DNA of 64,000 bases from Cupriavidus pauculus. Lineage in GTDB: Bacteria; Pseudomonadota; Gammaproteobacteria; Burkholderiales; Burkholderiaceae. The position numbers and the translations under genes were made by a program. This document shows positions 1 to 64,000 of the stretch, one piece after another; position 1 is the stretch's first letter; each line of letters opens with the position of its first letter. The stretch is from NCBI RefSeq assembly GCF_002858765.1, contig NZ_PJRP01000001.1:276742-340741 (forward strand), given 5' to 3'. A model generated the notes under the pieces. That model was not told where the DNA came from. It worked only from the letters and a program-made list of their open reading frames with translations, and made no database searches.

Positions 1-34
1 GGGGAAGGGTTATCCCTCGATGGGGATGGGCAGG

Positions 35-66
35 GCTACGGCGCCGGCATCGGCCGGCGCCGTAGC
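35..66 (-). terminator. Strong hairpin just downstream of minE
   Basis: A perfect 14-bp inverted repeat (35-48 with 53-66, 4-base loop) begins three bases past the minE stop codon. On the minus strand it is not followed by a T-run, so it is either a Rho-independent terminator of poor type or an RNA 3'-end stabiliser for minCDE mRNA. The symmetry is seen directly; the role is inferred. Confidence 0.6.
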
Positions 67-68
67 GG

Positions 69-323
69 TCAGGCCTGCGGAATCTCGATCTTGACCTCGA
101 GCACTTCCAGGTTGTCCTGGCGCTCAAGGCTCACGCGCAGATCCTGGTCGCTGATCTTCACGTACTTCGAGATGACGGCCACCAGCTCGCGCTGCAGGGC
201 CGGCAGGTAGTCGGCCGGCGCCGAATGGCCGGACCGCTCGTGGGCGAGGATGATCTGCAGCCGCTCTTTCGCGACCGACGCAGACTTTTTCTTCTCCCCG
301 AGCAGGAAGGACAGGATCGACAT
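69..323 (-). CDS. minE: Cell division topological specificity factor MinE
   Basis: 84-residue MinE, the usual length. MinE stimulates the MinD ATPase and drives pole-to-pole oscillation of MinCD so that the FtsZ ring forms at mid-cell. The N-terminal [12 protein letters not shown] segment is the amphipathic membrane-targeting and MinD-contact region; the rest (about 35-84) is the topological-specificity domain. It is the last gene of a minCDE operon read leftwards, 17 bases after minD. Confidence 0.97.
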
Positions 324-340
324 ATGGATGAGCCCTCCTT

Positions 341-1153
341 TTACTTGTTGCCGAAGATGCGCGAGAGCAGGCCCGGCTTCTGGTAGTCAGTGAAACGCAG
401 CGGCTTGTCCTTGCCCAGGAAGCGGTCCACCACGTCGCCGTAGGCGTCGGCCACGTCGGTGCCTTCCAGGTGGATGGCCGGCGTGCCCTGGTTGGAAGCA
501 TGCAGCACGGCTTCCGATTCCGGCACCACGCCAATCAGCTTAATGCGCAGGATTTCCTGGATGTCGGTCAGCGACAGCATCTCGCCACCATGCACGCGCT
601 TGGGGTTGTAGCGCGTGATCAGCAGGTGTTCCTTGATGGTCTCGCCTTCGCTGGCGCGCTTGGTCTTCGACGCCAGGATGCCCAGGATGCGGTCCGAGTC
701 ACGTACCGACGAGACTTCAGGGTTGGTGACGATCAGCGCCTCGTCGGCAAAGTACATGGCCATCAGCGCGCCGGTCTCGATGCCGGCCGGCGAATCGCAG
801 ACGATGAACTCGAAGTCCATGGCCTTCAGGTCGTTGATGACCTTTTCCACGCCCTCGCGCGTCAGCGCTTCCTTGTCGCGCGTCTGCGACGCCGGCAGGA
901 TGAACAGGTTCTCGCACTTCTTGTCCTTGATCAGCGCCTGGTGCAGGTTGGCTTCACCCTGCACCACGTTGATCAGGTCATACACCACGCGGCGCTCGCA
1001 ACCCATAATCAGGTCTAGGTTGCGCAGGCCGACGTCGAAATCGATCACGGCAGTCTTGTGGCCACGCAGGGCCAGGCCGGCGGCGAAGCTCGCGCTGGTG
1101 GTGGTCTTGCCGACGCCTCCCTTGCCGGAGGTCACTACGATGATTTTTGCCAT
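341..1153 (-). CDS. minD: Septum site-determining ATPase MinD
   Basis: 270-residue deviant Walker P-loop ATPase. The motif GKGGVGKT at residues 10-17, with the signature lysine K11 and the P-loop lysine K16, is diagnostic of the MinD/ParA family. ATP-bound MinD dimerises on the inner membrane, recruits MinC and is released by MinE. The C-terminal LLSRIFGNK is the amphipathic membrane-targeting helix. The reading frame stays open upstream to 1342, but the conserved [13 protein letters not shown] start fixes 1153. It sits between minC and minE. Confidence 0.97.
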
Positions 1154-1200
1154 GGCTCTTGGTCCGGTATGAAAGTGGTTCGTCGTGATGGGCGCGGCGG

Positions 1201-2046
1201 TCATTTCATCCGCAGCGGTTCGAGAATCAGTTTTTCGTCGGCCAGGCGTACCTGGGCCGATTTGCCGAGCACGTCGGCCGGGAGCGTCTGCTCGGCCGTC
1301 CGGTAGATGCCGGCGATGGAAATCAGTTCGGGCTCCATGCACGTGCAGAAGATGCGCGCGTCCGGGTTGCCCTTGACGCCCGCCAGCGCACGGCCGCGCA
1401 GCGGGGCGTAGATATGGATGTTGCCTTCGGCGATGACCTCGGCGCCATAGCTGACCAGGTCCAGGATCACCACGTCGCCCTGCGCGTACACCTGCTGGCC
1501 CGAGCGCAGCGGCTTGTCGATCAGCAGCGTGGGAATGGCACGCGGCGTGGCGGCCGCGGCGTTGGCGGCGGCCATGATTTCGGCGATTTCCGATGCGCTG
1601 TCCTTGGCCGTACCCGATTCGGCGCCGCTGGCGGCCGGGATGGTGTCGGCCGGTGCGCCTTCGGCGGCCCGTTCGGAACCGTTTTCGGCGTCCGGCTTGT
1701 CCCGGGCGGCGTCGTCACGGCCGCCGCGCCGGCTCTGGCTGTCCAGCAGCGGCAGCCCGAAGCCGCCCGCCCAGCCGCGCTGGTCGGGGCGCGCCACCAC
1801 GCCGATGGCGCGGGCATTCAGGGCGGAAAGGGTGTCGATCACGCGGTCCAGCGCCAGCGCGCTGTCGCCGTCCAGGCGGCGCAGGTCCAGCGCTACCACA
1901 TCGTCGGAGAAGAAATCGGGGGTCGATTCAAAGCGGGAGAGGAGGTCATCCCGCAGCGCGTCCATGTCCGCGGTCTGCAGGGCGAGAAGGAGGGCGTCGA
2001 CATTGCCACTGCGCAGCTCGAAACGTGGCGATTTCTTCTGAGACAT
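1201..2046 (-). CDS. minC: Septum site-determining protein MinC
   Basis: 281-residue FtsZ assembly inhibitor, first gene of minCDE. The N-terminal FtsZ-interacting domain spans about residues 1-100 and the C-terminal MinD-binding beta-helix about 165-281 ([14 protein letters not shown] to LILEPLRMK). Between them is an Asp/Ala/Glu-rich linker of about 60 residues, which makes the protein longer than E. coli MinC (231). The start [11 protein letters not shown] at 2046 was preferred over an in-frame ATG nine codons upstream (2073) because homology begins there. Confidence 0.95.
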
Positions 2047-2296
2047 AGCCGGGTGACCGTGGAAATGGGACATTCTAACGTCGGATTTCTCGGGAACTGT
2101 AACAAATCTTGGTGCGCATGCCGGGGGTGGACCATGCGGACCATATGCCCCGCGCAAGGGCGCGCGCATGTGGCGGGCCGGGCGGTATGGGTATCGATAT
2201 GGGGCCGCGTTCGGGTACACCCTGATGTCAGAGCAACGCCTATCGCACGGTTGTCCTGCCCTTGTTACGATTGCGCATCTTGAAAGCGGAGGAGCC

Positions 2297-3268
2297 ATGG
2301 GCGCCATCGTTAACTGTGCGGCCTATCGCAATGGCAAGAAGCTGGGCAAGGTGGATTTCGCCGATATCGGCCAGGTGCTGACGGAACCGGGCACGTTCGT
2401 CTGGCTGGGCCTGCACGAGCCCGATCTGACGCTGCTGCGCCGCGTGCAGCAGGCGTTCGGGCTGCATGACCTGGCCGTGGAAGACGCGCTGGACGCCCAT
2501 CAGCGGCCCAAGCTCGAAACCTACGGCGATTCGGTGTTCGTGGTGCTCAACACCGTGCAGCTGGTGGGCGAGGAGGTGGTGGTGGGCGAGACCCACCTGT
2601 TCGTCGGCCCGAACTACGTGGTGTCGGTGCGCCACGGCGCCAGTTCTACCTATGCGCCGGTGCGCGAGCGCTGCGAGGAAGATCCGCACGGGCTGGCCAA
2701 CGGCCCTGGCTACGTGCTGTACGCGCTGATGGACTTCGTGGTCGACCATTACCTGCCCATCCTCACGCGGCTGGAGGACACCTTCGAGCAGCTGGAGCAG
2801 GGCATTTTCCGGGACGAGTTCGACCGCGAGGCCATCCAGCGGCTCTACCACGTCAAACACCAGGTGCTGCGGCTGCGCAATGCCGTGTATCCGGTGGAGG
2901 ATATGTGCGGCCAGCTGATCCGGTTGCATGAAGACCTGGTGCCCAAGGAACTGCGGGCCTACTTCCGCGACATCGAGGATCACTGCAGCCGCATCGTGCG
3001 ATCGCTGGACGTGGTGCGCGAGATGCTGACCACGGCCGTGCAGGTCAACCTGGCGCTGGTGACCGTGACCCAGAACGAGGTGGTCAAGCGCCTGGCCGGG
3101 TGGGGCGCCATCCTGGCCGTGCCGACGGTGGTGTTTTCGCTGTACGGCATGAACTTCAGCTTCATGCCCGAGTTGAAGTGGCACTACGCGTATCCGGCGG
3201 TGATCGGCTTCACCGTGACGGCCTGCGGGCTGCTCTGGCGCAAGCTGCACCGGGCCGGCTGGATCTAG
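2297..3268 (+). CDS. corA: CorA family magnesium/cobalt transporter
   Basis: 323-residue CorA-type channel for Mg2+ (also Co2+ and Ni2+) in the inner membrane. It has a large cytoplasmic alpha/beta N-domain and two C-terminal transmembrane helices (about 265-285 and 297-317), with the signature YGMNF at the end of the first (GMN at residues 284-286). The ATG at 2297 follows a GGAGG at 2289-2293. The frame is open back to 2168 without homology. It diverges from minC and appears to be a single-gene unit. Confidence 0.94.
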
Positions 3269-3289
3269 GCCGCAGGCAGCCGTAATGAG

Positions 3290-3317
3290 CGCCCCTCTCC
3301 CGCACGGAAGAGGGGCG
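3290..3317 (+). terminator. Inverted repeat after corA
   Basis: Nine-bp arms CGCCCCTCT (3290-3298) and AGAGGGGCG (3309-3317) around a 10-base loop, 22 bases past the corA stop. There is no T-run. The C/T-rich arms resemble the palindromic repeat at 8476-8589 and the shorter one at 54722-54752, so it may be a copy of the same dispersed family acting as a 3' end. Confidence 0.5.
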
Positions 3318-3348
3318 AAAGCCGATCCACGCTTGGACACATTTCGGT

Positions 3349-3370
3349 CATTTTTATATTTCGTTTACAC
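3349..3370 (+). promoter_or_regulatory. Candidate KdpE operator upstream of the kdp operon
   Basis: TTTATATTTCGTTTACA at 3353-3369 matches 14 of 17 positions of the T-rich KdpE footprint of the E. coli kdpFABC promoter (TTTATACTTTTTTTACA, from memory), including the flanking CATT and the following C-run. It lies about 95 bases before the small ORF that opens the kdp operon. From 3366 to about 3424 the plus strand is almost all pyrimidine. The sequence is seen; the operator role is inferred from the similarity and from kdpDE in the same locus. Confidence 0.6.
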
Positions 3371-3462
3371 CCCCCCTCCGCCTCTCTACCCCGTTTTTAC
3401 CCCCCGATCCCTAACCTCCTATCCGTGAATCACTCTGCAGGCGCCCCGCCTGCACACACATC

Positions 3463-3633
3463 ATGGACGGGATCTATTTCCTCGTATTGCTGGCCTTCGG
3501 CGCGTTGACGGGCGCGCTGCTGGCCCTGTGCGCCGCGCTGGGCGCGAACCTGCCCGCTGGTCGCGGCGGCGCCGATGACACCGGCACGAAGCCTGGCCAG
3601 CCCAAGCATTCGGCAACCGACCGGAGGCTTTGA
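3463..3633 (+). CDS. Small membrane protein opening the kdp operon
   Basis: 56-residue ORF starting at ATG 3463. The first half (MDGIYFLVLLAFGALTGALL...) is a single hydrophobic helix of about 22 residues; the second half is a polar, Gly/Lys/Arg-rich tail. Its stop overlaps the kdpF start by one base (TGATG at 3631-3635), and kdpF overlaps kdpA in the same way, so translation is probably coupled. Short one-helix ORFs ahead of kdpF are, as I recall, common in proteobacteria but have no accepted name or function. It could be an accessory subunit like KdpF. Expression is unproven. Confidence 0.72.
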   Translation: MDGIYFLVLLAFGALTGALLALCAALGANLPAGRGGADDTGTKPGQPKHSATDRRL

Positions 3634-3722
3634 TGGACTGGACCGACCTGCTTAGCGGCGGCCTGGCCGTCGCCATCTTCATCTATCTGCTCGTAGCACT
3701 GTTCCGGCCGGAGAAATTCTGA
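3633..3722 (+). CDS. kdpF: K+-transporting ATPase subunit KdpF
   Basis: 29-residue peptide consisting almost entirely of one transmembrane helix and ending in the characteristic LFRPEKF. KdpF is a small lipid-like stabilising subunit of the KdpFABC complex. Its start overlaps the stop of the small ORF upstream and its stop overlaps the kdpA start (TGATG at 3720-3724). Length and C-terminus are typical. Confidence 0.93.
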
Positions 3723-5566
3723 TGCCTACGTCAACCTTCTCCCCGATCTCTTCCCAGTTCCTGGGGCTGCTTGTGCTGTTCCTTGCCGTGCTCTTCGTGG
3801 TGGGCCCGTTCCTGGGCCGCTACATGCGCCGGGCCCTCGAAGAGGGCAATTATGTGCTGACGGCATGGGGCCGTCCGCTCGAACGCGGGCTGTACCGCCT
3901 GGCCGGCGTGCGCGCCGATGCCGAAATGGGCTGGAAGCAGTACGCCGTCGCCGTGATCGTGTTCAACGTGATCGGCGTGATTGCCGTGTACGCCATCCAG
4001 CGGCTGCAAGGCGTGCTGCCGCTGAACCCGCAGGGGTTTGGCGCGGTGTCGCCCGATTCGTCGTTCAACACCGCCATCAGCTTCGTGGCCAACACCAACT
4101 GGCAGGGCTATGCCGGTGAGTCCACGATGAGCTACCTGACCCAGATGCTGGCGCTGACGGTGCAGAACTTCGTCTCGGCGGCCACCGGCATCGCGGTGGT
4201 ATTCGCGCTGATCCGCGGCTTTGCCCGCCACAGCGCGCAGACCATCGGCAACTTCTGGGTCGATATGGTGCGCAGCACGCTGTATGTGCTGCTGCCCCTG
4301 TCGATCGTCATGGCCGTGGCGCTGGTGGGCCAGGGCGTGATCCAGAACTTCGACAGCTACAAGGATGTGTCGCTGGTGTCGGCCGTGGAATACACGCAGC
4401 CCAAGGTCGACGCGACCGGGCAGCCCGTGCTGGACCGCGAAGGCAAGCCCGTTACCGAGGACGCGAAGACTGCCACGCAGACACTGGCCATGGGTCCGGT
4501 GGCGTCGCAGGAGGCAATCAAGATGCTGGGCACCAACGGTGGCGGTTTCTTCAACGCCAACTCGGCCCATCCGTTCGAGAACCCGACGCCCCTGGCGAAC
4601 CTGATCGAGATGCTGGCCATCTTCCTGATCCCCGCCGCGCTGTGCTTCACGTTTGGCGAGATGGTCCGGGACCGGCGCCAGGGCGTGGCCGTGATTGCGT
4701 CGATGACCGTGATCTTCGTGGTGATGGCGCTGGCGGCGATGGCGTCCGAACTGCAGGTCAACGCCGCGCTGTCGGCGCTGCCGGTTGACCATGTCGCGTC
4801 GGCGCTGCAGGCCGGCGGCAACATGGAAGGCAAGGAGGTGCGCTTCGGCATCTCGGCCAGCGCGCTGTTTGCGACGATCACCACGGCCGCGTCGTGCGGC
4901 GCCGTGAACGCCATGCACGACTCGTTCACCGCCATCGGCGGCCTGGTGCCGATGCTGCTGATGCAGTTGGGCGAGGTGGTCTTTGGCGGCGTGGGATCCG
5001 GCCTGTACGGCATGCTGGTCTACGCGGTGCTGGCGGTCTTTATCGCGGGCCTGATGATCGGCCGCACGCCCGAGTACCTGGGCAAGAAGATCGAGGCCTA
5101 CGAGATGAAGATGGCCGCCGTGGCCATCCTGGTCACGCCGCTGCTGGTGCTGGTCGGCACGGCCATCGCGGTGATGGCCGAACCGGGCCGCGCCGGGGTG
5201 TTCAACCCGGGCACGCACGGCTTCTCGGAAATCCTGTACGCGCTGTCGTCGGCGGCCAACAACAACGGCAGCGCCTTTGCCGGACTGTCCGCCAACACGC
5301 CGTTCTACAACGTGCTGCTGGCCGCGGCGATGTGGTTCGGCCGCTTCTGGATCATCGTACCGGTGCTGGCCATGGCCGGATCGCTGGCCGCCAAGCGTCG
5401 CACGCCGGCCACGTCAGGCACGATGCCCACGCACGGCCCGCTGTTCGTGGTGCTGCTGGTGGGTTCGGTCCTGCTGGTTGGCGCATTGACCTACGTGCCC
5501 GCGCTGGCGCTGGGCCCGGTCGCAGAACAACTGCAGCCCGCCGCCGTTGCGGCGGCAGCCAAGTAA
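3722..5566 (+). CDS. kdpA: K+-transporting ATPase subunit KdpA
   Basis: 614-residue polytopic inner-membrane subunit that forms the K+ selectivity filter and entry path of the high-affinity KdpFABC pump. It resembles the SKT-type channel fold with four repeated pore regions. Motifs seen include TNTNWQGY-like [26 protein letters not shown], and [14 protein letters not shown], all hallmark filter segments. Its length is slightly above the E. coli protein (557). It is coupled to kdpF and followed 15 bases later by kdpB. Confidence 0.96.
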
Positions 5567-5581
5567 TTCGCGGAGATTCTC

Positions 5582-7819
5582 ATGCAACAACAATCCCCGG
5601 CGACGCGTAACACCCCGGCCGCGCCGTCGCGTCCCACCGGTACGGCCCCCAACGCCACCACCACGGCGGTCAGCGGCGGCGTGCCGCATCACCCACGCCC
5701 CGCGCGCGGCATGTTCTCGCCCGAACTGGTCAAGCCGGCCATGCTCGATGCGCTGCGCAAGCTCACGCCGCGTGCGCAGCTGCGCAATCCCGTGATGTTC
5801 GTGGTCTACGCGGGCAGCATCCTGACGACGATCCTGTTCCTGCGTGCCTGGCTCAGCCCGGTGCATGGCGGTGAGTCCGCGGGCTTCATCCTGGCCGTTG
5901 CCGTCTGGCTGTGGTTCACGGTGCTGTTCGCCAACTTTGCCGAAGCCCTGGCCGAAGGCCGCAGCAAACAGCAGGCCGCCGCGCTGCGTGGGCTCAAGAC
6001 CACCACCATGGCGCGCGTGGTGCGTCGGGGGCGCGGCGATGCGCGCGCCCCCGGTGCCACCGAGCCGGTGATCGCCACCGATCTGCGTCGCGGTGACATC
6101 GTGCTGGTCGAAGCCGGCGAGATGATTCCTGGTGACGGCGAGGTCATCGAAGGCGTGGCGTCAGTCGACGAAAGCGCCATCACGGGTGAATCGGCCCCGG
6201 TGATCCGCGAATCGGGGGGCGACTTCTCGTCGGTCACGGGCGGCACGCGCGTGCTGTCCGACTGGATCGTGGTCCGCATCACGACCAATCCCGGCGAAAG
6301 CTTCATCGACCGCATGATCAGCATGGTCGAAGGCGCCAAGCGCCAGAAGACGCCGAACGAACTGGCGCTGACGATCCTGCTGGTGGGGCTGACGCTGGTG
6401 CTGCTGCTGGCCACCGCCACGCTGCAGCCGTACTCGCTGTACGCCGTGCTGGTGACCAAGGCCGGCGTGCCGGTATCGGTGACGGTGCTGGTGGCGCTGC
6501 TTGTATGCCTGATCCCGACGACGATCGGCGGCCTGCTCTCGGCCATCGGCGTGGCCGGCATGAGCCGCATGATGGAAGCCAACGTGATCGCCACGTCGGG
6601 CCGCGCGGTGGAGGCCGCCGGCGACGTCGACGTGCTGCTGCTGGACAAGACCGGCACGATCACGCACGGCAATCGCCAGGCTGCACGCTTTATCTGCGCT
6701 CCGGGCGTGAACGAACGCCAGCTGGCCGAGGCCGCCTGGCTGTCGTCGCTGGCCGATGAAACGCCCGAAGGCCGCAGCATCGTCGCGCTGGCGCGCCAGC
6801 AACCGGGCGTGACCGCGCCGGAGATGGGCACGCGCGGGTTGGCCGCACCGGTCTTCGTGCCGTTCACCGCGCAGACGCGCATGAGCGGCGTCGATGTGGC
6901 GCAAGGCAACGTCGTGCGCAGCGTGCGCAAGGGCGCGGCCGATGCGGTGCGCCGCTACGTGACCGAGCGCGCCGGCAAGTTCCCCGAGGCGGTCATGCAG
7001 GCCGTCGACGATGTGGCACGCGCCGGCAGCACGCCCCTGGTGGTGGCCGAGGCGCTGTCCGAAGGCACCGAGGACAGCGTGCGCGTGCTGGGCGTGGTCG
7101 AGCTCAAGGACATCGTCAAGACCGGCATCCGCGAGCGCTTTGGCGAACTGCGCAAGATGGGCATCCGCACCGTGATGATCACCGGCGACAACCGCCTGAC
7201 GGCGGCATCGATCGCGGCCGAAGCCGGCGTCGACGACTTCCTGGCCGAAGCCACGCCCGAAGCCAAGCTGGCGCTGATCCGCGAATACCAGGCGCAGGGC
7301 CGCCTGGTGGCGATGACCGGTGACGGCACCAACGACGCCCCCGCGCTGGCGCAGGCCGACGTAGCGGTGGCCATGAACAGCGGCACGCAGGCCGCCCGCG
7401 AGGCCGGCAACATGGTCGACCTGGACAGCAACCCGACCAAGCTGATCGAGATCGTCGAGATCGGCAAGCAGATGCTGATGACGCGCGGATCGCTGACCAC
7501 GTTCAGCGTGGCCAACGACGTGGCCAAGTATTTCGCGATCATCCCGGCGGCATTCGCCACCACGTATCCGCAACTGAACCTGCTGAACGTGATGCATCTG
7601 TCCACGCCGGCGTCGGCCATCATGTCGGCCGTGATCTTCAACGCGCTGATCATCGTGGCGCTGATTCCGCTGGCGCTGCGCGGCGTGGTGTATCGCCCGC
7701 TGGGCGCCGCCATCCTGCTGCGCCGCAACCTGCTGATATACGGGCTGGGCGGCATCCTGGTGCCGTTTGTCGGCATCAAGCTGATCGACCTGTTCCTGAC
7801 GATGTTCGGCTGGATCTGA
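5582..7819 (+). CDS. kdpB: K+-transporting P-type ATPase subunit KdpB
   Basis: 745-residue P-type ATPase, the energising subunit of KdpFABC. The phosphorylation motif DKTGT has its aspartate at D355; the TGES loop of the actuator domain ([10 protein letters not shown]) and the hinge motif [12 protein letters not shown] are present. The N-terminus carries an extra Ala/Pro/Thr-rich stretch of about 45 residues before homology starts, making it longer than E. coli KdpB (682). A GGAG lies upstream of ATG 5582. It is in the operon between kdpA and kdpC. Confidence 0.96.
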
Positions 7820-7834
7820 GTACGGAGAACTGCA

Positions 7835-8452
7835 ATGTCTTCACAAGCCCAAATCAATACCCTGCCCGAACCGGCACGCCAGGCAGGCATGCTGCGCCCG
7901 GCGTTTACCGTGTTCGTCGGCCTGTCCATCGTCACGGGGCTGCTCTATCCGGGCGTGGTCACCGGCATCGCTCGCGCGGTGTTTCCGCACCAGGCCGCCG
8001 GGTCGCTGATCGTGCAGAACGGCAAGGTGGTTGGCTCCGAGCTGATCGGCCAGCCGTTCTCGGACGCGAAATACTTCTGGGGCCGCCTGTCGGCCACGGC
8101 GCCGATGCCGTACAACGGCGCGGCGTCGGTGGGCTCGAACCTGGGCCCGACCAACCCGGCGCTGACCGACGCGGCCCGCGCACGCATCGACGCGCTGCGT
8201 GCGGCCGACCCGGATAACCATGCGCCGGTGCCGGTGGATCTGGTCACGGCGTCGGGTAGCGGGCTGGATCCGCATATCAGCCCGGCCGCAGCCGCGTACC
8301 AGGCCGCCCGCGTGGCACGGGTGCGTGGCATCGCGCAGCAGAAGGTGGACGCGCTGATCGCCGTCAACACAGAAGGGCCGGGGCTTGGCGTGCTGGGCGA
8401 GCCCGGTGTCAATGTGCTGAAGCTGAACCTGGCGCTGGATGCTGCGAAGTAG
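7835..8452 (+). CDS. kdpC: K+-transporting ATPase subunit KdpC
   Basis: 205-residue KdpC with one N-terminal transmembrane helix (about 20-42) and a periplasmic domain. Typical motifs are [22 protein letters not shown] and [11 protein letters not shown]. KdpC assists assembly and K+ affinity of the pump. A CGGAGAA ribosome site precedes ATG 7835, 15 bases after kdpB. It is the last structural gene before the repeat that separates it from kdpDE. Confidence 0.95.
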
Positions 8453-8475
8453 ACGCGTAGTTGTTGATGCGCTTA

Positions 8476-8589
8476 CCCTCTCCCCCGCCCCTCTCCCGCA
8501 GGCGGGTGAGGGGAGCACACCCCCCGCAGTCGACATGCCGCTGGTTGTCTCTCCTTTCCCGCAGGCGGGAGAGGGGCCGGGGGAGAGGG
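8476..8589 (+). repeat. REP/BIME-like palindromic repeat between kdpC and kdpD
   Basis: Two C/T-rich arms, 8476-8499 and 8565-8589, are reverse complements of each other except for one base (24 of 25). Each arm is followed or preceded by its own smaller hairpin around CCCGCAGGCGGG. Related but shorter palindromes lie at 3290-3317 and 54722-54752, so this is a dispersed extragenic repeat. Between kdpABC and kdpDE it could attenuate or stabilise the messenger and so let the pump be made in excess over the sensor pair; that role is inferred. Confidence 0.8.
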
Positions 8590-8638
8590 CCGGCGCGTGC
8601 AAACACAAGACCTGCCTGCGTGGCACAATCCCCGCACG

Positions 8639-11497
8639 ATGACTGACACCGCCCGCCCGGACCCCGACGCCCTGCTGCAACGCATGCAGGCGGATGGCGT
8701 GCGCGCCGCGCGCGGCAAGCTGCGGGTCTACTTTGGTGCATCGGCCGGCGTGGGCAAGACCTTTGCCATGCTGGCGGCCGCGCGGGCCTTGCGCGAGCAG
8801 GGCGTGGACATGGTGATCGGCGTGGTCGAAACCCACGGCCGCGCCGAAACCGAATCGCTGGTGGATGGCCTGGAGCGACTGCCGCTGCGCGATGTGCCCT
8901 ATCGGGACCGCGTGCTGCAGGAGTTCGATCTCGATGGCGCGCTGGCGCGGCGCCCTGCGCTGGTGCTCGTCGACGAACTCGCGCACTCGAACGCGGCGGG
9001 CAGCCGCCATCCCAAGCGCTGGCAGGACATCCAGGAACTGCAGGCCGCCGGCATCGACGTCTGGACCACGGTCAACGTCCAGCACCTGGACAGCCTGAAC
9101 CAGGCCGTGGGCGGCATCACCGGCGTGCGCGTCTGGGAAACCGTGCCCGACGCCGTGTTCGATGGCGCCGATGAAGTGGTGCTGGTGGACCTGCCCGCCG
9201 ACGAACTGCTGCGCCGGCTGCGCGAAGGCAAGGTGTACCTGCCCGAGCAGGCGCGCCACGCGGCCCGCCATTTCTTCCGCAAGGGCAATCTGATCGCGCT
9301 GCGCGAACTGGCGCTGCGCCGCACCGCCGATCGCGTCGATGACGACGTGCGCGCCTACCGCCATGCCGAGGCGATCCAGCCGGTCTGGCGCACGCGCGAG
9401 GCCGTGCTGGCGTGCATTGGCACCGGCGACGATGCCGAACAGGTGGTGCGCAGCGCGCGGCGCCTGGCCAGCCAGCTCGACTGCGACTGGCACGTGGTCA
9501 CCATCGCCACGCCACGGCTGATGCCGCTGGCCGACCCCATTCGCGTGCGCGTGCGCGCGGCCATGCAACTGGCCGAGGAACTGGGCGCCCGCACCGAGAC
9601 GCTGGCCGGACACGACATGGTCAAATCGGTAGCGGGCTACGTGCGCCGCCACAACCTGACCAAGGTGCTGGTGGGGCGCGCCCGTACCGACTGGCACGCC
9701 GAAGGCAGCCTGGTGAACCAGGCGCGCATGTGGCTGGCGCGCGCGTTGTCGCCGGTAGTGGGCGCGGGCAACCGGCTGATCGGCAGGCAGACGTTTGCCG
9801 ATGCGCTGGCGGCCGGATGCCCCGAGATCGACGTGATCCGCGTAGCCGCCGACACCACGCGTGCCGATCTGCGGCCGCGCGCGCCGCAGATGGTGACGCC
9901 CCACGACGATGCCGAGGCGCAGGCCGCCATCGAGGCTCGGGCCGAACTGGCACGCACGCGCCGGCGCGACTACGCGTTCGCCTTGGTGTGGTGCGCCGGT
10001 GCCACGGGGCTGTCGATGCTGGCGCGTCCGTGGTTCGACCTGGTCAACATCGCCATGTTGTTCCTGGCCGGCGTGGTTGGCGTGGCCTTGCGCCATGGCC
10101 GGGGGCCGGCGGCGCTGGCATCGGTGCTGGCGGTGGCGGCGTTCGATTTCTTCTTCGTGGCGCCCACGATGTCGTTTGCCGTCAGCGATGTGCAGTACCT
10201 GCTGACGTTCTTTGTCCTGCTGACGGTCGGCCTCGTCATCGGTCAGCTGACAGCTGGCCTGCGCGAGCAGGCGCAGGTGGCCGTGCGGCGCGAAACCGAT
10301 GCGCGCACGCTGTATGAACTGGCCCGCGAACTGTCGGCCGCGCTGACCACGGAGCAGGTGGTCGAGATCGGCAGCCGCTTCATGCGCGCCGCGTTCGAGG
10401 CGCATGTGACGTTCTTCCTGGTGTCAGAGCAGGGGCGGCTGGTGCCAATGACGCGCGGCACCCCGGCCGAGCACGCTGACAAGACCGACAAGGGCGAGGC
10501 CATCGACACGGTGCTGGCGCAATGGGTGTTCGACCATGGCCAACCGGCCGGCACAGGCACCCATACGCTGCCCGGCAGCACGGTGCTCTACCTGCCGCTG
10601 AAGGCGCCGATGCAGACGCGTGGCGTGCTGGCCGTGGAGCCGCGCGCCTGGCACGCGCTGGCCGAGCCCGAACTGCGGCGCCAGGCCGATGTCTTCACCA
10701 CGCTGATCGCCATCGGCATCGAGCGGCTGCACTACGTGGAAGTGGCGCAGCGCGCGCTGGTGTCGATCGAATCGGAACGGCTGCGTAGCTCGCTGCTGGC
10801 CGCCGTGTCGCACGACCTGCGCACGCCGCTGACGGGGCTGATCGGCATGGCCGAGACGCTGCAGCGGGCCACGCCACCGCTGGCAGGCGACGTGGCCGAG
10901 ACGGTCGACGCCATGCGCGGCCAGGCGCTGCGCATGCGCACCATGGTGGTGAACCTGCTCGACATGGCCAGGCTACAGCAGCACGACGTGTCGCTGCAGC
11001 GCGGCTGGCAATCGCTGGAGGAACTGGTGGGCGCGGCACTGGCGTCGATGCGCGAGGCACTGAAGGCGCATCGCGTGCAGGTGACCGACCTGTCCGCGCT
11101 GCCGCTGGTGGAGTGCGACGGCGTGCTGATGGAGCGCGTGCTGTGCAACCTGCTGGAGAACGCAGCCAAGTACACCGCGCCCGGCACCGTGGTGCGCATC
11201 CGCGGCGAGCTGCTGGACGACGAAGTGCGCCTGGTCGTCGAGGACGAAGGCCCCGGCGTGGCGCCGGGCCAGGAGCGCCACATCTTCGAGAAATTCACGC
11301 GCGGCCAGCGCGAATCGGCTACCGCCGGCGTGGGCCTGGGGCTGGCCGTGTGCGACGCCATTATGCAGGCCCACGGTGGCCGCATCTGGGTGGAATCGGC
11401 CGGCCCCGGCGCACGCTTCATGCTGGCGCTGCCGCGCGGCAATCCTCCCGCCGTCGAGCCGGAACCGCTCGACGCCATCCTTCCTGATCCGCACTGA
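8639..11497 (+). CDS. kdpD: Osmosensitive K+ channel sensor histidine kinase KdpD
   Basis: 952-residue sensor kinase controlling kdp expression. Order: KdpD N-domain with Walker A GASAGVGKT (about 33-41), Usp-like domain (about 250-380), four-helix DUF4118 membrane region (about 440-540), a GAF-like segment, HisKA with phospho-acceptor H725 in VSHDLRTPL, and HATPase with DEGPGV and GVGLGLAVC. ATG 8639 was chosen over an in-frame GTG at 8597, which lies just past the repeat. It overlaps nothing and is followed one base later by kdpE. Confidence 0.95.
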   Translation: MTDTARPDPDALLQRMQADGVRAARGKLRVYFGASAGVGKTFAMLAAARALREQGVDMVIGVVETHGRAETESLVDGLERLPLRDVPYRDRVLQEFDLDGALARRPALVLVDELAHSNAAGSRHPKRWQDIQELQAAGIDVWTTVNVQHLDSLNQAVGGITGVRVWETVPDAVFDGADEVVLVDLPADELLRRLREGKVYLPEQARHAARHFFRKGNLIALRELALRRTADRVDDDVRAYRHAEAIQPVWRTREAVLACIGTGDDAEQVVRSARRLASQLDCDWHVVTIATPRLMPLADPIRVRVRAAMQLAEELGARTETLAGHDMVKSVAGYVRRHNLTKVLVGRARTDWHAEGSLVNQARMWLARALSPVVGAGNRLIGRQTFADALAAGCPEIDVIRVAADTTRADLRPRAPQMVTPHDDAEAQAAIEARAELARTRRRDYAFALVWCAGATGLSMLARPWFDLVNIAMLFLAGVVGVALRHGRGPAALASVLAVAAFDFFFVAPTMSFAVSDVQYLLTFFVLLTVGLVIGQLTAGLREQAQVAVRRETDARTLYELARELSAALTTEQVVEIGSRFMRAAFEAHVTFFLVSEQGRLVPMTRGTPAEHADKTDKGEAIDTVLAQWVFDHGQPAGTGTHTLPGSTVLYLPLKAPMQTRGVLAVEPRAWHALAEPELRRQADVFTTLIAIGIERLHYVEVAQRALVSIESERLRSSLLAAVSHDLRTPLTGLIGMAETLQRATPPLAGDVAETVDAMRGQALRMRTMVVNLLDMARLQQHDVSLQRGWQSLEELVGAALASMREALKAHRVQVTDLSALPLVECDGVLMERVLCNLLENAAKYTAPGTVVRIRGELLDDEVRLVVEDEGPGVAPGQERHIFEKFTRGQRESATAGVGLGLAVCDAIMQAHGGRIWVESAGPGARFMLALPRGNPPAVEPEPLDAILPDPH

Positions 11498-11498
11498 G

Positions 11499-12194
11499 AT
11501 GCCATTCGATTATTCGCCGACCGTGTTGCTGGTCGAGGACGAACCCCATATCCGCCGCTTCGTGCGTGAATCGCTGCAGGCCGAAGGCTGCACAGTGCAC
11601 GAGGCCGACACGCTCAAGCGTGGCCTGATCGACGCCGGCACGCGCCAGCCGGACATCGTGATCCTGGACCTGGGCCTGCCCGATGGCGACGGCATGACGC
11701 TGATCCGCGAAATGCGCACCTGGACGGAGGTGCCGGTGCTGGTGCTGTCCGCGCGCACCGACGAAGCCGACAAGATCGCCGCGCTCGATGCCGGTGCCGA
11801 CGACTACCTGACCAAGCCGTTCGGCGTGGGCGAACTGGTGGCGCGCGTGCGCGTGCTGCTGCGCCGCCACGCGAAGACGAACCCGCAGGGCACGCCGCAG
11901 ATCACGTTCGGCGATGTCCGCGTGGACATGGCCAACCGGCTGGTCACGCGCGGCGACGCGCAGGTGCATCTGACCCCCATCGAATACCGGCTGCTGGCGG
12001 TGCTGATCGCCCATCGCGGCAAGGTCATGACCCATCGCGAACTGCTGCGCGAGGTCTGGGGGCCGGCCCACTCGGAAAGCAGCCACTACCTGCGTGTCTA
12101 CATGGGACACCTGCGCCACAAGCTGGAACTGGACCCCGCGCAGCCGGTGCACCTGCTGACCGAGGTGGGCGTCGGATACCGGTTCGCGGGATAG
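11499..12194 (+). CDS. kdpE: Response regulator KdpE
   Basis: 231-residue OmpR/PhoB-type regulator. The receiver domain (1-120) has the acidic pocket at VEDE and phospho-acceptor D57 in VILDLGLPDGDG; the winged-helix DNA-binding domain spans about 130-231 and ends YRFAG. Phosphorylated by KdpD, it activates the kdp operon, presumably through the T-rich site at 3353-3369. The start lies one base after the kdpD stop, so the two are translationally linked. Confidence 0.95.
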   Translation: MPFDYSPTVLLVEDEPHIRRFVRESLQAEGCTVHEADTLKRGLIDAGTRQPDIVILDLGLPDGDGMTLIREMRTWTEVPVLVLSARTDEADKIAALDAGADDYLTKPFGVGELVARVRVLLRRHAKTNPQGTPQITFGDVRVDMANRLVTRGDAQVHLTPIEYRLLAVLIAHRGKVMTHRELLREVWGPAHSESSHYLRVYMGHLRHKLELDPAQPVHLLTEVGVGYRFAG

Positions 12195-12298
12195 GTAGGG
12201 CAGGCTGGGAAGGCCGGAGAAGCAGGAAGGCCGGAGAGACAGGGCGCACCCATCACAGGACGCCCGGTCGCGCGATGGAACCGTTCTGGTCTACCAGA

Positions 12299-12333
12299 TT
12301 CCATGGCCCTGTACGTCGAGTTTGGAAGGATTG
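12299..12333 (+). promoter_or_regulatory. Leader element shared by the two head-repeat genes (copy 1)
   Basis: TTCCATG (12299-12305), a 17-base spacer and TGGAAGGATTG (12323-12333) are found 78 bases before the start of the decayed head-repeat gene. The same two blocks, with an 18-base spacer, lie 68 bases before the second copy at 21892. TTCCA and TGGAA are complementary. This is a conserved promoter or leader signal of unknown type; its function is inferred only from conservation. Confidence 0.4.
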
Positions 12334-12411
12334 GATGGCCATCGTGGCAGCCAGGGCGATCACGCCAGCTACCGCGAGGGCGATTCCGAAACTGACTTCT
12401 GGAGCGACGCA

Positions 12412-13343
12412 ATGACACAAAACGTATCTCAGCAGGCCGCCGCACTGGCCGCAGGCGTTCAATATTTCCGCGCCAACAGCACGGGCCCCGATGCAACCGC
12501 CACCGGCACCAACGCCATTGCCATTGGGGATACGGCCCTGGTGGATGGCGATCACAACACCCTGGCGATCGGCACGGGCGCCCACAGTGGCGGGAACTAC
12601 AGCGCGGCGGTGGGCCGGGAGGCGACGGCCACGGCCGTCTGGTCGACGGCGCTCGGTGCCCAAAGCGCCGCCATCGGCGAAAAAAGTACCGCGCTGGGCA
12701 GTTCTACCGTGGCATCGGCCATCAACACCATGGCCGTGGGTATCAAGGCTGCCGCCGTTGCCGAAAGCGCGACGGCGTTCGGGCAACTGGCCAATGCGAC
12801 GGCGCCTTATAGCGTTGCCATTGGCGTGGCCAGTGCGGCCACCGCGGGCGACGCTATCGCTATCGGCACCAAGGCCGGTGCCTCGGCAGCCAATTCGATC
12901 GCACTGGGCCTGGCCCTGGTATCCGCCGCACGGGGCATCGCGATTGGCGACCAGAGCTATGTCAGTGGTTCGCAGGCCGTGGCGATCGCATCGAATTTCA
13001 GCGCCAGCGCGTTGTTTGCCGATGCGATCGGGGCGAAGTCGCAAGCCACGCAGCCCGGTGCCGTTGCCCTGGGAACCAGCTCGACGGCCACGGCGATCTT
13101 CAGTCTCGCCCTGGGCAGCCAGGCACGAGCCAATGTGGATTACGGTGTGGCGCTGGGCAATGAATCGGTTTGCGATCGTCCGATGGCGGTGTCGGTTGGC
13201 CGCGAAGGCGTGCGGACGCGGTAAATCGTGAATGTGGCGGCGGCGACACAAGGCACCGACGCGGTGAATCTTGAACAGCTTCAGCAGGAACTGGTCAGAT
13301 CGCCGCGCTGGCCACGCGCGTGACGGCACTGGAAAACGCCTGA
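12412..13343 (+). pseudogene. Decayed trimeric-autotransporter-like head repeat protein (copy 1)
   Basis: Starting at MTQNVSQQAAALAAGVQYF, the frame encodes about 270 residues of YadA/Hep_Hag head repeats (periodic AIAIG, SIALG, AVALG strands about every 14 residues). It stops at TAA 13222-13224, exactly where relatives continue RQIVNVAAGT; the same frame after the stop reads IVNVAAATQGTDAVN, so one C-to-T change ended it. A second lesion, a frameshift near 13295-13300, precedes a tail reading IAALATRVTALENA and the old stop at 13341-13343. No signal peptide and no YadA membrane anchor are visible. An upstream in-frame start (12322) exists but lacks support. Confidence 0.75.
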
Positions 13344-13410
13344 TTCTCTGACTGGCGTGCTGCCCCGCAATGGCGTGCCATCGGCGGGGCGCCGACACGC
13401 TTCCTTTTAT

Positions 13411-13445
13411 AGTATTCATACTAAGAATATTGAATCGTATTCAAT
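13411..13445. promoter_or_regulatory. AT-rich double palindrome upstream of the Sel1 gene
   Basis: In an AT-rich island (about 13405-13475) within GC-rich DNA, two inverted repeats lie side by side: AGTATTCATACT (13411-13422) and ATTGAATCGTATTCAAT (13429-13445, 6-bp arms). The second block shares TATTCA with the first. They sit about 110-140 bases before the chosen start of the Sel1-repeat gene and look like operator or promoter sequence. Binding protein unknown. Confidence 0.45.
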
Positions 13446-13553
13446 CGTAAACAAAATCCTTTAAGTGAATAAGCGCGCCGATGGATAGCCAACTACACTG
13501 AATTGACCGTCTCACTGTCCAGCACCGTCCCCGCCGGCCTTCGGAGTTTCGCC

Positions 13554-14252
13554 ATGCCCGCATCCGTCGCCTCGAAGATCCGTCTGGCCTTGCTGGTGCT
13601 TGCCTCGGTCGCCGGCTTGCACGCCTACGCGGCTGCCGAACCCCCCGCTCCCGCCCAGGCCCAGACCCGCGAAGCCGTCACTGCCTACGAGGCTGGCCAT
13701 TTCGATGCTGCGCTGAAGGGCTTCGCCGAGGCGGCGCAGAAAGGCAACCGGCTGGCCCAGTTCAATTACGCAATGATGCTGCTGCGTGGCGAAGGCACGA
13801 CAGCCAAGCCCCAGGAAGCACTGGTCTGGCTGCGCCGCGCGGCCGACAACCAGATGACACATGCGCAGTACACATTCGGGGATCTGTACGAGCGCGGCGA
13901 GCTGGTGCCGAAGTCGCTGGAGGAAGCCAACCGCTGGTATGAGCGCGCGGCGCAGGGCGGCCATATCCAGGCGCAGATGGCGCTGGCCACCAACTACTTC
14001 ACGGGGCGTGGCGTGCCGCTGGACTACGGCAAGGCGTTCACCTGGTACTCGAAGGCGGCCGCCGCCGGCGACGGCGGGGCGCAGTACATCGTGGGCAGCT
14101 ACTACGAGCGCGGCTACCCGGGCATCGTGGACAAGGATATCGAGCAGGCCAAGATCTGGTACGCCCGGGCGGCGTCGCACGGCGATCCCGGCGCGCTGGC
14201 CAAGCTGCGGTCCTTGCTGGAGGAAGGCCTGCGCGCGAAGAATCAGATGTAG
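13554..14252 (+). CDS. Secreted Sel1-repeat protein
   Basis: 232 residues beginning with a signal peptide (MPASVASKIRLALLVLASVA, cleavage near AYA-AAE). The mature part holds four to five Sel1/TPR-like repeats (AxxNYAxMLLRGEG, AQYTFGDLYERG, AQMALATNYFTGRG, AQYIVGSYYERG), a fold used for protein-protein contacts. Probably periplasmic. It lies 107 bases before the putative ligase operon on the same strand and could belong to it, but a promoter of its own (AT-rich palindromes upstream) is likely. The frame extends to a TTG at 13503; ATG 13554 gives the proper signal sequence. Confidence 0.85.
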   Translation: MPASVASKIRLALLVLASVAGLHAYAAAEPPAPAQAQTREAVTAYEAGHFDAALKGFAEAAQKGNRLAQFNYAMMLLRGEGTTAKPQEALVWLRRAADNQMTHAQYTFGDLYERGELVPKSLEEANRWYERAAQGGHIQAQMALATNYFTGRGVPLDYGKAFTWYSKAAAAGDGGAQYIVGSYYERGYPGIVDKDIEQAKIWYARAASHGDPGALAKLRSLLEEGLRAKNQM

Positions 14253-14358
14253 GAGATATCGGCCGGCGCGGTTGCCGGCCGCCGCCCGTCGGCAGGGAAC
14301 GGGCAGGCGGTACAAGTCTTGCTAAGCCTGACGCTACACACAACCCCGGGGGTCGCCA

Positions 14359-17300
14359 GTGGTCACGCACGTCGCGCTGAGTCATGTCACACACTACCGC
14401 TATGACCGTCCGGTGCAGTTGTCGCCGCAGGTTGTACGCCTGCGTCCGGCACCGCATTGCCGCACGCCGATCCTGGCCTACTCGCTGCGCATCGAACCGG
14501 TGCAGCATTTCGTCAACTGGCAGCAGGACCCATTCTCGAACTACCTGGCCCGCCTGGTGATTCCGGAGAAAACCACGGAATTCCGCGTGACGGTGGACCT
14601 GATCGCCGAGATGGCGGTCTACAACCCGTTCGATTTCTTCCTGGAGCCGTCGGCCGAGAAGATTCCGTTTGCCTACGATGCCGGGCTGGCGCACGACCTC
14701 GCGCCCTACCTGGCAAAAGACCCGCTGACGCCGCGCCTTTCCACCTTTGTCGACAGCATCGACCGCGCGCCGCGTGCCACGCTGGATTTCCTGGTGGACC
14801 TGAACCAGCGGCTGCAGCGCGAGATCCGCTACCTGATCCGCATGGAACCGGGCGTGCAGTCGCCCGAGACCACGCTGGAAAACGCGTCGGGATCGTGCCG
14901 CGACACCGGTTGGCTGCTTGTGCAGACGTTGCGGCATCTGGGGCTGGCCGCGCGCTTCGTGTCCGGCTATCTGCTGCAGCTGACCCCCGATGTGAAAGCC
15001 GTGGATGGCCCGGTGGGCGCCGAAGCCGATTTCACCGACCTGCACGCCTGGTGCGAGGTCTACCTGCCCGGCGCAGGCTGGATCGGGCTCGATCCCACGT
15101 CGGGGCTGCTGGCCGGCGAGGGCCATATTCCGCTGGCCTGCACGCCGGAGCCCAGCAGCGCGGCGCCGGTCAGCGGGGCGGTGGACGAGTGTGAGGTGAC
15201 GTTCGAGCACCATATGTCGATCGCGCGCATCTACGAGTCGCCGCGCGTGACCAAGCCCTATACCGATGCGCAGTGGACGGCCATTGACGCAGCCGGCCTG
15301 GCCGTCGACCGCCAGCTGCAGGCGCTCGACGTACGGTTGACGATGGGCGGCGAGCCCACCTTCGTCGCCGCGCGCGACCGTGACGGCGCCGAGTGGAACA
15401 CCGATGCGCTGGGGCCCACCAAGCGCGGCCTGGCCACCGAACTGGTGCACAAGTTGCGGGCGCGCTACGGCGAAGGCGGCTTCCTGCATTTCGGCCAGGG
15501 CAAGTGGTATCCCGGCGAACAGTTGCCGCGCTGGGCGCTGTCGATCTGCTGGCGTGCCGATGGGCAGCCTTGCTGGCAGGACCCATCGCTGTTTGCCGAC
15601 GAGCGCCAGCTCGACCACTACACGCCGGCCGATGCCCAGCGCTTTCTCGACACGCTGGCGCGGCGGCTCGGGCTCGACGCCAGCGCCGTCACGCCCGGCT
15701 ACGAGGACGTCTGGTACTACCTGTGGCGCGAGCGCCGGCTACCCGTCAACGTCGATCCGTTCGAGGCGAAGCTCGACGACGAAATGGAGCGCACCCGGCT
15801 GCGGCGCGTGTTCGACGCCGGGCTGTCCAGCGTCACCGGCTACGTGCTGCCGCTGGCGCGCGACAGTCAGGACGATAGTCAGGGCGGCGGCTGGCTGACC
15901 AGCCGCTGGTTCGTGCGCGACGAACGCATGTACCTGCTGCCCGGCGATTCGCCGATGGGTTACCGGCTGCCGCTCGATTCGCTGCCGTGGGTGTCGAAGG
16001 CCGACTACCCGTGGCAATTCGAGCAGGACCCGTTCGCACCCCGCTCGCCGCTGCCAACGGCGGCGCCGCTGCGCGCGCAATCGCCGGCCGCCGCCTACAG
16101 CCCGGCGGCAATGGCCGCACGCCGGGCCGAAGCGCGTGGCCAGCCACGCCCGGGTGGCAAGCTCGCCACGCCGGCCATGGCGCCGGCGCGCGGAGAATCG
16201 GCCGGCGACACCATCCGCACGGCGCTCTGCGTGGAGGTGCGCCACCCAAGCCGTGCCGCCGGCCCCGCCGTCGAAGCCAAGTCCATGGATGACAAGCGCG
16301 GCATCCTCTATGTCTTCATGCCGCCGCTGACCGTGCTGGAGGATTACCTGGCGCTGCTGTCGGAGGTGGAAGCCACCGCCGCCGAACTGGGCGTGAGGAT
16401 CGTGCTGGAAGGTTATCCGCCTCCGCGCGACCCGCGTCTGAAGCTGCTGCAGGTGACGCCAGACCCGGGCGTGATCGAGGTTAACATCCATCCCGCCGCC
16501 AACTGGCCGGAACTGGTGGACCACACCGACTACCTGTACCAGGCCGCGCACGAAACGCACCTGTCCACCGAGAAGTTCATGCTCGACGGGCGCCACACCG
16601 GCACCGGCGGCGGCAACCACTTCGTGCTGGGCGGCGCCACGGCGGCCGACAGCCCGTTCCTGCGCCGACCCGACGTGCTGGCCAGCCTGATCGCGTACTG
16701 GCTCAACCATCCGTCGCTGTCGTACCTGTTCTCGGGGCTGTTCATCGGACCGACCAGCCAGGCGCCCCGCGTGGACGAGGCGCGCAACGACCAGGTCTAC
16801 GAACTGGACATCGCGTTCGACGAACTGCGCCGCCAGCTTGACCTGTGCGAGGTGATGGGCAATGGCCAGGTGCCGCCGTGGCTGATCGACCGCATCCTGC
16901 GCAACCTGCTGGTCGACGTGACGGGCAACACGCACCGTTCCGAGTTCTGCATCGACAAGCTGTACTCGCCCGACGGGCCCACGGGCCGGCTGGGGCTGCT
17001 GGAACTGCGCGCGTTCGAGATGCCGCCGCACGCGCGCATGAGCCTGGTGCAGCAACTGCTGCTGCGCGCGATGGTGGCACGCTTCTGGCGCACGCCGTAC
17101 ACGGCGCGGCTGACGCGCTGGGGCAGCGCGCTGCACGACCGGTTCATGCTTGGCACCTTCGTGCAGATGGATTTCGACGATGTGCTGGCCGAAATGCGCG
17201 CCGCCGGCTTTGTCTTCGAGTCGAGCTGGTTCGCGCCGCATTTCGAGTTCCGCTTCCCGCGCGTGGGCGAGGTCGACGTGGCGGGGCTGTCGCTGACGCT

Positions 17301-17796
17301 GCGCACCGCGCTGGAGCCGTGGCATGTGATGGGCGAGGAGGGTGCGCCCGGCGGCAACGTACGCTATGTCGATTCGTCGGTGGAACGCATCGAGGTCAGC
17401 GTGCTGGGCATGAACGACAACCGGCACGTGGTCACGGTCAACGGCCAGACCATTCCGCTGCAGCCTACCGGGCGGGCCGGCGAGTTCGTGGCCGGGGTGC
17501 GCTATCGCGCCTGGGCGCCGCCTTCGTCGCTGCATCCCACCATCCCGTCGCACGCGCCGCTGACCTTCGACGTGGTGGATACGTGGATGGACCGCAGCCT
17601 GGGCGGCTGTCAGTATCATGTTTCGCACCCGGGCGGCCGTAATTACCAGACATTCCCGGTCAATGCATACGAGGCGGAAAGTCGTCGCCTGGCGCGGTTC
17701 TTCGCGATCGGGCATACGCCGGGGCGGTCGGTGGCGCCGCCGCCACGCCGCAGTCTGGAATTCCCGTTCACGCTGGACCTGCGCGATATTGCGTAG
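14359..17796 (+). CDS. Transglutaminase-like / DUF2126 putative amidoligase fusion
   Basis: 1145-residue two-part protein with a GTG start. The N-terminal 280 residues are a bacterial transglutaminase-like cysteine protease with triad C180 (GSCRDTGW), H229 (DLHAWCEV) and D245 (GLDPTSG). The remainder is DUF2126, annotated in Pfam as a putative amidoligase (glutamine-synthetase-like); MGGEPTFV, LHFGQGKWYPGEQLP and the glycine-rich GTGGGNHFVLGG near residue 746 are conserved-looking. Predicted role: form and cleave peptide or amide bonds in a small-molecule or peptide pathway; substrate unknown. It overlaps the next gene's long frame and forms an operon with the ATP-grasp and transglutaminase genes. 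Confidence 0.88.
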   Translation: MVTHVALSHVTHYRYDRPVQLSPQVVRLRPAPHCRTPILAYSLRIEPVQHFVNWQQDPFSNYLARLVIPEKTTEFRVTVDLIAEMAVYNPFDFFLEPSAEKIPFAYDAGLAHDLAPYLAKDPLTPRLSTFVDSIDRAPRATLDFLVDLNQRLQREIRYLIRMEPGVQSPETTLENASGSCRDTGWLLVQTLRHLGLAARFVSGYLLQLTPDVKAVDGPVGAEADFTDLHAWCEVYLPGAGWIGLDPTSGLLAGEGHIPLACTPEPSSAAPVSGAVDECEVTFEHHMSIARIYESPRVTKPYTDAQWTAIDAAGLAVDRQLQALDVRLTMGGEPTFVAARDRDGAEWNTDALGPTKRGLATELVHKLRARYGEGGFLHFGQGKWYPGEQLPRWALSICWRADGQPCWQDPSLFADERQLDHYTPADAQRFLDTLARRLGLDASAVTPGYEDVWYYLWRERRLPVNVDPFEAKLDDEMERTRLRRVFDAGLSSVTGYVLPLARDSQDDSQGGGWLTSRWFVRDERMYLLPGDSPMGYRLPLDSLPWVSKADYPWQFEQDPFAPRSPLPTAAPLRAQSPAAAYSPAAMAARRAEARGQPRPGGKLATPAMAPARGESAGDTIRTALCVEVRHPSRAAGPAVEAKSMDDKRGILYVFMPPLTVLEDYLALLSEVEATAAELGVRIVLEGYPPPRDPRLKLLQVTPDPGVIEVNIHPAANWPELVDHTDYLYQAAHETHLSTEKFMLDGRHTGTGGGNHFVLGGATAADSPFLRRPDVLASLIAYWLNHPSLSYLFSGLFIGPTSQAPRVDEARNDQVYELDIAFDELRRQLDLCEVMGNGQVPPWLIDRILRNLLVDVTGNTHRSEFCIDKLYSPDGPTGRLGLLELRAFEMPPHARMSLVQQLLLRAMVARFWRTPYTARLTRWGSALHDRFMLGTFVQMDFDDVLAEMRAAGFVFESSWFAPHFEFRFPRVGEVDVAGLSLTLRTALEPWHVMGEEGAPGGNVRYVDSSVERIEVSVLGMNDNRHVVTVNGQTIPLQPTGRAGEFVAGVRYRAWAPPSSLHPTIPSHAPLTFDVVDTWMDRSLGGCQYHVSHPGGRNYQTFPVNAYEAESRRLARFFAIGHTPGRSVAPPPRRSLEFPFTLDLRDIA

Positions 17797-17852
17797 TGCA
17801 CCGGCGTAACCGGCATGTCCGGCGTGCCCAGCCCACAGGAGAAACGTCAGCC

Positions 17853-20564
17853 GTGCCGTTGCAGTCGTCGCTGCCTTTCGATGGATCGGATCTTGCCGAC
17901 GCCCCGGCCGCCTTGGCGGGCCGGCTGGCGCTGCCCGTGCCCGATGGCCATCGCGACGAACTGCGCCTGCCCGACGGCACGCTGCGCGAACCGTGGGCGC
18001 GCTTCTTCGGCATCCTGGACGACCTCCGCCCCGCCGCGCTGAATGCCCATGCGGCGGCGGTGTCGCGCCGCATCCGCGACAACGGCGTGACGTACAACGT
18101 CTACGCCGACCAGGGCGGCGCGCGCGCCTGGCAGCTGGAGGTATTCCCGTTCCTGGTGTCCGAAGCCGACTGGGCCGCGATCGAGGCCGGCGTGACCCAG
18201 CGCGCCACGCTGGCCAACGCCATGCTGGCCGACATCTACGGGCCGCAGACCCTGCTGCGGCGCGGGCTGCTGCCGCCGGGGCTGGTCTACGGGCATCCCG
18301 GCTATCTGCGCCCGCTCAAGGGCTACCAGCCGCCGGGCGGCAGCTTCCTGCAGACCATCGCGGTGGATCTAGTGCACACCGACGATGGCTGGACGGTCAT
18401 CGCGCATCGCACCGAGACGCCGTCGGGCATGGGCTACGCGCTGGAAAACCGGCTCATCATCTCGGGCCAGTATGCCGAGGCGTTTCGCGAACTGCGCGTG
18501 CGGCGCCTGCCGCCGGCCTTCGCGCAGTTGATCTCGACGCTGGCGCATGCCGCGCCCGCCGCGCCGGTGGGTCTGGCGGAAGAGGGCGCCAGCGCAGGCA
18601 TGGGTACGGGCGCAGGGACGGGCACAGTTGTCGGTACAGGGCGGCAGATCGTGCTGCTGTCGCCGGGCCCGTTCAACGAGACCTACTTCGAGCACACGTT
18701 CCTGGCCCGCTACCTGGGCATCACGCTGGTCGAGGGCAAGGACCTGACCGTGCGCAACGACGTGGTGTACCTGAAGACATTCGGCGGGCTGGAGCGCGTG
18801 GACGTGATCCTGCGCCGGCTCGACGATGTGTTCTGCGATCCGCTGGAACTGCGCAGCGATTCCATGCTCGGCGTGCCCGGCCTGCTGGAGGCGATGCGCG
18901 CGGGCAACGTGGTGGTGTCGAACGTGCCAGGGTCGGGCTTCCTGGAGTCGCCGGCCATCCACGGGTTCCTGCCCGGCATCGCGCAGGCCCTGCTGGATGA
19001 ACCGCTGGCGCTGCCGTCGGTCATGAGCTGGTGGTGCGGCGAGGCCGCCGCGCAGGACGCCGCGCTGCGCCTGCTCGATGAAGCCTTCGTGATGCCTACC
19101 TATCCGCGCACGCCGGCCGATGCCTTGCTGGGCATGGAGAGAGGGCTGCAGCCGCTCGATGCCTGGCGCGCCCGCATCGCCGAAACGCCAGATCGCTTTA
19201 CGCTGCAGGCGCCATTGCCGCTCTCGCATACGCCTTGCTGGGAGCCCGGCGACAAGGGCGGCGGAAGGATCGGCTCGCGTGCGGCCATGCTGCGCGTGTT
19301 CGCGGTGGCCGATGGCAATGGTGGCTGGCAGGTCATGCCGGGCGGCTTCACGCGGCTGGCGCCGCCGCACCTGGAAGCCGTATCGATGCAGCTTGGCGGC
19401 ACCAGCGCCGACACGTGGGTGCTGTCGAACCAGCCCGCACAGGGGCTGATGCCGTCGCCGCGCGCCGGGTCGGTATTCCCGCCACCGTCACCGTCGCCAC
19501 GTACCACGCTGCCGTCGCTGGGCACGACGGCGGTGACACGGCCGCTGGCCGTATCGAGCCGAGCCGCCGAGAACCTGTTCTGGGCTGGCCGCTATGCCGA
19601 GCGCGCCGAGAACGTGGTGCGCGTGTGCCGCCAGATCCTGGGATCGATCGAATCGAACGACGAGACCGACGAGGGCACGCTGAACATGCTGGGCCTGCTG
19701 GCGCAGTGGTTCGGACTGGTGGCGCCGAACACCCCGTCGCCGCAGGCGTCGCTGCGCGTGTTCGAGCGCAGCCTGGTCTCCACGCTGGCTGATCCGCACG
19801 CGGTGACGGGGCTGATGCCGACGCTGGCCAGCCATGCCCGCGCCGCCAACGAGATCCGCAACCGGTTGTCGAACGACCACTGGCGCACGATTCTGGCCGC
19901 GCGCAACGACTTCCAGGATGCGATGGCCGATGCCGCATGCCAGGCTGGCACGGCGGGCCACGGCGAGGGGGCCTACGACCGCTCGAAGGTGCTGGTGGCG
20001 CTGGAGCATCTGTCGATGCAGCTTGGCGCGATCAGCGGCGCGCAGGGCGACCGCATGACGCGCGACGAAGCGTGGCGGCTGGTCTTTATCGGCCGCCATA
20101 TCGAGCGGCTCGGCACGCTGGCGCTGTTTCTGGAGGTGGCGGAGGGCAGCGGCGCGCTGGCGTCGCGCAGCGGCTTCGACATGCTGTTGCACCTGTTCGA
20201 CAGCACGCTGACGTACCGCTCGCTGTTTCCGGGGCGGTCCGATGTGGCGGCGCTGGTCGACCTGCTGGTGCTGGAGCCGACCAACCCGCGCGGCCTCTAC
20301 GGCGTGCTGGACCGCCTGCGCGACAAGCTCGCGCAACTGCCAACCGGCGCTACGGCCCAAGCGCGCGTGCCGCTGGCCGAACTGCTGCCGCCGACGACGG
20401 CGCTGCCGTCGCGCTCGCTGCTGTGCGTACGCGAGAAGGATCGCTACCCGAAGCTGGCGGCGCTGTGCGACCAGCTTGGCGGGCGCATGGCCAAGCTGTC
20501 CGAAGAAATCGGCGGCCGCTACTTCAGCCATGCCGGCGTGGCGCCGGAAACGGACCTGCCATGA
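17853..20564 (+). CDS. Circularly permuted ATP-grasp / Alpha-E fusion protein
   Basis: 903 residues from the GTG at 17853, which has an AGGAGA site at 17836-17841; an upstream GTG (17796) overlapping the previous stop is possible but lacks such a site. The first 540 residues are a circularly permuted ATP-grasp domain (VYADQGGARAWQLEVFP, GYQPPGGSFLQTIAVD, GPFNETYFEHTFLARYLG), predicted to ligate carboxyl and amine groups with ATP. From about 563 (AVSSRAAENLFWAGRYAERAENV) to the end is the all-helical Alpha-E domain. These occur as two genes in many genomes and as a fusion here. A Pro/Ser/Thr-rich linker joins them. Confidence 0.9.
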   Translation: MPLQSSLPFDGSDLADAPAALAGRLALPVPDGHRDELRLPDGTLREPWARFFGILDDLRPAALNAHAAAVSRRIRDNGVTYNVYADQGGARAWQLEVFPFLVSEADWAAIEAGVTQRATLANAMLADIYGPQTLLRRGLLPPGLVYGHPGYLRPLKGYQPPGGSFLQTIAVDLVHTDDGWTVIAHRTETPSGMGYALENRLIISGQYAEAFRELRVRRLPPAFAQLISTLAHAAPAAPVGLAEEGASAGMGTGAGTGTVVGTGRQIVLLSPGPFNETYFEHTFLARYLGITLVEGKDLTVRNDVVYLKTFGGLERVDVILRRLDDVFCDPLELRSDSMLGVPGLLEAMRAGNVVVSNVPGSGFLESPAIHGFLPGIAQALLDEPLALPSVMSWWCGEAAAQDAALRLLDEAFVMPTYPRTPADALLGMERGLQPLDAWRARIAETPDRFTLQAPLPLSHTPCWEPGDKGGGRIGSRAAMLRVFAVADGNGGWQVMPGGFTRLAPPHLEAVSMQLGGTSADTWVLSNQPAQGLMPSPRAGSVFPPPSPSPRTTLPSLGTTAVTRPLAVSSRAAENLFWAGRYAERAENVVRVCRQILGSIESNDETDEGTLNMLGLLAQWFGLVAPNTPSPQASLRVFERSLVSTLADPHAVTGLMPTLASHARAANEIRNRLSNDHWRTILAARNDFQDAMADAACQAGTAGHGEGAYDRSKVLVALEHLSMQLGAISGAQGDRMTRDEAWRLVFIGRHIERLGTLALFLEVAEGSGALASRSGFDMLLHLFDSTLTYRSLFPGRSDVAALVDLLVLEPTNPRGLYGVLDRLRDKLAQLPTGATAQARVPLAELLPPTTALPSRSLLCVREKDRYPKLAALCDQLGGRMAKLSEEIGGRYFSHAGVAPETDLP

Positions 20565-21616
20565 GCGATCCGCTGAGCAAGGCCGAGCCGCGGGCGCTGC
20601 CGGAGTCGACCGGGTCGCCCGAGCTGCCCGAGCCGCTTGAGCCGCTTGAGCCGCCATCGACGCCCACCACGCTCGACGTGCATCACGTCACCACGTATCA
20701 GTACGCCTGGCCCGTGGAGCATGCGCAGCAGCGTGCCGTGGTGACGCCGCCGTCGTACCCGTGGCAGGCCGTGAGCGCGCACCGGACCGATGTGGAGCCA
20801 GCCCCGTCGCACCAGCACATGCGCACCGATGCGTTTGGCAACAACGTGCTGCATTTCATGCTCGATGTGCCGCACGAGACGATGCGCCTGACCACCTGCA
20901 GTACGGTCACGCTCACGCCGCGCTGGGCCGCGTTCGATCCCGCGCAAGGCATGCCGTGGGAAGAGGCGGCCCAGCGGCTGCGCTACCGAGCCGGCCAGCC
21001 GTTCCATCCGGAGGCCGAATTCGCGTACGCGTCGCCGAACGTGGCGCTGCACGCCGACCTGCGCGACTACGCGCGGCGCAGCTTCACCCCGGGTGTGACC
21101 GTGGCGGCCGGTGCCATCGACCTGATGCATCGCATCCACGCCGACTTCGAGTACCACGGCGAGACCACCGAAGTGCATACGCCCGCGCTGGAGGCCTTTG
21201 CGCTGCGTAGCGGCGTCTGCCAGGACTTTGCGCAGGTGATGATCGGCTGCCTGCGCTCCATCGGCCTGGCCGCGCGCTATGTCAGCGGCTATTTGTGCAC
21301 CGATCCGCCGCCGGGCGAGCCGCGCCTGCTGGGTGCCGATGCCTCGCACGCGTGGGCCGGCGTGTGGTGCCCCACCAACGGCTGGATCGATCTCGATCCC
21401 ACCAACGACGTGCTGGCCGACACGCGCCACGTGACCCTGGCCATCGCACGCGACTACAGCGACGTGCCGCTGCTGCACGGCGTGATCGTCGGCGGCGGCG
21501 AGCACACGGTGGAGGTGGAGGTGAGCGTGGTACCGGTGATGGATGCCGAGTCCGAGTCCCTCTGCCCCGAGCGATCGCCCGCAGCCCAGCGCGACGTGCC
21601 CGCCGGGCGCAGCTGA
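20561..21616 (+). CDS. Transglutaminase family protein of the ATP-grasp/Alpha-E operon
   Basis: 351 residues, starting at ATG 20561 which overlaps the stop of the ATP-grasp gene (ATGA). After a Pro/Glu-rich N-terminus (residues 1-38) comes the bacterial transglutaminase N-domain (LDVHHVTTYQYAWPV) and a papain-like core with C220 (GVCQDFAQVM), H263 (ASHAWAGVW) and D279 (IDLDPTND). Such enzymes act as peptidases or acyl-transferases. Third gene of the operon; no proteasome-like Anbu gene, often seen with this set, follows in the window. Confidence 0.9.
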   Translation: MSDPLSKAEPRALPESTGSPELPEPLEPLEPPSTPTTLDVHHVTTYQYAWPVEHAQQRAVVTPPSYPWQAVSAHRTDVEPAPSHQHMRTDAFGNNVLHFMLDVPHETMRLTTCSTVTLTPRWAAFDPAQGMPWEEAAQRLRYRAGQPFHPEAEFAYASPNVALHADLRDYARRSFTPGVTVAAGAIDLMHRIHADFEYHGETTEVHTPALEAFALRSGVCQDFAQVMIGCLRSIGLAARYVSGYLCTDPPPGEPRLLGADASHAWAGVWCPTNGWIDLDPTNDVLADTRHVTLAIARDYSDVPLLHGVIVGGGEHTVEVEVSVVPVMDAESESLCPERSPAAQRDVPAGRS

Positions 21617-21787
21617 TCCCGCGTCGGCGCGTCTTGCCATCGGCGGCGACAGCCGGTGCGCATGCCTGATCCTATTCCATCCGACAAGGCCATGGATTGC
21701 ACCGCCCGGCGCGTTGCGTCACGCATGCGGCCGCCGCCTCGTGCGCCCGTTGGGCTGTCGGCCATGGAAGATAGGTGTTCCATCCGG

Positions 21788-21823
21788 TTCCATGTTCCCC
21801 CGCGCAGTTGTCTGGAAGGATTG
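21788..21823 (+). promoter_or_regulatory. Leader element shared by the two head-repeat genes (copy 2)
   Basis: TTCCATG (21788-21794), an 18-base spacer and TGGAAGGATTG (21813-21823), matching the element at 12299-12333 in order, spacing and distance to the gene start. Nothing else is recognised in the 275-base gap that follows the transglutaminase gene. Confidence 0.4.
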
Positions 21824-21891
21824 ACTTGCCAATGGGGCGGCGCCGCGCTTGCTGCGCTGCAGACCCAGGGCTATCCAGAAGGGGACGTGCG

Positions 21892-24276
21892 ATGACAACG
21901 AATGAACGGACGGCAACGCCGAGGCGCAGGCGCCAGGTCTTCCGAACAATGCGGGGCTGCCGGAGGAGGGCGTCAAGTACTTCCGGACTAGCGCGGGGAC
22001 CGGACGCATCCGCTACGGGATTCAACGCCGTCGCCATCGGGCTGAATGCTGTCGCCTCGATGAGCAACGCCGTGGCCTTGGGCTGCTGGGCGACGTCGAC
22101 CCAGGACAACGGCGTTGCGATTGGCACCTACGCCAATGCCAGCGCAACGAATTCGACTTCAGTCGGCAACAAGAGCGTCGCATCGGCCTTGGGAGCGTCG
22201 CTCTGGGAGATCGCTCCACGGCCGATCAGGAGTACTTTGTATCGGTCGGCAATCCGGATCGGCAACGCACCATCGTGTACCTGGCACCGGGCGAGGTGTC
22301 GAGCGCCAGCACCGATGCCGTCAACGGCAGCCAGCTCTACGCCACGGACCAGCGCGTGACGGCGCTGGAGTATTTCCACGTCAACAGTTTCAAGCCCAAC
22401 GAGGAGGCCGCTGGTGGCGATGCCATCGCGATTGGGCCCCCTGGCGGACGCATCGGGCAGCGGTGGCATGGCGCTGGGCCTGGAAGCGGTGGCAAGTGGC
22501 CAAAGCTCGACCGCGCTGGGCAGCAACGCCGTCAGCGGCGCGGACTGGGCGCAGGCCATCGGCAGCCGTGCGGCAGCCATCGGCACAGGCGACGTGGCCG
22601 TCGGCGTGAACGCCCAGGCCAACGGTGGGGGCACCGCCGCGCTGGCCGTGGGGACGAGTGCCAGCGCAACCGGTGCCGGCGCCACGGCGCTCGGTCGTCA
22701 GGCCAGCGCCACGGCGTCGGACAGCGTTGCCATCGGCCAGGGCAGCGTCGCGAATCGCGAGGGCACGGTATCGGTGGGCACGCTGCTGAAGCCGCGCCGC
22801 ATCGTGCACGTGATGAAGGGCGAGCTCGATTCGGATGCCGCCACGGTGGGCCAGCTCAAGGACGCCGGGTTGAACCTGAACGCGGCTGGCGAGGTGTCCA
22901 ACGCGTTCGTGGCCTATGACGACGCCACCCTTGGTTGCGTGACGCTGTCCAACACGGTGGTCACGAACCTGGCGCTCGGCGAGCTGACGGAAGCCAGCCA
23001 GGATGCGGTGACCGGCGCGCAGCTGTTCGCCGTGAGCCAGGAACTCGGCGAGGCCATCACCGCACTGGGCCAGATCCACACCGCCATGGACGAGATCACG
23101 ACCGGCGACGCCGGGGTGATGTACTTCCACGTCGACTCGACCGCGGCGGATGCCGGCGCCAGCGGCACCAACGCCCTGGCCATCGGCCCGAATGCCTGGC
23201 CGATCAGTACCGGCGCGGCGGCCGTGGGCGACGCCACCGTGGTGAGCGCGACGGCTGGCCTGGCATTGGGCGCGGGCGCCAACGTGTCGGGGTCGTACAG
23301 CGTGGCCATCGGCCAAGGCAGCCTGGCGGACCGCCCGAACACCGTGTGGGTGGGGTCGTCGGCCGCACGGCGCCGCATCGTCAACGTGGAGGCCGGGGTG
23401 GCCGGGGTGGCCGAGTCCGACGCGGTCACGGTGGGGCAATTGCGCGCCGCCGGGCTGGACGTGAACGTGGCCGGCAACGTCAGGAACGCATTCCTGGCCT
23501 ACGACGACAGCTCGAAGGCCCGCGCCACGCTGGACAACACGCTGGTGACCGGGCTGCGCGCGGCCGACCTGAGCCAGTTGAGCACCGATGCGGTGGTAGG
23601 CGGCCAGCTGTTCGAGACCAACGCCAAGGTGACGAAGAACACGCAGGACATCGCCGGCCTTGCGCAGACCGTGGCGGGCATCAGCACGGGCGATGCCGAC
23701 CTGAAGTACGTGCAGGTGAAGTCCACGGGTTCCGAGGCGACGGCCAATGGCAACAACGCCATCGCCATCGGGCCGCAGGCGCTGGCCAAGGGCGGTGGCA
23801 GCATCGTGGTGGGCGACGGCGCGACCATGGCCAGCACGGGCAGCGGCATCGTGCTGGGCCGCAGCGCGCGGGTCGAGAGTGGCGCTGGCGGCGAGGGGGC
23901 GATTGCGGTGGGCAATGCAGCGTATGTATCGGCCAACAGCGCGGTGGTGATCGGCGCCTCGGCCTCGGCATCGAAGACCGACAACGTGGCGATTGGCGGC
24001 GTGGCGGCGGCATCGGGCACGACGACGGTGGCGATTGGTGCCAACGCCGTGGCCTCCGCGACGAACGGCGTGGCACTCGACGCCAAGTCGGCGTGCGACC
24101 GCGCCAAATCGGTGTCGGTCGGCAGCGCCAGCCTGCAACGGCAGATCATCAACGTGGCAGCGGGTACGTCATCGACCGACGCCGTCAACGTCGGCCAGCT
24201 CACCACGATGCTGGCGGAACGCGACGCGCTGCTGGCCAGCCTGCAGGAGCGCCTGGCCGCTCTGGAGTCAGCATGA
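21892..24276 (+). pseudogene. Frameshifted trimeric-autotransporter-like head repeat protein (copy 2)
   Basis: The homologous reading moves between frames: EEGVKYFRTSAG (near 21960-21990, second frame), PDASATGFNAVAIG (22000-22190, first frame), ALGDRSTADQEYFVSVG through VYLAPGEV and GGDAIAIGP (22195-22436, second frame), then LADASGSGGMALG to the stop at 24276 (first frame). Switches fall near 21905, 21995, 22195 and in the C5 run at 22437-22441. The last frame alone codes for about 610 residues with three head blocks, each followed by neck motifs (RRIVHVMKGE, RRIVNVEAGV, RQIINVAAGT) and a short coiled coil. No signal peptide or YadA anchor. Either a decayed gene or assembly error; the 3' part could still be expressed from a later start such as 22414. 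Confidence 0.7.
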
Positions 24277-24301
24277 TCGACGCCGCCCCGCTGATCGGTG
24301 C

Positions 24302-24330
24302 AAAAAAAAGGGCCACGCGCGAGCGTGGCC
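24302..24330 (-). terminator. Rho-independent terminator of gatB
   Basis: A perfect 8-bp stem, GGCCACGC (24311-24318) with GCGTGGCC (24323-24330), is followed on the minus strand by eight T residues (24309-24302). It lies 34 bases past the gatB stop, between gatB and the converging decayed head-repeat gene. Confidence 0.9.
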
Positions 24331-24363
24331 GTTTCGTCAGAAGAGGACCGGATCAGATGGCGA

Positions 24364-25818
24364 TCAGGCTAGCTTCTTCTTCAGCAGGTCGTTGACCTGG
24401 GCCGGGTTGGCCTTGCCCTTGGTGGCCTTCATCGCCTGGCCCACCAGCGCGTTGAACGCCTTTTCCTTGCCGGCGCGGAATTCCTCCACCGACTTGGCGT
24501 TGGCGGCCAGCACGTCGTCGATGATCTTTTCCAGCTCGCCCGTGTCGGACATCTGCTTCAGGCCCTTGGCCGCGATGATCGCATCGGCGTCGCCGTCGGA
24601 CTCGCCGGCCCACATCGCCGGGAACACATCCTTCTTGGCCGTGTTGTTCGATACCGTGCCGTCGACAATGCGAGATAGCAGTTTCGCCAGTTGAGCCGGG
24701 CGCACCGGCGCTTCGTCGATGGTGATGCCATCGCGGTTCAGTTGCGATGCCACGTCGCCCATCAGCCAGTTGGCGGCGGGCTTGGCGCTGGCGGCGCCCA
24801 CTTCCTTGACTACAGCCTCGAAGTAGCCGGCCAGGGCCTTGCTCGCGGTAATCGTGCTCGCGTCATAGGCCGACAGGCCGTATTGCGCGACAAAGCGCGC
24901 CTGCATGGCGGCCGGCAGTTCGGGCAGCGCGCCCTTCACGCGGTCGATCCAGGCTGCGTCGATTTCCAGCGGCATCAGGTCCGGATCGGGGAAGTAGCGG
25001 TAGTCGTGTGCGTCTTCCTTGGTACGCATCGCCCGCGTCTCGCCGGTGTCCGGGTCGAACAGCACGGTGGCCTGGACGATGTCGCGGCCGTCTTCGATTT
25101 CAGCAATCTGCCATTGCACTTCGTAGTCGATGGCCTGCTGCAGGAAGCGGAACGAGTTCAGGTTCTTGATCTCGCGGCGCGTGCCGAACTTCTCCTGGCC
25201 CACCGGGCGCACGGACACGTTGGCGTCGCAGCGGAAGCTGCCTTCCTGCATGTTGCCGTCGCAGATACCCAGCCACACCACGAGCGAATGCAGCGCCTTG
25301 GCATAGGCCACGGCTTCGGCCGAGCTGCGCATGTCGGGCTCGGTCACGATTTCCAGCAGCGGCGTGCCGGCGCGATTCAGGTCGATGCCGGTCATGCCCG
25401 CAAAGTCTTCGTGCAGCGACTTGCCGGCGTCTTCTTCCAGGTGGGCGCGCGTCAGGTTGATGGTCTTCTCGTAGACGCCCTGCTTGCCTTCCACCTGCAC
25501 CGTGATCTGGCCGCCTTGTACCACCGGGATCTCGTACTGGCTGATCTGGTAGCCCTTTGGCAGGTCGGGGTAGAAGTAATTCTTGCGCGCGAAGATGCTG
25601 CGCGGCGCGATCTTGGCGTCAATCGACAGGCCGAACTGGATGGCGCGCTCGACGGCACCCTTGTTGAGCACGGGCAACACGCCCGGCAGCGCCAGGTCGA
25701 CGGGCGAAGCCTGCGTATTGGCCTCGGCCCCGAACGCGGTGGAGGTGCCGGAGAAAATCTTGGAGGCCGTGGAGAGCTGTGCATGCGTCTCCAGGCCGAT
25801 CACCACTTCCCATTGCAT
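24364..25818 (-). CDS. gatB: Asp-tRNA(Asn)/Glu-tRNA(Gln) amidotransferase subunit GatB
   Basis: 484-residue GatB. It carries the kinase/transamidation active site that activates misacylated Glu-tRNA(Gln) or Asp-tRNA(Asn) for amidation. Seen are the family start [13 protein letters not shown], the GRPRRE-like and [14 protein letters not shown] blocks, and the C-terminal YqeY-like tail ending KLA. It is the last gene of the gat unit but is separated from gatA by two unrelated genes. Followed by a clear terminator. Confidence 0.97.
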
Positions 25819-25896
25819 GGCGGTTTTCCTAATCTGAGTGCTTTTCTGTATAGGTTGGTTCGGTTGCCGAATTCCGGCCCTGCGGGGTCTGTGTCG

Positions 25897-26985
25897 TCAG
25901 GGGTCGGAACTCGTCAGCCATGAATCGAGTTGGGCCAGCGCGGCCACGCGCGCCACGGCGTCGCCGCCCACGGTGACGCCGGAGCCCTGACGCGCGACGA
26001 TGTCACGCCGCACGTGCAGCTCGCTGGTGCCGTCGAAGCCATGGTACGCGCCCGGATAGATCTCCAGGCGGAAGCGGGCCTTGGGCTGCCGGCTTTGCAC
26101 CGCGTTCTGCAGCATCGCGCAGCGCGTGGCGGGCGTCCAGTCGTCGGCACCGCCGATCATCAGCAGCAACGGCGAGCGCAGCCTGAAATCGTGCTGCTGC
26201 ACGGCGCGCTTGCAGCCTGGATAAAACGCCACGGCGCGGTCCACGCTCGGCGCATCGGCGGGCCAGGGGCGGCTGGCGTCGATGGTGGCCAGCACCGCCT
26301 GCGCCCCGTTGGACCAGCCCAGCAGCACGATACGGCGGGTGTCGATGCCCGGCTGCTTTGCCACCCAGCGCAGCGCGGCGATGGCGTCGGCGCGGCGCGT
26401 CTTGTCGTCGATGGACCGGGCATCCAGCGATTCCGTGCAGATGCCTTGCGCCTTGCCGCGCGGGCTGAGGCTGTCCGGCATCAGCACGGCGTAGCCGCGG
26501 TCGGTCAGCCAGTGCGCGTATTCGCGGTAGCGGCTCTGCAGGCCGGCCGCCGGGTCGATGACTTCCTCGATCGTGCCGGCGCGTTTGGCCGCCACCTTCA
26601 TGTCGACCAGGCCGCCGCAGCCGTGCAGCGCCACCACCACGGGCAGCAGCTGGCTGCGGGCCACGCTGCCTTCGCGCGGCATGAACCAGTAGGCGGTCAG
26701 GGCCGGCGTGCCGGGGTCAGCGGGCAGCCGCACCCGCGCGGTGGCGGGCTCGGTTCCGGTGGCCGGCGCCGCCACGGCGGCTGCGCTGGCCGGTGTCACG
26801 GGTGCCGTCAGTGGCACCGGGGGCAACAGCGGCGCCATCGATACCGCCGGCTGCGCCGGTGCGGTGGGCATCAGCGCCGCCACCACCGCCACGCCGGCCA
26901 GCGTCCCGCGCAGCCAGCGGCCCACCGTGGTCGGAACCAGCGGCGAGACGGTTGGCGGCAAGGTGGGCGGGTGCAGGCGAGGCAT
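25897..26985 (-). CDS. Exported dienelactone-hydrolase-like alpha/beta hydrolase
   Basis: 362 residues with an N-terminal hydrophobic segment (about 24-45) and an Ala/Pro-rich stretch, then an alpha/beta hydrolase core. The oxyanion region VVALHGCGGL, the nucleophile elbow LGWSNGAQ, the acid loop GGADDWTP and the histidine in YPGAYHGFDG are in the right order, as in dienelactone hydrolases. Substrate unknown. Probably exported or membrane-anchored. It lies between a lipoprotein gene and gatB on the same strand, 78 bases before gatB. Confidence 0.85.
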   Translation of the reverse strand: MPRLHPPTLPPTVSPLVPTTVGRWLRGTLAGVAVVAALMPTAPAQPAVSMAPLLPPVPLTAPVTPASAAAVAAPATGTEPATARVRLPADPGTPALTAYWFMPREGSVARSQLLPVVVALHGCGGLVDMKVAAKRAGTIEEVIDPAAGLQSRYREYAHWLTDRGYAVLMPDSLSPRGKAQGICTESLDARSIDDKTRRADAIAALRWVAKQPGIDTRRIVLLGWSNGAQAVLATIDASRPWPADAPSVDRAVAFYPGCKRAVQQHDFRLRSPLLLMIGGADDWTPATRCAMLQNAVQSRQPKARFRLEIYPGAYHGFDGTSELHVRRDIVARQGSGVTVGGDAVARVAALAQLDSWLTSSDP

Positions 26986-27014
26986 GGTCGATCGACTAAT
27001 TTTCGGCGCGGGCG

Positions 27015-27485
27015 TCAGCGCGTGCGCGCGCAGTCGCCGGTGCCGGGCTCGAACATCACGGGCCAGGCTTCTTCATAGATGCCGGGCGTGCAGTGCGCCT
27101 GGCAGCTCGCGTGCGCCAGCGTGACGCGACGCGGGTCCTGCCAGATCATCAGCTTGCAGGCGCTGCCGTCGTTGGCGCGCAGCTCGATGTGCGGCGTCTT
27201 GCGCACCTGGCGGAAATCGGCCAGGTTGAAGCTGCACGAGCCGCGCTTGCCCACCCACAGCTTCCACTGCAGCTGCTGCACGGTGTTGTCGGCCACGCGC
27301 AGCTGCGCATCTTCGCGGAAGCCGTCTTCCTCGGTGCGCTGGCAGTTGCCCGCCAGGTCGATGTCGCGCGCCGCGATGGGCGTGGAGCGGCCAACGAACG
27401 GAATCTGGCAGCCGGCCAGCGTCACGGCCACCGCCAGGGCGGCGGCCAGTCTCAGCGGGATGCGGGGCAGGGCGTGCAGGCGCAT
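27015..27485 (-). CDS. Small predicted lipoprotein between gatA and the hydrolase
   Basis: 156 residues. The signal sequence ends in the lipobox LAGC (cysteine near residue 26), so the mature protein is predicted to be lipid-anchored. The body is about 130 residues with six further cysteines spread along it (NCQRTE, GSCSFN, SACKLM, ASCQAHC, DCARTR), suggesting disulphides. No family recognised. The frame is open upstream into gatA (27635), but the start at 27485 gives the signal peptide and leaves 25 bases after gatA. Confidence 0.75.
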   Translation of the reverse strand: MRLHALPRIPLRLAAALAVAVTLAGCQIPFVGRSTPIAARDIDLAGNCQRTEEDGFREDAQLRVADNTVQQLQWKLWVGKRGSCSFNLADFRQVRKTPHIELRANDGSACKLMIWQDPRRVTLAHASCQAHCTPGIYEEAWPVMFEPGTGDCARTR

Positions 27486-27510
27486 GATGGCGGGGGCGGT
27501 ATCGGCGTGG

Positions 27511-29010
27511 TCAGGCCGGACGGCGCAGGTGCCAGTCGGTGGCCTGCTGGAACGCATGGGCCACCTGCAGCAGGCGGGCTTCGTCGAAGTAGTTGCCGAT
27601 GATCTGCAGGCCCACGGGCATGTTGGCGTCGCCAAAGCCGGCCGGCACGCTCATGCCGGGCAGGCCGGCCAGGCTGGTGGACAGCGTGAAGATGTCGGCC
27701 AGGTACATCTGCACCGGGTCGGCGGTCTTCTCGCCCAGCTTCCAGGCCACGCTCGGCGCCACCGGGCCCATGATCACGTCGCACTCGGCAAACGCGCGCT
27801 GGAAATCGTCGGCGATGATGCGGCGGATCTTCTGCGCCTGCAGATAGTACGCATCGTAATAACCGTGCGACAGCACATACGTGCCCACCATGATGCGGCG
27901 CTTCACTTCCGGGCCGAAGCCTTCGGCGCGGCTCTTCTTGTACATGTCGAGCAGGTCGCGGTATTCGGCGGCGCGGTGGCCGTAGCGCACGCCGTCGAAA
28001 CGCGACAGGTTCGACGAAGCCTCTGCCGGCGCGATGATGTAGTACACCGGGATCGACAGTTCGGTCTTCGGCAGCGATACGTCCACCAGCGTGGCGCCGA
28101 GCTTTTCATACTCGGCCAGCGCGGCGCGCACGGTCTTTTCCACGTCGGCGGACAGGCCCTTGCCGAAATACTCGCGCGGCAGGCCGATGCGCAGGCCGGC
28201 CAGCGGCTTGTCGGCGCTGGCGCCGGCGCGCGGCTGGCCCAGCAGGCGCGTGAAATCCTCGTCCACGCCGCCCAGTTCCGGCGTCAGGCTGGTGGAATCC
28301 TTCGCGTCGAAGCCGGCCATGCCGTTGAGCAGCATGGCGCAGTCTTCGGCCGTATGGGCCATCGGGCCGCCCTGGTCCAGCGACGACGCGAACGCGATCA
28401 TGCCGTAGCGCGACACGCGGCCATACGTCGGCTTGATGCCGGTGATGCCCGAGAACGACGCCGGCTGGCGGATCGAGCCGCCGGTGTCGGTGCCGGTGGC
28501 GGCCGGTGCCAGGCCCGCGGCCACGGCAGCGGCCGAGCCGCCCGACGAGCCGCCCGGCACGCGGTTGGTGTCCCACGGGTTGCGCACCACGCCCTGGTAC
28601 GAATTCTCGTTGGACGAACCCATCGCGAATTCGTCCATGTTGGTCTTGCCCAGCGTGACCATGCCGGCGGCGCCCAGGCGCTCCACCACGGTGGCGTCGA
28701 ACGGGCTTTCGTAGTTGGCCAGCATCTTCGAGCCGGCGGTGGACTTCCAGCCGCGCGTCACGAAGACGTCCTTGTGGGCGATGGGCACGCCGGTCAGCGG
28801 CGTGGCCTGGCCGTTGGCGCGGCGCTCGTCGGCGGCGCGGGCCTGCGCCAGGGTCAGGTCGGGGTTGACGTCGACAAAGGCGTTCAGGCTTTTGGCGGCG
28901 TCGATGCGGGCCAGGTAGTCGCGGGCGAGTTCCTCGGCGGAGACGGAACGGGCGGCCAGCGCATCGGCAATCTGGCGCAGCGAGGTCTGGTGATCAGCGG
29001 AAAAGGTCAT
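27511..29010 (-). CDS. gatA: Asp-tRNA(Asn)/Glu-tRNA(Gln) amidotransferase subunit GatA
   Basis: 499-residue amidase-signature enzyme that hydrolyses glutamine to supply ammonia to GatB. The Ser-cisSer-Lys triad is visible: K80 in GVPIAHKD, and the two serines in the [13 protein letters not shown] and [13 protein letters not shown] blocks. Length is as usual. It follows gatC by 52 bases and is followed by a lipoprotein gene instead of gatB. Confidence 0.97.
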
Positions 29011-29062
29011 ATCGGATCGGATGGCGTCTGGATGGGCGACAGGGCAGGGCAGCGCGCTGCCG

Positions 29063-29362
29063 TCACTCGATGACCTTGGGCACCAGGTACAGGCCGTTCT
29101 CGGTGGCCGGGGCGGGGCGCTGGTAGTCCACGCGGCGGTCGGACTCGGTCACGGCGTCGTCGCGCAGGCGCTGGGCGATGTCGCGCACGGCCGACAGCGG
29201 GTGGGCCAGCGGCTCGATGCCGGTGGTGTCCACCGCCTGCATCTGCGCCACCAGGGAGAAAAAGTTGTTCAGCTGCACAAGCGTATGCTCGGCCTCGGCA
29301 TCGCTGGTTTCGATGCGGGCCAGGTGCGCGATGCGCTTGACGTCGGAAAGTTCGAGAGCCAT
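29063..29362 (-). CDS. gatC: Asp-tRNA(Asn)/Glu-tRNA(Gln) amidotransferase subunit GatC
   Basis: 99-residue GatC, which stabilises the GatA-GatB complex. Typical start [18 protein letters not shown] and the [26 protein letters not shown] region are seen. First gene of the gat unit, diverging from mreB across an 842-base gap. Confidence 0.95.
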
Positions 29363-31248
<1,886 letters not shown>

Positions 31249-31386
31249 TACGAGGCAGGGACGATGGTGACCTGCGTCGCCGTGTCCCCGCGCCCTTTGA
31301 TGTCTTCCCCCGCCAGCCCGGACCGACATGCCCCGCAAGGGGCGTGCGGACGCGCTGGCGGAATGGTTTCGCCTGCGCACCGGTAA

Positions 31387-32385
31387 ATGGATTACTCTCC
31401 ACCGCCGCTCTTCAAGCAAGGCACATCCGCCGTTGCCCGTCTGGTCGTCTTCGTGGCGATCGCGCTGGCGCTGCTGATTGTCGACGCGCGCTTTGACGCC
31501 ATGCGCGTCGCGCGCCAGGTGGCCGCCACCGTCCTCATGCCGGTAGAACGCCTGGTGCTGGTGCCGCGCGACGCACTGCGCGGCGTGTTCGACTACACCC
31601 AGTCCTCGGTCACGCTGGCCAATGAAAACCGCGAACTGCGCCGCAGCGCGGTGGAGCAGGCCAACGCGTCCGTGCACCAGGCCCAGCTCGAAGCCGAGAA
31701 CAACCAGCTGCGCAAGCTGCTGAACCTGCAGCAGCAGTCGGCCACGCCGGTCACGGCCGCCGAAATCCTCTACGACGCCCGCGACCCGTATAGCCAGCGC
31801 ATCGTTATCGACCATGGCAGCACGCAAGGGCTGCGCGCCGGCTATCCGGTGATTGACGAGCGCGGCGTGATCGGACAGGTCACGCGCGTGTCGCCGTTCC
31901 AGTCCGAAGTGACGCTGCTGACCGACAAGGACCAGGCCATTCCCGTGCAGGTGGTGCGAAACGGCCTGCGCAGCGTGGCGTTCGGCGGCTCGCGTGCCGG
32001 GTTGCTGGACCTGCGGTTCATGGCCGCGTCGGCCGATCTGCAGCAGGGCGACCTGCTGGTGACGTCCGGCCTGGACGGCACCTACCCGCCGGGCCTGCCC
32101 GTGGCGAAGATCGTCCAGATCGAGCGCAAGGCGGACACGGCATTCTCGCGCGTGTACTGCGAACCCGTGGCTGGCGTGCGCTCGCATCGCCAACTGCTGG
32201 TGGTGCGCTACGAGTCCGGCCTTGGCCCGCGCCCGCAGGAAGAATCCGCCCCGACCAAGGCCGAGCGGGGCGCCCGTTCGGCGGCCGCGCGCGCTGGTGC
32301 GGAGCAGAAGGCGGCTGACAAGGCCGCTGACAAGCCTGCCGAGAAGGCCACCGACAAGCAGAAATCCCCGGAGCGTTCCCAGTGA
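31387..32385 (+). CDS. mreC: Rod shape-determining protein MreC
   Basis: 332 residues: one N-terminal transmembrane helix (about 18-38), a coiled coil (about 75-110) and the periplasmic beta domain. MreC links MreB, MreD and PBP2 in the elongasome. After about residue 280 there is a charged, low-complexity Ala/Lys/Asp tail (AADKAADKPAEKATDKQ), longer than in E. coli. The stop overlaps the mreD start (GTGA). A 138-base gap separates it from mreB. Confidence 0.95.
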   Translation: MDYSPPPLFKQGTSAVARLVVFVAIALALLIVDARFDAMRVARQVAATVLMPVERLVLVPRDALRGVFDYTQSSVTLANENRELRRSAVEQANASVHQAQLEAENNQLRKLLNLQQQSATPVTAAEILYDARDPYSQRIVIDHGSTQGLRAGYPVIDERGVIGQVTRVSPFQSEVTLLTDKDQAIPVQVVRNGLRSVAFGGSRAGLLDLRFMAASADLQQGDLLVTSGLDGTYPPGLPVAKIVQIERKADTAFSRVYCEPVAGVRSHRQLLVVRYESGLGPRPQEESAPTKAERGARSAAARAGAEQKAADKAADKPAEKATDKQKSPERSQ

Positions 32386-32894
32386 CGACATCCCAATACC
32401 TGCTGCGACCGGTCAATCCCGCGTTTATCGCGCTGACCTTCGTGCTGGCCTTCCTGTGGAACCTGATGCCCTGGGGCACCACGCTGTGGATCCCGGACAT
32501 GGTGGCGCTGGTGCTGGTGTTCTGGAACATCCACCAGCCGCGCAAGGTGGGCATGGGCGTGGCGTTTTTGCTAGGCCTGCTGATGGACGTGCATGATGCG
32601 CGCCTGCTGGGCGAGCACGCACTGGCCTACACGCTGCTGGCGTACTTTGCGATCACGATCCACCGCCGCGTGCTGTGGTTCTCGGTCTACACGCAGGCGC
32701 TGCATGTGATGCCGCTGCTGTTCATCACCCATGCCGTGCCGGTGGTGATCCGCCTGGCGATGGGTGCGCCGCTGCCGGGCTGGCAGCTGCTGGTGGCGCC
32801 CGTGATCGAAGCCGTGCTCTGGCCGATGGCCACCGCATTGCTGCTGGCGCCGCAGCGCCGCTCGGCCGACATCGACGAGACGCGCCCGATCTAG
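32382..32894 (+). CDS. mreD: Rod shape-determining protein MreD
   Basis: 170-residue inner-membrane protein with five to six hydrophobic helices; motifs WNLMPWGTTLWIPDM and GLLMDVHDARLLGEHAL are typical of MreD. GTG start at 32382 overlapping the mreC stop by four bases. It works with MreC in the elongasome. Confidence 0.94.
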   Translation: MTTSQYLLRPVNPAFIALTFVLAFLWNLMPWGTTLWIPDMVALVLVFWNIHQPRKVGMGVAFLLGLLMDVHDARLLGEHALAYTLLAYFAITIHRRVLWFSVYTQALHVMPLLFITHAVPVVIRLAMGAPLPGWQLLVAPVIEAVLWPMATALLLAPQRRSADIDETRPI

Positions 32895-32938
32895 CCCTTC
32901 ATCCTCCCTGACACCGCCACGCCGCCCGCAGTACCGCC

Positions 32939-35305
32939 ATGACCGAAATTCGCAACGTCGAACTGGAAATCGGCCGCTTCCGCATCCGCGTGGCGGCCGC
33001 CGCCCTGTTCACGGTCATCTGCTTTGGCCTGCTGCTCTCCCGCTTCCTGTGGCTGCAGTGGTACAAGCACGACCAGTACTCGGCCAAGGCCGAGGACAAC
33101 CGTATCTCCGTGGCGCCGATCGAGCCGAACCGCGGCATCATCATGGACCGCAACGGGGTGATCCTGGCGCGCAACTATTCCGCGTACACGCTGGAAGTCA
33201 CGCCGTCCAAGCTGACCGATACGCTCGACAACACGATTGACGAACTGGCCAAGCTAGTTGATATCCAGCCGCGCGACCGTCGTCGTTTCAAACGCGTGCT
33301 GGAGGAATCGCGCAGCTTTGAAAGCCTGCCGATCCGCAGCCAGCTGACCGACGAGGAAGTGGCCAAGTTCTCGGCGCAGCGCTTCCGCTTTCCCGGGGTG
33401 GACGTGCGTGCGCGCCTGTTCCGCCAGTACCCGCTGGGCGAGTCGGCCAGCCACGTGGTGGGCTACCTGGGCCGTATCTCGCAGCGCGACCAGGAGCGGA
33501 TCGAGGCGATGGACGAGGCCAACGACGCCGACCCCGCCAAGTACGATCCGCGCCGCGATGCCGATAACTACAAGGGCACCAGCTACATCGGCAAGATCGG
33601 CCTGGAACAGAGCTACGAGACCGAACTGCACGGGCTGACCGGCTTCGAGGAAGTGGAAGTCAGTGCCGGTGGGCGTCCGATTCGTACTTTGTCCACGTCG
33701 CCGGCCACGCCGGGCAACAACCTGATCCTGTCGCTGGACATCCGTCTGCAGCAATTGGCGGAACAGCTATTTGGCGACCGCCGCGGCGCGCTGGTGGCCA
33801 TCGAGCCGGAAACCGGCGACATTCTGGCCTTCGTCTCGAAGCCGACCTTCGACCCGAACCTGTTCGTCGAAGGGATTGATTCCAAGACCTGGGACGAGCT
33901 CAACGGCTCGCCCGACAAGCCGCTGCTGAACCGGCCGCTGCGGGGCACTTATCCGCCGGGCTCCACGTACAAGCCGTTCATGGCGCTGGCCGCGCTGACC
34001 ACGGGCAAGCGCACGGCGGCCTGGGGCATGCACGATCCGGGCTTCTTCACGCTGGGCAACCACACGTTCCGCGACGACAAGCCGGGCGGCCACGGCTGGG
34101 TGGACATGCAGGCGTCGATCGTGCAGTCGTGCGATACCTACTATTACGCACTGGCGCGCGACATGGGCGTCAATGCGATCCACGATTTCATGAAGCCGCT
34201 GGGCTTCGGCCAGATCACGGGCATCGACATCGAGGGCGAAAGCCGGGGCATCCTGCCGTCCACGGACTGGAAGCGCAAGGCCTACCGCAAGCCCGAGCAG
34301 CAGAAGTGGTATGACGGCGAGACCATCTCGCTGGGCATCGGCCAGGGCTACAACAGCTTCACGATCCTGCAGCTCGCCAATGCGGTGTCGATCCTGGTCA
34401 ACAACGGCGTGGCGATGAAGCCTCACCTAGTGAAGGCCGTCGAGGATTCGGTCAACCGCAAGCGCTCGCTGACCGTGCCCAAGGAAAGTTACCGGCTGCC
34501 GCTCAAGCAGGCCGATATCGACGTGATCAAGCGCGCCATGGTCGCGGTGACGCACAACGGTACGGCGGCGCGGGTGTTTGCCGGCGCGGCCTACGAGTCG
34601 GCGGGCAAGACCGGTACGGCCCAGACCTATACGCTGGGCAAGAACGAGAAGTACAACCACCACGCGATCGACGAGCGCAAGCGCGACCACTCGCTGTACA
34701 CGGCATTCGCGCCGGCCGACCACCCGAAGATCGCGCTGGCGCTGATCGTCGAGAACGCCGGCTTTGGCGCCGCCGTGGCCGCGCCGATCGCCCGCAAGGT
34801 GATGGATTACTACCTGCTGCGCAAGTGGCCCGAGGAACTGCAGGCCACCGCGCCGCCGCCCGACGAAGCACTGCGCGCCGGCAACCGCCCGCCGGTTGAC
34901 ACCCCGAGCGTGTTCACCACGGGCGATACGGCCAATGCGGCAACGGCAACCGTGATGCAGACCGCACCGCCCGTGGTGGCCGGGGCTTCGGCCGCGGCCG
35001 CGAGCACACCGGGCGCCAGCGCCGTGGCGGCGGCTTCCGTGCCGGTGCCGGCAGCCAGGTCGGCATCCGATTCGATTGCCGTGCAGCTCGATCCGGCCGC
35101 CATCGCGCCGGCATCGGCCGTGGCCACGCTTGACGACCGCATGCTGCAGGCACTGGGCCACAGCAAGCCACCGGCCTCGGCACCCAAGGCGCCCGCGCCG
35201 CACGCCGTACCGGCATCCGCGCCGGCCCCGGCACCGCGCAACCGGCCGGCCAAGTCCGCCAACCTTGCCCAGGCCGATGCGGCCGGCAAACCTGTTTCAG
35301 ATTAA
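32939..35305 (+). CDS. mrdA: Penicillin-binding protein 2 (elongasome transpeptidase)
   Basis: 788-residue class B PBP that cross-links lateral-wall peptidoglycan. It has an N-terminal anchor helix (about 18-40), the dimerisation domain, and a transpeptidase domain with S342-T-Y-K345 (active-site serine), SCDTYYYAL (SxN-like block) and GKTGTAQ. After about residue 635 there is an Ala/Pro/Val-rich low-complexity tail of some 150 residues that E. coli PBP2 (633) lacks. The stop lies inside the ribosome site of rodA. Confidence 0.95.
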   Translation: MTEIRNVELEIGRFRIRVAAAALFTVICFGLLLSRFLWLQWYKHDQYSAKAEDNRISVAPIEPNRGIIMDRNGVILARNYSAYTLEVTPSKLTDTLDNTIDELAKLVDIQPRDRRRFKRVLEESRSFESLPIRSQLTDEEVAKFSAQRFRFPGVDVRARLFRQYPLGESASHVVGYLGRISQRDQERIEAMDEANDADPAKYDPRRDADNYKGTSYIGKIGLEQSYETELHGLTGFEEVEVSAGGRPIRTLSTSPATPGNNLILSLDIRLQQLAEQLFGDRRGALVAIEPETGDILAFVSKPTFDPNLFVEGIDSKTWDELNGSPDKPLLNRPLRGTYPPGSTYKPFMALAALTTGKRTAAWGMHDPGFFTLGNHTFRDDKPGGHGWVDMQASIVQSCDTYYYALARDMGVNAIHDFMKPLGFGQITGIDIEGESRGILPSTDWKRKAYRKPEQQKWYDGETISLGIGQGYNSFTILQLANAVSILVNNGVAMKPHLVKAVEDSVNRKRSLTVPKESYRLPLKQADIDVIKRAMVAVTHNGTAARVFAGAAYESAGKTGTAQTYTLGKNEKYNHHAIDERKRDHSLYTAFAPADHPKIALALIVENAGFGAAVAAPIARKVMDYYLLRKWPEELQATAPPPDEALRAGNRPPVDTPSVFTTGDTANAATATVMQTAPPVVAGASAAAASTPGASAVAAASVPVPAARSASDSIAVQLDPAAIAPASAVATLDDRMLQALGHSKPPASAPKAPAPHAVPASAPAPAPRNRPAKSANLAQADAAGKPVSD

Positions 35306-35317
35306 AGGAGACGCGCC

Positions 35318-36460
35318 ATGGACAAACGCCGCGCCCTTTCCGCGATCAAGACCGCCCTGACCGGCTTCGACAAGCCGCTGGCCCTGATCGTCTTTCTGCT
35401 ATTCGCCACGGGCATCGTGGCGCTGTATTCGGCCGCGATCGACATGCCGGGCCGCGTGGAAGACCAGCTGCGCAACATCCTGCTGTCATACGTTGTGATG
35501 ATAGTGATCGCCTACATGCCAACCCAGCTGCTGATGCGGATCGCCGTGCCGCTCTATACAGTCGGGGTGGCGCTGCTGGTCGCCGTGGCCATGTTCGGGC
35601 TGATCCGCAAGGGGGCCCGCCGGTGGCTGAACGTGGGCATGGTGATCCAGCCGTCGGAGATCATGAAGATCTCGATGCCGCTGATGCTGGCGTGGTACTT
35701 CCAGAAGCGGGAAGGGGTGATCCGATGGTTCGACTTCGTCGTGGCGTTGATCATCCTGGGCGTGCCGGTGGGCCTGATCGCCAAGCAGCCTGACCTGGGC
35801 ACCGGCCTGCTGGTGCTGGCCGCCGGCCTGTACGTGATCTATTTCGCCGGGCTGTCGTGGAAGATCATCCTGCCGCTGCTGGGCGCGGGCGTCGTGGCGA
35901 TTACGCTGCTGATCAGCTATGAAAGCCAGATCTGCGCGCCGGGCGTGAGCTGGCCCGTCCTGCACGATTACCAGCAGCACCGCGTGTGCACGCTGCTGGA
36001 CCCCACCACCGACCCGCTGGGCAAGGGCTTCCATACGATCCAGTCGATCATCGCGATCGGCTCGGGCGGCGTGACCGGCAAGGGCTGGCTCAAGGGCACG
36101 CAGACCCACCTGGAATTCATCCCCGAAAAGCACACCGACTTCATCTTTGCGGTGTTTTCGGAGGAGTTCGGCTTAATCGGCAATGCCGTGCTGCTGGTGC
36201 TGTACCTGCTGCTGATCTTCCGCGGACTTTATATTGCGGCCAACGCGCCGACATTGTTCTCGCGGCTGCTGGCCGGCTCGATCACGCTGATCTTCTTCAC
36301 CTACGCCTTCGTGAACATGGGCATGGTGAGCGGGATCCTGCCCGTGGTGGGCGTGCCGCTGCCGCTGTTGAGTTATGGCGGTACGGCATTGGTGACGCTG
36401 GGCATGGGGATCGGCATCCTGATGAGCATTTCGCGACAGAAGCGGCTCATTCAGACCTGA
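35318..36460 (+). CDS. rodA: Peptidoglycan glycosyltransferase RodA
   Basis: 380-residue SEDS-family polymerase of the rod complex, with about ten transmembrane helices. It polymerises lipid II together with PBP2. The SEDS blocks RRWLNVGMVIQPSEIMK, KQPDLGTG, EKHTDFIFAVFSEEFG and PLPLLSYGG are all present. An AAGGAG (35305-35310) that overlaps the mrdA stop precedes ATG 35318 by seven bases. Last gene of the mre-mrd operon. Confidence 0.97.
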   Translation: MDKRRALSAIKTALTGFDKPLALIVFLLFATGIVALYSAAIDMPGRVEDQLRNILLSYVVMIVIAYMPTQLLMRIAVPLYTVGVALLVAVAMFGLIRKGARRWLNVGMVIQPSEIMKISMPLMLAWYFQKREGVIRWFDFVVALIILGVPVGLIAKQPDLGTGLLVLAAGLYVIYFAGLSWKIILPLLGAGVVAITLLISYESQICAPGVSWPVLHDYQQHRVCTLLDPTTDPLGKGFHTIQSIIAIGSGGVTGKGWLKGTQTHLEFIPEKHTDFIFAVFSEEFGLIGNAVLLVLYLLLIFRGLYIAANAPTLFSRLLAGSITLIFFTYAFVNMGMVSGILPVVGVPLPLLSYGGTALVTLGMGIGILMSISRQKRLIQT

Positions 36461-36523
36461 CCCGCTTCGCGCCAACGTCACTTTGCTACACTGCCAACCG
36501 AAAAATCTTATCGGTAGAAGCTT

Positions 36524-37195
36524 ATGAACGCCCAGGACGTCGCCGCTTATCTGCAGAGCAACCCGCAGTTCTTTGAGGACCATGCCGAACTGCTGGCCAC
36601 GGTGCAACTGACCAGTCCACACAGCCACCGCGCTGTGTCGCTGCAGGAGCGCCAGATGGAAATCCTGCGCGAGAAGAACAAGGGTCTGGAATTGAAGCTG
36701 GCCGATCTGGTTCGGCACGGCCACGAGAACGACCGCACGCAGCAGCGCATGCACGCCTGGCAGCTGCGCCTGCTGGCCGAGGCCGATTCGCACGCGCTGC
36801 CGTACGCGGTGCAGGACGGCCTGCAGCAGGTGTTCGATGTGCCGGCCGTGGCGCTGCGCCTGTGGAACGTGGGCGAAGCGTTCGCGCATATCGAAGTGGC
36901 CCAGGGTGCCAGCGACGATCTGCGCCTGTTTGCCGAAGGCCTGCGCGCGCCGTACTGCGGCGCCAACAGCGGCTTCGAGGCCGCCAGCCTGCTGGAGCGC
37001 GATGACATCGCGTCGCTGGCCATGGTGACGCTGCGCGTGCCGGCCCGCCCCGGCGACGAAGGCCCGGGCGCCGCATTTGGCCTGCTGGTGCTGGGTTCGT
37101 CCGAGCCGCGCCGCTTCCACGAAGGCATGGGCACCGCCTACCTGGCGCAGATTGGCGAAGTGGCCGGCGCGGCCCTGAACCGCCTGCGCGACTGA
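36524..37195 (+). CDS. DUF484 family protein
   Basis: 223 residues. The N-terminus (NAQDVAAYLQSNPQFFEDHAELLATVQL) is the DUF484 signature, followed by a coiled-coil stretch with QERQMEILREKNKGLELKLADL and a GAF-like fold. Function unknown; DUF484 genes commonly stand just before xerC, as here (16 bases). It may share a transcript with xerC. A possible promoter lies in the 63-base gap after rodA. Confidence 0.9.
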   Translation: MNAQDVAAYLQSNPQFFEDHAELLATVQLTSPHSHRAVSLQERQMEILREKNKGLELKLADLVRHGHENDRTQQRMHAWQLRLLAEADSHALPYAVQDGLQQVFDVPAVALRLWNVGEAFAHIEVAQGASDDLRLFAEGLRAPYCGANSGFEAASLLERDDIASLAMVTLRVPARPGDEGPGAAFGLLVLGSSEPRRFHEGMGTAYLAQIGEVAGAALNRLRD

Positions 37196-37211
37196 ATCGC
37201 GTCCTGCCGCC

Positions 37212-38327
37212 ATGCGCAAGCGCCAGCCGGGCAAGGATGAGGCCACGACGGCCACACCGGGCACCCCGGACACCGCCGAGGTGCCCAGGCCGGCCCCCGA
37301 TCCGCTGGTGCTGCACTACCTGGACTGGCTGGCCACCAATCGCAAGCTGGCCGATCATACGCTGACCAGCTACGCGCACGATCTGTCCGTGCTGCAGGAA
37401 TCGGCCATGCGCTTTGCCGCAGGCGTGCCGCTGCTGTCGCTGGAAACCCGCCATATCCGATCTTTCGCCGCCCGCCTGCATGGCAGCGGGCTGTCGGCGC
37501 GCACCATCGCGCGCACGCTGTCCGGCTGGCGCGGCTTCTACCTGTGGGCGGCGCGGCACGGCCATGGCGTGACCGCCAATCCGGTGGATGGGGTGCGGGC
37601 GCCCAAGCGCGGGCAGCCGCTGCCCAAGGCGCTGTCGGTGGAGCACGCGGTGGCGCTGGTGGCGCACCGGCGCGGCGACACGACCGAAGCCATCCGCGAC
37701 CAGGCCGTATTCGAGCTGTTCTATTCCAGCGGGCTGCGGCTGTCGGAACTGATCCAGCTCGATGTGCGCTATACCGAGGACGGCGACTACCGGTCGGCCG
37801 GCTGGCTAGATCTGAAGGGTGCCGAGGTGACGGTGATCGGCAAGGGATCGCGCCGCCGGACGGTGCCCGTGGGCAGCAAGGCGCTGGCGGCGCTGAAGAC
37901 CTGGCTGGAGGTTCGCGAGACGCTGCTGCGCCCCGGGGCCTTGCCGGAGGACCAGCACGCGCTGTTCCTGGGCACGCGTGGCAAGCGGCTGTCGGGCAGT
38001 ACGGTGCAGACGCGCATCAAGCAGCAGGCGCTGGCCGCTGGCGTGCCGGCCAACGTGCATCCCCATATGCTGCGGCATTCGTTCGCCACGCATGTGCTGC
38101 AGTCGTCGGGCGACCTGCGCGCGGTGCAGGAGATGCTGGGCCACGTGAGCATCACCACCACGCAGGTCTATACGTCGCTCGATTTCCAGCACCTGGCCAA
38201 GGTCTACGACCAGGCCCATCCGCGAGCCGGTCGCGCGAAAAAAAGCGTACCCGGATCAGCGCCTGCGAGGGCCGATGGCACCGACCACGCCGGCGGCACC
38301 GACAGCGAAGACCCCACAGACCGCTAG
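37212..38327 (+). CDS. xerC: Site-specific tyrosine recombinase XerC
   Basis: 371 residues. With XerD it resolves chromosome dimers at dif near the terminus. The catalytic set is complete: R176 (GLRLSEL), K211 (GKGSRRR), H285 and R288 (HMLRHSF), H311 (LGHVS) and nucleophile Y320. A core-binding SAM-like domain spans about 28-125. An extra polar N-terminus of about 25 residues and a Lys/Asp-rich C-tail (about 335-371) extend it beyond E. coli XerC (298). Its stop codon shares a CTAG with the stop of the convergent LysR gene. Confidence 0.94.
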   Translation: MRKRQPGKDEATTATPGTPDTAEVPRPAPDPLVLHYLDWLATNRKLADHTLTSYAHDLSVLQESAMRFAAGVPLLSLETRHIRSFAARLHGSGLSARTIARTLSGWRGFYLWAARHGHGVTANPVDGVRAPKRGQPLPKALSVEHAVALVAHRRGDTTEAIRDQAVFELFYSSGLRLSELIQLDVRYTEDGDYRSAGWLDLKGAEVTVIGKGSRRRTVPVGSKALAALKTWLEVRETLLRPGALPEDQHALFLGTRGKRLSGSTVQTRIKQQALAAGVPANVHPHMLRHSFATHVLQSSGDLRAVQEMLGHVSITTTQVYTSLDFQHLAKVYDQAHPRAGRAKKSVPGSAPARADGTDHAGGTDSEDPTDR

Positions 38328-39280
38328 GTCCACTGCGAGAGAATATTCCGGAAGCGCTCCATCTCGGGCAGCAACCAATTCCGGAACGCCTGCACCTTCG
38401 GCGTGGCCAGGCTGGCGTGGGTGCAGACGAAATGCAGCAGCCACGGGCACGGAATGCTCACGTCGAACAGGCGCACCACGCGGCCCGACAACAGGTCGTT
38501 ATAGGCCAGCGACGACCGGATCAGCGCAATGCCCTGGCCTTCGGCCGCTGCCTGCAGCAGCAGCGACGAATCCTGCATCATCAGGCCCTTGGTCGGCTCG
38601 GGCCAGGCCAGTCCGGCCGCCTCGAACCACGGCTTCCACGGATCGCCTTCGCCGCGCAGCAGCGGCATGCCGGCCATATGCGCGGGCTGCTCGGGCAGGC
38701 GCCCGCCATTGAAATTGGGGCTGCAGACGGGGAAGAACACATCGTCCAGCAGGCGCTCGACATAGAGGCCCGGGTACTGGCCGCCGCCCATGCGCAGCGC
38801 CACGTCCACTTCCTCATTGGCAAAGTCCACGAGCGAGTTCGACGACAGCAGCTCGACATCGAATTCCGGATGCTGCTCGATGAAGCTGCCGATGCGCGGC
38901 GTGAGCCAGCGGGCGGCAAACGACGGCATGGTGCTGATGGTCAGCCGCTTCTCGCGGTTGCCGGCCTGCAGTGCTCGCGTGGCGTCGGCAATCTGCAGCA
39001 GCGCGTCGCGCACGCGTTCGGCGTAAAGCCGGCCGTTCGCGGTCAGCATCACGCGCTTGCCGCGCCGCTCGAACAGCGGCTGGCCTAGTTCTTCCTCCAA
39101 AGCCCGAATCTGGTGACTGACCGCGCCGTGGGTGACGAACAACTCCGCCGCGGCGCGCGAGAAGCTCTCGTGACGGGCCGCGGCCTCGAACGTGCGCAAT
39201 GCGGCCAGCGCCGGCAGGCGCGGGAATTCGCGTTTCCAGCTACGGGGATCGTCCGGGTTCCAGGCACCGCTCCAGACCAT
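38324..39280 (-). CDS. LysR family transcriptional regulator (GcvA-like)
   Basis: 318 residues. The winged HTH (about 24-80: LAALRTFEAAARHESFSRAAAELFVTHGAVSHQI) is followed by a type-2 periplasmic-binding-like effector domain. The DNA-binding part resembles GcvA-type regulators. It diverges from the DUF2917 gene, its likely target, across a 194-base gap that contains CGGGGTC (39345-39351) and GACCCCG (39374-39380) as separated arms. Its last bases overlap xerC (38324-38327). Effector unknown. Confidence 0.9.
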   Translation of the reverse strand: MVWSGAWNPDDPRSWKREFPRLPALAALRTFEAAARHESFSRAAAELFVTHGAVSHQIRALEEELGQPLFERRGKRVMLTANGRLYAERVRDALLQIADATRALQAGNREKRLTISTMPSFAARWLTPRIGSFIEQHPEFDVELLSSNSLVDFANEEVDVALRMGGGQYPGLYVERLLDDVFFPVCSPNFNGGRLPEQPAHMAGMPLLRGEGDPWKPWFEAAGLAWPEPTKGLMMQDSSLLLQAAAEGQGIALIRSSLAYNDLLSGRVVRLFDVSIPCPWLLHFVCTHASLATPKVQAFRNWLLPEMERFRNILSQWT

Positions 39281-39474
39281 GATGGACCTCGTCTATGTGA
39301 GATGAACTAACAAGACACAAGAATATATATCGTTTTGCCAGCGCCGGGGTCATCACTAGAATTCACTTCACCGGACCCCGCCAAACAAAGCCCTGAACTG
39401 TTCTGGTCCAACGACCAAGCCAGTTCCGGCCATTCCGACAACACGGTGGGCCCCGGACTCACGGAGAAGCCATC

Positions 39475-39843
39475 ATGAAAGCCCTACTCACAACGACCGT
39501 CTTTACGCTGAGCCCCGGCGAAGTCGCCCCGCTGTCGGTGCATGCCGCCCAGCGCCTGTTTGTGGAAGATGCCAAAGGCGTCGATGTATGGGTGACCCGC
39601 GAGAATGATTCCGAGGATTACTGGCTGCGCTGCGGCGGAAGCCTGCTGTTGCGTCGCGGCGACGAGATCGTGCTCAGCGTCGACCCGCGCGCCACGGGCC
39701 CGGTGCGGCTGGCGCTGATCGCCGAGGCACGGCGTCCGGCGCTGACCGTCGCCGACCTGCCGCACCTGGTGTTCCGCGCCGCGCGCCGGTTGGTTCGAGG
39801 TACGGAATGGACGCCGGGGCAGGACAAGATCCACGCCTCATGA
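39475..39843 (+). CDS. DUF2917 domain protein
   Basis: 122 residues. The region FTLSPGEVAPLSVHAAQRLFVEDAKGVDVWVTRE... LLLRRGDEIVLS matches the short beta-rich DUF2917 family. No signal peptide or membrane segment. Function unknown; its pairing with a divergent LysR regulator suggests induction by that regulator. A hairpin with a T4 run follows. Confidence 0.85.
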   Translation: MKALLTTTVFTLSPGEVAPLSVHAAQRLFVEDAKGVDVWVTRENDSEDYWLRCGGSLLLRRGDEIVLSVDPRATGPVRLALIAEARRPALTVADLPHLVFRAARRLVRGTEWTPGQDKIHAS

Positions 39844-39904
39844 TCCCGAGGCGCGGCGGCTGAGGCTGGTATGGCCGCCGCCCGACGAAAAATGACCTGA
39901 AACT

Positions 39905-39938
39905 GGGCCGGGCTGCCTCAGCGCAGACCGGCCCTTTT
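39905..39938 (+). terminator. Terminator after the DUF2917 gene
   Basis: GGGCCGG (39905-39911) pairs with CCGGCCC (39928-39934) around a 16-base loop, followed by TTTT. It lies between the DUF2917 gene and lipB. Confidence 0.65.
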
Positions 39939-39954
39939 CGTTACACTCTCGGGC

Positions 39955-40674
39955 ATGCATCCGATCCAAGTCATCGATCAGGGCCGCCAGCCGTACGAGC
40001 CCTGTTTCGACGCAATGCGGGCATTCACCGCCGCCCGCACGCCCGAGACGCCCGACCAGATCTGGCTGGTCGAGCACCCGCCGGTCTACACGCTCGGGCA
40101 GGCCGGAGACCCCGCACACCTGCTGGCCCCCGACGACGTGATTCCGGTCGTGAAGATCGATCGTGGCGGCCAGATCACTTACCACGGTCCGGGCCAGGTC
40201 GTGGCCTATCTGCTGCTCGATTTGCGCCGCCGGCACCTCATGGTGCGCGAGCTTGTGACCGACATCGAGCAGGCGGTACTGGACACGCTCGCGGCGTATA
40301 ATCTCGCAGCCGAACGCAAGCCCGGGGCGCCCGGCATCTATCTGTCCGATGGTCCGCACCAGGGCGCCAAGATTGCCGCGCTCGGCCTCAAGATCCGCAA
40401 CGGCTGCAGCTACCACGGTGTCAGCCTGAACGTGCAGATGGACCTGAACCCGTTCCTGCGCATCAACCCCTGCGGCTATGCCGGACTGGAAACAGTCGAC
40501 ATGGCCACTGCGGGCGCCACCTTCGCGGCGGCGCACGATGCCGGCCCGTCGCCCGTTACCGCGGCACAACAACCCGCAATCGCACAACGCCTGGCGGCGG
40601 CCCTGTGCGAGGTCCTGACCGCGCGCGAGGCGTGCACCCAGGCCCACGGGAATGCCGCTGCCGAGGCTGCCTGA
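39955..40674 (+). CDS. lipB: Octanoyl-[ACP]:protein N-octanoyltransferase LipB
   Basis: 239 residues. LipB transfers octanoyl groups from ACP to lipoyl domains. Seen are [16 protein letters not shown], the glycine-rich [30 protein letters not shown] and the [12 protein letters not shown] block with the catalytic cysteine. The C-terminus is somewhat long and Ala-rich. 66 bases before lipA, with which it forms the lipoate synthesis unit. Confidence 0.96.
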
Positions 40675-40740
40675 ACCCGTGGCACGCCCGGCCCCGAATC
40701 AACGCCAAACATGCACGCGGCTGCGCGTGCGGAGAACAGT

Positions 40741-41730
40741 ATGAGCGACGCTCTGATCGCCACGTCCAGCGAAGCCCCGCAAACGCCTGAATACGACGCC
40801 ACCAAGAAGCAGAAGTCGGCCGAGAAGACCGCGCGCATCCCCATCAAGATCGTGCAGGCCGAAAAGCTCAAGAAGCCGGACTGGATCCGCGTCAAGGCCG
40901 CCACCGGCAACTCGCGCTTCTACGAGATCAAGGACATCCTGCGCGCGAACAACCTGGTCACCGTGTGCGAGGAAGCCAGCTGCCCGAACATCGGCGAATG
41001 CTTTGGCAAGGGCACGGCCACGTTCATGATCATGGGCGACAAGTGCACGCGCCGCTGCCCCTTCTGCGATGTGGGCCACGGCCGCCCGGACCCGCTCGAC
41101 GTCAACGAGCCCGGCAACCTGGCACGCACCATCGCCCAGCTCAAGCTGAACTACGTGGTGATTACCAGCGTGGACCGCGACGACCTGCGCGACGGCGGCG
41201 CGCAGCATTACGTGGACTGCATCTCGCAGACGCGCGAGCTGTCGCCGGCCACGCGCATCGAGGTGCTGGTGCCTGACTTCCGCGGGCGTTTGGACAAGGC
41301 GCTGGACATCCTGCAGGTATCGCCGCCTGACGTGATGAACCACAACATGGAAACGGTGCCGCGCCTGTACAAGCAGGCCCGCCCGGGCGCCGACTACGCG
41401 CACTCGCTGAAGCTGCTGCAGGAATTCAAGCGCCGCAACCCGAACGTGCCGACCAAGTCCGGCCTGATGGTGGGCCTGGGCGAGACCGACGAGGAAATCC
41501 TAGAAGTCATGCGCGACATGCGCGCGCACGACATCGATATGCTGACCATCGGCCAGTACCTGGCCCCGTCGAACCACCACCTGCCGGTGATGCGCTACGT
41601 GCATCCGGACACGTTCAAGATGTTCGAGGAAGAGGCCTACAAGATGGGCTTCACCCACGCCGCCGTCGGCGCCATGGTCCGCAGCTCGTACCACGCGGAC
41701 CAGCAGGCGCATCAGGCTGGGTTTGCTTGA
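40741..41730 (+). CDS. lipA: Lipoyl synthase LipA
   Basis: 329-residue radical-SAM enzyme inserting two sulphurs into the octanoyl chain. The auxiliary cluster cysteines C76, C81 and C87 ([12 protein letters not shown]) and the radical-SAM cluster C102, C106 and C109 (CTRRCPFC) are all present, as is the C-terminal RSSYHA. ATG 40741 has GGAG six bases upstream; an in-frame ATG ten codons earlier (40711) is less likely. Ends in a strong terminator. Confidence 0.97.
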
Positions 41731-41756
41731 TCGCTGCGGCACCTTCGCGCTACCCC

Positions 41757-41791
41757 AAAACCGGCCAGGGCATCCTGGCCGGTTTTTTTTT
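41757..41791 (+). terminator. Rho-independent terminator of lipA
   Basis: CCGGCCAGG (41761-41769) pairs perfectly with CCTGGCCGG (41774-41782), extended by two A-T pairs, around the loop GCAT, followed by an unbroken T-run (41783-41791). Located 27 bases past the lipA stop. Confidence 0.95.
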
Positions 41792-42074
41792 CGTCTGGAT
41801 GTCTGCAGGTACCTTTCAAACGCCTTTCCCTTAGAGTGATTTTTTCTTAACTTTATCCCTCTTGTGGCGCCAACATCCGCCAAACGGTGCATAACTACCT
41901 AGGGTCTACCCCGAGTGCCGGGCGTTGCCATGTTTCGATATGATGAATTTATCGATAAATCGTTGATGAAATTCGATTGAGTCACATCGGGTTCATTGGC
42001 GAGCCATGTCGCGGTCCCTGTGGCGCCTACACTGCATGGATCGACGCCACGCCCCCAAACCAGCGAGCCCGCTC
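41792..42074 (+). other. Promoter region of the pyroglutamate operon
   Basis: About 280 bases without a gene. It is locally AT-rich near 41835-41860 and 41935-41985. It holds the perfect 14-base palindrome ATTTATCGATAAAT (41947-41960), flanked by GATGAATTT (41942-41950) and a near copy GATGAAATT at about 41965. No -35/-10 pair can be named with confidence. Confidence 0.4.
41947..41960. promoter_or_regulatory. Palindromic operator candidate upstream of pxpB
   Basis: Perfect palindrome ATTTATCGATAAAT, 115 bases before the chosen pxpB start and the strongest symmetric element in that gap. No regulator gene lies next to the operon, so the binding protein is unknown. Confidence 0.5.
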
Positions 42075-42725
42075 ATGCCTCAATGCACCGTTCACCGTCT
42101 GGCCGAACAGGCGCTGCTCTATAGCGTCGCGCCGCCTGCTTCGCTGGATGTACAGCGTCGCATCTGGGCCATGGCCGAGCGTGCGACCGACTGGCGTGGC
42201 GTGGTGGACGTGGTGCCGGGCATGAACAATCTCACGCTGACCTTCGACGACACGGCCGACGTGGTGGCGCTGGAGCGCAACCTGAAGCTCGCGTGGGCGT
42301 CGGGCGAGACGCGCAACACCACGGGCAAGCTCGTGGAGATTCCGGTGCGCTACGGCGGCGAGTTCGGTCCCGATATTGCCGATGTGGCCGCTCATACCGG
42401 CCTGACGCCGCAGGAAGTGGTGCGCCGCCATGCCGCCGGCGAATACGTGGTCTATTTCCTGGGCTTCCAGCCTGGCTTTGCCTATATGGGCGGCCTGGCG
42501 CCCGAACTGGCCACGCCGCGCCGCCGCGAGCCGCGCCTGGCGGTGCCGGCCGGTGCCGTGGGCATTGGCGGTGAGCAGACCGGCATCTATCCGGCCGTGC
42601 TGCCCGGTGGCTGGCAACTGATTGGCCACACCGACGCGCAGCTGTTCGTGGCGGATCGCGATCCGCCGTCGCTGTTCGCGCCCGGCGACACCGTGCGTTT
42701 CGTTGCTGAGGAGGTGCTGCTGTGA
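42075..42725 (+). CDS. pxpB: 5-oxoprolinase subunit PxpB
   Basis: 216 residues of the KipI/AHS1 family. PxpA, PxpB and PxpC together hydrolyse 5-oxoproline (pyroglutamate) to glutamate using ATP. The block YFLGFQPGFAYMGGLAPELATPRR and GAVGIGGEQTGIYP is typical. ATG 42075 was chosen because homology starts at CTVHRLAEQALL; in-frame starts at 42006 and 42036 are possible and no clear ribosome site settles it. The stop overlaps pxpC. Confidence 0.92.
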   Translation: MPQCTVHRLAEQALLYSVAPPASLDVQRRIWAMAERATDWRGVVDVVPGMNNLTLTFDDTADVVALERNLKLAWASGETRNTTGKLVEIPVRYGGEFGPDIADVAAHTGLTPQEVVRRHAAGEYVVYFLGFQPGFAYMGGLAPELATPRRREPRLAVPAGAVGIGGEQTGIYPAVLPGGWQLIGHTDAQLFVADRDPPSLFAPGDTVRFVAEEVLL

Positions 42726-43741
42726 TCGAGATCCTTCGACCCGGCGCGCAGGCGTCGGTGCAAGACCTGGGCCGTACCGGATTCCGCCGCTTTGGCGTGG
42801 GCCGCTCGGGTGCCGCCGACGGGCTGGCGCTGAAAGTGGGCAATCGCCTGCTGGGCAACGAACCGAACGCGGCGGCCATCGAGTTCACACTGGGCCGCGC
42901 GGCGCTGCGCTTCGACGCGGACATGCGCGTGGCGCTGACCGGGGCCGAGTGCAGCGCGAACCTGGATGGCGTGCCGGTCTGGTCGTGGCATGCGTTCGAC
43001 GTGCGACGTGGCGAAACGCTGACGCTGCCCGCGCCGCGCGGTGGCTCGCGCACCTACCTCTGCGTGGCCGGTGGCATCGACGTGCCGCTGGTGATGCATT
43101 CCCGCAGCACCGATCTCAAGTCCAGCTTCGGCGGTTTCGAGGGCCGTGTGCTGAAGGAAGGCGACCGGCTGCCCGTGGGCCACGCCGGTCTTGATGCCGA
43201 GCAGGACTGGGTGGGCGTGGCCGCGCCGGGCTGGGCGCTGCCGCTCAGGCGCGAAGGCAATGCGCTGGTGATCCGCATGCTGGCCGGCCCCGAATATCCC
43301 GATTTCGAGCCCGAATCCCAGATGGCGCTGTGGTCGTCAGACTGGTCGATCACGCCGCAGAGCAACCGCATGGGGCTGCGTTTGCAGGGCCCCGCGCTGG
43401 CACGCCGCGCCGACCGTTCTGGCGATCTGCTGTCGCACGGCGTGGTGCCGGGCGTGATGCAGGTGCCGCCGAACGGCCAGCCGATCGCGCTGATGAGCGA
43501 TGCGCAGACCACTGGCGGCTATCCGAAGATTGGCACCGTGATTGGCGCCGACCTGTGGCGCCTGGCCCAGGTGCCGCTGGGTGCCACGGTGCGCTTCCAG
43601 CAGGTCTCGGTCGAGGAGGCCACGGCCGCGCAGGCCGAGGTGGATCGCTACCTGCGCCAGATCGACCAGGCGCTGCGCTGGCAGGGCGAAGGCTTGCAGA
43701 TTGCCGCGCGCCGCCGCACGACTACACGATTCGTCGCATAA
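42722..43741 (+). CDS. pxpC: 5-oxoprolinase subunit PxpC
   Basis: 339 residues of the KipA/AHS2 (carboxyltransferase C/D) family, partner of PxpB. The N-terminal GAQASVQDLGRTGFRRFGVGRSGAAD and GVVPGVMQVPPNGQPIALMSDAQTTGGYP are the family blocks. GTG start at 42722 overlaps the pxpB stop (GTGA), implying coupled translation. Confidence 0.94.
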   Translation: MIEILRPGAQASVQDLGRTGFRRFGVGRSGAADGLALKVGNRLLGNEPNAAAIEFTLGRAALRFDADMRVALTGAECSANLDGVPVWSWHAFDVRRGETLTLPAPRGGSRTYLCVAGGIDVPLVMHSRSTDLKSSFGGFEGRVLKEGDRLPVGHAGLDAEQDWVGVAAPGWALPLRREGNALVIRMLAGPEYPDFEPESQMALWSSDWSITPQSNRMGLRLQGPALARRADRSGDLLSHGVVPGVMQVPPNGQPIALMSDAQTTGGYPKIGTVIGADLWRLAQVPLGATVRFQQVSVEEATAAQAEVDRYLRQIDQALRWQGEGLQIAARRRTTTRFVA

Positions 43742-43777
43742 CTCTTAAATCGTCCCCACACATCCGGAGAACGCCCC

Positions 43778-44518
43778 ATGCAAATCGACCTGAATGCCGA
43801 CCTTGGCGAAGGCTGCGGCAATGACGAAGCCCTGATCCAGCTGATCAGTTCCGCCAACGTGGCGTGCGGCTGGCACGCGGGCGATGCGGCGACGATGCTG
43901 CAGACCGTGAAGTGGGCGCTGGACAACAACGTGGCCATCGGCGCGCACCCGAGCTTTCCGGACCGCGAGAACTTCGGCCGTACCGAAATGCAGCGCGACC
44001 CCGAGGCGGTCTACGCCGACGTGCTGTACCAGATTGGCGCGCTCGATGCGATGGTGCGCGCCCAGGGCGGCCAACTGGCCCACGTGAAGCCGCACGGCGC
44101 GCTGTACAACATGGCCGTGCGCGACGCAAAGCTGTGCGACGCCATCATCCGCGCCGTGCGCGACTACGACTCCGACCTCGTCTTCTTCGGCCTGGCCAAC
44201 AGCCAGATGATCACCATGGCGCGCGATGTGGGCCTGCGCGTGAAGGAAGAAGTGTTCGCCGATCGCGGCTACAACCCCGACGGCACGCTGGTCAAGCGCG
44301 GCACGCCTGGCGCGTTGCATGACGACGAAGACGTTGCCCTCAACCAGACGCTCTCGATGATTCGCGACAAGCAGGTGCGCGCGATCGACGGCACCTGGGT
44401 ACCGATTCGCGCCGAAACCGTGTGTCTGCACGGTGACGGCGCTCACGCGCTTGCCTTTGCGCGCCGCATCCGGGAACGGCTCGGCGCTGAAGGCATCGCC
44501 ATCCGGGCCGGCGACTGA
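43778..44518 (+). CDS. pxpA: 5-oxoprolinase subunit PxpA
   Basis: 246-residue LamB/YcsF family protein, the third subunit of the ATP-dependent 5-oxoprolinase. Starts [42 protein letters not shown] and [12 protein letters not shown] are the metal and substrate motifs of the family. A CCGGAGA site lies seven bases before ATG 43778. 36 bases after pxpC. Confidence 0.96.
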
Positions 44519-44571
44519 CGGGTCCCCCCGGCAGGCGCAGGCTTTGCTTCACTCGTCATCAGGTGTTTCCC

Positions 44572-45312
44572 ATGGAATCGGCTGTCAATCTTTGGCCCCT
44601 GCTCGGGGTCGGTGTCATCATCCTCGGCTTCGTCCTGCGGTTCAATCCCATGATGGTGGTGGCGGCAGCCGCCGTTGTCACGGGATTGGCTGCGTCGATG
44701 CCGGTCGTGCAGATCTTCGCTGCCATCGGCACGGCCTTCGTCAAGGCGCGCAACCTGCCGTTGATCATCCTGCTGCCGCTGGCCGTCATCGGCTTGCTGG
44801 AACGCCACGGGCTGCGCGAACATGCGCAGGCGTGGATTTCGCGTATCGCATCGGCAACGGTCGGCCGCCTGCTGATCGTCTACCTGGCCGTGCGCGAGTT
44901 GACCGCCGCCGTGGGGCTGACCAGCCTGGGCGGCCATCCGCAGATGGTGCGTCCGCTGCTGGCCCCGATGGCCGAGGGCGCGGCGGAAACCCGCTTCGGT
45001 CACCTGCCCGAACCAGTGCGCCAGCGCGTGCTGGCTTTCTGTGCGGCCACCGATAACGTGGGCCTGTTCTTTGGCGAGGACATCTTCGTGGCGTTCGGTG
45101 CTATCGCGCTGATGCACACGTTCCTGCTGTCGTCGAACATCGACGTCGAGCCGCTGCACATTGCCGTCTGGGGTATCCCGACCGCGATCTGCGCCTTCCT
45201 GATTCACGCCGTGCGTCTGAAGCGCCTTGATGGCTGGCTGGCCCGCGAACTTGGCGGCAAGCAACCGGCCGGCACGTCCGCCACCGTCGCCGCTGCGGGC
45301 AAGGGGGAGTAA
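44572..45312 (+). CDS. DUF969 membrane protein, putative pyroglutamate transporter half
   Basis: 246 residues, about six hydrophobic helices, start MESAVNLWPLLGVGVIILG. DUF969 and DUF979 proteins are encoded in pairs, often with pcp or pxp genes, and are thought to form a two-part permease. The motif FCAATDNVGLFFGEDIFVAFGA is conserved-looking. An in-frame GTG three codons upstream (44563) is an alternative start. Transport of 5-oxoproline is inferred from the operon. Confidence 0.88.
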   Translation: MESAVNLWPLLGVGVIILGFVLRFNPMMVVAAAAVVTGLAASMPVVQIFAAIGTAFVKARNLPLIILLPLAVIGLLERHGLREHAQAWISRIASATVGRLLIVYLAVRELTAAVGLTSLGGHPQMVRPLLAPMAEGAAETRFGHLPEPVRQRVLAFCAATDNVGLFFGEDIFVAFGAIALMHTFLLSSNIDVEPLHIAVWGIPTAICAFLIHAVRLKRLDGWLARELGGKQPAGTSATVAAAGKGE

Positions 45313-45315
45313 GCG

Positions 45316-46266
45316 ATGATTATCTCGATCGAATATCTCTACTGGCTGGCCGGCTTTGTCCTGCTGATCACCGCGCTGATGACGTTCACGGACAAGACGC
45401 ATCCGCGTCGGCTGTCCACGGGCCTGTTCTGGCTGCTGTACGCGGTGATCTTCCTGATCGGCGACAAGATTCCGCCGGCCGTGGTGGGCGTGGGTGCCGT
45501 GGTGATGGCGCTGATCGCCGGGTTTGGCGGCGTGGGCCATGGCAAGCACGGCACGCTGCCTGAAGAGAAGCGCCGCGCCAGCGCCAAGCGCCTGGGCAAC
45601 AAGCTGTTCATTCCGGCGCTGCTGATTCCGCTGATCACGGTGCTGGGCACGGTGCTGTTCAAGGACGTCAAGATTGCCGGGCTGCCGCTGCTGGATCCGA
45701 AGAACGTCACGTTCGTGTCGCTGGGTGTCGGCTGCCTGGTCTCGCTGTTCGTGGTCTGCTGGCTGACGCGCGACACACCGGCGCAGAGCATGCGCGAATC
45801 GCGCCGCCTGATCGAGGCGCTGGGCTGGGCGCTGGTGCTGCCGCAGATGCTGGCGATGCTGGGCCTGGTGTTCGCCGATGCCGGCGTGGGCAAGGCCGTG
45901 GCGCACCTGACCACGTCGTACATCAACATGGACTTCAAGTTCGTGGCGGTGACGGTCTACTGCGTGGGCATGGCGCTGTTCACGGTCATTATGGGTAACG
46001 GCTTCGCCGCGTTCCCGGTGATGACGGGTGGTGTGGGCGTGCCGATCCTGGTGGGCGTGTTCCACGGGAACCCGGCCGTGATGGCGGCCATCGGCATGTT
46101 CTCGGGCTACTGCGGCACGCTGATGACGCCGATGGCGGCCAACTTCAACATCGTGCCGGCCGCGCTGCTGGAACTGGAAGACAAGAACGCCGTGATCCGC
46201 GCGCAGTTGCCTACCGCGTTCGGCATCCTGATCGCCAACATCTTCCTGCTGTATTTCCTGATGTAA
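45316..46266 (+). CDS. DUF979 membrane protein, putative pyroglutamate transporter half
   Basis: 316 residues with eight to nine predicted transmembrane helices, three bases after the DUF969 gene, with GGGGGAG as ribosome site. The blocks [22 protein letters not shown] and [26 protein letters not shown] are those of DUF979. Likely partner of the DUF969 protein in the inner membrane. The stop codon is part of the TAAGGAA that serves pcp. Confidence 0.88.
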
Positions 46267-46276
46267 GGAAACTGCC

Positions 46277-46942
46277 ATGTCCGTCCGTACCGTCCTGCTG
46301 ACCGGCTTCGAGCCGTTTGAACAAGAGCCGATCAATCCCTCGTGGGAGGCGGTGCGGGCGCTCGATGGCGCGCGCGTGGGCGACGCGGTGATCGTCGCGC
46401 GCCAGTTGCCGTGCGTGTTCGGCGACGCCATCGAGGCGATGGCGTCGCTCGTAGAAACTTTAAAACCGGATGTGGTGATTGCCGTCGGCCAGGCCGGCGG
46501 CCGCACCGAGATGTCGATCGAGCGCGTGGCGATCAATGTGGACGATGCCCGCATTGCCGACAACGCCGGAGCCCAGCCCATCGACAACACCATCGTGCCG
46601 GATGGCCCGGCCGCCTATTTTTCGACACTGCCGATCAAGGCCATCGTGCGCGACATGCGCGCAGCCGGCGTGCCGGCGATGGTGTCGCAAACGGCTGGCA
46701 CTTTCGTCTGCAACCATGTGTTCTATGGGCTGATGCATGCGCTGGCGCAACGCCAGGCAACGCCGACGCAGGCCACGCGTGGCGGCTTCATCCACATTCC
46801 CTACCTGCCCGAGCAGGCCGCCCGGCATCCGGGCGCGCCCAGCCTGGCGCTCGACACGCTGATCGCAGGCCTGCGCGTGGCAGTTACCACGTCGCTGTCG
46901 ACCGATACCGATATCCGCGAGCAGGGCGGCCAACTGCACTGA
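46277..46942 (+). CDS. pcp: Pyroglutamyl-peptidase I
   Basis: 221-residue cysteine peptidase (family C15) that removes N-terminal pyroglutamate from peptides. The catalytic glutamate ([15 protein letters not shown]), cysteine ([13 protein letters not shown]) and histidine ([12 protein letters not shown]) blocks are complete. Last gene of the operon: it releases 5-oxoproline, which PxpABC then converts to glutamate. Converges on the VanZ-like gene. Confidence 0.95.
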
Positions 46943-46976
46943 CGCGTCGCCAGCGGGCCACCAGCCCCCGGGGCGA

Positions 46977-48260
46977 CTACTTCGATTCCTGCCGGCCTTC
47001 CGTCGCTGCCGCCACGGCCCGTGCCGTGGCGCGCCGCTGGGCGCGCTTCTGCAGGCGCCGCCGCAGCGAAATCTGCTCAAAGCGCCAGACCACATAGAAG
47101 AAGGCCAGGAACGGCCATAGCCAGCCGAGCCATTGCGCGAGGCTGTTGAAGTGGACGAAGCGACCCATGCGCCAGCCTTGCTCCGAGATCCACGCGTACG
47201 GGTTCGGCGGCAGGATATTGGTGAGCACCACCAGGCCGATCAGCGATACGACCGCCAGCACGGTGCGCAGCCAGCGTGGCAGGCGCAGCAGCAATACCAG
47301 CACCAGCGAGCTGGTCAGCAGGGCGAAGCGTCCGCCTTCGGACAGCCAGTTGAACGCGTTGTCGTCGGGGAACTGCAACTCCGCGACGCCGGCCTTGATG
47401 ATCAGCGCAGCGGCCAGCAGGCCGGCCAGGATGCGCAGCATCGGCGCGGTACGCCGCATGGCCACCGACGCAAACAGGCCGGTGCCGATCCAGCTCGATG
47501 CCGTCACGATGGTTTCCAGCAGCAGCTGGTTCTGCAGGTCGTCGGGCCGCAGGTTGATGCTGTCCTGCCAGGCGATCAGCGCCGGGAAGTAAGCCTGCAC
47601 CCACACCATCGGCCACGAATCCGGGTCGGTCAGCCATTCGCGCACGATGCCGCCCATGCCGAACAGGTGCTCCTGCGGAAACACCTGCGCGAACGGCCAC
47701 AGCACGATCAGCACGATCGCAAAGCTGGCATGTGGCTCGAACCACGCCATGCGCAGGCGGGTCAGGTTGCCCCGGTCGATCAGCGCGCTCGTGAACGGCG
47801 CCACCACGGCGGCCCCCAGCAGCGCGCCCAGCGCGTTGGTGATCAGGTCGATGTTCGACGAGATCCGTGTGGGCAGCCACGTCTGCAGGGCTTCCATGAC
47901 CGACGACAGCATCGCGCCGGCCACCAGCGCAATCAGCGTGGCGCGTGCGCCCGATACGCGCGGATGCAGCGACAGCACCACCAGCGCGCCGAACGGACAG
48001 TAGCCCAGCACATTGGTGAGGAGGTCGAATTCGGTGATGTAGCGTGGCTTGGGGGCGGTCAGGAACGCGAACGGCGAGATGCCGTTGCTCATCCAGCCCG
48101 AAAACGGATACAGGCTGGCGTAGACCACCAGCAGCGTGAAGCAGATCAGCCCCACACGCGCCAGCGGCGAATGGCGTGGCAACCAGCCCTCAAGTTCCGG
48201 CTGCGGCGGGGCCTGTGGGGGCGTGGGGGGCGAAGGCGGCAGGGGCGTATCCGGTGCCAT
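46977..48260 (-). CDS. VanZ-like membrane protein
   Basis: 427 residues with about ten hydrophobic helices and a Pro-rich N-terminus. The segment after the first helix (NVLGYCPFGALVVL ... ALQTWLPTRISSNIDLITNALGALLGA) is the VanZ-like domain. The C-terminus is basic (RRRLQKRAQRRATARA). Cellular role unknown; a VanZ domain alone is no evidence for glycopeptide resistance. It lies 50 bases past the 3' neighbour and downstream of the Mla operon on the same strand. Confidence 0.82.
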   Translation of the reverse strand: MAPDTPLPPSPPTPPQAPPQPELEGWLPRHSPLARVGLICFTLLVVYASLYPFSGWMSNGISPFAFLTAPKPRYITEFDLLTNVLGYCPFGALVVLSLHPRVSGARATLIALVAGAMLSSVMEALQTWLPTRISSNIDLITNALGALLGAAVVAPFTSALIDRGNLTRLRMAWFEPHASFAIVLIVLWPFAQVFPQEHLFGMGGIVREWLTDPDSWPMVWVQAYFPALIAWQDSINLRPDDLQNQLLLETIVTASSWIGTGLFASVAMRRTAPMLRILAGLLAAALIIKAGVAELQFPDDNAFNWLSEGGRFALLTSSLVLVLLLRLPRWLRTVLAVVSLIGLVVLTNILPPNPYAWISEQGWRMGRFVHFNSLAQWLGWLWPFLAFFYVVWRFEQISLRRRLQKRAQRRATARAVAAATEGRQESK

Positions 48261-48310
48261 TGACTGCGTGAATCCTTACGGCCTGATTCGCACGATAGGC
48301 GCTCCGCGCC

Positions 48311-49018
48311 TCATTGGCGCGGGGGCGTGGACTTGGGCGTTTCATCGGGCGGCAGCGGCACCGCGTTGCGCCCGGGCGGGTTCACGCGCGGCAACTGTGC
48401 CGGGCTGGCTGCGGCGGCGGCTTCCAGCGGCAGCGTGGCCGTCCAGTCGAGGATGGCGGCGATGACCGCGTCGCTGCTGGCGGACAGCGCCTTCACGCCG
48501 CCGGCGCCGTCGGCGCTGGGCGCCGGCAGCTCGGCGACGAAGGTCTTCTGTCCGATCAGTGACTTGTGGAACACCGTGGCCCGCGCGCGCACCACGCCGC
48601 GGCTGCTGGTGGGCGAGTCGAAGACCTGCTCGAAGCCCAGCAGGTCCACCTTGATCGCGGGCACGCTGGTGTCGCCGTACCACGTCAGTTCGCCGCGCCC
48701 GGACACGGCGTCGCGCAGACGGTCGTCGAAGAGCCGCGTCGGGGCATCCACCCAGCGCTGCGTGGCGTATGCCTGCAGCCGCTGGGCCTGGGTGTACTGC
48801 AGCCGGTAATAGATGCCCCGGCCATCCATCCACGTGGGTCCATCGGTCTCGGCCACGCGCAGCTTGGGCAGGCGGGCGGGCGGCTGGGATGGCGCGGCGG
48901 CAAGGGGGCCCAGGTCGTAGGTCGTGCTGGGCTTGACGGGCGACAGCACGCTGCAGCCGGACAGGGCCGACAGCGCCATCAGCATGGCCAGCGAGGCAAG
49001 GGCGGAAGCGGTTCTCAT
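48311..49018 (-). CDS. PqiC-like lipoprotein of the Mla-type operon
   Basis: 235 residues. Signal peptide with lipobox LSGC (cysteine near residue 22), then an ABC-type transport auxiliary lipoprotein domain (TTYDLGPL, RGIYYRLQYTQAQRLQAYATQRWVDAP, LTWYGD). This family (PqiC/LptE-like, DUF330-related) accompanies MCE transporters and is predicted to sit at the outer membrane. ATG 49018 gives the signal sequence; ten upstream codons from 49048 are less likely. 41 bases after the MCE gene. Confidence 0.87.
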   Translation of the reverse strand: MRTASALASLAMLMALSALSGCSVLSPVKPSTTYDLGPLAAAPSQPPARLPKLRVAETDGPTWMDGRGIYYRLQYTQAQRLQAYATQRWVDAPTRLFDDRLRDAVSGRGELTWYGDTSVPAIKVDLLGFEQVFDSPTSSRGVVRARATVFHKSLIGQKTFVAELPAPSADGAGGVKALSASSDAVIAAILDWTATLPLEAAAAASPAQLPRVNPPGRNAVPLPPDETPKSTPPRQ

Positions 49019-49059
49019 GATGGATTCCCGACGGTGGATCTGACGCATGGCGTGGCGGC

Positions 49060-50001
49060 TCAGGGCGCGTGGAAGCCCGGCTCACCGGGCCCCGGCGCCG
49101 CGGACGAGCCACCGAACAGCACGCTGCTCGGCTGGTCGTTGAACTGGCCGGCTGCGCGGTCGATGCTGCGCGTGGCCTGGCGGGCATCGCGTGCCAGCCC
49201 GTTGAGTTGCGGCAGCGTTTCCTGGGTGAAGATGCCGGCCGCCTGCTGCACCGAATCGGCGGCACCCTGCATGTTCTCGCCCACGCGGTTCACGGTGCTC
49301 ATCACCGTGCCGTGCGGGTTGGCAAGGTCATCGGCCAGCCGGCGCGTGGAGGCCAGCGTGGCGTTCAGGTTATCCACGGCCTGCGGCAGGCGGGCGGCCG
49401 CAGGCTGCAGCGACGCGGCCAGCTTCGAGTAGTCGTCGGCGGTCTTGTGCACCGACTTGATGGCGGCCATCAGCTCGTCGCGATTGGTGGTCTGGAACAT
49501 CTCGTTGAGCGACGACATCAGCGTTTCGGTCTGGGTCAGCAGCGAGTCGCCGCGCTTTTCCAGTTCCTCGAAGAAACCGGGCCGCATCACGATGCGCGCG
49601 GGTTCGCGTGCCGACGTATGCAGCGGCGGCGAACTGGTGCTGGTGCCGTCCTCGCGCGCGGTGTCGTCCAGCTGCACGTAGGCAATGCCGGTCACCCCCT
49701 GGAAGCCCAGCGTGGCATAGGTGGTGCGCGTAATCGGCGTGTCCTGGTTGACGCTGATGCGCACGATGATCTGGCCCGGCACCTGCGAATCGAACTTGAT
49801 CGACACCACCTTGCCGACATCGAGCCCGCGATACTTCACGTCGGCCTGCGGCCCCAGTCCGTTGACCGTCGACCGCGTGATCAGGTCGTACGGCACGCGC
49901 ACGGCGTGGTCACTGCTAAACCAGAACAGCGAGAACAGCACCAGGATCGCCAGTCCGATGGTGAACACGCCTGCCAGGAAGGCGTTTGACTTGTTTTCCA
50001 T
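49060..50001 (-). CDS. MlaD/MCE family lipid transport protein
   Basis: 313 residues. One N-terminal transmembrane helix (about 8-30) anchors a periplasmic MCE domain (VPYDLITRSTVNGLGPQADVKYRGLDVGKV), followed by a long helical region with heptad-like pattern (about 140-300). MCE proteins carry phospholipids between the membranes. It follows the ATPase gene with a one-base overlap (TGATG) and precedes the PqiC-like lipoprotein. Longer than E. coli MlaD (183), closer to single-MCE proteins of the PqiB/YrbD type. Confidence 0.9.
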   Translation of the reverse strand: MENKSNAFLAGVFTIGLAILVLFSLFWFSSDHAVRVPYDLITRSTVNGLGPQADVKYRGLDVGKVVSIKFDSQVPGQIIVRISVNQDTPITRTTYATLGFQGVTGIAYVQLDDTAREDGTSTSSPPLHTSAREPARIVMRPGFFEELEKRGDSLLTQTETLMSSLNEMFQTTNRDELMAAIKSVHKTADDYSKLAASLQPAAARLPQAVDNLNATLASTRRLADDLANPHGTVMSTVNRVGENMQGAADSVQQAAGIFTQETLPQLNGLARDARQATRSIDRAAGQFNDQPSSVLFGGSSAAPGPGEPGFHAP

Positions 50002-50861
50002 CAGGTGTCTCCAGTGTTTCCAGTTGGCGCGGCCGGGCTGCCAGGGCCCTTGGGGGCGGGCAGCGCCTGCAGCGCGCGCTGGGCGCGGTCGCCCAGAAAA
50101 TATTCGCGGATGAACGGATGATCGACCTTGATCACCTCGGCAATGGGTGCGGCGGCCAGTACCTTGTGGTCCGCCAGCACGGCCACGCGGTCAGACAGGG
50201 CCACGAGCGTGTCCAGGTCGTGCGTGATCATGACCACCGTCAGGCCCAGTTCGCGGCGCAATTCGCGGATCAGGGCCACGTAGTCGTCGGACGCCATCGG
50301 ATCCAGGCCCGCCGTGGGTTCGTCCAGAAAAACGAGCTCGGGTTCCAGCGCCAGCGCACGCGCCAGTGCCACGCGCTTGATCATGCCGCCCGACAGGTCC
50401 GACGGCATCTTGTCGGCGTCCTTGGCCGACAGGCCCACGAGCTGCAGCTTCAGCAGCGACGCCTGGCAGATCAGGTTGTCGGGCAGCGCGCGCATCTCGC
50501 GAAGCGGCAGCGCGATATTGTCGATGACCGACAGCGCCGAAAACAGCGCGCCGCGCTGGAACTGCAGCCCCCAGCGGCTGCGCAGCGTCTGCAACTGCGC
50601 GGCGTTCAGGCTGGCGGGGTTCTCGCCGAAGACCTTGATCGTGCCCGACGTCGGCCGCTCCAGGCCCACGATCTGGCGCAGCAGCACGGTCTTGCCCGTG
50701 CCCGAGCCGCCCACGATCGACAGTACCTCGCCACGATAGACGTCGAGGTTCAGGCCTTCGTGCACGACATTGTCGCCGTAGCGCTTGACGAGGTTGTGCA
50801 CCTCGATGATCTTCTCGCGCGGGGTGTCGGGGCCGACTTGCGGCATGGCGATGGTATTCAT
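50001..50861 (-). CDS. Mla-type ABC transporter ATP-binding protein
   Basis: 286 residues. Walker A GGSGTGKTVLL, signature LSGGMIKRVALARAL and Walker B LVFLDEPTAGLDP place it in the MlaF family; H-loop at MITHDLD. It energises the permease and MCE protein next to it. Start MNTIAMPQVG at 50861 overlaps the permease stop by four bases (ATGA). Confidence 0.95.
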   Translation of the reverse strand: MNTIAMPQVGPDTPREKIIEVHNLVKRYGDNVVHEGLNLDVYRGEVLSIVGGSGTGKTVLLRQIVGLERPTSGTIKVFGENPASLNAAQLQTLRSRWGLQFQRGALFSALSVIDNIALPLREMRALPDNLICQASLLKLQLVGLSAKDADKMPSDLSGGMIKRVALARALALEPELVFLDEPTAGLDPMASDDYVALIRELRRELGLTVVMITHDLDTLVALSDRVAVLADHKVLAAAPIAEVIKVDHPFIREYFLGDRAQRALQALPAPKGPGSPAAPTGNTGDT

Positions 50862-51988
50862 AGCCCCACGTTCTTGAACAGGATGGCGAAGACCGCGTCC
50901 GCCAGGATCACCACGGTGATCGACGTCACCACCGATGCCGTGGTGCCCTGGCCCAGGCTCTGCGTGTTGGGCTTGATGCGCAGCCCGAAGTGGCAGGCGG
51001 TCAGCGCGATCAGCATGCCGAATGCCACGCCCTTGCCCAGGCCCAGCCACAGGTTGGCCACCGGCACCGCATCGGGCAGCTGGCGCAGGAAGAACGCGTA
51101 GCTGATGTCGAGCTGGTAGCGCGCGGCCACCATGCCGCCGGCCAGCGCCATCACGTCGGTCCACGCCACCAGCAGCGGCATCGAGATGGCCAGCGCGATC
51201 ACGCGCGGCATGATCAGCCGGAAGCCGTGCGAGATGCCCATCACGCTCATCGCGTCGAGTTCCTCGGTCACGCGCATCACGCCGATCTGGGCGGTAATGG
51301 CAGAGCCGGAACGGCCGGCAATCAGGATGGCGGCCAGCACGGGCCCCAGTTCCCGAATCACCGCCATGCCCAGGATGTTGACAATAAAGGTGCTGGCGCC
51401 GAACGTGCGCAACTGGTTGGCCGACAGGTAGGACAGCACGATGCCGATCAGGAATCCGACCAGCGCCGTGATCCCCAGTGCCTTATAGCCCACGTTGTAG
51501 ACGTTGGCCGAGATCTCGCGCCACGGGCCGCGATGCGGCGCGCGCGCGAAGCGCAGCAGGTCGAATGCGAGCTGGCCCAGCATGGTGACGCCGTTGGCCA
51601 GTTGGGCGAAGAACGACAGCAGCCTGGCGCCCAGCAGGGTCACCGGATTGAAACGGTCGACCATCGTCTTGCGCCAGCCGTCGGTGCGCAGGTCTTCGAT
51701 ACGCTCGAATACGCGGCGCTGGCCGTCGTTCAGTTCCACGCGCTCTGGCATGCGGCTGTTCCAGGCCTGCCAGATCAACTGCGCGCCGATATGGTCGAGC
51801 CGCGTCACGCCGGCCAGCGACCATTCGGCGTGCTGGGGCGCCTCGGTCAGTTCGTGCAGCTGGGCGCGCAGGCCGCGAGCCTCGTGGCAGCCGGCAAGCG
51901 CAAGAGCAGTCCAGTCCCCTTGCAGTTGTATGCTGCAGGCTCCGTCCTGGCGTGAGATATCGATGGCGGGCGTCGGCTGGCGATCCAA
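50858..51988 (-). CDS. MlaE family ABC permease with N-terminal STAS domain
   Basis: 376 residues. The first 110 residues resemble a STAS domain (ISRQDGACSIQLQGDWTALAL, LAGVTRLDHIGAQLIWQAW), the job done by separate MlaB in E. coli; the rest is the MlaE permease (about 125-376, with RELGPVLAAILIAGRSGSAITAQIGVMRVTEELDAM split over two helices). The only in-frame start near the homology is TTG 51988, since the frame meets a stop at 52022-52024 and the next ATG is far inside. First gene of the operon, divergent from birA. Confidence 0.92.
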   Translation of the reverse strand: MDRQPTPAIDISRQDGACSIQLQGDWTALALAGCHEARGLRAQLHELTEAPQHAEWSLAGVTRLDHIGAQLIWQAWNSRMPERVELNDGQRRVFERIEDLRTDGWRKTMVDRFNPVTLLGARLLSFFAQLANGVTMLGQLAFDLLRFARAPHRGPWREISANVYNVGYKALGITALVGFLIGIVLSYLSANQLRTFGASTFIVNILGMAVIRELGPVLAAILIAGRSGSAITAQIGVMRVTEELDAMSVMGISHGFRLIMPRVIALAISMPLLVAWTDVMALAGGMVAARYQLDISYAFFLRQLPDAVPVANLWLGLGKGVAFGMLIALTACHFGLRIKPNTQSLGQGTTASVVTSITVVILADAVFAILFKNVGL

Positions 51989-52141
51989 AAGCGGTGATGA
52001 TGTGATGGCTGAGTCTCGATTCTATGCTACCAACCGGGGTCACGCGATCGGACATCCGCTGACACGGCCACGGCTACAATCTCGCCAGACCCCGCGCCAT
52101 GCTTCGCGTCGCCGGATTGATTCCAGATTCCTGCCGTCCCC

Positions 52142-53017
52142 ATGCCAGACTTTCCCGATTCCGCTGCCTCCCACCATGATGCCGACGCCGCCCTGCCGGC
52201 GTGGCGGATCGACATCGATACCCTGCGCCAGGCGCTCGATGGCGGCCCCGCCCGATCATGGCAGGTCGAGGTCGTGGAGGAAACGGGCTCGACCAATGCC
52301 AACCTGACCCAGGCCAGCCGCACCGCGCCGTGGGCCGATGACGCCGCCCGCGTGCGTGTGGCCTACCGCCAGACTGCGGGCCGGGGCCGGCAGGGGCGGC
52401 CATGGCAGGGTGCCGGGCTGATGTTCTCGGTGGCAATGCCGCTGGCGCTGGCGCCGGCACGGCTCAGCGGCCTGAGCCTGGCCGTGGGGCTGGCCGTGGC
52501 CCAGGCGCTGGAAGACTGCGACGCCGCCTGCGGCGCGCGCGTGGGCCTGAAATGGCCCAACGACCTGCAGATCGATGGTCGCAAGCTGGCCGGCATCCTG
52601 ATCGAATCGGTGCCGGCCGGGCCGCAGCGGCTGTGGGCGGTGATCGGCATCGGGCTGAACCTGATGCGCGACGCCGGCATGGAAGCAGCGCTGGGCCGCG
52701 AACTGGCAGGCGTGGCCGAAGCCATGCCGTCGTTCGATCCGCAGCGCGACCCCACGCGCATCCTGGCTGCCGTGCTGCACCGGCTGGCGGCCATGCGTGC
52801 CACGTTCCTGGCCGAGGGGTTCGCGCCGCTGGCCCCAGCGTGGTCGGCGCGCGATGCTTTCCGCAACGAACCGGTGCGCCTGCTGCATGACGGACAGGTG
52901 CTGGCCGAAGGGCTGGCGCGCGGCGTCGACAGCGAAGGCCATCTGCTGCTGGAAACCGCCGACGGACTGCAACGGATTGCGAGCGGCGAGGTATCGCTGC
53001 GCGGAGCCACCGCATGA
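52142..53017 (+). CDS. birA: Biotin-[acetyl-CoA carboxylase] ligase
   Basis: 291 residues. Joins biotin to the BCCP subunit of acetyl-CoA carboxylase. The biotinoyl-AMP loop GRGRQGRPW (80-88), GSTNANL and [19 protein letters not shown] are present, along with the C-terminal beta-barrel. There is no N-terminal helix-turn-helix, so it is a ligase without repressor function. ATGA overlap with coaX; divergent from the Mla operon with a gap of about 150 bases. Confidence 0.93.
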
Positions 53018-53841
53018 GCACGCTGCTGATCGATATCGGCAACACGCGGCTCAAATGGGCCTGGTGCGACGATGGTGCGCCCGCGCAACCGCCCGTGGCT
53101 GGCGCCTTGCCCACGCCGTGGCAGCACAGCGGCGCGGCCACGCACGCGGCCCCCGCCGAGCGCGCCGCGCTGCTGGGCACGTGGCAGCGGCTGGCCGGCG
53201 GCCGCGCACCGGTGGTATGGATCGCCAACGTGGCCGGGCCCACGCTGGCGGGCCAGGTCGACGCATTGCTGGTGGAGGCCTTCGGCAGCACCGCCGCGCT
53301 GACATGGGTACGCACCACGGCCGCGCGTGGCGGACTCGTGAACGGCTATCGCGAGCCGACGCAGCTTGGCGTGGACCGCTGGGTGGGCAGTATCGGCGCG
53401 CATCGCTGGCTGCCGGGCCAGACGTTGCTGATCGTCACGGCGGGCACCGCCACGACGCTCGACATCGTGTCGCCGGCACCTGACGGGGCCCGGTTCGAGG
53501 GCGGGTTGATCCTGCCGGGCCTGCAACTGATGCTGGGCACGCTGGCGCGCAACACTGCGCAGTTGCCCGAACTGGACGTGCTCGATACCGGCGCCGGTGC
53601 CATGCGGGCGGTGCAGGCGTTGGGCGCAGACAACACTCACGACGCGATTGCCGCGGGCTGCCTGGCCGCACAGGCCGGTGCCATCGAGCGCACATGGCAT
53701 GCGCTGGCCGAACGCGGTCCGGCGCGCTGCCTGCTGTCGGGCGGCGCGCGTCATGCGGTGGCCGGCGCGCTCGCGATGCCGTTCGAGATGCACGATAATC
53801 TTGTGCTGCTTGGGTTGCATGCGATGGCGCTGCCCACCTGA
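53014..53841 (+). CDS. coaX: Type III pantothenate kinase
   Basis: 275 residues. Makes phosphopantothenate for coenzyme A. Start [15 protein letters not shown] is the phosphate loop; [14 protein letters not shown] and [11 protein letters not shown] are the family motifs, with the aspartate base in the former. Overlaps birA by four bases; birA-coaX pairing is usual in this family. 72 bases before the SPOR gene. Confidence 0.94.
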
Positions 53842-53913
53842 GTTTTTTGAATCATCGGTCATCATCGCTGGCCATCCTTTGCCGTTCCCATTCACTCGAC
53901 TGATTCGCGCCAA

Positions 53914-54711
53914 ATGTTCCGGAGAGGCCTGACCGTCCTGCTGCTGATCCTGCTGATCGCCAATCTGCTGATGCTGGCGGCCGTGCTGGGTGTTTTCGGG
54001 CCGCATCCGCTTGGCGGCACGCTGGAGAGCCCGCGCGAGCCGCAGCGCGTGGATCAGCAGGTGCGCCGCGAACGCATGGAGGTGCTGCCGCCGCCGGCCG
54101 AGGCATCGACGCCGGTGCCGGCACCGCGCAGCGAGATGCCCGCCGGCGTAGCGCCCGCCGGCCAGGTGACACCCGGCAGCGTGACGCTGGCCGCTGCGCC
54201 GGCCAATGCCTGCATGGAGATGGGCGGGTTCACGTCGCAGACCGTGCAGCGCGCGAAGGAAGACCTGGCTGCCATCGCCGCCGGCACACCTCTGGCGGTG
54301 GAGCAGTTTGAACGCAGCGAGCAGGTGCGCTGGTGGGTGCATCTGCCAGCCCAGCCCACGCGCGAGAACGCCGACCGCAAGCTGGCCGAACTACGCCGCC
54401 GCAAGGTGACCGATGTATCGGTGGTCAGCGCCGATGACCCCGAGTCGTACACGGTGTCGCTGGGCCTGTTCCGCGAGCGCGAACGGGCCGACAAATTCCT
54501 GGAATCGCTGCGGGGGCTGGGTGTGCGCACGGCGCTGGTCAGCGATGCGCCGCGTGCCGTATCGCGCCAGTGGCTGCGCGTGGCGCACGCCGACGACGCC
54601 GTGCGGACCCGCATGGATGAAGTCCGCCTGCGCTACGGCGCGGAGTTGCTGCAGTCCTGCAAGGGGATGACGCAGGCGCGCGGCGAGGGCACCGCCGCAC
54701 GGGCCGGGTAG
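53914..54711 (+). CDS. SPOR domain membrane protein
   Basis: 265 residues: N-terminal transmembrane helix (about 7-30), a Pro/Ala/Glu-rich linker (about 40-95), and a C-terminal SPOR-like domain (VRWWVHLPAQPTRENADRKLAEL ... YTVSLGLFRERERADKFLESL, about 130-210). SPOR domains bind glycan strands lacking stem peptides at septa. Specific role unknown. It shares the strand of birA and coaX and converges on rfaE2. Confidence 0.82.
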   Translation: MFRRGLTVLLLILLIANLLMLAAVLGVFGPHPLGGTLESPREPQRVDQQVRRERMEVLPPPAEASTPVPAPRSEMPAGVAPAGQVTPGSVTLAAAPANACMEMGGFTSQTVQRAKEDLAAIAAGTPLAVEQFERSEQVRWWVHLPAQPTRENADRKLAELRRRKVTDVSVVSADDPESYTVSLGLFRERERADKFLESLRGLGVRTALVSDAPRAVSRQWLRVAHADDAVRTRMDEVRLRYGAELLQSCKGMTQARGEGTAARAG

Positions 54712-54721
54712 GAGAGGTTTT

Positions 54722-54752
54722 CTCCCCGCTCCCACACGGCAGGTGAGGGGAG
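54722..54752. repeat. Short C/T-rich palindrome between the SPOR gene and rfaE2
   Basis: CTCCCC (54722-54727) and GGGGAG (54747-54752) flank CCCACACGGCAGGTGA. Similar in wording to the repeat at 8476-8589 and the hairpin at 3290-3317. It lies between two converging genes. Confidence 0.5.
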
Positions 54753-54759
54753 CAAGATG

Positions 54760-55254
54760 TCAGCCGTGCGCTCGCACCTTCGTCAGCAGCTTGGTGGTGG
54801 AGCGGTCGTGCAGGAACGGAATGGCGTAGGCCTGGCCCCCCCAGCTGCGCACCAGGCGGGTTTCTTCCAGCGTGTCGATGTCGTAGTCGCCGCCCTTCAC
54901 GTAGATGTCCGGACGCACCAGGCGGATCAGCTCCACCGGGGTCTGCTCGCGGAACATCGCCACCAGGTCTACCGAACCCAGCGCGGCCAGCAGGGCCATG
55001 CGGTCTGCCTCGTGATTGAGCGGGCGATCGTCGCCCTTGCCCAGCATCTTCACCGACGCATCGCTGTTCACGCCCACCACCATGCTGGCGCCCAGTTCGC
55101 GCGCCTGCGCCAGGTACGTGGCGTGGCCGCGATGGAGGATGTCGAACACGCCATTGGTAAAGACCAGCGGGCGCGGCAGCGCGGCCAAAGCGGCGTGCAG
55201 CGCGGCGATGTCATCGGCGGGTACCAGCTTGGATTCAAAGGCGGGTGCGGTCAT
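54760..55254 (-). CDS. rfaE2: D-glycero-beta-D-manno-heptose 1-phosphate adenylyltransferase
   Basis: 164 residues. Makes ADP-heptose for the lipopolysaccharide inner core. The nucleotidyltransferase motif TNGVFDILHRGHATYL (HxGH) and VGVNSDASVKMLGKG are present. It is the stand-alone second half of what is HldE in E. coli; the kinase half is not here. Start MTAPAF at 55254; the frame is open to 55302 across the terminator of the next gene, so the longer form is unlikely. Confidence 0.94.
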   Translation of the reverse strand: MTAPAFESKLVPADDIAALHAALAALPRPLVFTNGVFDILHRGHATYLAQARELGASMVVGVNSDASVKMLGKGDDRPLNHEADRMALLAALGSVDLVAMFREQTPVELIRLVRPDIYVKGGDYDIDTLEETRLVRSWGGQAYAIPFLHDRSTTKLLTKVRAHG

Positions 55255-55288
55255 GGATCGGGTCGGGGAGAGGGCGGCGGCGCCCCAA

Positions 55289-55316
55289 ATGAAAAACCCC
55301 ATCGTAGCCGATGGGG
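55289..55316 (-). terminator. Rho-independent terminator of the ferritin-like gene
   Basis: CCCCATC (55296-55302) pairs with GATGGGG (55309-55315) and is followed on the minus strand by TTTTT (55295-55291). 32 bases past the ferritin-like gene and just before rfaE2. Confidence 0.9.
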
Positions 55317-55347
55317 TCTCGTTGCAGCGGCTGGAACCGGAAAACCC

Positions 55348-56193
55348 TCAGGCCTGGGCGGCCTGCAGGTTTGCGTTCAGTTCCTTGCGGTAGCGGTTCA
55401 GGTCCTGCACCGACTCGAACGTGCGCTCGAACAGCAGCGACATGTTGTGCAGGATGCGCTCGATCACCTTCTTTTCCCAGACCTCGTCGAAGCGGATCTG
55501 CTCGTCGAGCCAGTGCTCGAGCCAGTCGGGATCCGGCAGGCGCGACTGCACGGTGTCGTTCGGGAACAGCGCCTTGTTCACGTGCAGGTTGGTCGGGTGC
55601 AGCGGCTTTTCCGTGCGGCGGGCCGATGCCATCAGCACGCCGATCTTGGCAAACGCGGCGCGCGCCGAATCGCCAAACTGGGCCAGGTACTTCTTCATGT
55701 AGCGCAGGTAGGCGCCGCCATGGCGGGCTTCGTCCTGCGACAGCGTGCGGTAGATATGCTTGATGACCGGTTCCGAGTGCCATTCGGCGGCGCGGCGGTA
55801 CCAATGGTTCAGGCGGATCTCGCCGCAGAAGTGCAACATCAGCGTTTCCAGCGGCGGGGCCGGATCGAACTCGAAGCGCACGGCGTGCAGTTCTTCCTCG
55901 GTCGGCACCATGTCCGGGCGGAAGCGGCGCAGGTACTCCATCAGCACCAGCGAATGCTTCTGCTCTTCAAAGAACCAGATGCTCATGAAGGCCGAAAAGT
56001 CGGAATCGTGGCGGTTGTCGCGCAGGAACATCTCCGTGGCGGGCAGGGCCGACCACTCGGTGATCGCATTCATGCGGATGGTCTTCGCCTGGTCGTCAGT
56101 AAGCAGGCTCGGGTCGAAGGTATCCCAGGGGATGTCCTTGTCCATGTGCCAGCGGACCGCTTCCAACGATTTGAACAGTTCGGGGTAGAGCAT
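55348..56193 (-). CDS. Ferritin-like diiron-domain protein
   Basis: 281 residues, helical. Two carboxylate-histidine motifs typical of diiron ferritin-like enzymes are seen, FFEEQKHSLVL and LSQDEARHGGAYL, with further glutamates in NAITEWSALPATEMFL and LHFCGEIRLNHWY. The set fits an acyl-desaturase- or oxidoreductase-like ferritin-superfamily protein; substrate unknown. Single-gene unit with its own promoter (candidate -10 at 56219-56224 overlapped by a Fur-like palindrome) and terminator. Start ATG 56193. Confidence 0.85.
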   Translation of the reverse strand: MLYPELFKSLEAVRWHMDKDIPWDTFDPSLLTDDQAKTIRMNAITEWSALPATEMFLRDNRHDSDFSAFMSIWFFEEQKHSLVLMEYLRRFRPDMVPTEEELHAVRFEFDPAPPLETLMLHFCGEIRLNHWYRRAAEWHSEPVIKHIYRTLSQDEARHGGAYLRYMKKYLAQFGDSARAAFAKIGVLMASARRTEKPLHPTNLHVNKALFPNDTVQSRLPDPDWLEHWLDEQIRFDEVWEKKVIERILHNMSLLFERTFESVQDLNRYRKELNANLQAAQA

Positions 56194-56218
56194 GCTAAGC
56201 CTTTGAAATTACGGGCGG

Positions 56219-56242
56219 ATTCTACCAGACAAGAATCATTCT
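56219..56242 (-). promoter_or_regulatory. Promoter and Fur-like palindrome of the ferritin-like gene
   Basis: On the minus strand TAGAAT (56224-56219) is a good -10 box 26 bases before the start codon. Immediately upstream is the perfect palindrome AGAATCATTCT (56232-56242), whose context GAGAATGATTCT resembles half of a Fur box. A protein bound there would cover the -10/-35 spacer. Fur control of an iron-binding protein is plausible but inferred. Confidence 0.45.
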
Positions 56243-56326
56243 CGAATGTTTTCTCTACTCCGTTTTAGTCCCGATGCGATGGATTGCAACAGGCGGAGCG
56301 CCTGGCAAGGGTCGAAAGTGGCGCTA

Positions 56327-57571
56327 CTACGACACTTCTGACATTTCCTGTGGCGTGGACTTGGTTTCCGGTACCACGCCGTACAGGAAGGCGGCGATCT
56401 CGTCAGCCTGGGCGGCCGCGTCGTGTTCGCCCAGGGCCAGCAGGGCCTGCGTGAACTCAGGCTCGAACAGCAGGTAGCTGGCGAAAGCGGCGCCGCGCGC
56501 CTCGGTGCCACCCAGCGGCGACAGCAGCGCGCGCACGGTGCGCGGCAGCCGGTGCAGGTGCTCGGCGGCAATGGCCTCGATGGGCTCGCTGGGCGAAATC
56601 GTCATGACCTGCACGGGGCGCCAGCCTTCGGCATCGTTGGCCATCTCGGGCATGCGCGACAGCAGCCGGTTGATGTGCATGAGCCGCTCGATGTCGGCCT
56701 GCAGGCCATCCAGGAAGATGCTGGCCAGGGCCTGGCCGCCTACCTGCGCCAGCGACGGATAGCCGCCCGATGGCACCGTATCGAACCAGCCGGCGCGCTG
56801 GCGCGAGGCCGCGCCGATGGCCAGGATGCGCGAGGCGCCCAGGTGGATGGCCGGCGACAGCGGCGACATCTGGCGCATCGTGCCGTCGCCGAACCATTCG
56901 TGATGGCCCTCGATCTCCAGTGGCATGGCCGGGAACAGGAACGGGATCGACGACGACGCCAGCAGGTGGTCCACGCCGATGGCGGCCTCCACGGCCAGGC
57001 GCTGGCTGCGCTGCCACGGATGGATGCGCCGGTGCGACTGGTAGAACGTGATGTGGCGCCCGGTGCTGTATGACAGCGCCGTCACGGCGAACGCGTGCAG
57101 CGCACCGCTGTCGAGGCTGGCCTGTACCCGCCCGGGCTCGAACAGTTCCGTCAGAAAGCTGCCCAGCGGCGCGTTGTCGAACAGCGCACGCGGCGCGCGG
57201 CGCGTGATCCAGCCGAAGGCCAGCGACGACAGCCAGCGCGCGCCCGACACCCCCATCTGCACCACGTCTGTCCGGTAGACGTCGTCGGCATGCAGGCTGT
57301 GCCAGAGCGCCGCCAGCGTGTCGGCGGCGGTGCGGAAATCGGCTGCACCGGTGGCCAGCCCGGCGCCGTTGATGGCCCCCGCCGACGTGCCGGCGATGAT
57401 CCCGAACGGCAGCGGGCAGTGATCCAGCCCGTGGCGCGCCGCGATCTTGGCAATCCCCGACAGCACGCCGGCCTGGTACGCGGCGCGGGCGCCGCCGCCC
57501 ATCATCACCAGCGCGGTGCTCTGACGCTGGCTGGCGCGCGCGAACGCGGTGGCGGGCGTGGCCGTGGTCAC
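56327..57571 (-). CDS. Patatin-like phospholipase
   Basis: 414 residues. The oxyanion glycine loop [12 protein letters not shown], nucleophile elbow GTSAGAING and aspartate motif GDGTMRQ form the Ser-Asp dyad of patatins. Probably a lipid acyl hydrolase; no signal peptide is seen. It overlaps the phaM stop by four bases (ATGA), so it is likely co-expressed with the PHA-granule protein, hinting at storage-granule or lipid turnover. Confidence 0.9.
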
Positions 57572-58476
57572 TCGGTGCTGTCCTCTGGCGTGCCAGGCTC
57601 AGTGTTGGCGGCGCGCTTGGCGGGGGCGTGGCTGGTTGCGCCCTTCGCCGTACCCGTTGCAGCGGTTTTCTTCGCAGCCGCCTTCGTTGGCGCTTTCCTG
57701 GCCGCCGGCTTCTTCGCGGCTGCCTTGGGCGCCGCGGGTTTGGCCTTGCCGTTGGCGGCCGGCTTGCGCTGCGCCGGCGCATCGCCCTTCACGCCCGGCT
57801 CCGCGCCTTCGGCCCCCGGGGCTGCTGCGGCGCCGAATCCGGGCATGCCCCCGAACGGCGTGGCGCCGGCCGCGGCAGCACTGGCGGCGGCCGCGCTGCT
57901 GGCGATCTGCGAGAACTGCTGCTGCAGCAGGTTCCACCACAGCGACGCGTTGGGCGGCAGCGGGGCCGGGCCGGGCTCGGCCGACGAGGCATCCGCATCG
58001 CCGCCTGCCTGGGCTGCGGCTTCGGCTTCGGCGCCATCGGGCGGCGCATCATCGTCCTCGGGGTCGTCGTTCTCGGCGTCGGCCTGTGCCTCGGACACGG
58101 TTGTCTGACCGGCGCCGAACGGCTGGTGATGCTGCGGCGGATGTGCGCTGGGCGCGTTGGCGGCGCGCGCGACGTTTTCCATCGCGTTCTGCATGGCCTC
58201 GGGGGACAGTGCATTGCCGAACGTCTGCAGGGCGACGAGCGTGGCGCGCTGTACCTCCAGGCCCTGGATCGTGGTGCGCAGCAGGTTGGCATTCAGTTGC
58301 AGCCAGCTTTCCACGGCCTTGAGGTCGCGGATGCGCTTGTCGACCTCGTCGAGATCCATGGGCGGCGTCATCGCGCCCAGGCCAGGCATCAGCCCGCCGG
58401 GCATGCCGCTGCCCGTGGCCCAGAGCTTGCGCAGGAACTCGAAGCTGTTGCCGAAATCGGGAATCTGTCCAAACAT
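57568..58476 (-). CDS. phaM: Polyhydroxyalkanoate granule-associated protein PhaM
   Basis: 302 residues, start MFGQIPDFGNSFEFLRKLW. The N-terminal 95 residues are helical; then an acidic stretch (AENDDPEDDDAPPDGAEAE, about 130-150) and a C-terminus rich in Lys and Ala (PKAAAKKPAARKAPTKAAAK) like histone H1. In Cupriavidus necator PhaM activates PHA synthase PhaC1 and ties granules to the nucleoid; the basic tail fits DNA binding. The frame stays open upstream to 58860 without homology. Together with patatin and an enoyl-CoA hydratase it suggests PHA-linked metabolism. Confidence 0.88.
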   Translation of the reverse strand: MFGQIPDFGNSFEFLRKLWATGSGMPGGLMPGLGAMTPPMDLDEVDKRIRDLKAVESWLQLNANLLRTTIQGLEVQRATLVALQTFGNALSPEAMQNAMENVARAANAPSAHPPQHHQPFGAGQTTVSEAQADAENDDPEDDDAPPDGAEAEAAAQAGGDADASSAEPGPAPLPPNASLWWNLLQQQFSQIASSAAAASAAAAGATPFGGMPGFGAAAAPGAEGAEPGVKGDAPAQRKPAANGKAKPAAPKAAAKKPAARKAPTKAAAKKTAATGTAKGATSHAPAKRAANTEPGTPEDSTE

Positions 58477-58529
58477 GGTGCGGCACTCCCTGTCGTGTGG
58501 GCCATCCGCGCGGAAGTGCGGCGGCCGAG

Positions 58530-59354
58530 TTACTGAAATTCGGGCGGCCGCTTCTGACGCAGGCTCGCCATGCCTTCGTGCACGTCGGGGCCGGCAAAGC
58601 CCATGAATTCGAGCGCCAGCGAGGTATCGAACGCGGGGCCGGCCATGCGCAGCCAGTTGTTGAGCGCGTACTTGGTCCAGCGGATGGCGGTCTGTGATCC
58701 CGCCGCGAGCCGGTTGGCCACCTCGAACGCCTTGGCCACCAGTTCGTCTTCCTCCACTGCCAGCGATACCAGGCCGATCCGCTCGGCTTCCTCGCCGCTG
58801 ACCGACTCGCACAGCATCAGATAGTACTTGGCCTTGGCCATTCCGCACAGCAGCGGCCACACGATGGCGGCATGATCGCCGGCCGCCACGCCCAGCCGGG
58901 TGTGGCCGTCGACGATGCGTGCCGTCTTCGACGCGATCGAGATATCGGCCAGCAGCCCGGCCACCAGCCCCGCACCCACGGCCGGGCCGTGCATGGCGGA
59001 GACGATCGGCTTGTCGCAGTTGATGACGTTGTAGACCAGGTCGCGGGCCTCGTGCCAGACCCGCGTGCGGGTTGCAAAGTCGTTGGCCATGTCCTCGACC
59101 AGCGCCAGGTCGCCGCCGGCCGAAAAACCCTTGCCTTCGCCCCGGATCAGGGCCACCCGGATGTCGGGATCGGCCGAGATGTCGCGCCAGATCTCGGCCA
59201 GTTCGCGGTGCATGTTGGCGTCGGCCGTGGCCAGTTTCTGGTTGGCCGACTGCGCCGCGCCCATGATCACTTCGAGCACCGGGCCGTGACGGCGCAGCGT
59301 AAGCGCCTGATAGCGGGCCAGGCGAGGGGAAAGCGTATTGGCGTCGGTCGTCAT
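58530..59354 (-). CDS. Enoyl-CoA hydratase/isomerase family protein
   Basis: 274 residues of the crotonase fold. The oxyanion-hole blocks [12 protein letters not shown] and [21 protein letters not shown] and the catalytic region [21 protein letters not shown] are seen. Acts on acyl-CoA in beta-oxidation or a related pathway; exact substrate unknown. 53 bases before phaM on the same strand, and separated from the upstream hydrolase by a terminator. Confidence 0.92.
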
Positions 59355-59394
59355 GGTGCGGATTCCACAGTGGATCGAAGGAGCGGTCGGCGCG

Positions 59395-59426
59395 AAAAAA
59401 TTCCCCGACCGGGTGGTCGGGGAATT
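59395..59426 (-). terminator. Rho-independent terminator of the fumarylacetoacetase-family gene
   Basis: A 12-bp perfect stem (59399-59410 with 59415-59426) around a 4-base loop, followed on the minus strand by a T-run (59400-59395, partly in the stem). It lies between the hydrolase gene and the enoyl-CoA hydratase start at 59354. Confidence 0.93.
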
Positions 59427-59492
59427 ATAGGCCGAACGACTCGGCGTTCCGCAAGCCGGGGTTTTGCCGGGCCCGTACCACGCCGATGCCGG

Positions 59493-60473
59493 TTATCGGG
59501 CCGCCACCACCTGGTCGATGGCCCCGAAGATCGACTTGCCGTCGACATCGAACATCTCGATGCGTACGGCGTCACCGAACTTCATGAACTCGGTCTCGGG
59601 CTTGCCCTTTTCGATGGTCTCGATCGTGCGCTTCTCGGCGATGCAGCAGTACCCCTTGCTGCGGTCGACGTTCGAGATGGTGCCCGAGCCGACGATGCTG
59701 CCGGCGCGCACGTTGCGGGTCTTGCAGATGTGGGCGATCAGCTGGCCGAAGTCGAACACCATGTCGGTGCCGCAGTCGGGCTCGCCCACCTTCTTGCTGT
59801 TCCAGAGGACGGTCATGGGCCGATGCACCTTGCGGTCCTGCCAGGCGGTGCCCAGCTCGTCGGGCGTGACCGCCACGGGCGAGAACGCGGTGGCCGGCTT
59901 GCTCTGGAAGAAGCCGAAGCCCTTGCCCAGTTCGGCCGGAATCAGGTTGCGCAGCGACACGTCGTTGGCCAGCATCACCAGGCGGATGGCGTCGGCGGCC
60001 TGCTCTGGCGTGGCGCCCATGCGCACGTCGCCGGTGATGACGGCCACCTCGGCCTCGAAGTCGATGCCGAACGCCTCGTTCGGGCAGACGATGTCGTCCT
60101 GCGGGCCGATGAAGTCGTCGGACCCGCCCTGGTACATCAGCGGATCGGTCCAGAATTCGGACGGCATCTCGGCACCACGTGCGCGGCGTACCAGTTCCAC
60201 GTGATTCACGTAGGCGGAGCCGTCGGCCCACTGGTAGGCGCGCGGCAGCGGGGCCATGCAGTCCTTCGGCTGGAACGGGAACGGATGGCGCGCCCGGCCG
60301 GCGTTCAGCGCGTCGTACAGATCCTGCAGCTGGGGCGCGTAGAAGTGCCAGTCGTCCAGCGCGGTCTGCAGCTTGCCGGCGATTTCGGTGGCAAAGTGCG
60401 CGGTCTTCAGATCACGCGAGACAACGACCAGCTGGCCGTCGCGCGTACCGTCCTTCAGGGTGGCGAGTTTCAT
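59493..60473 (-). CDS. Fumarylacetoacetate hydrolase family protein
   Basis: 326 residues. The FAH fold cleaves C-C bonds or isomerises keto acids in aromatic-compound breakdown. Seen are the metal-binding FGIDFEAEVAVITGDV, the catalytic LANDVSLRN and a C-terminal GSGTISN. Start MKLATLKDG at 60473. It diverges from an IclR regulator across 114 bases, as is common for catabolic genes controlled by IclR proteins. Substrate not known. Confidence 0.92.
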   Translation of the reverse strand: MKLATLKDGTRDGQLVVVSRDLKTAHFATEIAGKLQTALDDWHFYAPQLQDLYDALNAGRARHPFPFQPKDCMAPLPRAYQWADGSAYVNHVELVRRARGAEMPSEFWTDPLMYQGGSDDFIGPQDDIVCPNEAFGIDFEAEVAVITGDVRMGATPEQAADAIRLVMLANDVSLRNLIPAELGKGFGFFQSKPATAFSPVAVTPDELGTAWQDRKVHRPMTVLWNSKKVGEPDCGTDMVFDFGQLIAHICKTRNVRAGSIVGSGTISNVDRSKGYCCIAEKRTIETIEKGKPETEFMKFGDAVRIEMFDVDGKSIFGAIDQVVAAR

Positions 60474-60587
60474 GCGAAATCGAACATTGGCAGGAATGAA
60501 TGGCCGGTAGTCTACCGGAGCGGCCCGGGGTGCCGGCCGGCCGCGTATAGAATGGCCGGCATCACATTCCTGTTTCCCGAGTTGCGC

Positions 60588-61460
60588 ATGACCGCTGTGG
60601 ACGATGACGATTCCCGCGACGACCTGGCACAGGACGACGCCCGCGACGACGCCAAACGCGCCGGCATCCAGTCGATCGAGGTGGGATTCCGGCTGCTGCA
60701 GGCGCTGGCCGCGTCGCCGCGCGCGATGATGCTGCGCGACCTGGCTGCCGCCGCCGACATGAGCCCGGCCAAGGCGCATCGCTACCTGGTCAGTTTCCAG
60801 CGCCTGGGCGCCGTCACGCAGGACGCTGTGAGCCAGCGCTACGACCTGGGGCCCTTCGCGCTGCAGCTTGGCCTAGCGGGCCTGAACCGGCTGGACCCGG
60901 TGCGCAAGGCCCGGCCCATCCTGTCGCAACTGCGTGACGAGATCGACCAGACCGCGGGCATTGCCGTGTGGGGCAACCATGGGCCAACCATCGTCCATTG
61001 GGAAGAATCCAGTCATCCGGTCAGCGTGAGCCTGCGGCTGGGCGATGTGATGCCGCTGCTCAATTCCGCCACCGGCCGGCTCTACGGGGCCTACCTGTCG
61101 CGGCGCCAGACGCTGCCGCTGATCGAGCGCGAACTGGCCGCGCGCGGTGATGTCGCACTGCCTGACATGCCCGCGTCGCTGGCCGAGTACGACGCCATCT
61201 GCGCCGACGTGCGCAAGCGCGGCGCGGCGCGCACGCGTGGCGGCGTGCTGCCGGGCATCAACGCGATCTCGACGCCGGTGTTCGACGCCAACGGGCATTT
61301 GTCGATGGCACTGATCGTGCTGGGCGCGCAAAGCGTATTCGATGCAGAATGGGACGGCGCGGTAGACCGCCGTGTGCGCGAGATCGCGCGACAGATTTCG
61401 TCGGAACTTGGTTATCTTGGCGACAGCCAGCCGTCCGCAAGGGACGGAGACCCCTCGTAA
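60588..61460 (+). CDS. IclR family transcriptional regulator
   Basis: 290 residues. Winged HTH at about 25-85 (GFRLLQALAASPRAMMLRDLAAAADMSPAKAHRYLV) and a GAF-like IclR effector domain behind it (AVWGNHGPTIVHWEESSHPVSV ... GINAISTPVFDANGHLSMAL). The start MTAVDDDD at 60588 was preferred over ATG 60552, and over the long open frame that runs back through the divergent gene. Likely controls the fumarylacetoacetase-family gene next door. Confidence 0.9.
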   Translation: MTAVDDDDSRDDLAQDDARDDAKRAGIQSIEVGFRLLQALAASPRAMMLRDLAAAADMSPAKAHRYLVSFQRLGAVTQDAVSQRYDLGPFALQLGLAGLNRLDPVRKARPILSQLRDEIDQTAGIAVWGNHGPTIVHWEESSHPVSVSLRLGDVMPLLNSATGRLYGAYLSRRQTLPLIERELAARGDVALPDMPASLAEYDAICADVRKRGAARTRGGVLPGINAISTPVFDANGHLSMALIVLGAQSVFDAEWDGAVDRRVREIARQISSELGYLGDSQPSARDGDPS

Positions 61461-61473
61461 GCGTCCCCGGCGC

Positions 61474-62484
61474 ATGCGCCGATGGATGGTGGTGATCGCC
61501 CTGGTGGCGATCGCGCACGCGCTGTTGCTGTTTGGTCTGGTGCGCGTGCCGCTCCCGGCATTGCCCGATCCGCGCGAGATGCCCGCGATCGAGGCGGTGC
61601 TGCTGCCCCCGCCCAAGCCCCCGGCACCGCCCGCCCCACCGCACGCCGCGCCAAAGCCGGCGCCCCGGACGCAAGCCCCCGTTCCAGCGCCCGAGCCCGC
61701 CGAGGAGCCGTCCGCGCCCGCGCTGGCCACTGCCGAAAGTGGCGACACCACGGCCATCACCGGCGCCGGCGGCACGGGCGCGGGCACCGCCAGCGCCGCG
61801 CCGGCGCCGGCCGAGACATCGGCACCGCCCACGCCCCCCGGGCCGCGCTATATGGCCCCGCCTTCGGTCACCCTGCGCTACGCGAGCTTCGTCAATGGCG
61901 TGCAGAACCCCGACGGCATCATCCGATGGGAACAGGACGGCAGGCACTACCGGCTTGCCGTCGAAACGCGCGTGCTGTGGTTCCGCTTTGCGTTCCAGAG
62001 CAGCGGCGACATGACCGATCGCGGGCTGGCACCCACGCGCTATGAAGAAGCCCGCCGCAGCAAGGTGGAAGTGGCTCGCTTCGACCGCGCCGCCAACACA
62101 GTCGTGTTTGAAACGCGTGGCGGCCAGGTGCCGATGCCCACGGCTTTCCAGGACCGCTTCAGCATCTTCCTGCAGTTGGTGGGCTGGGTACGCGGCGATC
62201 CGCAGCGCTATGCCACGCCGGGCGTGGTCGAGTCGTTCAACGTGTCAGACACCCGCGACGTGGAGCCGATGCAGATCCAGTATGTGGGCGACGAGGATAT
62301 CGACGTTGGCACCGACGTGGTGCGGGCGCGACACTTCGTGCGCCTTCCGCGTCACCCCAACGACAAACGGCGCGTGGAAGTCTGGCTTGCGCAGGCGCTG
62401 AACTGGATGCCCGTGCGACTTCGTCAGACGGAGCCCGATGGCACTCAGATCGATCTGGTCTATCGTAGTAGTGAAGGGCGGTGA
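61474..62484 (+). CDS. DUF3108 domain protein
   Basis: 336 residues from ATG 61474, 13 bases after the IclR stop; a longer start inside the IclR gene (frame open to 61372) is possible. One N-terminal transmembrane helix (about 5-25), a long Pro/Ala-rich linker (about 35-125), then DUF3108 (RYASFVNGVQNPDGIIRWEQDGRHYRLAV ... EVWLAQALNWMPVRLRQTE). Predicted envelope protein anchored in the inner membrane; function unknown. Confidence 0.85.
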   Translation: MRRWMVVIALVAIAHALLLFGLVRVPLPALPDPREMPAIEAVLLPPPKPPAPPAPPHAAPKPAPRTQAPVPAPEPAEEPSAPALATAESGDTTAITGAGGTGAGTASAAPAPAETSAPPTPPGPRYMAPPSVTLRYASFVNGVQNPDGIIRWEQDGRHYRLAVETRVLWFRFAFQSSGDMTDRGLAPTRYEEARRSKVEVARFDRAANTVVFETRGGQVPMPTAFQDRFSIFLQLVGWVRGDPQRYATPGVVESFNVSDTRDVEPMQIQYVGDEDIDVGTDVVRARHFVRLPRHPNDKRRVEVWLAQALNWMPVRLRQTEPDGTQIDLVYRSSEGR

Positions 62485-62530
62485 TGCCGAGGCCGCGGTG
62501 ACACGTGTTGACCACGCGGGAGACTGAAAC

Positions 62531-63361
62531 ATGCCTGACACATTGGCGCAGCGAATACGGGCTGGCGACGTCCAGCTGCAGGCTCGCATCGATGGCCGGG
62601 AAGGGCCGTGGGTGGTCCTGATCCATGCGCTGGGTGCGAATCTGACGTTGTGGGACGACACCGCGCGTCGTTTGTCGGGCCGCTATCGTGTCTTGCGCTT
62701 CGACCTGCGCGGCCATGGTGGCAGCGATGCGCCGGTGGGCGCCTACACGATGGCCCGGCTGGCCGACGATGCCGTGGCGCTGATGGACGCCCTCGACATC
62801 GGGCAGGCCCACGTGTGCGGGGTGTCGGTAGGCGGCATGGTGGCCCAGACGCTGGGCGTGCGGTATGCCGGCCGGCTGCTGTCGCTGACCCTGGTGGATA
62901 CGATCCACCACACGCCAATGGAAGCCCACCCGATGTGGGCCAACCGGATCGGGCAGGCCGAGGCGCACGGCATGGCGGGCATGGTGCCGTCGACGATGGA
63001 CCGCTGGCTCACCCAGCCATTTCGCGAACAGCATCCCGACGAGGTCGACCGGATCAGCCGCATGTTGCTGGCTACGCCGGTGCAGGGCTACGTGGGGGTG
63101 GCGCAGGCCATCGTGGCATTCGACCTGGCGGACGCCATCGGCCGCATCCATTGTCCGACCCTGGTCGTGACAGGGGATAAGGACGAGGGCGCGCCGGTAT
63201 CGATGGCCCAATCCATTGCGGAAAACATTCACGGTGCGAAGCTGGAGGTGTTACCCGACGCCGCGCACCTGTCGTTTATCGAACAACCGGAACGCTTCCA
63301 TGCGATCTTCGACGCGTTCCTGGGGCATGCGGCATGTGGCGGGCAGTGTGATATTCCGTAA
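62531..63361 (+). CDS. Alpha/beta hydrolase, 3-oxoadipate enol-lactonase-like
   Basis: 276 residues. Nucleophile S99 in GVSVGG, the LRGHGGSD motif after the first strand, acid in GDKDEGAP and histidine in AAHLSFIEQPE, as in PcaD and related hydrolases. No pca genes lie nearby, so the true substrate is uncertain. 46 bases after the DUF3108 gene. Confidence 0.87.
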   Translation: MPDTLAQRIRAGDVQLQARIDGREGPWVVLIHALGANLTLWDDTARRLSGRYRVLRFDLRGHGGSDAPVGAYTMARLADDAVALMDALDIGQAHVCGVSVGGMVAQTLGVRYAGRLLSLTLVDTIHHTPMEAHPMWANRIGQAEAHGMAGMVPSTMDRWLTQPFREQHPDEVDRISRMLLATPVQGYVGVAQAIVAFDLADAIGRIHCPTLVVTGDKDEGAPVSMAQSIAENIHGAKLEVLPDAAHLSFIEQPERFHAIFDAFLGHAACGGQCDIP

Positions 63362-63575
63362 CGCCATTGGGAAGATCGCAACACAGTAATGCTCGGCGCT
63401 CAAGAAACTTGCGGCAGGCGCCGATGCCCAAAGATAAGAGGGCAGCAAAGGCACGCAAAGGTTCGTCCAGGTAGTACAACTTGAATTACGGACGACTACC
63501 CTCAACTTGGAGAGGAAATCGCGTCATCCCCCGAAGTCTGGGAACGGCGCCAACCAAACGCCAGGAGGTAGTGCG

Positions 63576-63833
63576 ATGCAAATGATCTACAACAGCGACA
63601 ATTACTGCATTGTCGAGTTTGGAGCAGATGTCGAGCATGCGACCCTTGCCTCGGGCGGCTACGAAATCGTCGACAAGAACCTGAAACGCGAAATTTTCCT
63701 CGGTGGTCATATGGCCGAGACCTTCCGCGCCGACGTGACGCGTCTGATCGAGAGCGAGCCATCCGTGGAGGAAGTCGACGAGTTTCTGGGCAAGTTCGAC
63801 ACCGTCATGAACAACCCGCTGGTGATGCACTGA
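63576..63833 (+). CDS. DUF3567 family protein
   Basis: 85-residue protein typical of Burkholderiales. Contains NSDNYCIVEFG, SGGYEIVDKNLKREIFLGG and VEEVDEFLGKFDTVMNNPLVMH. Excellent ribosome site AGGAGG (63563-63568), seven bases before ATG 63576, suggests strong expression. No membrane segment. Function unknown. The gap of 214 bases upstream holds nothing recognisable. A would-be terminator after it is cut by the IS. Confidence 0.88.
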   Translation: MQMIYNSDNYCIVEFGADVEHATLASGGYEIVDKNLKREIFLGGHMAETFRADVTRLIESEPSVEEVDEFLGKFDTVMNNPLVMH

Positions 63834-63880
63834 GCATCGCCGGTACGGCCCCAATGAAAAACGCCCGCTTGCCTGAACTG

Positions 63881-63923
63881 CACCCCAAAAGTTGGACATA
63901 GATCCAACCTTTGGGGTGTTTTT
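63881..63923 (+). terminator. Terminator-like hairpin in the IS leader
   Basis: CACCCCAAAAGTTGGA (63881-63896) pairs with TCCAACCTTTGGGGTG (63903-63918) with one mismatch around a 6-base loop, followed by TTTTTC up to two bases before the orfA start. It would stop transcription entering from outside or hide the ribosome site in read-through RNA. Confidence 0.6.
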
Positions 63924-63924
63924 C

Positions 63925-64000
63925 ATGACGAAGTACGACGAGGCGCTCAAGCGTCAGGTGGTTAGGGAACATTTGTCGGGGACGATATCGACCACGGCTT
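63925..64000 (+). CDS. IS3-family transposase OrfA, cut by the window edge
   Basis: 25 codons seen from ATG 63925: MTKYDEALKRQVVREHLSG and onward, the N-terminal helix-turn-helix start of an IS3-family OrfA. It continues beyond the window. It would be joined to OrfB by programmed -1 frameshifting, as is known for the family; that part is not visible. Confidence 0.75.
   Translation, partial: MTKYDEALKRQVVREHLSGTISTTA

Follow-up and report, generated by a model that had tools for sequence, protein, structure and literature searches.

The genes described here belong to a set that was predicted by Iyer et al. in 2009 (PMC3268129) to be a peptide-synthesis or tagging system, as cited in PMC5666114, PMC6376114 and PMC3597751; the suggestion in a preliminary description of this DNA that the set is an undescribed system therefore has to be withdrawn. 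The Anbu data in PMC5666114 are taken there to make a peptide-synthesis role less likely, and the stand-alone ATP-grasp protein of Yersinia bercovieri was found to release phosphate from ATP (PMC6376114). In Burkholderia cenocepacia H111, the cluster I35_5080-83 encodes DUF404/407, DUF403, transglutaminase-like and large transglutaminase-like proteins, and RNA-Seq of an ntrC mutant under nitrogen starvation showed these genes to be down 8.2-, 9.4-, 9.4- and 6.0-fold; the study counts them among the targets common to sigma-54 and NtrC (PMC5491218). These four genes were equated with the gene order of our locus L097 by annotation and order rather than by H111 sequence.

The operon of interest lies within the window, by which we mean the whole 64,000-nucleotide stretch of Cupriavidus pauculus DNA that was analysed, and consists of three adjacent plus-strand open reading frames, listed as 14359-17796, 17796-20564 and 20561-21616, the last of which (gene C) sits in the ORF list inside a longer frame beginning at 19937 (Table 1). 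It represents a known and widespread set of genes, which is real and conserved. The GTG start of gene A is common to this gene and its Cupriavidus relatives. Two overlaps had been put forward to join the genes into one operon; that at 20561-20564, between genes B and C, is present as an ATGA, and that at 17794-17798 is doubtful, as it depends on the longest-ORF start. The protein read from the GTG at 17853 begins VPLQSSLPF, and many homologues, whose starts were themselves chosen by script, begin MPxQS or MAxQS; judged from these features, this GTG is probably the true start of gene B, and because AGGAG precedes it and the resulting N-terminus is homologue-like, the gap between genes A and B is probably 56 bp.

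Table 1. Features of the three-gene operon, with positions in the window
Feature	Position	Strand	Basis
Candidate sigma-54 (-24/-12) element CGGTACAAGTCTTGC, 36 bp before gene A	14308..14322	+	2 mismatches to TGGCAC-N5-TTGC
Gene A: transglutaminase-fold domain fused to DUF2126, 1145 aa	14359..17796	+	ORF, Pfam
Gene A N-terminal Bact_transglu_N and Transglut_core, triad C180/H229/D245	14374..15096	+	Pfam; triad alignment
DUF2126, predicted glutamine-synthetase-fold amidoligase	15184..17784	+	
Likely Shine-Dalgarno sequence AGGAG, gene B	17837..17841	+	Direct reading of sequence
Gene B: degenerate circularly permuted ATP-grasp fused to Alpha-E, 903 aa from likely GTG	17853..20564	+	
Gene B residues 203-207 (AHRTE, numbered from 17796), where stand-alone relatives have E-D-N-x-R	18402..18416	+	Motif alignment
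Alpha-E domain of gene B, ER motif intact	19554..20525	+	PF04168, 186 bits
Gene C: second transglutaminase-fold protein, 351 aa, triad C220/H263/D279	20561..21616	+	ORF, Pfam

Like the N-terminus of gene A, gene C matches Bact_transglu_N and Transglut_core in Pfam. The triad of gene A is kept in 86/86 aligned homologues and that of gene C almost as strictly (C220 in 81/82, H263 in 82/82 and D279 in 80/82), so that the alignments bear out the earlier view of two transglutaminase-fold enzymes with complete Cys-His-Asp triads. The DUF2126 region of gene A scores 1328 bits in Pfam, its predicted fold models closest to glutamine synthetases (GS), and its matches include GmaS and 1-naphthylamine GS. 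The motifs GGEP, GGGNH, NTHR and ELR occur in GS order when matched by eye, with an hhalign comparison that was not significant; the GS-like predicted fold makes it plausible that DUF2126 is an amidoligase, as had been proposed. Gene B combines CP_ATPgrasp_2 (PF14403, 437 bits) with Alpha-E (PF04168, 186 bits), and in the latter E592, N593, R599, Y600, E602 and R603 are invariant across 53 aligned sequences.

The closest named proteins come from Cupriavidus, with 95% identity in DUF2126, and identity reaches 87% in the genome collection. For the best 80 of 586 DUF2126 relatives, stretches of up to 10 kb on each side were fetched, and all three genes were found in the same order and strand in 74 of these 80, the remaining six running into contig ends; in 69 of the 74 complete loci the ATP-grasp match begins no more than 700 bp from the DUF2126 match, and in 36 of the 80 a stand-alone circularly permuted (CP) ATP-grasp also lies within the fetched stretch. 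The same three-gene operon is present in the acidobacterium Granulicella tundricola, at 42% identity in DUF2126, while the Enterobacter and B. cenocepacia records have the order stand-alone set, transglutaminase-DUF2126, fused set. On an A. caldus plasmid, ntrC/glnL and an aliphatic amidase lie close to the set.

A census of 150 genomes from the same phylum identified DUF2126 in 46, CP-ATP-grasp above the cut-off in 84 and Anbu in 54, with CP-ATP-grasp present in all 46 genomes that have DUF2126; together with the 74/80 loci among the best 80 of 586, this agrees with the earlier statement that the genes travel together. Transglutaminase and DUF2126 share one frame of more than 1000 aa in 45/46 of these genomes, and in 41/46 a fused CP-ATP-grasp (frame of more than 800 aa) shares the contig of DUF2126 at a distance of no more than 3 kb. 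The five exceptions are G081, truncated at a contig end, G049, whose DUF2126 sits at the edge of a contig, and three genomes with stand-alone forms only (G036, G064 and G076), in which Anbu directly adjoins DUF2126. In 11/46 genomes Anbu and DUF2126 are no more than 1 kb apart, and in the other 35 no Anbu is listed within 10 kb of DUF2126. From these counts, fusion is the rule and Anbu an optional neighbour. The idea that the operon is unique to the window, or its fusions unusual, is ruled out by the relatives, by Granulicella and by the census, and the fusions that had been presented as special to this locus are no such thing. The stand-alone form is present in 44/44 census genomes with the fused form, a co-occurrence with P = 8e-15 when relatedness is ignored.

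The source genome (7.40 Mb in 38 contigs) has a single DUF2126 gene, two CP-ATP-grasps and two Alpha-E domains, i.e. one of each in the window and one of each, as a stand-alone pair, on contig C34, where a transglutaminase-like gene and then a proteasome-like gene come next. The product of the last gene in this paralogous operon, L088, matches Anbu structures (designed Anbu 5loy, E 1.1e-92), and the genome therefore has Anbu, its only copy, on a different contig from the window operon. Neither the window operon nor the flanks fetched for the best 80 of 586 relatives, which reach up to 10 kb on either side, gave an Anbu gene. The earlier remark that no Anbu gene follows is thus right for the operon but not for the genome, and a genome devoid of Anbu is ruled out by the CP-ATP-grasp/Alpha-E/transglutaminase/Anbu operon on C34. 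Another PF00227 match, at C34:350185, was considered as Anbu and is actually the beta-proteobacterial proteasome homologue BPH (5ovu); a third, on contig C1 (85.8 bits), is probably a putative HslV.

The distribution of Anbu bears on the tagging proposal of Iyer et al., in which the ligases would label proteins with an amino acid or a peptide, and this tag would be removed, or the target degraded, by the transglutaminase-fold enzymes or, elsewhere, by Anbu. In its favour, a GS-like amidoligase occurs in the set together with peptidase-fold enzymes, often including Anbu, the idea is cited in PMC5666114 and PMC6376114, and Anbu is found beside DUF2126 in the 11 census genomes noted above as well as in the paralogous operon here. 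The 35 genomes with no Anbu listed within 10 kb of DUF2126 speak against it, as does the report that Anbu used as bait with co-expressed Y. bercovieri operon proteins gave no specific interaction (PMC6376114), and for this operon we regard tagging as a tentative idea that is rather unlikely to be correct.

Gene B differs from its stand-alone relatives in the ATP-grasp domain. The E-x-N pair is found in 45/45 stand-alone relatives and in 0/105 proteins of gene B's fused type; both E and N are replaced in all 105, along with most of the D-D-K stretch. The 105 comprise 82 proteins, L096 and a further 22, gene B included, and the 45 comprise 40 and 5; the 22 include three (L127, L128 and L129) from genomes without DUF2126, and most of them are cut by short-locus ends, so that their fused state rests on frame lengths. 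L096 is stand-alone by best BLAST match and is counted as fused, being in frame with an Alpha-E match and having no E-x-N, while three stand-alone fragments of less than 300 aa (L045, L095 and L095_2) were excluded from the motif alignment. A regular-expression count gave E-x-N in 41/44 stand-alone versus 0/82 fused proteins. The stand-alone ATP-grasp of L088, in the same genome, keeps E-D-N, and two described ATP-grasp-fold proteins, Methylobacillus flagellatus 3n6x and E. coli Gss, have E-x-N, unlike gene B.

It could be argued that gene B is still catalytic with a remodelled metal site, giving two ligases that work in series, given that D191, R341, D343 and D344 are conserved, that the predicted fold is intact and that the domain has been maintained across phyla. 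With E, N and most of the D-D-K stretch replaced throughout the fused type, and the stand-alone form kept in every census genome that has the fused one, we consider this unlikely. Because residues kept by the stand-alone relatives are missing, the ATP-grasp of gene B is, on sequence grounds, probably a non-catalytic partner rather than a working ligase. The domain assignments behind the five activities first predicted for the operon agree with Pfam, but a working ligase in gene B's ATP-grasp is not supported. Loss of catalytic residues had been named as what would refute the proposal; residues kept by the stand-alone relatives are missing from this domain, and both cysteine triads are intact. 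No mention of a degenerate fused ATP-grasp was found in the literature searched, which did not cover Iyer et al. 2009.

With regard to expression, the candidate -24/-12 element before gene A is at chance level when taken alone, and it coincides with an island of conservation shared with four Cupriavidus relatives. A site was counted if it scored at least 4, included TTGC and lay within 200 bp of the DUF2126 gene, and 79 of the best 80 of 586 loci were taken, L036 being excluded for a start too near the contig end. Such a site precedes DUF2126 in 59/62 of these relatives where it is first in the operon, with L065 scored as a miss among them though its gene is probably internal, compared to 7/62 on the other strand of the same stretches and 78/2000 random windows. 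Where DUF2126 is internal, the site is found in 2/17 (Fisher p 2e-11 versus first; other strand 5/17), and a site scoring at least 5 occurs near the stand-alone ATP-grasp start in all 16 placeable internal loci, with a larger search window and no shuffle control. NtrC-type palindromes (at least 9/10 bases) were found in 25/62 relatives versus 55/1000 random stretches, and the best in the window has 7/10. No -24/-12 site was found before this genome's operon for Anbu, which we take to be COG3484.

A computational study of sigma-54 regulons lists the proteasome-type protease COG3484 (PMC12316311), and a Bradyrhizobium study lists a CP_ATPgrasp_1 gene preceded by a sigma-54-like site (PMC13207237); the report that protein expression from the Anbu operon was unchanged under various other conditions (PMC5666114) counts against nitrogen control. 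By analogy, the window operon is likely turned on by nitrogen starvation, and it would behave like the B. cenocepacia cluster under this condition.

One concrete form of an amide-based response to nitrogen starvation is salvage by gamma-glutamylation, where DUF2126 would gamma-glutamylate an amine in the manner of PuuA or GmaS, and the transglutaminase-fold enzymes would free glutamate or ammonia. Transglutaminases act on gamma-amides, and such a route fits both the GS-like fold of DUF2126 and its matches to GmaS and 1-naphthylamine GS. The nitrogen control published for the B. cenocepacia cluster (PMC5491218) also points towards it, but the three-gene operon includes no amine oxidase or dehydrogenase gene, and this specific version is possible rather than probable. 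A secreted bioactive metabolite has to be considered too, since the antinematode metagenomic clone jj117 is entered in a review table, citing a thesis, as ‘ATP-grasp protein/alpha-E protein/transglutaminase protein/protease’ (PMC7764037); its compound is given as ‘unknown’ in the table of the same paper and nitrogen control rather indicates metabolism, making this explanation very improbable.

The explanation that we prefer, which in our judgement has an even chance of being right, is a sigma-54-driven nitrogen-starvation operon that joins and cuts amide bonds, with DUF2126 as the ligase and a non-catalytic gene B. Nitrogen limitation would lead to the predicted sigma-54-driven transcription of the three genes; the DUF2126 part of gene A would act as an ATP-dependent amide ligase, of peptide or gamma-glutamyl type, genes A and C would use their transglutaminase-fold domains to cut these amides or transfer them, and gene B would serve as a non-catalytic partner bearing Alpha-E. 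The bond made and broken would presumably be an amide, and gene B, if inactive, would bind its stand-alone paralogue or DUF2126. A bolder extension, which we put forward with considerable reserve and think doubtful as a whole, is that gene B is the founding member of a conserved pseudo-ligase class, in which an ATP-grasp dead at its metal site is fused to Alpha-E and obligately paired with an intact stand-alone CP-ATP-grasp. Gene B would dock this partner or DUF2126 onto two transglutaminase-fold enzymes, and the resulting split machine, controlled by nitrogen starvation, would both build and break a novel molecule or tag of peptide or amide type. For a ligase system predicted in 2009, with DUF2126 in about one third of the sampled genomes of the phylum (46/150), a probable pseudo-enzyme that was never found in the census without a stand-alone relative guides which protein to assay and with what partner, and the sigma-54-type promoters guide the growth condition in which to hunt for the product.

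Compared with the system of Iyer et al., which is known here from the citing papers, the window operon has the same domain families in one operon, including CP-ATP-grasp with Alpha-E and DUF2126 with transglutaminase-like genes; it differs in having no Anbu and in an ATP-grasp that is fused to Alpha-E and without E-x-N. The Anbu operon of Y. bercovieri, Pseudomonas aeruginosa and others (PMC5666114, PMC6376114) likewise has CP-ATP-grasp, Alpha-E and a transglutaminase-like protein, but in its described four-gene form it has no DUF2126, and its paralogous copy in this genome, L088, has the Anbu gene that the window operon does not. In B. cenocepacia H111 a stand-alone set likely comes first, ahead of the DUF2126 gene, whereas the window locus has the fused set only; the protein classes of I35_5080-83 are the same as those of the window operon, and sigma-54/NtrC dependence has been described for the B. 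cenocepacia cluster (PMC5491218).

A fused ATP-grasp/Alpha-E frame is also carried by genomes that have no DUF2126, namely the three census genomes G024, G114 and G124 (loci L127, L128 and L129), and the E-x-N residue pair, which stand-alone circularly permuted ATP-grasps keep, is missing from these fused ATP-grasps as well. In the stand-alone set, a serine aligns at the catalytic cysteine position of the transglutaminase-like protein from the Burkholderia loci L057, L068, L075 and L097 (four of the six proteins aligned), hinting that this protein may be a second degenerate enzyme of the system.

The operon and one Sel1-repeat gene lie between two ORFs with YadA head repeats, the second of which also has YadA stalk segments; neither matched the YadA anchor. 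Both look like lineage-specific insertions, since tblastn (E 1e-10, low-complexity filter on) found no match to them in the best 80 of 586 DUF2126 relatives and, in the relative's locus L002, the KdpE–Sel1 and gene C–GatB gaps are both too small to hold them. A kdp cluster is found upstream of the operon.

Coordinates of neighbouring and proteasome-type genes
Feature	Location
kdpA, kdpB-like, kdpC, kdpD, response regulator (kdpE-like)	window 3722-12194
YadA head-repeat ORF 1	window 12322-13224
YadA head-repeat ORF 2	window 22414-24276
BPH gene	L089:7183-7815 (within G000 contig C34:343000-352750)
Anbu-like genes (two)	L092 2311-3033 and 5944-6735

Proteasome-type genes were also observed elsewhere. 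The source genome (G000) encodes a beta-proteobacterial proteasome homologue (BPH), flanked by 2-oxoacid dehydrogenase acyltransferase-like and dihydrolipoyl dehydrogenase-like genes, and in L092, an Acidithiobacillus caldus plasmid locus, the two Anbu-like genes adjoin DUF2126, a stand-alone circularly permuted ATP-grasp, Alpha-E and ntrC/glnL.
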